A stretch of DNA of 22,458 nucleotides, taken from positions 1 to 22,458 of the IMG/VR virus record IMGVR_UViG_3300038714_000013. One strand, given 5' to 3'. The position numbers and the translations under genes were made by a program. Each line of letters starts with the position of its first letter. Within the stretch, counting starts at the first letter, position 1. This document shows, one piece after another, positions 1-22,458 of this stretch. This DNA comes from a virus. The notes under the pieces were generated by a model. The model searched no databases and was not told the DNA's origin. It saw only the letters and a program-made list of their open reading frames with translations.

Positions 1-1
1 T

Positions 2-250
2 ATTTACTCTGCAATGTCAGGTGATGCAACTGCAAGTGATGCAGGAGCATTAACAATAGCAAATGATGCAGTTGAAAGTGGTATGTTAAATGACAACATA
101 ATTAGTGGTCAAACAGAATTAGCATCAGGATTAGAAACAACAGATGAATTACTTGTAAGTGATGCAGGTACAATTAAAAGAATGGATGTAAGTGTTCTAA
201 CAGCAGTTACTGACGATAGTGCGACAGCGTTAGCTATCGCATTAGGATAA
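2..250 (+). CDS. Tail/fibre-type virion protein, C-terminal end (5' truncated by window)
   Basis: The frame is open to the first base of the window (it reads I-Y-S-A before the first Met at 14), so this is the tail end of a longer gene and the Met is probably internal. The visible 82 residues are rich in Ala, Ser, Thr, Asp and Gly with almost no aromatics. They contain the phrases 'LTIANDAVESGML' and 'TDELLVSDAGTIKRMD', which are familiar from the C-termini of tail-fibre or tail-associated proteins of marine podoviruses and cyanophages. The role is inferred as a virion surface or tail component because the next four large genes are also fibre-like. The stop codon is followed at once by an inverted repeat and a promoter, so this may be the last gene of an upstream transcript. 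The exact function cannot be told from this fragment. Confidence 0.7.
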   Translation: MYSAMSGDATASDAGALTIANDAVESGMLNDNIISGQTELASGLETTDELLVSDAGTIKRMDVSVLTAVTDDSATALAIALG

Positions 251-267
251 TGCTTGACAAACAAGCA
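251..267 (+). repeat. Inverted repeat overlapping the -35 box (possible weak terminator or operator)
   Basis: TGCTTG-ACAAA-CAAGCA is a perfect 6-bp stem with a 5-base loop, starting one base after the stop codon of the preceding gene and followed by ATTTTC. As RNA from the upstream gene it could act as a weak intrinsic terminator, although the T run is only four long. As DNA it overlaps the -35 box of the promoter at 254-282 and could be bound by a regulator. Both roles are inference; the repeat itself is plain in the sequence. Confidence 0.45.
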
Positions 268-282
268 ATTTTCGTGTATAAT
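254..282 (+). promoter_or_regulatory. Perfect-consensus sigma70-type promoter for the fibre block
   Basis: TTGACA (254-259), a 17-base spacer, then TATAAT (277-282): six of six matches in both boxes at ideal spacing. It sits in one of the only two intergenic gaps longer than about 40 bases on the late strand. The predicted start of transcription is near 289, giving a leader of about 15 bases that is mostly the Shine-Dalgarno region AAGGAAGGA (292-300) before the ATG at 304. Use by the host housekeeping sigma factor is the inference. Confidence 0.85.
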
Positions 283-303
283 TAGACAAACAAGGAAGGA
301 AAA

Positions 304-654
304 ATGGCGAATACATTTAAAGTAAAAACCAATGATGCAATGCCATCAAGTGCAGGTACTCCTTTAACACTTTACACTGTACCATCTAGTACAACAACTA
401 TTGTATTAGGTTTGATACTATGTAATGTAGATACATCACAAAGAACTGTTGATGTGCAACTTGTATCCGACACAAGTGATACTGAAACAAACGCAACTGT
501 AAAGTTATTGGAAAATGTTCCAATACCTGCAGGTTCAAGTTTGGAAGTATTATCAGGTGGTAAAGTTGTGTTACAAACTACAGACGTGTTAAAGATAGAC
601 TGTGACGTTGCAGCTAAGATTGATGCTACGCTTTCAATTATGGAGATAACATAA
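304..654 (+). CDS. Small beta-rich virion protein (hypothetical structural)
   Basis: This 116-residue protein starts at an ATG with a strong Shine-Dalgarno AAGGAAGGA a few bases upstream, directly behind the consensus promoter. Residues alternate in a beta-strand pattern, and phrases such as 'VPSSTTTIVLGLILCNVD' and 'VPIPAGSSLEVLSGGKVVLQ' resemble a widespread family of small beta-sandwich proteins found next to tail fibres in marine podo- and siphoviruses. No catalytic motif, signal peptide or membrane segment is visible. Its place as the first gene of the fibre block suggests a small tail, head-fibre or adaptor component made in large amounts. The family resemblance is from memory of marine phage genomes, and the function is not established. 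Confidence 0.75.
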   Translation: MANTFKVKTNDAMPSSAGTPLTLYTVPSSTTTIVLGLILCNVDTSQRTVDVQLVSDTSDTETNATVKLLENVPIPAGSSLEVLSGGKVVLQTTDVLKIDCDVAAKIDATLSIMEIT

Positions 655-655
655 T

Positions 656-1759
656 ATGGTTCATATAGGTAATACACCTGCAAGTAACTTTGCATCTGTA
701 ACTAAAGATACATTTAGTGGAGATGGAAGTACAACTGCTTTCACATTATCTAAAGCTGCGACAACAAATGGAGTTGCAGTCTTTGTAGAAAACGTAAGAC
801 AAGAACCTACAACAGCGTATGCAGTTAGTGGTACTACATTGACATTTACTGCTGCACCTGTAAGTGCTAGTGGAAATAATATCTATGTGTTACATCACAA
901 TTCACCTGCAAGTACAGCAACACATCCTGCGACACAGGCTTTAACTGCTACAAGTGGTACGTTTACAGGAGCATTTACTTCTGTTGGAATTGATGACAAT
1001 GCTGATGCTACAGCTATTACGATTGATAGTTCTGAAGATGTTACATTGTCTGGTAATTTATTAACTGGAGTAAATAAAAATATTGATGTAAGAGATGCAG
1101 ATGGTCATGTGTCTGGCAGATTAAGAAATGTTAGTGGTAGTAATAATGCTTTAACAATAGAAGCTGACCCTGATAATTCTGCTTCTGGTTCATATGTATC
1201 TTTTAAAGTAGATACATCAGAAAAAATGAAAGTTGATGATACTGGTGATGTAACAATTTCTGATGGCGATTTAGTTATAGGAACAAGTGGTCATGGGATA
1301 GATTTTAGTGCTACTGCTAATACAAGCACATCAGGTGCTAGTATGTCATCTGAACTTTTTGATTATTACGAAGAAGGTACATGGACACCTGCAGGGTATG
1401 GTGGCACTACAGCAGGTTCTTTTTCTGCAACAACTGTAGCAGGTGTTTACACAAGAATAGGAAGAATAGTATATTGTGAAGTTAGAATTAGTTCAGGTAG
1501 TTTAAGTGGTGCAGCAGGTACATTTCAGGTTAGTGGATTGCCTTTCACAATAGGTGGTACACAATATGGTTGTTCTGGTTCATTTGCATTTAATACTATA
1601 GATTTTGACCCATCAACTATTCCAGTAATTCAGCTAGGGTCAAGTACAAATTTTTATTTTCTTGTATCACAAGATGATACAGGTTGGTCAACTTTAACTG
1701 TTAGTAATTTTGATTCAACTTTTACACTTATTGGAACATTTATTTACCAAACTGGATAA
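656..1759 (+). CDS. Tail fibre protein with C-terminal YEEGTWTP module
   Basis: This is a 367-residue fibre-like protein. The N-terminal 90 residues ('TFSGDGSTTAFTLS', 'VFVENVRQEP') match a phage fibre N-terminal domain that likely attaches to the virion. The middle is a low-complexity, Ser/Thr/Gly/Asp-rich beta shaft ('DDNADATAITIDSSEDVTLSG'). The last 130 residues start with a 'GHGIDFSAT' phrase and YEEGTWTP at residues 238-245, followed by a beta-rich domain that is probably the exposed receptor-binding end. The same C-terminal arrangement recurs in the genes at 1771 and 4300. The ATG follows the previous stop by one base, so translation is probably coupled; a GGAG lies about a dozen bases upstream. 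The receptor is unknown. Confidence 0.8.
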   Translation: MVHIGNTPASNFASVTKDTFSGDGSTTAFTLSKAATTNGVAVFVENVRQEPTTAYAVSGTTLTFTAAPVSASGNNIYVLHHNSPASTATHPATQALTATSGTFTGAFTSVGIDDNADATAITIDSSEDVTLSGNLLTGVNKNIDVRDADGHVSGRLRNVSGSNNALTIEADPDNSASGSYVSFKVDTSEKMKVDDTGDVTISDGDLVIGTSGHGIDFSATANTSTSGASMSSELFDYYEEGTWTPAGYGGTTAGSFSATTVAGVYTRIGRIVYCEVRISSGSLSGAAGTFQVSGLPFTIGGTQYGCSGSFAFNTIDFDPSTIPVIQLGSSTNFYFLVSQDDTGWSTLTVSNFDSTFTLIGTFIYQTG

Positions 1760-1770
1760 AGGAATAATAT

Positions 1771-2979
1771 ATGCCATACATAGGAAAAACAACAGACGGA
1801 TTTGGAGTACGAAATAGGTTCGTATACTTAGCATCAAGTGGTGATACATCCGTAAGTGGAGCAGATGCCAATGGAGCAACACTGACATTTACAGATGGTG
1901 CATACGTTGACGTATATCTTAATGGTGTGTTGTTAAAACCAACAACAGACTATAACACAAGCACTGCTAACACGATAGCAGGTCTATCAGCACTTAATAC
2001 AAATGATGAAGTAACTGTGGTGGTCTATGATGTGTTTACTGTTGCTGACATGGTAAGTGCTACAAGTGGTGGTACGTTTAATGGTGCAGTTACGTTTGGT
2101 GCAGGTATTGAAGGTGGTGTTGTATTTAATGATGATTCTGCTGACGTAGATTTTAGAGTTGAGAGTAATGACCAAACTCATATGTTGTTTGTAGATGGTG
2201 GAATAAATCAAGTTGGTGTTGGAGTTGTACCTAATGATGGTTGGAATACTAATTTTCTTGGCATAGACATAAATAATCAAGGTGGCATACATCATTATAC
2301 AAGTGCTGATTTAACTGTAGAAAATAATGCGTATTTTGATAGTAGCAACGCTTGGAGATACAAAAGAGATGGGTATGCATCAAGATTAAATTTTATAAAT
2401 GCAAGTGGTAATGTAAAATTTTCAAGTGCTGCAAGTGGTTCAGCAGATGGTGCTATAAGTTTTCTTGACAACATAGAAATGGAACACTCTAGTGGCGATT
2501 TAAAAGTAACTAGAGGTGATATATTTTTTGCAGGTTCAGGTAAAGGTATCAATCTAGGTGTTACATCAAACACAGATAGCAACACATTAGACGATTATGA
2601 AGAAGGTACATGGACACCCACTTTTTTATCAGGGTCTTGGACTTACTCTTTTCAGCATGGAGTATATACAAAAATAGGCGATACTGTTGTAGTTTCTGCT
2701 ACGCTAGGTTGGTCAGGCACACCTAATGCAGGAAATACTTTAGGTGTAAATGTACCTTTTACAATTAAGAATGTTACTAACTATAGAGCGTTGGCAATAC
2801 TAGGATATATAGAGGGTCTTGATACACAAGATAAAATGCTTACTTTATCAGGTTCTGCAAATGCAGCATTTGCATATTTTTATAGACTTAATGACAATGC
2901 GGCTCCAAGTGCTTTAAATGATGGAAGTAGCACTGGTAGTAGTGGTGAAGTACAATTCACTTTTATTTTTAAGGTTTAA
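1771..2979 (+). CDS. Tail fibre protein with C-terminal YEEGTWTP module (second copy)
   Basis: This is a 402-residue fibre. The N-terminal 100 residues ('PYIGKTTDGFGVRNRFVYLA', 'VYLNGVLLKPTTDYN') form a domain common to marine phage tail fibres and presumed to dock on the tail or head. The shaft contains 'DDSADVDFRVESNDQTHMLF', a phrase repeated in many marine viral fibre proteins. The C-terminal part begins 'GKGINLGVTSN' and carries YEEGTWTP at residues 276-283, followed by about 120 beta-rich residues. It is paralogous to the preceding gene and to the short gene at 4300 in the C-terminal module, but not clearly in the N-terminus, which suggests module shuffling. AAAGGAATA lies upstream of the ATG. 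A receptor-binding role is inferred. Confidence 0.8.
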   Translation: MPYIGKTTDGFGVRNRFVYLASSGDTSVSGADANGATLTFTDGAYVDVYLNGVLLKPTTDYNTSTANTIAGLSALNTNDEVTVVVYDVFTVADMVSATSGGTFNGAVTFGAGIEGGVVFNDDSADVDFRVESNDQTHMLFVDGGINQVGVGVVPNDGWNTNFLGIDINNQGGIHHYTSADLTVENNAYFDSSNAWRYKRDGYASRLNFINASGNVKFSSAASGSADGAISFLDNIEMEHSSGDLKVTRGDIFFAGSGKGINLGVTSNTDSNTLDDYEEGTWTPTFLSGSWTYSFQHGVYTKIGDTVVVSATLGWSGTPNAGNTLGVNVPFTIKNVTNYRALAILGYIEGLDTQDKMLTLSGSANAAFAYFYRLNDNAAPSALNDGSSTGSSGEVQFTFIFKV

Positions 2980-2990
2980 AGGGGAAATAG

Positions 2991-4103
2991 ATGAGCAGAG
3001 CAAGAACATTCGCAGATTTAGCAACAGCATCTGAAGCAGGTAGTTTAACTAGTTCTAACATAATAATTAATGGTGATATGTCTGTTGCACAAAGAGGTAC
3101 AAGTTCTACTATTACGCAAATAAAGACAGTAGATAGATGGGGAGTTTCTTTTGGGGGGAGTTTAGGTGTAACTCAAACTCAACAATCACTTACAAGTGGT
3201 AGTCCATATGAATTAGGTTTTAATAATTTTATTAGAGCAGCTAATACATCAACATCAAGTAGCACAACTTCATATATTCAATTTTTTCAAAGAATAGAAG
3301 CACAACATATTGCAAACAGTGGTTGGAATTTTAAATCTTCAAGCAGTTTTATAACATTAAGTTTTTGGGCAAGGTCTAGTTTACAAGGAACATATTATGC
3401 ATTTGTAGTAACAGATGATGGCACAGATTATTATAGGTCAAAGGCTTTTGCTCTATCTGCTGATACTTGGACTAAAGTTACATTTACTATAGAGGGTAAT
3501 TCTAACTTAACTATAAATGACGATAATGGGATAGGTTTTACAGTAAATATTGTACCTCATTATGCCACTGGTTATACAGGTTCAAATGCAAATACAACAA
3601 GTTGGTATACTTTAGTTAGTAATGATTATATGCCAGACTTTGCACAAAGTTGGAGTGAATCTTCAGGTGCAACATTTGATGTTACAGGGGTGCAATTAGA
3701 ATTAGGACAAGTAGCTACATCTTATAAACATGAAAATTTTGCAGATAATTTAGCTAGATGCCAAAGGTATTATTTTAATATTACAGGAGATAACACGGAT
3801 TATGCAGGTTTAATGGGTTATGCAAATGGAACTAGTGACGTAAGATTTAGTGTAAAATTTCCTGTGCCTATGAGGGCAAATCCTACTTTTGCAGGAACTT
3901 CTACTGCTTGTAGAATGGATGCAGCAGACGATAGTAATGAATTTGACATTGATGAGTTAGCTATAGAAAGACCACACACAACAAGTTCTCCTTCTACTAT
4001 AAACTTAATTGAAAGTGCGGCAGATGGTATGACAGCAGGTCAAGGTGGGCAACTTGAATTTCGTGCTGATAGTGGGGAATTAGAATTTGATGCAGAGTTA
4101 TAG
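2991..4103 (+). CDS. Tail fibre/adhesin with carbohydrate-binding-like domain
   Basis: This is a 370-residue protein. Residues 1-37 include 'IIINGDMSVAQRGTSS', the start of a domain found in many phage tail proteins. The following region ('FQRIEA', 'LSFWARSS', 'WTKVTFTIEG') resembles the jelly-roll carbohydrate-binding modules of the CBM4/9 type. The phrase 'GVQLELGQVATSYKHENFAD' followed by 'LARCQRYYF' is the typical end of that module, and a further beta-rich domain follows to the C-terminus. It probably binds a surface glycan of the host. It lacks the YEEGTWTP motif of its neighbours, so the phage carries at least two different kinds of fibre tip. GGGGAAAT lies before the ATG as a ribosome binding site. 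The assignment as a virion fibre is firm, but the ligand is unknown. Confidence 0.8.
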   Translation: MSRARTFADLATASEAGSLTSSNIIINGDMSVAQRGTSSTITQIKTVDRWGVSFGGSLGVTQTQQSLTSGSPYELGFNNFIRAANTSTSSSTTSYIQFFQRIEAQHIANSGWNFKSSSSFITLSFWARSSLQGTYYAFVVTDDGTDYYRSKAFALSADTWTKVTFTIEGNSNLTINDDNGIGFTVNIVPHYATGYTGSNANTTSWYTLVSNDYMPDFAQSWSESSGATFDVTGVQLELGQVATSYKHENFADNLARCQRYYFNITGDNTDYAGLMGYANGTSDVRFSVKFPVPMRANPTFAGTSTACRMDAADDSNEFDIDELAIERPHTTSSPSTINLIESAADGMTAGQGGQLEFRADSGELEFDAEL

Positions 4104-4111
4104 GAGATTAT

Positions 4112-4300
4112 ATGATAAAAAAAATAAATATAACATCAGCTAAATATGTAAAAGATTCAACAGGTCAAAATTTGCAATCTCTTAAAGTTGTAATAGATGG
4201 TCAAAAATTATCTGTTCCAATAGATGAAGCTAACACACACTACGCTGAAATCAAACGACAAGTTGATGCAGGTGAACTTACAATAGAGGATGCAGACTAA
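4112..4300 (+). CDS. Small hypothetical protein in the fibre block
   Basis: This 62-residue protein is charged, with an N-terminal beta-like half ('KKINITSAKYV') and a C-terminal acidic helix ('YAEIKRQVDAGELTIEDAD'). It has an AGGAG ribosome binding site 6-7 bases upstream, and its stop overlaps the next start as TAATG. Small proteins of this kind often sit among marine phage fibre genes. A fibre chaperone or a small virion part would fit the place, but nothing in the sequence shows either. It is real by its position, spacing and coupling. Confidence 0.65.
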   Translation: MIKKINITSAKYVKDSTGQNLQSLKVVIDGQKLSVPIDEANTHYAEIKRQVDAGELTIEDAD

Positions 4301-4830
4301 TGGCAATATCAAAGATAGGAAGTAATTCAGTAAATCTAGCATCAGGACTTGATATAGCTGATGGTGACATAACAGTAGCAAGTGGTCATGGTATTAACTT
4401 TGCTGCTACTAGCGATGCAAGTGGTATGGCATCTGAATTATTAGACGACTATGAAGAAGGCACTTGGACACCTGCATGGACAGGGGGAATATCTTCTCCT
4501 ACATATAGTATACAACATGGTAGATATACTAAAACTGGAAACGTATGTACAGCTTATTTTTATTTAGATATATCAAATGGAACAGATGGTAGTGGTCATG
4601 CTGTAATAGGTGGATTACCTTTTACTTCTACAGTCACTATGTATTGGGTTGCAACAGGATACAATAACTCTAGTGATAATAATAATGACAATGTTATTGT
4701 AATATGTTTTCCGTCAACTACAAGTCTATATTTTTATTCACAAGGATTACAAGGTGTTTCTCAAATTCCGGGTAATAATCTTGGACATACTACTAGTCAG
4801 TTATGGCAAATAACTTATAGAACTGCATAA
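4300..4830 (+). CDS. Short tail fibre/tip protein with YEEGTWTP module (third copy)
   Basis: This 176-residue protein is almost only the C-terminal module of the two fibres upstream. A 35-residue N-terminus ('MAISKIGSNSVNLASGLDIA') leads straight into 'SGHGINFAATSDASGMASEL' and YEEGTWTP at residues 51-58, followed by about 118 beta-rich residues. The lead-in is closest to the copy in the gene at 656 ('SGHGIDFSATANTSTSGASM'). The TAATG overlap with the preceding small gene indicates coupled translation. It may be a separate short fibre, or a spare tip domain derived from a longer fibre by duplication and loss of the shaft. Confidence 0.75.
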   Translation: MAISKIGSNSVNLASGLDIADGDITVASGHGINFAATSDASGMASELLDDYEEGTWTPAWTGGISSPTYSIQHGRYTKTGNVCTAYFYLDISNGTDGSGHAVIGGLPFTSTVTMYWVATGYNNSSDNNNDNVIVICFPSTTSLYFYSQGLQGVSQIPGNNLGHTTSQLWQITYRTA

Positions 4831-4836
4831 AGGAAT

Positions 4837-4857
4837 ACTCTAGTGGATTGCTAGAGT
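4837..4857 (+). repeat. Intergenic hairpin between fibre block and next genes
   Basis: ACTCTAG-TGGATTG-CTAGAGT is a perfect 7-bp inverted repeat with a 7-base loop, in the 52-base gap between the short fibre gene and the gene at 4883. No T run follows on either strand, so it is not a classical intrinsic terminator. It could be an mRNA processing or stability element that sets the dosage of fibre versus downstream genes. The downstream gene has its own strong AAAGGAG site at 4870-4876. Confidence 0.5.
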
Positions 4858-4882
4858 TGGAAGCCTAGAAAGGAGAAAAAAT

Positions 4883-5200
4883 ATGGCACAAGGTGATATA
4901 ACCAAAGAAATAGAATACGATAAAATTGAAGTCGTAAACACATGGAACATACAAGTTCGTCAAGCAACAAAGATTATGGAAGAACAAGCAGATGGTTCTA
5001 AGAAAGAACTAACACGTTCTTTTCATCGTCATGTGTTAGCACCATTTCATTCTAATAAAGATGAAGATGGTAAGTGGACACATACTGCTACGGACATTAG
5101 TGGTGAAGATGCTTCTGTACAAGCTATTGCAAATGCAGCTTGGACTGATTCAGTTAAAACAGCTTATAAAACATTTACAGAAAGTCAGACAACACCATAA
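4883..5200 (+). CDS. Conserved hypothetical phage protein
   Basis: This 105-residue protein has a strong ribosome binding site (AAAGGAG, 7 bases before the ATG) after a hairpin-bearing gap. It is polar and soluble, with an N-terminal strand-rich part ('GDITKEIEYDKIEVVNTWNI') and a C-terminal helix that ends 'AWTDSVKTAYKTFTESQTTP'. Proteins that begin with a similar 'GDITK' phrase and contain an 'SFHRHV'-like stretch are common in marine podoviruses near tail genes and have no known function. The stop overlaps the next start as TAATG. A virion or assembly role is suggested only by its neighbours. Confidence 0.65.
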   Translation: MAQGDITKEIEYDKIEVVNTWNIQVRQATKIMEEQADGSKKELTRSFHRHVLAPFHSNKDEDGKWTHTATDISGEDASVQAIANAAWTDSVKTAYKTFTESQTTP

Positions 5201-5430
5201 TGGAAGTAAACCCAATATTATTTTGGAATGGACTACTAACACTCGTCATAGCACCTGCTATATGGGTGTTTCGTGGTATGTTTATGGAAGTAAAACGCTT
5301 GGATATACTCCTCAATAAAACACGAGAGGAGTATGCCAAACGTGATGATGTAAAAGAAGATATGCACACAGTAATGGATGCATTACAAAGACTAGAAGAT
5401 AAATTAGATAAGATATTAATAGGTAAATAA
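5200..5430 (+). CDS. Small membrane-anchored coiled-coil protein (holin-like candidate)
   Basis: This 76-residue protein has one predicted transmembrane segment at about residues 7-25 ('ILFWNGLLTLVIAPAIWVF'). A charged amphipathic helix with heptad character follows, from residue 30 to the end ('VKRLDILLNK', 'VMDALQRLEDKLDKILIGK'). A single membrane anchor plus a cytoplasmic or periplasmic coiled coil is an architecture seen in some small phage lysis or membrane proteins, and no other lysis gene is visible in the window. The segment is short and has no dual-start motif, so a holin role is only a candidate. An alternative is a scaffold at the membrane or a part of the ejection machinery, since the next genes are ejection-type proteins. 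The TAATG overlap couples it to the gene before. Confidence 0.6.
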   Translation: MEVNPILFWNGLLTLVIAPAIWVFRGMFMEVKRLDILLNKTREEYAKRDDVKEDMHTVMDALQRLEDKLDKILIGK

Positions 5431-5432
5431 TT

Positions 5433-7733
5433 ATGGCAAAGTTTAAGGCATTTAAGCCACAAGCCCTAGAACGTATAGCTAAAACAATGGGTTATACAGG
5501 GGATATGGGTGGCTTTCAACAGTATCTAGATAGTAATGTTTCATTAAAAGAAAGAATGAAACAGCTAGAAGATTCTGCTATGGAGATGTCTAAGAATGGC
5601 ACTGTTAAACAAACTCAAAAGCAATCTGAAGATACAGTAGGTGCATTTGTACCACCACCTACACAGACATTTGACCCTGTTCAAATGCAACAAGGTGGTA
5701 TGTTAGGTGCGTTAGCGTCAGGTGTGATACAAGGTGCTGCACAAACTTTAGGTGTACCAGCAGAAGCATCTCAAAGAAAACATACAGGGATTACATACGA
5801 TAAAAATAAATTATACCAATCTTCACCTACTGCTGGAACACAAGAATATGCAGCAAATATGCCACCTGAAGGGTATCGTTTTGCTTTCAAAGGTGATGGT
5901 ACTAGAGTTACAATTCCTGAAGCTGATTATATGAAACAATTTGGAGATTCTTTTAAATCTACTAATAGAAATACAGGTGCAAGAACAAGAGGTGTAGTTA
6001 ATTTACCCACTTATGGTGTAGGCACAGCACAACCTCTACCTCAACAATTTATTCCTCAAGCACAATATCAAGAAGGACAACAAATACAAGACTTGATGGC
6101 TAAACAAGCACAAGCACCTGCATTGCCTATGGGTGGTACAATAGTACCTCAAGGTACATTACAGGAAACAGGGCAGATGGTTAATCCTGCTACAGGACAA
6201 TTAACAGGTGCAATACAAACACCTATAGCACAGGCTACTACAGCACAAACACAAATACCTGTAACAACTCAAGCTGCACAGATAACCCCTACAACAACAC
6301 AACAGAATGTAGCACAGCTACAAGCACAGGCACAACAAACAGCACCACCTGTTACAACACAAGCACAGACTGCAGGTGGTACATCTGTATCTAATCTTAA
6401 TGCTGCACAAGGAACTGCTATTGAAATGCAGAACCCTGTGCAAAGACAGATACAGCAAGGTGAACTTATATCACCTGCTGCAAATGCACAGACAGCATCA
6501 CAGTTTACTGAACAGATAGAGTCTGCCACAGCTACACCAACAGAACAAGCTACTGTAGCAGGACAACTTGCACAGCTAACATCTAACTTTGATGCAACTA
6601 ACCCACCTGCATGGGCTGCAGGAGCATTAAGAGGTGTACAAGCTATAATGCAACAGAGAGGTATGGGTGCATCTAGTATAGCAGGACAGGCAATGGTTCA
6701 AGCTGCACTAGAATCAGCTTTACCCATAGCATCAGCAGATGCACAGACACAAGCACAGTTTGAAGCACAGAATTTAAGTAACAGACAGCAAAGAGCCATG
6801 TTAGCCGCACAGCAACGTGCTACATTTTTGGGCATAGAGTTTGACCAAACATTTCAGTCTAGAGTTCAAAACTCTGCTCGTATAGGTGATATAGCTAACA
6901 TGAATTTTACTGCTGAACAGCAAGTAGCATTAGAGAACTCTCGTAATGCAAACACAGTTAATTTAAATAATTTATCTAATAGACAGGCAGTTGTATTAGC
7001 TGAAGCATCTGCTTTAGCAAACATGGACATGGCTAATTTAAGTAATAGACAACAAGCTGCAGTTATGAATGCACAAAACTTTATGCAGGTTGACATGGCT
7101 AACTTAACTAATAGACAGCAAACTGAACTGTTTAATGCACAAGCTAGACAGCAATCAATGTTTACAGACCAAGCTGCAATCAATGCATCTGCACAGTTTA
7201 ATGCCACATCTCAGAATCAGGTAGACCAATTCTTTTCACAGTTACAATCACAGGTAGGACAGTTTAATGCATCACAGGCAAATGCACAATCACAATATAA
7301 TGCAGGTCAAGTAAATACAATTGAAAGATTTAACGCTGAATTAAATAATCAACGTGAGCAGTTTAATGCACAGAATAGATTGGTTATTGACCAAGCAAAT
7401 GCACAGTGGAGAAGACAGATTGCTACGGCAGATACTCTTGCAATTAATCGTGCAAACGAATTAAATGCAACTGCATTATTAGGATTATCTAATACAGCTT
7501 ACAATAATCTATGGCAACACTATGGTGATGTTATGGAATGGGCTTGGACATCATCTGAAAATAATGCAGAAAGAGTGTTACAAATGGCTATGGCAGAGTT
7601 AGATGCTAAAGTTAGAACTGACTTAAAGAACTTAGATGCTGAAATCGGTGAAGGTAAAGCACTTGGTGGTCTTGTATCTGACTTATTCTTTAAGCCAATA
7701 GCAGGTAGTTTGATAGGGGGAATATTTGGATAA
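5433..7733 (+). CDS. Internal virion/ejection-type protein with 11/22-residue repeats
   Basis: This is a 766-residue protein with no catalytic motif. Residues 1-60 are a charged helix, and 90-115 are Gly/Ala-rich ('GALASGVIQGAAQTLG'). About 190-400 is a Gln/Ala/Thr/Pro-rich linker, and 447-666 is a long run of 11/22-residue helical repeats marked by NLSNRQQ and QFNA phrases (the repeat entry gives positions). The C-terminus ends in a Gly-rich hydrophobic stretch ('FFKPIAGSLIGGIFG') that could insert in a membrane. Long helical proteins of this composition sit with the internal core or DNA-ejection proteins of marine podoviruses. The size, order and membrane-like ends support an ejection role, but homology to T7 gp14-16 is not visible by eye. 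The stop overlaps the next start as TAATG. Confidence 0.65.
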   Translation: MAKFKAFKPQALERIAKTMGYTGDMGGFQQYLDSNVSLKERMKQLEDSAMEMSKNGTVKQTQKQSEDTVGAFVPPPTQTFDPVQMQQGGMLGALASGVIQGAAQTLGVPAEASQRKHTGITYDKNKLYQSSPTAGTQEYAANMPPEGYRFAFKGDGTRVTIPEADYMKQFGDSFKSTNRNTGARTRGVVNLPTYGVGTAQPLPQQFIPQAQYQEGQQIQDLMAKQAQAPALPMGGTIVPQGTLQETGQMVNPATGQLTGAIQTPIAQATTAQTQIPVTTQAAQITPTTTQQNVAQLQAQAQQTAPPVTTQAQTAGGTSVSNLNAAQGTAIEMQNPVQRQIQQGELISPAANAQTASQFTEQIESATATPTEQATVAGQLAQLTSNFDATNPPAWAAGALRGVQAIMQQRGMGASSIAGQAMVQAALESALPIASADAQTQAQFEAQNLSNRQQRAMLAAQQRATFLGIEFDQTFQSRVQNSARIGDIANMNFTAEQQVALENSRNANTVNLNNLSNRQAVVLAEASALANMDMANLSNRQQAAVMNAQNFMQVDMANLTNRQQTELFNAQARQQSMFTDQAAINASAQFNATSQNQVDQFFSQLQSQVGQFNASQANAQSQYNAGQVNTIERFNAELNNQREQFNAQNRLVIDQANAQWRRQIATADTLAINRANELNATALLGLSNTAYNNLWQHYGDVMEWAWTSSENNAERVLQMAMAELDAKVRTDLKNLDAEIGEGKALGGLVSDLFFKPIAGSLIGGIFG
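6771..7430 (+). repeat. Protein-coding 22-residue (2 x 11) repeats, about ten units
   Basis: Within the 766-residue protein, NLSNRQQ-type phrases begin at residues 447, 513, 535 and 557. The spacings are 66, 22 and 22 residues, so the period is 66 bases. A second landmark, F or M followed by NA, falls at residues 545, 567, 589, 611, 633 and 644, with spacings of 22, 22, 22, 22 and 11. The units are diverged at DNA level. An 11-residue period gives a nearly straight amphipathic helix (hendecad), as in apolipoprotein-like or coiled-coil repeats. Confidence 0.8.
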
Positions 7734-7954
7734 TGAGTTATTTTAACGAACCAGCTAGATTAGCGTTATTAAATATGCAAAAGAATATGAGTATGGATGT
7801 AGATGAAAAGCCTGTAGAAAATAAAGGTTTATTATCTAGAACTAATCCTATGTCTATGAAGTCTAGCAATGGAAGTAAAACTGAGATAGATAAAGTTATT
7901 GAATACACTCGTAAAATAAAAGCAGAAATGGGAAAATATAAAGATGGCATTTAG
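7733..7954 (+). CDS. Small hypothetical protein in the ejection-protein block
   Basis: This 73-residue polar protein is rich in Met and Lys. It has an N-terminal helix ('FNEPARLALLNMQKNM'), a disordered middle ('NPMSMKSSNGSK') and a C-terminal helix ('IDKVIEYTRKIKAEMGKYK'). It starts in a TAATG overlap with the 766-residue protein and overlaps the next gene by 11 bases, so it belongs to the same transcript and is probably translated by coupling. No family is recognised. A small virion-internal or assembly protein is the best guess from context alone. Confidence 0.6.
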   Translation: MSYFNEPARLALLNMQKNMSMDVDEKPVENKGLLSRTNPMSMKSSNGSKTEIDKVIEYTRKIKAEMGKYKDGI

Positions 7955-8441
7955 ACAAGAACCTGCATTTGATGCACCTATTCCGGGTCAGTCACTAACG
8001 TCTGAACCTAAAAATAGACCTTGGAGAAACCCACCTCAACTTGATACAGTTGAAGATGCAATGGAGTATTATCTTCCTAAACTATCTTCTCCTGAAATAG
8101 CACCTAGATTACTAGATGTAATAGAGAGAGGTATACCTTTAACATCACTTGCTGAAACAATTGTAACAGGTGGTGCTATGCAAGGTATTCATAGTATTGA
8201 TGTAGGTATTTTAATTAATCCTATTCTTGTTGAGTTTATGAAAGGCATGGCTGAAATAGCTGAGGTAGAATATAATTTAGGTGATAAAGACAAAGACGAA
8301 GAGCCTGACCCACAATTATTACAACTTGCAATGAAAGAATTAAAAGAGTCAGAAGATGTAATTGAACAGGCGAGTACAGATACACAAGAAGAAATGGTAG
8401 AAGAAGAACCTCAAGGGTTAATGGCTAGAAGGAGTATGTAA
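7944..8441 (+). CDS. Conserved hypothetical marine-phage protein
   Basis: This is a 165-residue protein. The N-terminus 'PIPGQSLTSEPKNRPWRNPP' and the following 'DAMEYYLPKL', 'GGAMQGIHSIDVGILINPIL' and 'VEFMKGMAEIA' match a family I recall from marine podo- and myovirus structural regions, with no assigned function. The C-terminal 50 residues are strongly acidic and probably disordered ('KDKDEEPDPQ', 'EEMVEEEPQG'). The start overlaps the previous gene by 11 bases and the stop overlaps the next start as TAATG. A virion or assembly role is inferred from its place among the internal-protein genes. Confidence 0.65.
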   Translation: MAFRQEPAFDAPIPGQSLTSEPKNRPWRNPPQLDTVEDAMEYYLPKLSSPEIAPRLLDVIERGIPLTSLAETIVTGGAMQGIHSIDVGILINPILVEFMKGMAEIAEVEYNLGDKDKDEEPDPQLLQLAMKELKESEDVIEQASTDTQEEMVEEEPQGLMARRSM

Positions 8442-10009
8442 TGGGATTTAGATTGTCGTCAGCGATAGCAGGATTTGCAGAAAGAACATCAGAAAACTTA
8501 ACAGCTTTGCAAGATAAAGCTGATGAGATTACTAAGACTGCCGCAGAAAGATATGCTAATGAAGCACTACAGGTACGTAAAGAAAGAATAAAATCTGTAC
8601 GTGAATATACTCGTGCTGCAAAAGAATTACAACGAATGGGATTAGATAATGCACAGATAGAAGTTGCTTTATCAGCAGGTGTTGGTGGTGTAGAAAATGT
8701 TAAAAGTTCTTTAGCTAACTTAGCGACAAGAGAAAAATTAAAAGACCCATCATTTGAAGGTTTTAATACATTAGAAGAAAGAAAAGGTGCTATTAATAGT
8801 TTATTTACAGGATTACCTGAAGATGCAACAGGTAGAGATATAGCAGAACAAGCTAAAATATTTGCAAGTTTTGAATCTCCAATGGTAGCACCTGATGCTA
8901 AAGCACTTGGAGAGCAGGTAGCTGCATCAACTAAAACATTGTTTGCTCCTAAAGGTATTGACCCTGAATATACAACTGCACAATTTACAGCACAGGCTGA
9001 AGCTGCAGGTGGTAAAGCACCTGTAGATGTAGAGGGAGACCTTGGAATAGCAGGTGCTACAATGCAAACTGTGGCTGACCCTGTGGCATTTATTAATGCT
9101 TTACAAGTACAACAAAACCTTGATAGAGGTGGTATAGAAATTGAATCATTAAAAATGGATAATAAGTTTAAACAATTTAGTAATCCTTTATTACTAAAAG
9201 AATTAAGACAAAAATTAGAAATAGGTGAAATACAAAAAGGTAACTTAGAAGTTGAAGGCTTGTTAAATAATGCTAAACTAGCTAGTGAACGTATTGACTT
9301 ACATTTAAAACGTAAGTTTGGAACTAAAAAATATGAAGCAGAGTTAGAAAATCTTGCAGCTCAGACAGCTAGAACAGTTGCTGAAACAGGAAGACCTACT
9401 AGTTATGAAGAGTTAATTTCAGGTATGCAATGGGAACTTTCACAAATAGACGCAGAGAAAGACCCAGAAAAAGTTGCACTTCTTAAAACTAAAATTAATG
9501 AAGCAAATTTAAACTATACTGCATTTGAACTTGTTGGTGAAGATGGTCAACCTGATTTAACAGGATTAGGTTCTATGCAAAAACTACTAGGTCAGATTGT
9601 TACAAATAAATCTGCAGGTAAATTTGTAATGGGAACTGACTTTTTAATATCTGAAACAGGTGATATTATTTGGAAGGGCGAGAAAGAAGGACAAGATACA
9701 TTCAATGACATAAAAAGAGAAGCGTCTAAAGATTTTGTAGATGCACTTGCACCTAACGGACAGTTTGTTAATGAAGGTGCTAGGATAGCAGTAACAGGAT
9801 TAGCAGGAAATATGTATAAATTAATGTATCCAACAGAAACTGAATTATTATCTATGTTAAATACTGAGTTTATAGACGCTGAATCAGATTTTAATACAGG
9901 TAAATCTAGCCTTGATGATATTACAAATTTTGTGTTGCAAAAATTAAAAGTTAGAAATCCTGATGCTACTTTAGAGGATGCTAAAAGGCTAGTTAGTGAA
10001 GCAAGGTAG
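8441..10009 (+). CDS. Large helical virion-internal protein (hypothetical)
   Basis: This 522-residue protein is rich in Ala, Glu, Lys and Leu and predicted to be mostly helical. The first 65 residues form an amphipathic coiled-coil-like helix ('ENLTALQDKADEITKTAAER', 'VRKERIKSVREYTRAAKEL'). Further helices lie around residues 230-320 and 465-520, and no catalytic or membrane motif is seen. Its position between the repeat protein and the 1131-residue protein, in one coupled transcript, makes an internal core or DNA-ejection protein likely. A link to a named family is not visible. It starts in a TAATG overlap and stops five bases before the next ATG. Confidence 0.6.
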   Translation: MGFRLSSAIAGFAERTSENLTALQDKADEITKTAAERYANEALQVRKERIKSVREYTRAAKELQRMGLDNAQIEVALSAGVGGVENVKSSLANLATREKLKDPSFEGFNTLEERKGAINSLFTGLPEDATGRDIAEQAKIFASFESPMVAPDAKALGEQVAASTKTLFAPKGIDPEYTTAQFTAQAEAAGGKAPVDVEGDLGIAGATMQTVADPVAFINALQVQQNLDRGGIEIESLKMDNKFKQFSNPLLLKELRQKLEIGEIQKGNLEVEGLLNNAKLASERIDLHLKRKFGTKKYEAELENLAAQTARTVAETGRPTSYEELISGMQWELSQIDAEKDPEKVALLKTKINEANLNYTAFELVGEDGQPDLTGLGSMQKLLGQIVTNKSAGKFVMGTDFLISETGDIIWKGEKEGQDTFNDIKREASKDFVDALAPNGQFVNEGARIAVTGLAGNMYKLMYPTETELLSMLNTEFIDAESDFNTGKSSLDDITNFVLQKLKVRNPDATLEDAKRLVSEAR

Positions 10010-10014
10010 TTAAA

Positions 10015-13000
10015 ATGTCTAGTTTTTCAATATCAGACTCAATGAAACTATCAAAAGGCTCTGATGCAAATTTAAGTAAATCTTTTGCCGCATCTAAAAA
10101 TTCATTGCGTGATGCTATGAATATAGGTAAAACTGTTAAAGAACCTGAACCAATAGAAGATGATGAAGTTGAGTTTACTCCTTATGAAGTTTCTGAAGAT
10201 GAACGGATTACACTTGATGAGTTTGCTAACAATGACTCACTTATACAGGACATTAGAGACTATAGCATAGATAGATATGGTATAGAAGATGGTGGTCAAA
10301 GAAAAGGAGAGTCAAACAGACAATACCTTAATAGATTTTTAAGAGAAGTACACAGGTTTGAAAACAATAGTGTATATCTATCCTCTATGATAGACTATCT
10401 TAGAAATGCTGATGATGACCAACGAAGAACTTTTGGTAGAGCATACGAAGCATACTTACAAACACCCATGTTCTATGAAGAAGGTGGAGCAGGTATGAGA
10501 GCCGTAGGTGAAGTTGTTGCAGCAGGTATAAGTGACCCAATAAATTTATTTACAGCAGGTTTTGGTAGATTATTTGCGTCTACAGCAGGTAAACAAGCTG
10601 CCCAAAAAGGTATTACAAAATTTCTTACAAGTCCAACAACTAAAGCTGTGGCTGCAGGTGCTGTTACAGAAGGAACTTTAGGTGTTGCAGAAGATATAGG
10701 ACTGCAAGACATTGAAAGAAAAGGTAAAGTATTTGGTAAAGAAGATATTAGTCTGACCCAAGCTGCTATTGTTGGTGGAGCATCTTCTGTATTAGGTGGT
10801 GCACTAGCAGGTGTTGCACAAAAAGGTGTACCTAACCCTCTTAGATTATTAAAAAGAAAAAAGAAAGCATCACCTGATGAACTAATACAGGCAAAAGAAA
10901 CAGCTAAAGCAAATGAAATAGAAACATTTGACCCTGTTAATGGTCCTGTTAAATCTAAAACTGAAATAGAACTTGAGGGTAGAAGAGCACTCGACAAACA
11001 AGGAAAACCTACACCTGTATCTGAGATGCAGGTTAGAAAAGAACTATCAAGACAGATGACAAGGGTAGTTACAAATCTTGTTAAAGAACAAAAAGAGTTG
11101 ATAGATGCAGGTCAACTAGACTTATCTGATAACTTAGACTTTGCTGATAAAAAATATCTAGTAAAAGTTGGTGACAAAGTATTAGAAAAGAAGGATAAGG
11201 TAGGAGATTTTGTACAAAGAATTTTAGATGACCCTGATAAAATAGATTCAGATGCTTTATCTAGGGCATTAAAGAAAGAAAATATATCTGCTGAAACATT
11301 TACAGAGTTTCTACAGAGCACAGAAAACTATGCATCAATGCAAAAATTAACGCTATCTGATGCAGCTAAAACTATGAATGCATATTCACAGTTAGGTAAA
11401 TTAAAAAAGAAAATAGTAGAAGTATCACCTGAGTTTAAGAAACGTGCCGATGAATTATTTGGTGCAGATGAAGAAATGATGGATGGTTTAGGAAGATTTA
11501 ATAAATTCTTCCGTAACTTAGATAGAAATAGAAGAGCATTAATGGTGTCTCAAATAGCCACCACAGTTCGTAATGCTGCAACAGGTTTATCTGTAGTTAC
11601 TTTTCAAACAGGTGCTGACATGATGGAAGCTGCACTTTACTATGGTGGTAAAAGTATAAAAGCTACACTAACAGGTAACGCTAGTTTATCAGGATTTAAA
11701 AGAGGTCTCGTAGATGCATCAAGAGATGCGTTTGGAACTCTTGCATATTTATCTGAGCAAGGTTTAAGTAAAGAATTAGCTGACATAACCTTGCATAATA
11801 ACCCACGATTAAACAATACTTTATTTAGAACATTACAAGAAGTAGGAGATGACTCAGATGGATTGTGGTGGGTAAGTAAAAAACTTAATTATCTAAACTT
11901 ACAACAAGATAGTTTTTTTAGAAGAGCATTTTATACTGCATCAATAGATAAAAGTTTAAGAAGAACAGGTACATCTCTTGCTGATGTTGTAAGAGAGAAT
12001 AAAGATGTACCTCTATCTATACTTAAAAAAGGTGTTGATGATGCACTTAAAGGTACGTTTGCACACATGCCTAAGAAGGGTGCGGCACATCACTTTATAA
12101 AGTTTGTTGAAACAATTCCTGCTACTAATCCAATAACTGCTATACCATCAGCATTTATAGGTACAGGTGCATTCCCATTTGCTAGATTTATGGCAAATGC
12201 TATGGCATTTCAATTAAAATATAGCCCTTTAAATGGTGCTTACGCAGTATTAAAGACTGCTAAAAATGGTAAGAAATTACTAACAGGAACACTAGACCAA
12301 AGAGAAGCTATGGACATTACGGAAAGAATGTCACAGGGTTTAGTGGGTAGTGCAGCCTTATATGCGGCATATCAATACAGGGCAAACAATCAAGATACAG
12401 AATGGTTCAATGCTAAAGATGCCGAAGGTAGAACATTTGACCTAAGACCTTTCTTTCCTGCTGCACCATATCTTGTTGTTGCAGATATATTATATAAGTC
12501 AGCTATATTTGATGAGGATAGAGAAAGCACACTAAGTAATACAGATGCAAGAACTTTAATACAAGGTTTTACAGGTGCTCAGTTTAGAGCAGGTGCAGCG
12601 TCAACAACAATAGATAGATTTTTTGAGATTATGGGTCAAGAACCTGATATATCTACAGTGCAATCTGAAAGATTAGCTGAGATGGTAGGTGAATATCTTG
12701 GAGAAATAACAGGTGGGTTTGTAACAACTGCTAGAATGTTTAAAGATGTGATGGCACAGTTTAATGAAGAGTCATCTATCGTAAGAGACTCTAGACAAGT
12801 AACAGGTGAGGGTGCAGTTGAAAGAGGATTAAGTGCATTTAATAATGCTGTAACTAAAAACATACCATTTTTTGAAGAGCAACTACCTGAGTTTCAAGAC
12901 CCAACAAAACCTGAAACACTTAGAAAACAATCTCCATTGTTAGGTTTATTTGGTATGAGATTTAGAGAAAGACCTACTGAAGTAGAAAGTGAATTAACAA

Positions 13001-13410
13001 GTTTAGGTTTATTGGATTACAAGATTGTGCCAAGCACAGGAGATAAGACAGCAGATTCTTACATTAAAAAACATCTAGGTCAGCTAACAGATACGTTCTT
13101 ACCTAACTTAATAAATAGTGATAGATATGCAAACTATGGAAACTCTAAAAAGAAAATAGCTGTCAATGATTTATTAAAAACATTAAGAGCAACAGCTAAA
13201 ACATTAGCTAAAGTTGATGCAGAGAAAGATAAAGGAGATAAAACATACACTCCTTTTGATAGAGCACAATGGTTGAAAGTTCCTAAATTACAGCGTGATG
13301 TAGCAAATGAATACTACAAAGCAAATAATGGTGGAACTTCCATTGAAGAAGCAGGAGAGTATAGACTAGGTTCTGCCTTAGCTAGAACTCTTGCTAAAGG
13401 TGTAAAGTAA
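10015..13410 (+). CDS. Very large internal virion/DNA-ejection-type protein
   Basis: This 1131-residue protein is the largest in the window and the last of the late operon. The N-terminal 60 residues are Ser/Lys-rich and disordered. Residues about 158-190 and 210-270 hold Gly/Ala-rich hydrophobic stretches ('GEVVAAGISDPINLFTAGFG', 'AIVGGASSVLGGALAGVAQK'). Residues 503-560 carry 'RRALMVSQIATTVRNAATG', a phrase found in very large phage virion and polyvalent proteins, and about 701-735 holds a second hydrophobic part ('FIGTGAFPFARFMANAMAF'). Size, place and membrane-active segments recall the large ejection proteins of podoviruses (T7 gp16 in role). No lytic transglycosylase motif is seen, so any peptidoglycan hydrolase must lie elsewhere. 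AAGGTAG precedes the ATG. Confidence 0.65.
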   Translation: MSSFSISDSMKLSKGSDANLSKSFAASKNSLRDAMNIGKTVKEPEPIEDDEVEFTPYEVSEDERITLDEFANNDSLIQDIRDYSIDRYGIEDGGQRKGESNRQYLNRFLREVHRFENNSVYLSSMIDYLRNADDDQRRTFGRAYEAYLQTPMFYEEGGAGMRAVGEVVAAGISDPINLFTAGFGRLFASTAGKQAAQKGITKFLTSPTTKAVAAGAVTEGTLGVAEDIGLQDIERKGKVFGKEDISLTQAAIVGGASSVLGGALAGVAQKGVPNPLRLLKRKKKASPDELIQAKETAKANEIETFDPVNGPVKSKTEIELEGRRALDKQGKPTPVSEMQVRKELSRQMTRVVTNLVKEQKELIDAGQLDLSDNLDFADKKYLVKVGDKVLEKKDKVGDFVQRILDDPDKIDSDALSRALKKENISAETFTEFLQSTENYASMQKLTLSDAAKTMNAYSQLGKLKKKIVEVSPEFKKRADELFGADEEMMDGLGRFNKFFRNLDRNRRALMVSQIATTVRNAATGLSVVTFQTGADMMEAALYYGGKSIKATLTGNASLSGFKRGLVDASRDAFGTLAYLSEQGLSKELADITLHNNPRLNNTLFRTLQEVGDDSDGLWWVSKKLNYLNLQQDSFFRRAFYTASIDKSLRRTGTSLADVVRENKDVPLSILKKGVDDALKGTFAHMPKKGAAHHFIKFVETIPATNPITAIPSAFIGTGAFPFARFMANAMAFQLKYSPLNGAYAVLKTAKNGKKLLTGTLDQREAMDITERMSQGLVGSAALYAAYQYRANNQDTEWFNAKDAEGRTFDLRPFFPAAPYLVVADILYKSAIFDEDRESTLSNTDARTLIQGFTGAQFRAGAASTTIDRFFEIMGQEPDISTVQSERLAEMVGEYLGEITGGFVTTARMFKDVMAQFNEESSIVRDSRQVTGEGAVERGLSAFNNAVTKNIPFFEEQLPEFQDPTKPETLRKQSPLLGLFGMRFRERPTEVESELTSLGLLDYKIVPSTGDKTADSYIKKHLGQLTDTFLPNLINSDRYANYGNSKKKIAVNDLLKTLRATAKTLAKVDAEKDKGDKTYTPFDRAQWLKVPKLQRDVANEYYKANNGGTSIEEAGEYRLGSALARTLAKGVK

Positions 13411-13743
13411 TTATCTAGTATCTCCACTACCCCCTAACACTCCTCGTGTTTTTCTTGACTGTAACTTATCTAAATTATCTTCCATAATCTTACCTAAATT
13501 AATATCAAAATAATCAGCTAACATAGCACAGTACCATAGTACGTCACCTATTTCCCCACCAACGTCTACATTTAATTTTTTGTCACGTATTATTTTTTTA
13601 ACTTTATTAGCAACTTCACCTGCTTCACCTGCCAACCCTAGAGATAAATACTCTAGGGCTTTGTCAGGGGGAAATATAGCAGTTGTCTTTGCTTGTTCTT
13701 GGTAAGCGTTGGCAGTTATCATACTTTTATTTTTATTATCCAT
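13411..13743 (-). CDS. mazG: MazG-like nucleoside triphosphate pyrophosphohydrolase
   Basis: The protein hydrolyses (d)NTPs or alarmone-type nucleotides to monophosphates. In marine phages it is thought to tune host metabolism or clean up the dNTP pool. The all-helical MazG metal site is visible as 'GLAGEAGEVANKV' (ExxE) and 'GGEIGDVLWYCA' (ExxD), and the C-terminal 'TRGVLGGSGDTR' is typical of this subfamily. I start it at 13743 (110 residues) because GAGGAAGAGG lies about 10 bases upstream and the start then overlaps the previous stop by 8 bases. An upstream ATG at 13773 would add 10 residues but has only a weak site. It is the last gene of the minus-strand operon and ends exactly where the late operon ends on the other strand. 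Confidence 0.9.
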   Translation of the reverse strand: MDNKNKSMITANAYQEQAKTTAIFPPDKALEYLSLGLAGEAGEVANKVKKIIRDKKLNVDVGGEIGDVLWYCAMLADYFDINLGKIMEDNLDKLQSRKTRGVLGGSGDTR

Positions 13744-13972
13744 AAACTTTTTTACCTCTTCCTCTAGATTCATATTTCTTTACCCTTTTTAAATTTACAA
13801 AGTAAGCGAAGTTAAATCCTCTCTCCCACTCACGATGTTGCATAGTGTTTAGAGGATAAGGACTTCTAATCCTGCCCTTTCTAAACGATTGTATGCCCTT
13901 CTCGTATTGTATACGTAAAGGTGCATCAAATTTAGATAGCTTATTACCTCTGTGGTCATATCTATTTATCAT
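13736..13972 (-). CDS. Ribosome-modulation-factor-like small basic protein
   Basis: This is a 78-residue, strongly basic protein. The central part has the spacing of the RMF fold: 'YEKGIQSFRKG' (two helix-capping Gly), then 'RSPYPLNTMQHREWERGFNF' (N/S-PY, a Trp and a Gly before the second helix). In bacteria RMF binds the 30S subunit and drives inactive 100S dimers, and RMF-like domains turn up in small phage proteins. The tail 'LKRVKKYESRGRGKKVYG' is basic and fits RNA binding. GGAGAAAGG lies upstream of the ATG. It overlaps mazG and the preceding gene. The match is by pattern only, so binding to ribosomes is an inference; a generic nucleic-acid-binding protein is the alternative. Confidence 0.65.
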   Translation of the reverse strand: MINRYDHRGNKLSKFDAPLRIQYEKGIQSFRKGRIRSPYPLNTMQHREWERGFNFAYFVNLKRVKKYESRGRGKKVYG

Positions 13973-14219
13973 TCTTACCTTTCTCCTTTTTTTGTTGAGG
14001 TTGCTCTTCAGGTTTCATAAAAAACTTTTGTAACATTTCTAGCTTATCGTGGTAGTCAGCAATCTTGCCTAACTCTTCTTCGATAACAGCTTGTATGTCC
14101 TGATGTGGTGGGTCTCCAATACCTACAGGGTTAGTTAGCAATACTTCCATATTTGCTATTGACCTGTTTATCATACCCATGTAATATGTTCTTGCAGAAC
14201 CTAATAATATACTTCTCAT
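13962..14219 (-). CDS. Small helical conserved hypothetical protein
   Basis: This is an 85-residue protein. Its middle, 'NMEVLLTNPVGIGDPPHQDI' followed by 'EEELGKIADYHDKLEMLQKF', resembles a small phage protein often found near ribonucleotide reductase or helicase genes, function unknown. The C-terminus is a charged, disordered Lys/Glu tail. An AAAGGAG site lies a few bases before the ATG, and it starts 13 bases after the reductase stop. The 11-base overlap with the RMF-like gene suggests coupled translation. No catalytic residues stand out. Confidence 0.65.
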   Translation of the reverse strand: MRSILLGSARTYYMGMINRSIANMEVLLTNPVGIGDPPHQDIQAVIEEELGKIADYHDKLEMLQKFFMKPEEQPQQKKEKGKNDK

Positions 14220-14232
14220 AATATTCTCCTTT

Positions 14233-16203
14233 CTATGTTGCTACAATATCAACTACCTCGCACACTCCTGCTGTACAAGCTAGTTCTTTACTACCTGATG
14301 TTGTGTCTATACCTTTTTCAAACTCAGATAGTTTACTCCAATCAATGTTCTCAGGCATTTGTTTTATAAGTTCTTTATACTTAGCTTTATCAATAGCTTG
14401 ATAAGGTGCTTGTGCATATGTATGGTCACTATGTGGTAAGAAACTTATGCCTGATATATCTTCAAAGTTTTCATATACCCATGCACCTACCTTTAACCAA
14501 TCATCTTCTTTGACTGATATAGTTACAGATGGCTTATGCTCACACCAATACTTCTGAAAGATAGCCCATGTATTTAATTGGTTTATAGAACTTAATTCTG
14601 TCTCTGCTCCTTCAGGTGCTTTCATAGGAAAGCTAAACACTGTTGTGCTGTCAGGCTTCATTACATCAGGTTCATTCGGAATACCTACTGACTTCATAAA
14701 CTCAGTTAATGGGTCTTTGTTGTCAGCACGTACAGTACGAATGTAATACTCGCTAAATCTAGTATGTATGCCACTTGCACTATCCACGAGTTGAGAAACA
14801 GTACCACTTGGTTTGACACAAGTGATGGCAGTTGATTGAGGTATACCCAAAGCCTTTGCATATTTTTTGTTTGTTTCAATTGCTTTCTCCTTTAACTTTT
14901 CTAAGATACCACCTACATATGTTTCATCAAAAACCATTTGACCATCTTCTAGATAGATTGTGTTATAACTATTTAATAACTTACTATCCATGATACCTGT
15001 CAGTGATACACCAAGCAATCTTTCTTCCTCTGTATTATCTTTCCATATCTTGCGTAGATATTTAAAGTCTGTAAGTGTAGCTTGGAGTGTGCCAAGTATT
15101 GTAGCAATCTCTACCTTTTCAAGAAGAGTTTCCTCTGTATCATCTTCTCTTACAACAACTTCAGATAGATTACAGAACTGATATGGTCTAAGTATGATTT
15201 CACTACAAGGGTTACAACCAAATGCATGATTAGTATTTCTTCTTTCATTTTTACCTGCTTGTTGTCTAGCTGACTCTCTATTAAATATGCCACGTTCACC
15301 TGACTTACTTTCAACAAGAGACAGCCACTCACGCATAAATGTTTCCATACTAATCTTACCTTTGTATGCTACACTATTATTAGCTAGTGCTCTCTGTCCT
15401 TCATTCTCCCACCATTGACCTGACTTAGCATACCTCATTTGGTCATCACCTAAATTTGAAAGACTGATGAGGGCAGAACGTCTTACCCCACCAACGACTA
15501 CAACCTCACCAATCTTACACATTATGTCGTGACATTCTATTGGATACAATCTTCTACCTGCTGCACCTTTAAATATACCGACACAAAACCGATAAAAGTC
15601 TACGAGGGGTTCAGGACCTGATGCTCTCCCACCAAATGTTTTAAGTCTAGCACCTGCAGGTCTGACATCTTCAACATCAAACTCAGGAACTTGACCAACA
15701 TATAGCATCGCAATAAGTTCTCGTACTGCCCTTGCCCAACCTGACCTAGAATCGGCAACTTTAATTACTGTTGTACTATCTTCGAAATGTTCATTAACAA
15801 TAGGAAGTTTATCTACGTTATCTCTCTCAACTGAGAAACCTACACCTGTTCCACACATAAGAATATACATGCATTCATCAAAAGCACGAGGGCTATCTAC
15901 AGGTAGATATGAACAGTTATATCCTGCTACATTACATTTATCTAATGCTTTACCTGCAGTCATTAGTGCTCTCATGCTTGGCATAACATTTAAGTTAGCT
16001 ATATTACTAAATATTTTATCTTGTAAAGCTACAGACAAATCAAGATTATGTTTTTTAGAGACATGTGTAACCATGTATTGCACATATCTATTAACAGTTT
16101 CTGTCCATGTTTCTCTTCTTCCATCTTCTTCTAACCATCTAGCATAGCGTGATAGTGCAATAAAGTTTTGGTAATCTGTTGGTAATTTTATATCATTATT
16201 CAT
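14233..16203 (-). CDS. nrdJ: Class II (adenosylcobalamin-dependent) ribonucleotide reductase, monomeric RTPR type
   Basis: The enzyme converts ribonucleotides to deoxyribonucleotides with a B12 radical and does not need oxygen or a small subunit. Visible residues are the redox Cys97 ('AGYNCSYLPV'), the active-site loop N331-P-C333-S-E335, the second redox Cys344 ('FCNLSE', 11 residues after Cys333 as in Lactobacillus RTPR), the 'VKPSGTVSQL' substrate loop and the C-terminal shuttle pair Cys643/Cys648 (CX4C, as in RTPR). At 656 residues it is shorter than the roughly 740 of the Lactobacillus enzyme but has every catalytic part. No nrdA or nrdB is present. AGGAG lies 7 bases before the ATG. It feeds the phage polymerase and fits with MazG downstream; the cofactor must come from the host or its surroundings. 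Confidence 0.93.
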   Translation of the reverse strand: MNNDIKLPTDYQNFIALSRYARWLEEDGRRETWTETVNRYVQYMVTHVSKKHNLDLSVALQDKIFSNIANLNVMPSMRALMTAGKALDKCNVAGYNCSYLPVDSPRAFDECMYILMCGTGVGFSVERDNVDKLPIVNEHFEDSTTVIKVADSRSGWARAVRELIAMLYVGQVPEFDVEDVRPAGARLKTFGGRASGPEPLVDFYRFCVGIFKGAAGRRLYPIECHDIMCKIGEVVVVGGVRRSALISLSNLGDDQMRYAKSGQWWENEGQRALANNSVAYKGKISMETFMREWLSLVESKSGERGIFNRESARQQAGKNERRNTNHAFGCNPCSEIILRPYQFCNLSEVVVREDDTEETLLEKVEIATILGTLQATLTDFKYLRKIWKDNTEEERLLGVSLTGIMDSKLLNSYNTIYLEDGQMVFDETYVGGILEKLKEKAIETNKKYAKALGIPQSTAITCVKPSGTVSQLVDSASGIHTRFSEYYIRTVRADNKDPLTEFMKSVGIPNEPDVMKPDSTTVFSFPMKAPEGAETELSSINQLNTWAIFQKYWCEHKPSVTISVKEDDWLKVGAWVYENFEDISGISFLPHSDHTYAQAPYQAIDKAKYKELIKQMPENIDWSKLSEFEKGIDTTSGSKELACTAGVCEVVDIVAT

Positions 16204-16372
16204 CTTTTATCTCCTGTGTTACTCTTATATTTTTAATCTTAACTCCATCTATATCGTGTATATACTCACGCATAGCATCTTGAAACTCTTCTGTGACATC
16301 TCCATCTGATGGCATCATATATTCATCAGGGTCAATGTCTAGGCTAATAAACATTTTAACTTGTATTCGCAT
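16196..16372 (-). CDS. 58-residue small phage protein, unassigned
   Basis: This short gene fills the only gap in the minus-strand operon, between the DUF3310 gene and the reductase. Its stop (TAA at 16196-16198) overlaps the reductase start (ATGAATAA), and its ATG lies inside the end of the previous gene with a weak AGG 8 bases upstream. The product is acidic and ordered-looking: 'MFISLDIDPDEYMMPSDGD' then 'FQDAMREYIHDIDGVKIKNI'. Small proteins with a similar 'LDIDP.EY.P..G' and '.YDIDGV.IKNI' pattern occur in marine podoviruses with no known function. An internal Met (residue 7) would avoid the overlap but has no ribosome site. Confidence 0.7.
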   Translation of the reverse strand: MRIQVKMFISLDIDPDEYMMPSDGDVTEEFQDAMREYIHDIDGVKIKNIRVTQEIKDE

Positions 16373-16652
16373 TTGTAATACCTATTAACCTACTCAAATA
16401 CCATTGTGCTTTCTTTAAATCTTCAACACCATTCTTATATCTATATCTCCAAAGATATTTAATTATATTACCTTGTAAGTAATATTCATATCCATCACCT
16501 GTTGCAGCTTCGATAGCATCAATACACTCTATACCACGTTGATTGTAATGTGGTGGATGATTAACCATATCTTTTTTTGTCTTCACCTTTTTTGTTTCTT
16601 TTATAGTCTCACCCTTTTCAAATTCTATTAGTTCTTTTATTGTTGCATTCAT
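16356..16652 (-). CDS. DUF3310 (SaV-like) protein
   Basis: This is a 98-residue protein. After a Lys-rich N-terminal 28 residues it has the full DUF3310 pattern: 'VNHPPHYNQRGIECIDAIEA', then 'YLQGNIIKYLWRYRYKNGVE' and 'DLKKAQWYLSRLI'. The family is small, very common in phages of both Gram types, and usually sits among nucleotide or replication genes. Its biochemistry is not known (it is sometimes listed as nucleotide-kinase-like without proof). The ribosome site AAAGGGGAG lies upstream. Its start overlaps the preceding stop as TAATG. Here it lies directly upstream of the reductase cluster, which suits a link with nucleotide supply. Confidence 0.9.
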   Translation of the reverse strand: MNATIKELIEFEKGETIKETKKVKTKKDMVNHPPHYNQRGIECIDAIEAATGDGYEYYLQGNIIKYLWRYRYKNGVEDLKKAQWYLSRLIGITNANTS

Positions 16653-16999
16653 TAAGCACTCCCCTTTGTTTTTGATTTAAAGTTTAGTTTGATTACATTA
16701 CCTGTTTTACTTTCTATTGTCAAGCTATCTTTTTCTTTTTCTTCTGAGAAAGCATTATTTGATGCGTACTCATCTAACATATACATAAGGTCAGCATCTT
16801 CATGCATCATAGGTATAACACTACACATCATTCGACATAGATGCCATAGGTCAGATATGTCTTTTTTATTCATAGGATTTTTACCTGATGTAGCTATATT
16901 TATAACTACACTTCCACTCCATTCAAATGTGTTTGGTTTTACTATTGGAGTTAGTTGTATAATAAAATCTTCTTTTCTTAGTATCTTTGTATCAATCAT
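16652..16999 (-). CDS. Hypothetical phage protein
   Basis: This 115-residue protein has a beta-rich N-terminal half ('DFIIQLTPIVKPNTFEWSGS') and a helical part with several Met and Cys ('DLWHLCRMMCSVIPMMHED'), then a basic tail 'VIKLNFKSKTKGSA'. AAAGGAG lies a few bases before the ATG. The start overlaps the endonuclease stop by four bases and the stop overlaps the next start by one, so it is an operon member. I do not recognise a family, and there is no catalytic pattern. It might be an early or host-interaction protein. Confidence 0.6.
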   Translation of the reverse strand: MIDTKILRKEDFIIQLTPIVKPNTFEWSGSVVINIATSGKNPMNKKDISDLWHLCRMMCSVIPMMHEDADLMYMLDEYASNNAFSEEKEKDSLTIESKTGNVIKLNFKSKTKGSA

Positions 17000-17457
17000 A
17001 TTTTTCTCCTTTTTATTCCTTTAAAAGCTATAAAACTTTTATGTTTAGTACGTTTTTTCTTTTTCTCTTTTAGCCAATCTTCAGGTATGATTCTATCATA
17101 ATATCTAAAACCATTTTTAATACACCAATCTGCATAATTAGATTTAGCACCCTTACGTATCTTAGCCCTGCTATTTGTAAATACAAATCTTATGTCTAGT
17201 TCAGGGTGCTGTCTTTTTATACACACATGTTTACGTCTATCTATTGCAGTAAACCTACCCTTTGTTTCTATTATAATACCATTAGGTAATATAAAATCAG
17301 GGGTATAGGTGCGATATGTTAAGTCTTCCCATTCAATCTTAACCTTTTCGTATAAAAACTTTACACTTAATTCAGTTAAGTAATCTGCAAGAGAGTTTTC
17401 TAAACCACTCCTATACCCATTTTTACGTGCTATCTGTCTAGCACTGTACGCTGACAT
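16996..17457 (-). CDS. T7-type endonuclease I (Holliday-junction resolvase)
   Basis: The enzyme cleaves branched DNA (Holliday junctions, replication forks) and in T7 also helps degrade host DNA. This 153-residue protein matches T7 gp3 residue for residue in its catalytic set: Glu20 in 'SGLENSLADY', Asp54 in 'YTPDFILPNG', Glu64 and Lys66 in 'ETKGRF'. The flanking 'RQHPELDIRFVFTNSRAKI' and 'GFRYYDRIIPEDWLKE' are also conserved. T7 has the same residues at 20, 55, 65 and 67. The C-terminus has an extra Lys/Arg-rich tail of about 25 residues. There is no clear Shine-Dalgarno and the ATG abuts the preceding stop as TAAATG, so translation is probably coupled. It lies with the Fe-S nuclease and polymerase in one recombination-replication set. 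Confidence 0.95.
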   Translation of the reverse strand: MSAYSARQIARKNGYRSGLENSLADYLTELSVKFLYEKVKIEWEDLTYRTYTPDFILPNGIIIETKGRFTAIDRRKHVCIKRQHPELDIRFVFTNSRAKIRKGAKSNYADWCIKNGFRYYDRIIPEDWLKEKKKKRTKHKSFIAFKGIKRRKI

Positions 17458-17661
17458 TTATAGCCAATAACGATATGTTGTCGTAGTATCATAGCCAAGT
17501 GCTTTCATCTCATCACGTACTAGCTTTTCAGCTTCTTTACGTTGTTCAATAGCACTACGTAGTCCTTCTGTTCTACGCTCTCTGTACTCTCTTTTCATAT
17601 CCAAGAGTTCTTTCTCTTTTTCTTTAATCATTTCAGCTAAGTCATCTATTGTTGTAGTCAT
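17458..17661 (-). CDS. Small coiled-coil hypothetical protein
   Basis: This 67-residue protein is almost one helix: 'DLAEMIKEKEKELLDMKREY' and 'IEQRKEAEKLVRDEMKALG' are dense in Lys, Glu and Arg with heptad-like Leu/Met/Ile positions. It ends with 'YDTTTTYRYWL'. It has a strong AAAGGAG site and its stop touches the endonuclease start. It may dimerise or act as an adaptor for the nucleases on either side, but there is no motif to show this. Confidence 0.6.
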   Translation of the reverse strand: MTTTIDDLAEMIKEKEKELLDMKREYRERRTEGLRSAIEQRKEAEKLVRDEMKALGYDTTTTYRYWL

Positions 17662-17677
17662 AAATTACTCCTTTCTT

Positions 17678-18508
17678 TTAAACATAACCCACTATCTTTG
17701 GGTTCTTTGCCTGTGACATCACGGCAGGTTTCTCTTCTAAAGTTTTCCAACACTCAAAACGAAACTCACAAAAGCTACAATTCTTTCCTAGTATCTTATT
17801 GCCTGTTGGTTTACCTCTGAAGGTTTCATCTTCAGCTTCAAAACATCTTTCAAACTTATTCTTTGCAAGACGTTTAGCTGTATCTTTTAATTTAGTTATT
17901 TCTTTTGATAAGTCAATACCTGTAGCAGGAATATATTTAAAATCTGCATTATTTTTATTTATAACCCACCAACCACCGACTTTCTTGCCTGATGCTTCTG
18001 CATAACCTGCAAGTTGTCCGACATATCCGAATGGGTCACTCTCTGATACAGTATCAAAAGATACAAACTTATTTGTATAAGACCATGTAGATGCAGATTT
18101 AATATCATCTACTGCACCATTTACCACTAGGTCATATGTACCTTTTACATTTGACTTACCTAATTTTAATTTGACTTCTTTACTATCTTCGAAGTCTACA
18201 CCTGCTTCAGTTAGCACACCTTTAAATACAGCTTCAACTATATCTCCTAGCATAAAGTTAAGTATTCTTTTAGGTGATTCTACTTTCTTATCAGGTTTGT
18301 TTTTTTGAAACCAAAGTTGGCAGTAGGGTCTGCCGATATTAGACATTCGTAATCTAAATGTATCATCCTCTTCACGAGAGAATTGTTTCTTTAGTGCATC
18401 ACGAATATGTGACACAACCATTTCGATTGTGTCATCACTCATACCTGCAAGACCCTTACCTGCTTTTTCAAGGTAGGTATGTAACTTTAATTCAGCTACT
18501 GAGTTCAT
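17678..18508 (-). CDS. Cas4-like Fe-S PD-(D/E)XK nuclease
   Basis: This 276-residue protein is predicted to be a recombination or host-DNA-degrading exonuclease. The PD-(D/E)XK core is visible as Glu92 ('GDIVEAVF'), Asp126 ('GTYDLVVNG'), Asp135-x-Lys137 ('VDDIKSAS') and the Q-x3-Y motif, Gln165 and Tyr169 ('YVGQLAGYA'). Four Cys are arranged as in Cas4 and AddB: Cys63 ('RPYCQLWF') before the core and Cys244, Cys247 and Cys253 after it ('CSFCEFRFEC'), so a 4Fe-4S cluster is likely. No CRISPR or cas1/cas2 is in the window. Its neighbours are endonuclease I and a candidate SSB, so it probably fills the role of T7 gp6 exonuclease. The start overlaps the preceding stop as TAATG, without a strong ribosome site. 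Confidence 0.85.
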   Translation of the reverse strand: MNSVAELKLHTYLEKAGKGLAGMSDDTIEMVVSHIRDALKKQFSREEDDTFRLRMSNIGRPYCQLWFQKNKPDKKVESPKRILNFMLGDIVEAVFKGVLTEAGVDFEDSKEVKLKLGKSNVKGTYDLVVNGAVDDIKSASTWSYTNKFVSFDTVSESDPFGYVGQLAGYAEASGKKVGGWWVINKNNADFKYIPATGIDLSKEITKLKDTAKRLAKNKFERCFEAEDETFRGKPTGNKILGKNCSFCEFRFECWKTLEEKPAVMSQAKNPKIVGYV

Positions 18509-19419
18509 TAAAACTGTCCATTGAACTCTTCGTCAGTAACTTTTACAAAGTCATCAACTACCTTTTCATCCTCTTTGCTGATAGCATCCTCAGTATTACC
18601 TGCTTTATCCTTCCAAGCGTTAAAGATGTACACATTGTAGTTTTCAATCCACTGCATGAACTCAGAGAATTGGTCTTGGTCTTGGTCTACAATTTCAATT
18701 GTATCTTTATTAACAGTTGCTACAGGAATGTAGTAGGTGTTACCACTTGGTAGCTTTCTTTCTTCACTTGCAAGTGCTATCTCGTGTTGCAAAGTAAGGT
18801 GTTTCATAGAAGCTATCTTAGCCACAGCATCACCCATAACCTTGAAAGCATCTCTATTATCTATCTCCCATATGAAAGGTAGATTTGCAATCTCCATTGC
18901 ATCATTACCATCAGCATTGAGTACGTTACTAGCTGATAGAGTACCTATTAAAACACGAACTCTCTTAATACTTTTTAAGAGTGCTTTTGTTTTATCAGGT
19001 AGTGAAGCATAGTCTTTGACGAAACCTGTAGGTTTGCCACAGTTAAAACCACCCATGTTATCCTTTAAATCTACATTTAAATTATCAGACATAACAGTCT
19101 TAACATAAAAACCTTTGCCACCTTCAGGCTTTACAAACTTTTTGTACATAAATCTCTGTACATAAGGTCTGATTTTTACGTCATCAGAATAGAAAACATT
19201 ATTATTATTTAAGTCGTCTATTTTATAGACACCACCATTTACTATGGCAGCTTGGGTTTTCTTACCCTTCACTTCAATCTCACCCATGATTGGGGAGTGA
19301 GATATCTTTAACCTCGCAAGTTGCGAAGTCTGTTTATTTTGTGACATGTCTGCATTCATGCCCATTTGTTGTGCCATTGCAGAAAAGTTATTTGTATCAA
19401 TTGTATTATTATCTAACAT
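18508..19419 (-). CDS. Candidate single-stranded-DNA-binding protein (unassigned family)
   Basis: This is a 303-residue protein. Residues 1-35 are Asn/Gln/Met-rich and disordered. The middle is a mix of strands with basic and aromatic residues ('IRPYVQRFMYKKFVKPEGGK', 'KSIKRVRVLIGT'). The last 27 residues are acidic and end in Phe ('VVDDFVKVTDEEFNGQF'), like the protein-interaction tails of phage SSBs such as T7 gp2.5. The locus, between polymerase and exonuclease, is where SSBs sit. No OB-fold motif is provable by eye. It has a strong AAAGGAG site and its own promoter at 19452-19480, so it is probably made in larger amounts than its neighbours, as an SSB would be. Confidence 0.55.
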   Translation of the reverse strand: MLDNNTIDTNNFSAMAQQMGMNADMSQNKQTSQLARLKISHSPIMGEIEVKGKKTQAAIVNGGVYKIDDLNNNNVFYSDDVKIRPYVQRFMYKKFVKPEGGKGFYVKTVMSDNLNVDLKDNMGGFNCGKPTGFVKDYASLPDKTKALLKSIKRVRVLIGTLSASNVLNADGNDAMEIANLPFIWEIDNRDAFKVMGDAVAKIASMKHLTLQHEIALASEERKLPSGNTYYIPVATVNKDTIEIVDQDQDQFSEFMQWIENYNVYIFNAWKDKAGNTEDAISKEDEKVVDDFVKVTDEEFNGQF

Positions 19420-19451
19420 AATTATATGCTCCTTTCTCGTTTGAATGTCTA

Positions 19452-19480
19452 GTTATATCAGGCTATGTCTTTCGTGTCAA
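19452..19480 (-). promoter_or_regulatory. Sigma70-type promoter in the 3' end of polA, for the SSB-like gene
   Basis: On the minus strand TTGACA (19480-19475) is followed by a 17-base spacer and TATAAC (19457-19452): six of six and five of six matches at ideal spacing. The -35 box and spacer lie in the last codons of polA. Transcription would start near 19445 and give a leader of about 26 bases with AAAGGAG before the ATG at 19419. The bases after the -10 box (TAGACA, then CAA and AAGGA) resemble those after the promoter at 254-282. Confidence 0.75.
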
Positions 19481-21485
19481 GCCAATTATTACCTATTTTT
19501 GCTTCTAGTTCTAAAGGAACATTCAGATTAATATTAAACTGACTATCAATAATATCTTTAAGATTACTATTAGTATTCTTAATAACATTAATTACATCTT
19601 GTTCCTCATTGGGGTGGACATCAATAACAATACTATCATGCACAGTATTTACAATACATGATTGTAATTTATCTAATTGTTTTTCAATATCCAACAACAC
19701 CACAGGTACAATATCTGCAGTTGCAAATGATTGTACAGGAAAGTTTTTTATCTGTGTAAAGAATGTAACAGAACCATTTGACCTTCGTTCTACAAAGGGA
19801 AATGAAAACTCTCTACCTGATGGTGTTGTTATCTTGCGTGTGCTCATAGCTTCTTCAGCCAACTTAGAATGCCAAAGGGAAATACCTTTGTATTTCTGCG
19901 TGAACTGTTTATAATATGTTGCTTCAGCAGGAGTTCTCCCAAATCCTGTTGCTCCATAGAGGGGTGCAAAGGTATGGGCTTTTGCTTCCTGTCTCGTAGT
20001 CTTCTGACCACTCTCCGAAATAACCTTCGCAGTGTAGCTATGTACATCAAATCCATCTTCAATCTCCTTCATTGCTGTTTTATCCTGTGACAAATATGCA
20101 GCAGTCCTAAACTCTAATTGTGCAAAGTCTGCTTCAAGTATCTTGCCACCTTCCCACCTAGATATAAATACTTTCTTAACAGGAAACGTACCACCTCTAG
20201 GCATGTTCTGCATGTTAGGGTCTGCTCCACTGAACCTGCCTGTAGCTGTCCTGTGTTGTAATAATCTAACGTGCAATAAATTATCTGACTTTAAATTGTT
20301 ATCTATACCATCTATAAAAGAAGATAAGTAACTATCTAGTGCTGACAGACGTATAGCTTTTGATAAGAATGTCTCAGCTTTCTTCATACCTTTCTGCCTA
20401 GCTATAGATTTAAGTAACTCTAGATTACCCTTAGATGTACTCCAACCATGTGCAGAAATCCACTTAGAATTAGGTGCTGTGAACTTCATACCTGCAATTT
20501 CTTTTGTAGGTATAAACAGATACCCTAGTGCATTACATGTAGGACACCTATTCTCTTTAGCAAAAGGTGTACCATCTTTTCTAATTTTACGTATCTTTCC
20601 TTTGCCATCACATTTTTGACACCTTATTGCCTTAGTCTTATAAAGAACACTCGAATGTTCTTTGACCTTTGCTTTGTAGTCTTCGATGTGCATATGTGGA
20701 GATAGCATAACAGTCCATTGCTGTTTATCTTTTGGTTTTCTACTATATATCAACCAAGATAATTGTTCAGGACTATTGAGATTGATAGGTGTATCACCCA
20801 TGAAATCTCTTACCTCTGCCTGTAAGAACTCTTCAATCTCTTTCTTTTCTTTTGTAAACTCTTCTTTAACATTACTTAGCTTAGCCACATCAACACGAAA
20901 ACCATTTCTATATATATTAGCCAAAGTAAGGGCGACACGATTAGTAAGATTAACTGTATTAGTAAGTCCACTATATTCTTCGGTAGAAAGTTTATTAGTA
21001 ATCTCATTATATAACTCCTTTGTGGCATGTAAGTCACTACTTAAATAAGATGATAACTCATCAGGTGGTATCTCATCTACACCCATGCCTTGTTTAAAAT
21101 ATTCTTTTAATGTGTCTTGCTTCTTTGTATCTAGGTTATATCTCTCAGCACACATCTCTAATGACAATGCTTGTTTCTGTCCACGTTGTAATACATACTC
21201 ACCTAGCATAGTATCAAACACATCACCATTATATTTAAAATTACTTTCCCATAACCACATTAAATCGTGAACGATATTATGTCCAATAAGAACTGTTGTC
21301 TTATCTAATAACTCTTGTATTTTATTAAAGTAAGATGCATCCTCATCCATTCTGTACAGATATTCAACTCCGTTATCTGTCAAAGCACCCACCATAATCA
21401 GACTGTTGTCAGGTTCAAATGGGTCTAAATGTAACTTACCTTCACGTTCAGTTACAGTATTTTCTACATCAAGAACTAGTTTCAT
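19458..21485 (-). CDS. polA: Family A DNA polymerase with 3'-5' exonuclease and inserted DnaJ-like zinc finger
   Basis: This 675-residue replicative polymerase has an exonuclease domain at 1-160 with Asp6-x-Glu8 ('LDVENT'), 'GHNIVHDLMWL' and 'YLSSDLHATKELY'. The polymerase domain runs from about 400 to 675 with 'TGRFSGADPNMQNMPR', motif A 'EADFAQLEFR' (Asp453), motif B 'RQEAKAHTFAPLYG' and motif C 'TVHDSIVIDV' (Asp617). The residue equal to E. coli Phe762 is Phe506. Between the two domains, residues 289-321 form a CxxCxGxG and CxxCxxxG pair, like DnaJ zinc fingers and like the polymerase of SAR116 phage HMO-2011. There is no 5'-nuclease domain. AAGGAG lies before the ATG, which overlaps the GIY-YIG gene by 17 bases. 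Confidence 0.96.
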   Translation of the reverse strand: MKLVLDVENTVTEREGKLHLDPFEPDNSLIMVGALTDNGVEYLYRMDEDASYFNKIQELLDKTTVLIGHNIVHDLMWLWESNFKYNGDVFDTMLGEYVLQRGQKQALSLEMCAERYNLDTKKQDTLKEYFKQGMGVDEIPPDELSSYLSSDLHATKELYNEITNKLSTEEYSGLTNTVNLTNRVALTLANIYRNGFRVDVAKLSNVKEEFTKEKKEIEEFLQAEVRDFMGDTPINLNSPEQLSWLIYSRKPKDKQQWTVMLSPHMHIEDYKAKVKEHSSVLYKTKAIRCQKCDGKGKIRKIRKDGTPFAKENRCPTCNALGYLFIPTKEIAGMKFTAPNSKWISAHGWSTSKGNLELLKSIARQKGMKKAETFLSKAIRLSALDSYLSSFIDGIDNNLKSDNLLHVRLLQHRTATGRFSGADPNMQNMPRGGTFPVKKVFISRWEGGKILEADFAQLEFRTAAYLSQDKTAMKEIEDGFDVHSYTAKVISESGQKTTRQEAKAHTFAPLYGATGFGRTPAEATYYKQFTQKYKGISLWHSKLAEEAMSTRKITTPSGREFSFPFVERRSNGSVTFFTQIKNFPVQSFATADIVPVVLLDIEKQLDKLQSCIVNTVHDSIVIDVHPNEEQDVINVIKNTNSNLKDIIDSQFNINLNVPLELEAKIGNNWLDTKDIA
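20523..20621 (-). other. DnaJ-like zinc-finger insertion within polA
   Basis: This codes for residues 289-321 of the polymerase: Cys289-x2-Cys292-x-Gly-x-Gly, a basic spacer of about 20 residues, then Cys314-x2-Cys317-x3-Gly. Two CxxC pairs of this kind bind one zinc in the central domain of DnaJ. It lies after the exonuclease domain, where thumb or linker would be expected, and well before motif A. Confidence 0.8.
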
Positions 21486-22002
21486 TTTTTAAACTCCTTA
21501 CTACTTCGATGGCACTATCCAAAGGCATTTTAAACCACTCACATTTTTCTTCTTCTGCTATCCAACTAGCCCTCTCATGTGCCATGCTCTCAGCTAATCG
21601 TCTATCATCTACAGGAACAGCTAACTCTAGTTTATAATCCCTGAAAGGTGAAGAAGTTTGATACCCTTTTAATCTATCCTCTGCATCAACTGCCATACCT
21701 ATTTTTACCCAACCTTTCCATGCAGGGTTGGACATTACATATATATAACCATCTACTATCTCATTAAAAGAATGAGACATATTCTTTTTTATTTCTTCTA
21801 ATTTATCCGTATTTGACTTTTTAGTCAAGCCCATTTTTTCAAATGCTTTCCACATACCTTCTTTTAAATATGTTTTATTAAATGGATGTTTAGGATTACC
21901 TAAACGCATTCTCTTTCCATTAATAGTAACTCTTGCCCTGTTTTCATAGTAACCTTGCAGGGTTGGTGGATGTAGTTTAGTAAAGTCTTTTGTTGTTCTC
22001 AT
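21469..22002 (-). CDS. T5orf172/GIY-YIG-type domain protein
   Basis: This is a 177-residue protein. Residues 85-160 match the T5orf172 (GIY-YIG clan) pattern: 'GYIYVMSNPAWKGWVKIGMA' (the GIY and YIG halves), Arg110 in 'EDRLKGYQTSSP', Glu138 and His142 in 'RLAESMAHE', and 'EWF' at 155-157. The clan makes metal-dependent DNA nicks. The N-terminal 80 residues are basic, with 'TLQGYYENRARVTINGKRMR' possibly a DNA-binding part. It sits between helicase and polymerase, starts with an ATGA overlap and ends 17 bases inside polA, so it is a fixed operon member rather than a recent homing insertion. GAGGT lies 8 bases before the ATG. Whether it cuts DNA is unproven. Confidence 0.8.
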   Translation of the reverse strand: MRTTKDFTKLHPPTLQGYYENRARVTINGKRMRLGNPKHPFNKTYLKEGMWKAFEKMGLTKKSNTDKLEEIKKNMSHSFNEIVDGYIYVMSNPAWKGWVKIGMAVDAEDRLKGYQTSSPFRDYKLELAVPVDDRRLAESMAHERASWIAEEEKCEWFKMPLDSAIEVVRSLKNETSS

Positions 22003-22458
22003 GCTGTATACCTCGCTAATCTATAATCAAGTTCACAATGCACACTTCCATGCCAACCTGATAGTTTATTTTTAACTACGTTTAAATGTCTTTGTGCATC
22101 TTCTTCCTCTTGTCCTTCAACTTGAGGATTCTTAGCAATCAGTATCATCAAGTCTGCTTCAGCAGCTTTACCTGTTCTACTGCCTTCCATCATACTTTGA
22201 TTTAATACTATCTTGCCCTCAGCTTCTGCACTTAACTGAGACATATATAGCACAGCACATTCATACTGCTTTGCTATCTGTCTTGCATGTATGGCACATG
22301 CTTTTAATGCTTCATCTGCTCTTGCAAATCCATTATAGGTAGCGAATTTATCACCCATATCTAACACAACTATGTCAGGTCTAGAAGATTTAACTGCTGA
22401 CTCTACCCAATTCATGTCATACATTGTCGAATCTTTTATTCGTATGTTATCTCGTATC
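21999..22458 (-). CDS. DnaB-type replicative helicase, C-terminal part (5' truncated by window)
   Basis: The frame is open to the last base of the window, so only the C-terminal 152 or so residues are seen; the Met at 22424 is probably internal. Visible RecA-fold parts are the Walker B strand 'PDIVVLDMGDKFA', the following 'YECAVLYMSQLSAEAEGK' and 'MMEGSRTGKAAEADLMILIA' (DnaB motif with sensor-like residues), and the C-terminal arginine-finger region 'RHLNVVKNKLSGWHGSVHCE'. It is the hexameric 5'-3' helicase that would work with the polymerase. The Walker A and any primase part lie outside. The stop overlaps the next start as ATGA. Confidence 0.88.
   Translation of the reverse strand, partial: IRDNIRIKDSTMYDMNWVESAVKSSRPDIVVLDMGDKFATYNGFARADEALKACAIHARQIAKQYECAVLYMSQLSAEAEGKIVLNQSMMEGSRTGKAAEADLMILIAKNPQVEGQEEEDAQRHLNVVKNKLSGWHGSVHCELDYRLARYTA

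Follow-up and report, generated by a model that had tools for sequence, protein, structure and literature searches.

A predicted facultative sigma70 promoter between a tail-fibre gene and a virion structural gene of HMO-2011-type marine phages

Phage T7 has a phage promoter before tail-fibre gene 17, and morons are promoter-gene-terminator cassettes found in phage operons. The site that we describe here resembles the internal late promoters of T7-like phages in placing an extra promoter at a virion gene, with overlapping late transcripts as the expected outcome; the T7-like promoters use the phage's own RNA polymerase (RNAP), whereas the boxes of our site are of the host sigma70 type. Like a moron, it gives a late-region gene its own promoter and varies between relatives. 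Unlike a moron, it has no terminator behind the gene and varies without the gene. We rejected a moron with a terminator because there is no room for one, as the next open reading frame starts at 656 after a stop at 654.

In the portions of the two reports available, LUZ100 is described as using host promoters early and, at the capsid gene, a promoter that is phage-specific (PMC10134795), and Skadi-1 as lacking an RNAP and having four sigma70 promoters near DNA replication and manipulation genes (PMC10504331). Our phage resembles Skadi-1 in being marine, in having sigma70 sites of the host type, and possibly in lacking an RNAP, but the Skadi-1 sites lie near replication genes, whereas ours heads virion genes and its distribution was tested over hundreds of relatives. 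HMO-2011-type phages are abundant in the sea, and as far as literature searches show, their transcription is undescribed. A term search of the available part of a paper on these phages returned neither 'promoter' nor 'RNA polymerase' (PMC9038755); the available part of a study of pelagiphage transcriptomes covers HTVC022P and HTVC027P and does not contain 'promoter' (PMC12753301), and a third source, as far as available, concerns a T4-like methylophage (PMC9004378). Our searches, confined to papers outside subscription, found no description of the promoter reported here. We regard it as a new and well-conserved example of something already known, the internal host-type late promoter, in which the all-or-none, allele-independent distribution is unusual.

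The site and its neighbourhood in the window

The window, the whole stretch that we analysed, comprises 22,458 bases of an IMG/VR virus record (35.6% GC), and this contig is 99% coding. Rightward genes (1-13410) encode the end of a fibre, the protein that we call MANTFK, fibre-like proteins, and large virion proteins. Leftward genes (13411-22457) encode MazG, ribonucleotide reductase, an endonuclease, a Cas4-like exonuclease, PolA, and a DnaB-like helicase of the replication module, and these early genes, from 13411 on, are convergent with the virion block. The window PolA is 62.6-62.8% identical to the HMO-2011 and CRP-345 enzymes over its length (62.6% for HMO-2011), and the order of modules (helicase, PolA, endonuclease, ribonucleotide reductase, and MazG convergent with large virion proteins and a fibre block) matches that of HMO-2011 and CRP-345. 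Because of this PolA identity and matching module order, we assign the window to an HMO-2011-type phage. Of two motifs that mark the type, the window translation has one exactly (CQKCDGKG) and the other as CPTCNALG, with A for G. The features of the junction are as follows, all on the plus strand.

2-250, plus: 3' end of a tail-fibre gene (..DSATALAIALG-stop), from the list of open reading frames; it enters from the left edge of the window
251-267, plus: 6-bp inverted repeat (arms 251-256 and 262-267), probably incidental and not conserved in relatives
254-259, plus: -35 box TTGACA, conserved in relatives, the spacer less so
260-276, plus: 17-nt spacer AACAAGCAATTTTCGTG, from the sequence
277-282, plus: -10 box TATAAT, invariant in 25 distinct homology-sampled junctions with 17-nt spacers
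288-290, plus: predicted transcription start, an A, 6-8 nt past the -10 box
293-300, plus: ribosome-binding site (Shine-Dalgarno) AGGAAGGA, from the sequence, within a leader of ~15 nt
304-654, plus: MANTFK gene, 116 aa, marine-phage virion structural protein, from the reading frame, homology, and a predicted beta sandwich
656-13410, plus: co-directional tail-fibre-like genes and genes for large virion proteins, from reading frames and families; transcription from the promoter might extend to them

The original prediction placed a full match to both sigma70 boxes just behind a stop codon and just ahead of the next gene, and both statements held. TTGACA and TATAAT are separated by 17 nt, within the 16-18 nt of the sigma70 class, and lie in the 53-nt gap between the TAA of the fibre frame, which ends at 250, and the start codon at 304. 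At spacings of 15-19 nt, neither strand of the window has another full match, and any full match occurred in just 3 of 100 dinucleotide shuffles of the window. Among 54 promoter-like sites at positions 1-20000 it is the only one to score 12/12, and in the map of reading frames no other site of at least 11/12 sits entirely outside coding sequence. Sigma70 promoters generally initiate 6-8 nt after the -10 box. A perfect match to the sigma70 consensus does not by itself make a promoter the strongest in vivo.

Synteny with HMO-2011 gp43 and HTVC104P gp73 identifies the upstream gene as a fibre gene, and its C-terminus, ALAIALG, is common to most relatives. Several phages annotate MANTFK as a virion structural protein. 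An AlphaFold2 model of it is a confident beta sandwich (pLDDT 94.7), and proteins of other phages that are predicted to be virion structural proteins match this fold (E values of 5.8e-9 and up); against the PDB, the fold search matched beta sandwiches only weakly, at E values never below 1e-3, and a profile search of PDB sequences gave no match.

Two further features of the window deserve mention. A 13-nt direct repeat (GACAAACAAGCAA at 256-268 and GACAAACAAGGAA at 285-297, 29 nt apart) spans the promoter; recombination between its copies would delete the -10 box, and the repeat is already broken in L004, a close relative. Three HMO-2011-type genomes (window, 19452-19480, minus strand; G002, 7252-7280; CRP-345 (L382), 8359) carry TTGACA-N17-TATAAC at the polA 3' end, ahead of the early gene that comes next; this may be another fixed host promoter.

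Distribution of the promoter among relatives

We sampled fibre-end/MANTFK junctions by four homology searches with MANTFK proteins, which were blind to the upstream DNA. The searches found 586, 570, 328, and 524 relatives, and the best 80 loci of each search were taken; after removal of 3 short and 60 duplicate junctions from sets A-C and of 40 duplicates from the fourth set, 217 distinct junctions were left (55 + 64 + 58 + 40). The distribution was all-or-none. In 67 of the 217 junctions, at least 40 nt separate the fibre stop from the next start codon, and every one of these held a sigma70 promoter scoring at least 10/12 (53 at 12/12, 8 at 11/12, and 6 at 10/12); among the 150 shorter gaps, 149 scored below 10/12 and one scored 10/12. 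When the 34 long-gap junctions of sets A-C were shuffled at constant composition, the best score reached 10 or more in 3.8% of cases and 12 in none. Across 25 distinct junctions, which fall into 8 spacer clusters, the -10 box was 100% conserved and the -35 box 96-100%, whereas spacer columns ranged from 40 to 100%, most of them from 40 to 88%, a pattern of boxes held under selection while the spacer drifts. Another type of promoter, TTGACT-N16-TATAAT with a 6-bp repeat (ATTGAC/GTCAAT) over its -35 box, is found at the fibre/MANTFK junctions of L290 and L292.

Pattern scans of IMG/VR with the boxes placed ahead of ATGGCNAAYAC gave at least 119 sites, compared with none in the same scan with reversed hexamers as a scrambled-box control. 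We re-read 118 of the matches listed: a MANTFK relative is encoded at 87 of them, where 41 different spacers occur, and blastp did not identify MANTFK at the other 31, in at least one case (L129) since the locus is cut short. In ~21 of the 118, including L093, L107, L108, L115, and L123, the perfect promoter lies ahead of an exonuclease-like 'MANT(D/H)..MIDLETL..' protein of other phages. A scan for the MAQDFE subfamily, the kind present in HMO-2011 and HTVC104P, gave at least 120 sites with 60 distinct spacers, some of them shared; among the matches listed, 118 resemble HMO-2011 gp42, and contig ends truncate the remaining two. Genome contigs yielded one match, in a Clostridia MAG contig.

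Cultured phages also have the promoter. In HMO-2011, which infects SAR116, the side tail fibre gene gp43 and gp42 are 58 nt apart, and TTGACA-N17-TATAAT lies between them; in HTVC104P, which infects SAR11, a perfect promoter lies within the 47 nt that separate gp73 from gp72. As in the window, the perfect boxes stand between a fibre gene and a MANTFK homologue; unlike in the window, the spacer is a different one and there is no 6-bp repeat, and the downstream proteins are just 35% (HMO-2011) and 28% (HTVC104P) identical to the window protein. These were the 2 of 11 scanned HMO-2011-type isolates with the promoter at this junction. HTVC115P and CRP-9 have gaps of 10 nt, and HTVC033P has one of 18 nt without a promoter; in CRP-345, a 49-nt gap before a putative MANTFK counterpart has no promoter (best score 8/12). 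Gaps of 9-27 nt separate the genes in the pelagiphages HTVC106P, HTVC026P, HTVC010P, HTVC034P, HTVC203P, and Lederberg, which have MANTFK homologues.

Retention of the boxes by close relatives, which the original prediction had named as a check, was found in part. The nearest relative (L004/G001, 96% nucleotide identity) keeps both boxes exactly, and L002 and L003, with the same downstream protein, lack them, so the promoter is facultative rather than universal. The MANTFK proteins of L002 and L003 are identical to that of the window but stand behind another fibre end, across a 10-nt gap. Most MANTFK relatives are without the promoter, which is therefore not essential for MANTFK, and each of 33 promoter-bearing proteins, the window's included, has a promoter-less counterpart at 88.7-100% identity. 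Conversely, the exact spacer of the window precedes MANTFK proteins of down to 55% identity, and another spacer is shared by MANTFK proteins that are only 46% identical. Promoter and MANTFK allele are thus decoupled. In Mantel tests on 64 distinct junctions, spacer distance correlated more closely with the last 60 residues of the fibre (r = 0.625) than with MANTFK (r = 0.273), and some pairs are alike on both flanks yet differ in the promoter (L306/L303, L278/L230, and L236/L241). By these comparisons, the promoter behaves as a separable unit of ~50 nt, inherited mostly with the upstream fibre side and less with the allele of MANTFK. When marine phages exchange fibres, regulatory DNA travels along with proteins, and these natural paired alleles with and without a promoter could serve to measure how the promoter affects fibre dosage or host range.

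PolA, as a marker of the HMO-2011 type, was present, among records of at least 30 kb, in 4 of the 5 with the promoter and in 3 of the 17 without it (Fisher P = 0.021), in a comparison of selected records in which two of the four promoter-bearing ones (G003 and G083) look near-identical; this is only a hint of a link between PolA and the promoter. Two other candidate markers were uninformative. The P22-type coat family PF11651 gave 0 of 50, though a coat gene is present by sequence in several of these records, and the last virion protein, which is too divergent, gave 6 of 50.

Host polymerase and competing readings

Our best reading, which we consider probable, is that the site is a facultative sigma70 promoter for the host RNAP, inside the late operon, that drives MANTFK and the co-directional genes behind it. 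Searches with PF00940 found no RNAP in two sets of promoter-bearing records (0 of 16 and 0 of 50, two records being shared), many of them fragments of 4-12 kb, and the 50-record search was positive in no genome, controls included. An RNAP was found with PF00940 in G017, a record without the promoter, and we set a T7-like phage promoter aside as unlikely on these two counts. Because no T7-like RNAP was found, the consensus site would be read by the host enzyme directly. The corresponding part of the original prediction, that the host polymerase reads the fibre genes, agrees with a strong host-type promoter heading the fibre block and occurring at the same place in relatives; its further suggestion of a repressor or terminator fared otherwise, as described below.

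We infer promoter activity, timing, the host sigma factor, and the benefit as follows. Host RNAP with sigma70 would bind at 254-282, and a second late transcript would begin ~15 nt before MANTFK, on top of readthrough from upstream. Just 1 nt separates MANTFK from the gene that follows (654/656), too tight a junction for a terminator, so the transcript should run on past MANTFK, continuing through the co-directional virion genes up to 13411. MANTFK, fibre-like proteins, and large virion proteins could then be made in quantity without a phage RNAP or activator. Standing against this reading are the nine isolates without a promoter at the junction and the long, promoter-less gap of CRP-345.

Because a bare consensus sigma70 promoter needs no phage factor, it would be active from the start of infection, and the site might serve mainly as an early promoter that supplies MANTFK and fibre products in an initial burst (e.g., for superinfection exclusion or as a pre-made stock), with late expression left to readthrough. 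We think this unlikely, as every downstream neighbour is a virion gene and no terminator confines the transcript to MANTFK. The junction might instead be a recombination border, a short stretch at which fibre ends and MANTFK alleles are swapped, with promoter activity incidental. Identical spacers before MANTFK proteins of only 46-59% identity, near-identical MANTFK proteins with and without the promoter, and the 111 of 259 pairs that differ by two or fewer spacer positions and yet have MANTFK identities below 65% would all fit. A homology border would keep contiguous sequence, however, and what is conserved is two boxes and their spacing, not the spacer or flanks; moreover, there are many distinct spacers (41 in the MANTFK scan and 60, some shared, in the MAQDFE scan), and the promoter can differ when both flanks are alike, as in L306/L303. 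The border reading is improbable to us on these grounds. Chance matching in AT-rich phage DNA could produce a single such site, as the occasional window shuffle with a match attests, but we give it a negligible probability; as an account of the family, it is refuted by the all-or-none pattern over 217 junctions and the empty scrambled-box scan.

A 6-bp inverted repeat across the -35 box was reported in the original prediction, and it does exist (TGCTTG/CAAGCA). Its proposed role, gating fibre transcription as a repressor site over the -35 box or as a weak terminator permitting readthrough, was not borne out, and this reading seems to us very improbable. In its favour are the overlap with the -35 box and an excess of arms of at least 6 bp around that box (4 of 49 distinct contexts versus 1.35 expected from shuffles; P = 0.02, uncorrected and with kinship ignored). 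The arms differ in sequence, however, and are 5 bp or shorter in the other 45 contexts; TTGACAA already has the symmetry TTG-A-CAA, making short chance arms more likely; and coat promoters of these phages have no such repeat. Folding is only slightly better than in shuffles (z = -1.69), and most promoter-bearing relatives have no real T run after the repeat. Such repeats are common in the window, since it contains 17 terminator-like sites as against 8.7 in shuffles. With the repeat absent from most promoter-bearing relatives and its fold weak, we rejected it as an operator or terminator, and it is probably incidental.

Predicted coat-gene promoters and a structured RNA leader

A second promoter, TTGACA-N16-TATAAC, lies 229-258 nt before the start codon of the coat gene in seven genomes. 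Outside the window, HMO-2011-type phages also have a structured RNA leader of ~200 nt before the major coat gene, and the fibre promoter lies 5.6-7.2 kb past this leader wherever both were seen. Leaders were located at the following positions, among others.

L380 (HMO-2011), 32590-32385, minus: coat leader
L206, 1783-1996: coat leader
L208, 15569-15773, minus: coat leader
L213, 11849-12068: coat leader
L216, 6692-6895, minus: coat leader

A covariance model built from 6 coat leaders found 18 matches in 84 sources, 13 of them behind a TTGACA-N16-TATAAC promoter. In 16 distinct leader rows, 24 of 30 pairs had changed on both sides, as in 0 of 500 shuffles, the counted alignment having been fitted to the model in a way that favours structure. 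RNAalifold predicted no pairs for 12 coat leaders and 30 pairs for 6 closer ones, and an Rfam search of the HMO-2011 leader region (401 bases) gave no match near the gathering score. The leader is possibly a new cis-regulatory RNA.

These elements suggest a wider scheme, which we put forward tentatively, as a possibility that we hold with less than even confidence. Fixed host sigma70 promoters would form a relay for late expression, without any activator encoded by the phage, at the coat gene (TTGACA-N16-TATAAC plus leader) and then at the fibre block, where the promoter would act as a plug-in dosage element. At the conserved junction of fibre end and MANTFK, the fibre promoter would come and go as a unit of ~50 nt, with re-tuning as fibre modules pass between phage lineages and hosts, and internal promoters would sustain expression of the distal late genes with no need for a phage polymerase. 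The scheme offers a testable plan for how a polymerase-less phage might serve a late operon longer than 30 kb. More perfect TTGACA-N17-TATAAT sites occur on the late (minus) strand of HTVC115P (L388; 36267, 32927, and 861) and HTVC104P (L387; 1577); the site at 32927 precedes the portal gene and those at 861 and 1577 precede an Hsp20 gene, making them candidate relay promoters.

Follow-up and report, generated by a model that had tools for sequence, protein, structure and literature searches.

HMO-2011-type phages, described in passages of PMC9038755 as a dominant and broadly distributed group in the ocean, are recognised there by a DNA polymerase with at least 25% identity across at least 80% of its length, together with homologues of the capsid and large-terminase genes in the same genome. 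Polymerases of this type are all reported to contain part of a DnaJ central domain, including two CXXCXGXG motifs, and this domain has itself been used as a selection criterion (PMC9038755; PMC6918029). These two articles are the sole full-text matches for the domain together with polymerase, phage and exonuclease, and no role for the domain is given in their matching passages. The existence of a partial DnaJ domain in HMO-2011-type polymerases is already published; what we add here is its anatomy and its distribution.

Another phage family A polymerase, that of T7, carries on the tip of its thumb a basic-rich insert of a size similar to the one described below. This thioredoxin-binding domain uses host thioredoxin and is not known to contain a zinc site. 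In simulations, the T7 insert closes over the DNA through contacts of Lys and Arg with the backbone and behaves as an intrinsic clamp with exposed basic residues (PMC5984650). It is also a docking site: the C-terminal tail of the T7 single-stranded DNA-binding protein (SSB) docks on it, as stated in a passage of PMC7699545, and a nearby basic patch is the binding site of acidic helicase tails (PMC12593628). Lineage-specific thumb inserts are further described for plant organellar DNA polymerases, where they are modelled as contacting duplex DNA and are linked to lesion bypass; the passages of PMC7699545 that describe them mention no zinc ribbon. For E. coli Pol I itself, truncation of the thumb is reported to lower both processivity and fidelity (Minnick 1996, as cited in a passage of PMC10061031).

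The DNA analysed here, hereafter the window, is a full IMG/VR virus record of 22,458 bases from a marine phage. On its minus strand, positions 19458-21485 encode a DNA polymerase of 675 amino acids that matches both the DNA_pol_A profile (PF00476; 173.3 bits against a curated cut-off of 34.3, E 9.6e-51) and the 3'-5' exonuclease profile (PF01612; 37.2 bits against 23.6, E 3.2e-9). The exonuclease domain covers residues 52-166 (20988-21332, minus strand), and the matched part of the polymerase domain covers residues 340-669 (19479-20468, minus strand; profile positions 51-380). The AlphaFold2 model of the whole polymerase (mean pLDDT 87, pTM 0.82) aligns with the Bacillus Pol I large fragment over 533 residues (Z 34.7, rmsd 3.0), and by profiles and fold alike the enzyme belongs to family A (Pol I type).

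Over its full length the window polymerase shares about 63% identity with its CRP-345 and HMO-2011 counterparts (62.6% for HMO-2011), and it contains one CXXCXGXG and one CXXCXXXG motif with all four cysteines, which by the polymerase criteria makes it an HMO-2011-type polymerase. HMO-2011, CRP-1, CRP-2, CRP-3 and HTVC033P encode the same polymerase (34-63% identical to that of the window over the full length), with a partial DnaJ motif at the same place and a similar surrounding gene order. For HMO-2011 itself the order matches that of the window: polymerase, SSB-like protein, exonuclease-like protein, endonuclease, small ORFs and B12-dependent ribonucleotide reductase. A first-pass annotation made from the sequence alone had identified the protein as a family A replicative polymerase bearing a zinc motif of the DnaJ type and had linked it to HMO-2011; the Pfam matches, the four cysteines, the identity and the gene order bear out both statements.

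Between the helicase and polymerase genes, the window also contains a T5orf172/MUG113 (GIY-YIG-like) ORF (21469-22002, minus strand). This slot is variable, exceeding 60 bp in 45 of the 81 relatives that have both genes, and such an ORF occupies it only in L001-L004 and L067; the ORF is possibly a mobile nuclease, or the slot possibly an insertion hot spot. The polymerases of MEP402, ICP2 and QDWS535 (L085, L086 and L089) are split or interrupted, and that of ICP2 has an HNH endonuclease gene inside.

The cysteine motif can be placed on the polymerase with some precision. In the AlphaFold2 model, a long helix at residues 200-229 is followed by helices at 239-247, 352-364 and 368-397, which we take to be thumb helices H, H1, H2 and I in the naming used for Pol I structures. 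The H1 motif, INLNSPEQL at residue 234, aligns with FNLSSTKQL of Klenow and with the FNPNS/FNWGS motifs of other phage polymerases, and the insert comes after it. More specifically, the loop between H1 and H2 (residues 248-346; 20448-20744, minus strand) holds an insert of about 80 residues, modelled as two short helices (254-260 and 267-277) plus a ribbon (282-330), and the H1-H2 interval has about 93 more residues in the window than in Klenow. With respect to the Pfam domains, the insert interrupts the earlier part of the polymerase domain. Sequence position and the confident model together make it very probable that the ribbon-bearing insert sits on the tip of the thumb. The first-pass annotation had put the motif between exonuclease and palm, which is correct for the two Pfam matches and can now be narrowed to the thumb tip.

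The T7 insert and the window insert occupy neighbouring loops. In T7 gp5 the H1 motif is at residue 334 and the extra domain precedes it, whereas in the window H1 (234) comes first and the ribbon, at 289-321, follows. A T7-type thioredoxin-binding domain, which is defined by an insert before H1, is thus not what the window encodes; a distant alignment that sets the T7 insert over the window insert is a misalignment as judged by the H1 motif, and we saw no sequence similarity between the window insert and the T7 domain. In phiKMV-like and Zobellviridae polymerases, which are non-zinc enzymes, the corresponding loop is also enlarged, indicating that a thumb loop as such does not require zinc.

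Within the insert, two knuckles formed by C289/C292 and C314/C317 with their glycines span residues 289-321 (CQKCDGKGKIRKIRKDGTPFAKENRCPTCNALG; 20523-20621, minus strand), exactly the interval given in the first-pass annotation. The first knuckle, CQKCDGKG, is a complete CXXCXGXG, whereas the second, CPTCNALG, is CXXCXXXG: A319 replaces the middle glycine, unlike the published description of HMO-2011-type polymerases, and most relatives have G, A, T or S there. The two CxxC pairs had thus been read correctly, with the full set of DnaJ-type glycines in the first pair only. Four of the six cysteines of the polymerase fall within 29 residues, and the CxxC..CxxC arrangement arose in only 2 of 20,000 shuffles of the polymerase sequence. 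Between the knuckles lies a basic stretch, predicted as a hairpin (residues 297-313, KIRKIRKDGTPFAKENR; 20547-20597, minus strand), and with its outer strands the ribbon extends over residues 282-330 (20496-20642, minus strand). Across residues 281-330 the model has a pLDDT of 78-91 and runs from strand 282-288 through the first knuckle, short strands within 298-301 and 307-313 and the second knuckle to strand 322-330. Judged from the sequence and this modelled strand order, the topology is that of a zinc ribbon, with two CXXC knuckles on putatively antiparallel strands. The feature accordingly looks like a putative single-zinc ribbon, in which the four cysteines would bind one Zn2+, rather than a DnaJ domain.

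Of 353 HMO-2011-type polymerases, the most distant of them 32% identical to that of the window, 349 keep all four cysteines. The four exceptions comprise L396, which is cut by the contig end, and L045, L062 and L066, which carry C314D. In these three, Asp takes the place of the first Cys of the second knuckle (DPxC) and His residues occur in the following strand, which may possibly reflect a switch of zinc ligand. Relatives that lack the cysteines yet keep the rest of the insert, named in the first-pass annotation as the finding that would speak against it, were sought among the 353 sequences; none was found, the three C314D substitutions being the only losses. The peptide patterns that fetch nearly all 353 sequences exclude the cysteine motif, with a single one falling in the hairpin, which makes the set an almost unbiased sample as far as the motif is concerned. 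Taken together, the clustering of the cysteines, the rarity of the arrangement in shuffles and its retention in relatives argue that the motif did not arise by chance.

The positive charge between the knuckles is equally widespread. This segment is 21, 33 or 34 residues long. Each of its 175 distinct versions is net positive, with charges from +3 to +11 (mean +6.5), and on average the segment is among the most basic ~2% of stretches of the same length in the same proteins, and the segment of the window itself is among the most basic ~5%. Position 300 is Lys or Arg in 343 of 353 sequences and position 302 in all 353; in about 20% of sequences in the wider set, those with a hairpin of different length, residue 303 is non-basic. 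CRP-738-like polymerases (L084, L331-L410) have a hairpin that is 12-13 residues longer and still basic.

Used by itself as the query against phage records (E values up to 10), the insert retrieved only 12 HMO-2011-type records and one weak partial match; among phage records it is confined to the HMO-2011 group. A scan of bacterial and archaeal genomes yielded mostly marine MAG contigs that look phage-derived, with the motif present in one single-cell genome contig and absent from one Myxococcota relative. In a core tree built without the insert, the carriers form one clade (support 0.99) whose sister (support 0.95) comprises StenR_269, L246 and the Myxococcota contig. StenR_269 and L246 have a short Pol I-like loop, with an H1-H2 motif interval of 33-34 residues compared to 113 in the window. 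Because the sister clade is without the insert, the insert was probably gained once; most simply, this happened on the stem of the group. Descent of the ribbon from a phiKMV-like polymerase loop, which has a similar basic turn, is possible, but a separate gain is just as likely given that only the short loop is found in the sister clade. In the ribbonless Stenotrophomonas phage StenR_269, a gene for a thioredoxin domain lies immediately upstream of the polymerase (L088:1520-1786).

The gene directly downstream of the polymerase (18508-19419, minus strand) encodes a candidate partner of the ribbon, a putative gp32-like SSB of 303 amino acids with an acidic C-terminal tail. Its AlphaFold2 model gave the best VIA scores with the T4 gp32 core (Z 8.3) and RB69 gp32 (Z 8.2), values that are middling; an unrelated phiC31 integrase-RDF chain reached 7.7. 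Foldseek alone produced only chance-level matches, a sequence search of the PDB and PHROGs returned nothing useful, and the libraries searched gave no family name for this protein. An SSB-like gene occupies the same position directly downstream of the polymerase in the window, HMO-2011, CRP-3 and CRP-738, and in the relatives examined the tail of the SSB-like protein is acidic, with a mean of 10 acidic and 2.6 basic residues among the final 30. The SSB-like proteins of relatives such as L002, L003 and L005-L008 end in DDEIPF, DDEVPF or DDGIPF, a type of ending that resembles the bacterial SSB tip. Of 64 tails, 13 end in F, the terminal Phe being kept only in close relatives of the window. The helicase C-terminus is not acidic, leaving a T7-like dock for helicase tails unsupported.

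We propose that zinc would staple a basic beta-hairpin onto the thumb tip, in the H1-H2 loop, and keep it rigid. The conserved Lys and Arg residues (300, 302, usually 303, and 313) would then contact the backbone phosphates of the nascent duplex behind the primer terminus, and the ribbon would act as an integral clamp and increase processivity. The acidic C-terminal tail of the putative gp32-like SSB from the neighbouring gene may bind to this basic surface too, in the way that the T7 domain both grips DNA and docks acidic tails. A thioredoxin-like or SSB-holding role is plausible by this analogy, given a thumb-tip insert like that of T7, though in the next loop, and a gp32-like neighbour with an acidic tail. 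For a basic hairpin stapled by zinc in this position, a grip on DNA is the best reading, and docking of the SSB would be either the chief alternative or an additional role. We estimate the probability that the ribbon clamps the duplex behind the primer end at about 50%, in view of the thumb-tip position, the conservation of cysteines and charge, the ribbon model, the SSB neighbour and the distribution in one clade. Against a DNA grip, basic hairpins are common in protein-binding ribbons too, enlarged loops occur in non-zinc polymerases, and neither C314 (in three relatives) nor the basic character of residue 303 is constant.

Were the ribbon primarily a dock for the phage SSB, the acidic tail would lie on the basic hairpin and the polymerase would be tethered to its coated template. 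The position of the SSB-like gene, the acidity of the tails and the bacterial SSB-like endings of close relatives are all consistent with this, as is the T7 precedent, in which the SSB tail binds the polymerase thumb insert (PMC7699545, in the passage on this contact). However, the terminal Phe is restricted to close relatives whereas the ribbon is universal, and acidic SSB tails have many partners; as the primary function, docking seems to us possible but rather unlikely. Less likely again is a zinc site that merely staples a long thumb loop and has no specific partner. Small inserts often carry zinc staples of this kind, and the length of the hairpin differs between subgroups while the cysteines stay, but a simple staple leaves the universal positive charge and the fixed basic positions unexplained. 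Recruitment of a host factor, as the T7 insert recruits thioredoxin, would suit the thumb-tip placement; we nevertheless consider it improbable, since the loop and sequence differ from those of the T7 domain and the ribbon is kept in phages that infect SAR116, Roseobacter and SAR11 bacteria, and no candidate host factor is known for it.

A further reading takes the ribbon as a true DnaJ-derived module that engages host DnaK or keeps chaperone activity. The Pfam family DnaJ_CXXCXGXG (PF00684) matches the window with an E value of 1.8e-4 and matches 64 of 66 tested relatives, and lambda replication is stated in a passage of PMC9038755 to use DnaJ. In the window, however, the match scores 22.1 bits against a curated cut-off of 32.7 and spans profile positions 13-52 of 65, that is the inner two of four repeats; moreover, no J domain was matched by Pfam in the window polymerase at E values up to 1, in agreement with the first-pass statement that other DnaJ parts are absent. 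A DnaJ central domain needs four CXXCXGXG repeats and two zinc sites. The Cys-rich domain of E. coli DnaJ (1exk) has similar CXXCXGXG knuckles and aligns with the ribbon through its inner repeat pair, but DnaJ has all four repeats as well as J and substrate domains, whereas the window ribbon has two repeats and one predicted site within a polymerase. Compared to solved structures, the ribbon alone gave E 0.16 for E. coli DnaJ and 0.4-0.6 for phage Q antiterminators, all of them weak. Anti-TRAP, a non-chaperone with the same two knuckles (PMC2896485), weakly matches the same stretch, as do the Q antiterminators; both resemble the window polymerase in having two DnaJ-like CXXC knuckles outside a chaperone, although as proteins and in function they are unrelated to it. 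Membership in the DnaJ domain is therefore unsupported, and a retained DnaJ function is highly improbable. The term DnaJ-like used in the first-pass annotation is fair for the type of knuckle and does not extend to the domain.

The grip on DNA is thus the reading that we favour. Joined with SSB docking, it would make the ribbon a self-contained, zinc-built clamp that does the work of the thioredoxin borrowed by T7 and also docks SSB, a second and independent solution in a neighbouring loop; we advance this combined form only as a tentative possibility. The ribbon had previously been reported without a role, and its place on the thumb tip, its near-constant cysteines and charge and its candidate partner now provide a testable hypothesis. 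Should the ribbon prove to be a clamp, single-subunit replicases would have a further, zinc-based route to processivity, and, if the combined form is true, one of the most abundant marine phage groups would use an independent clamp solution.
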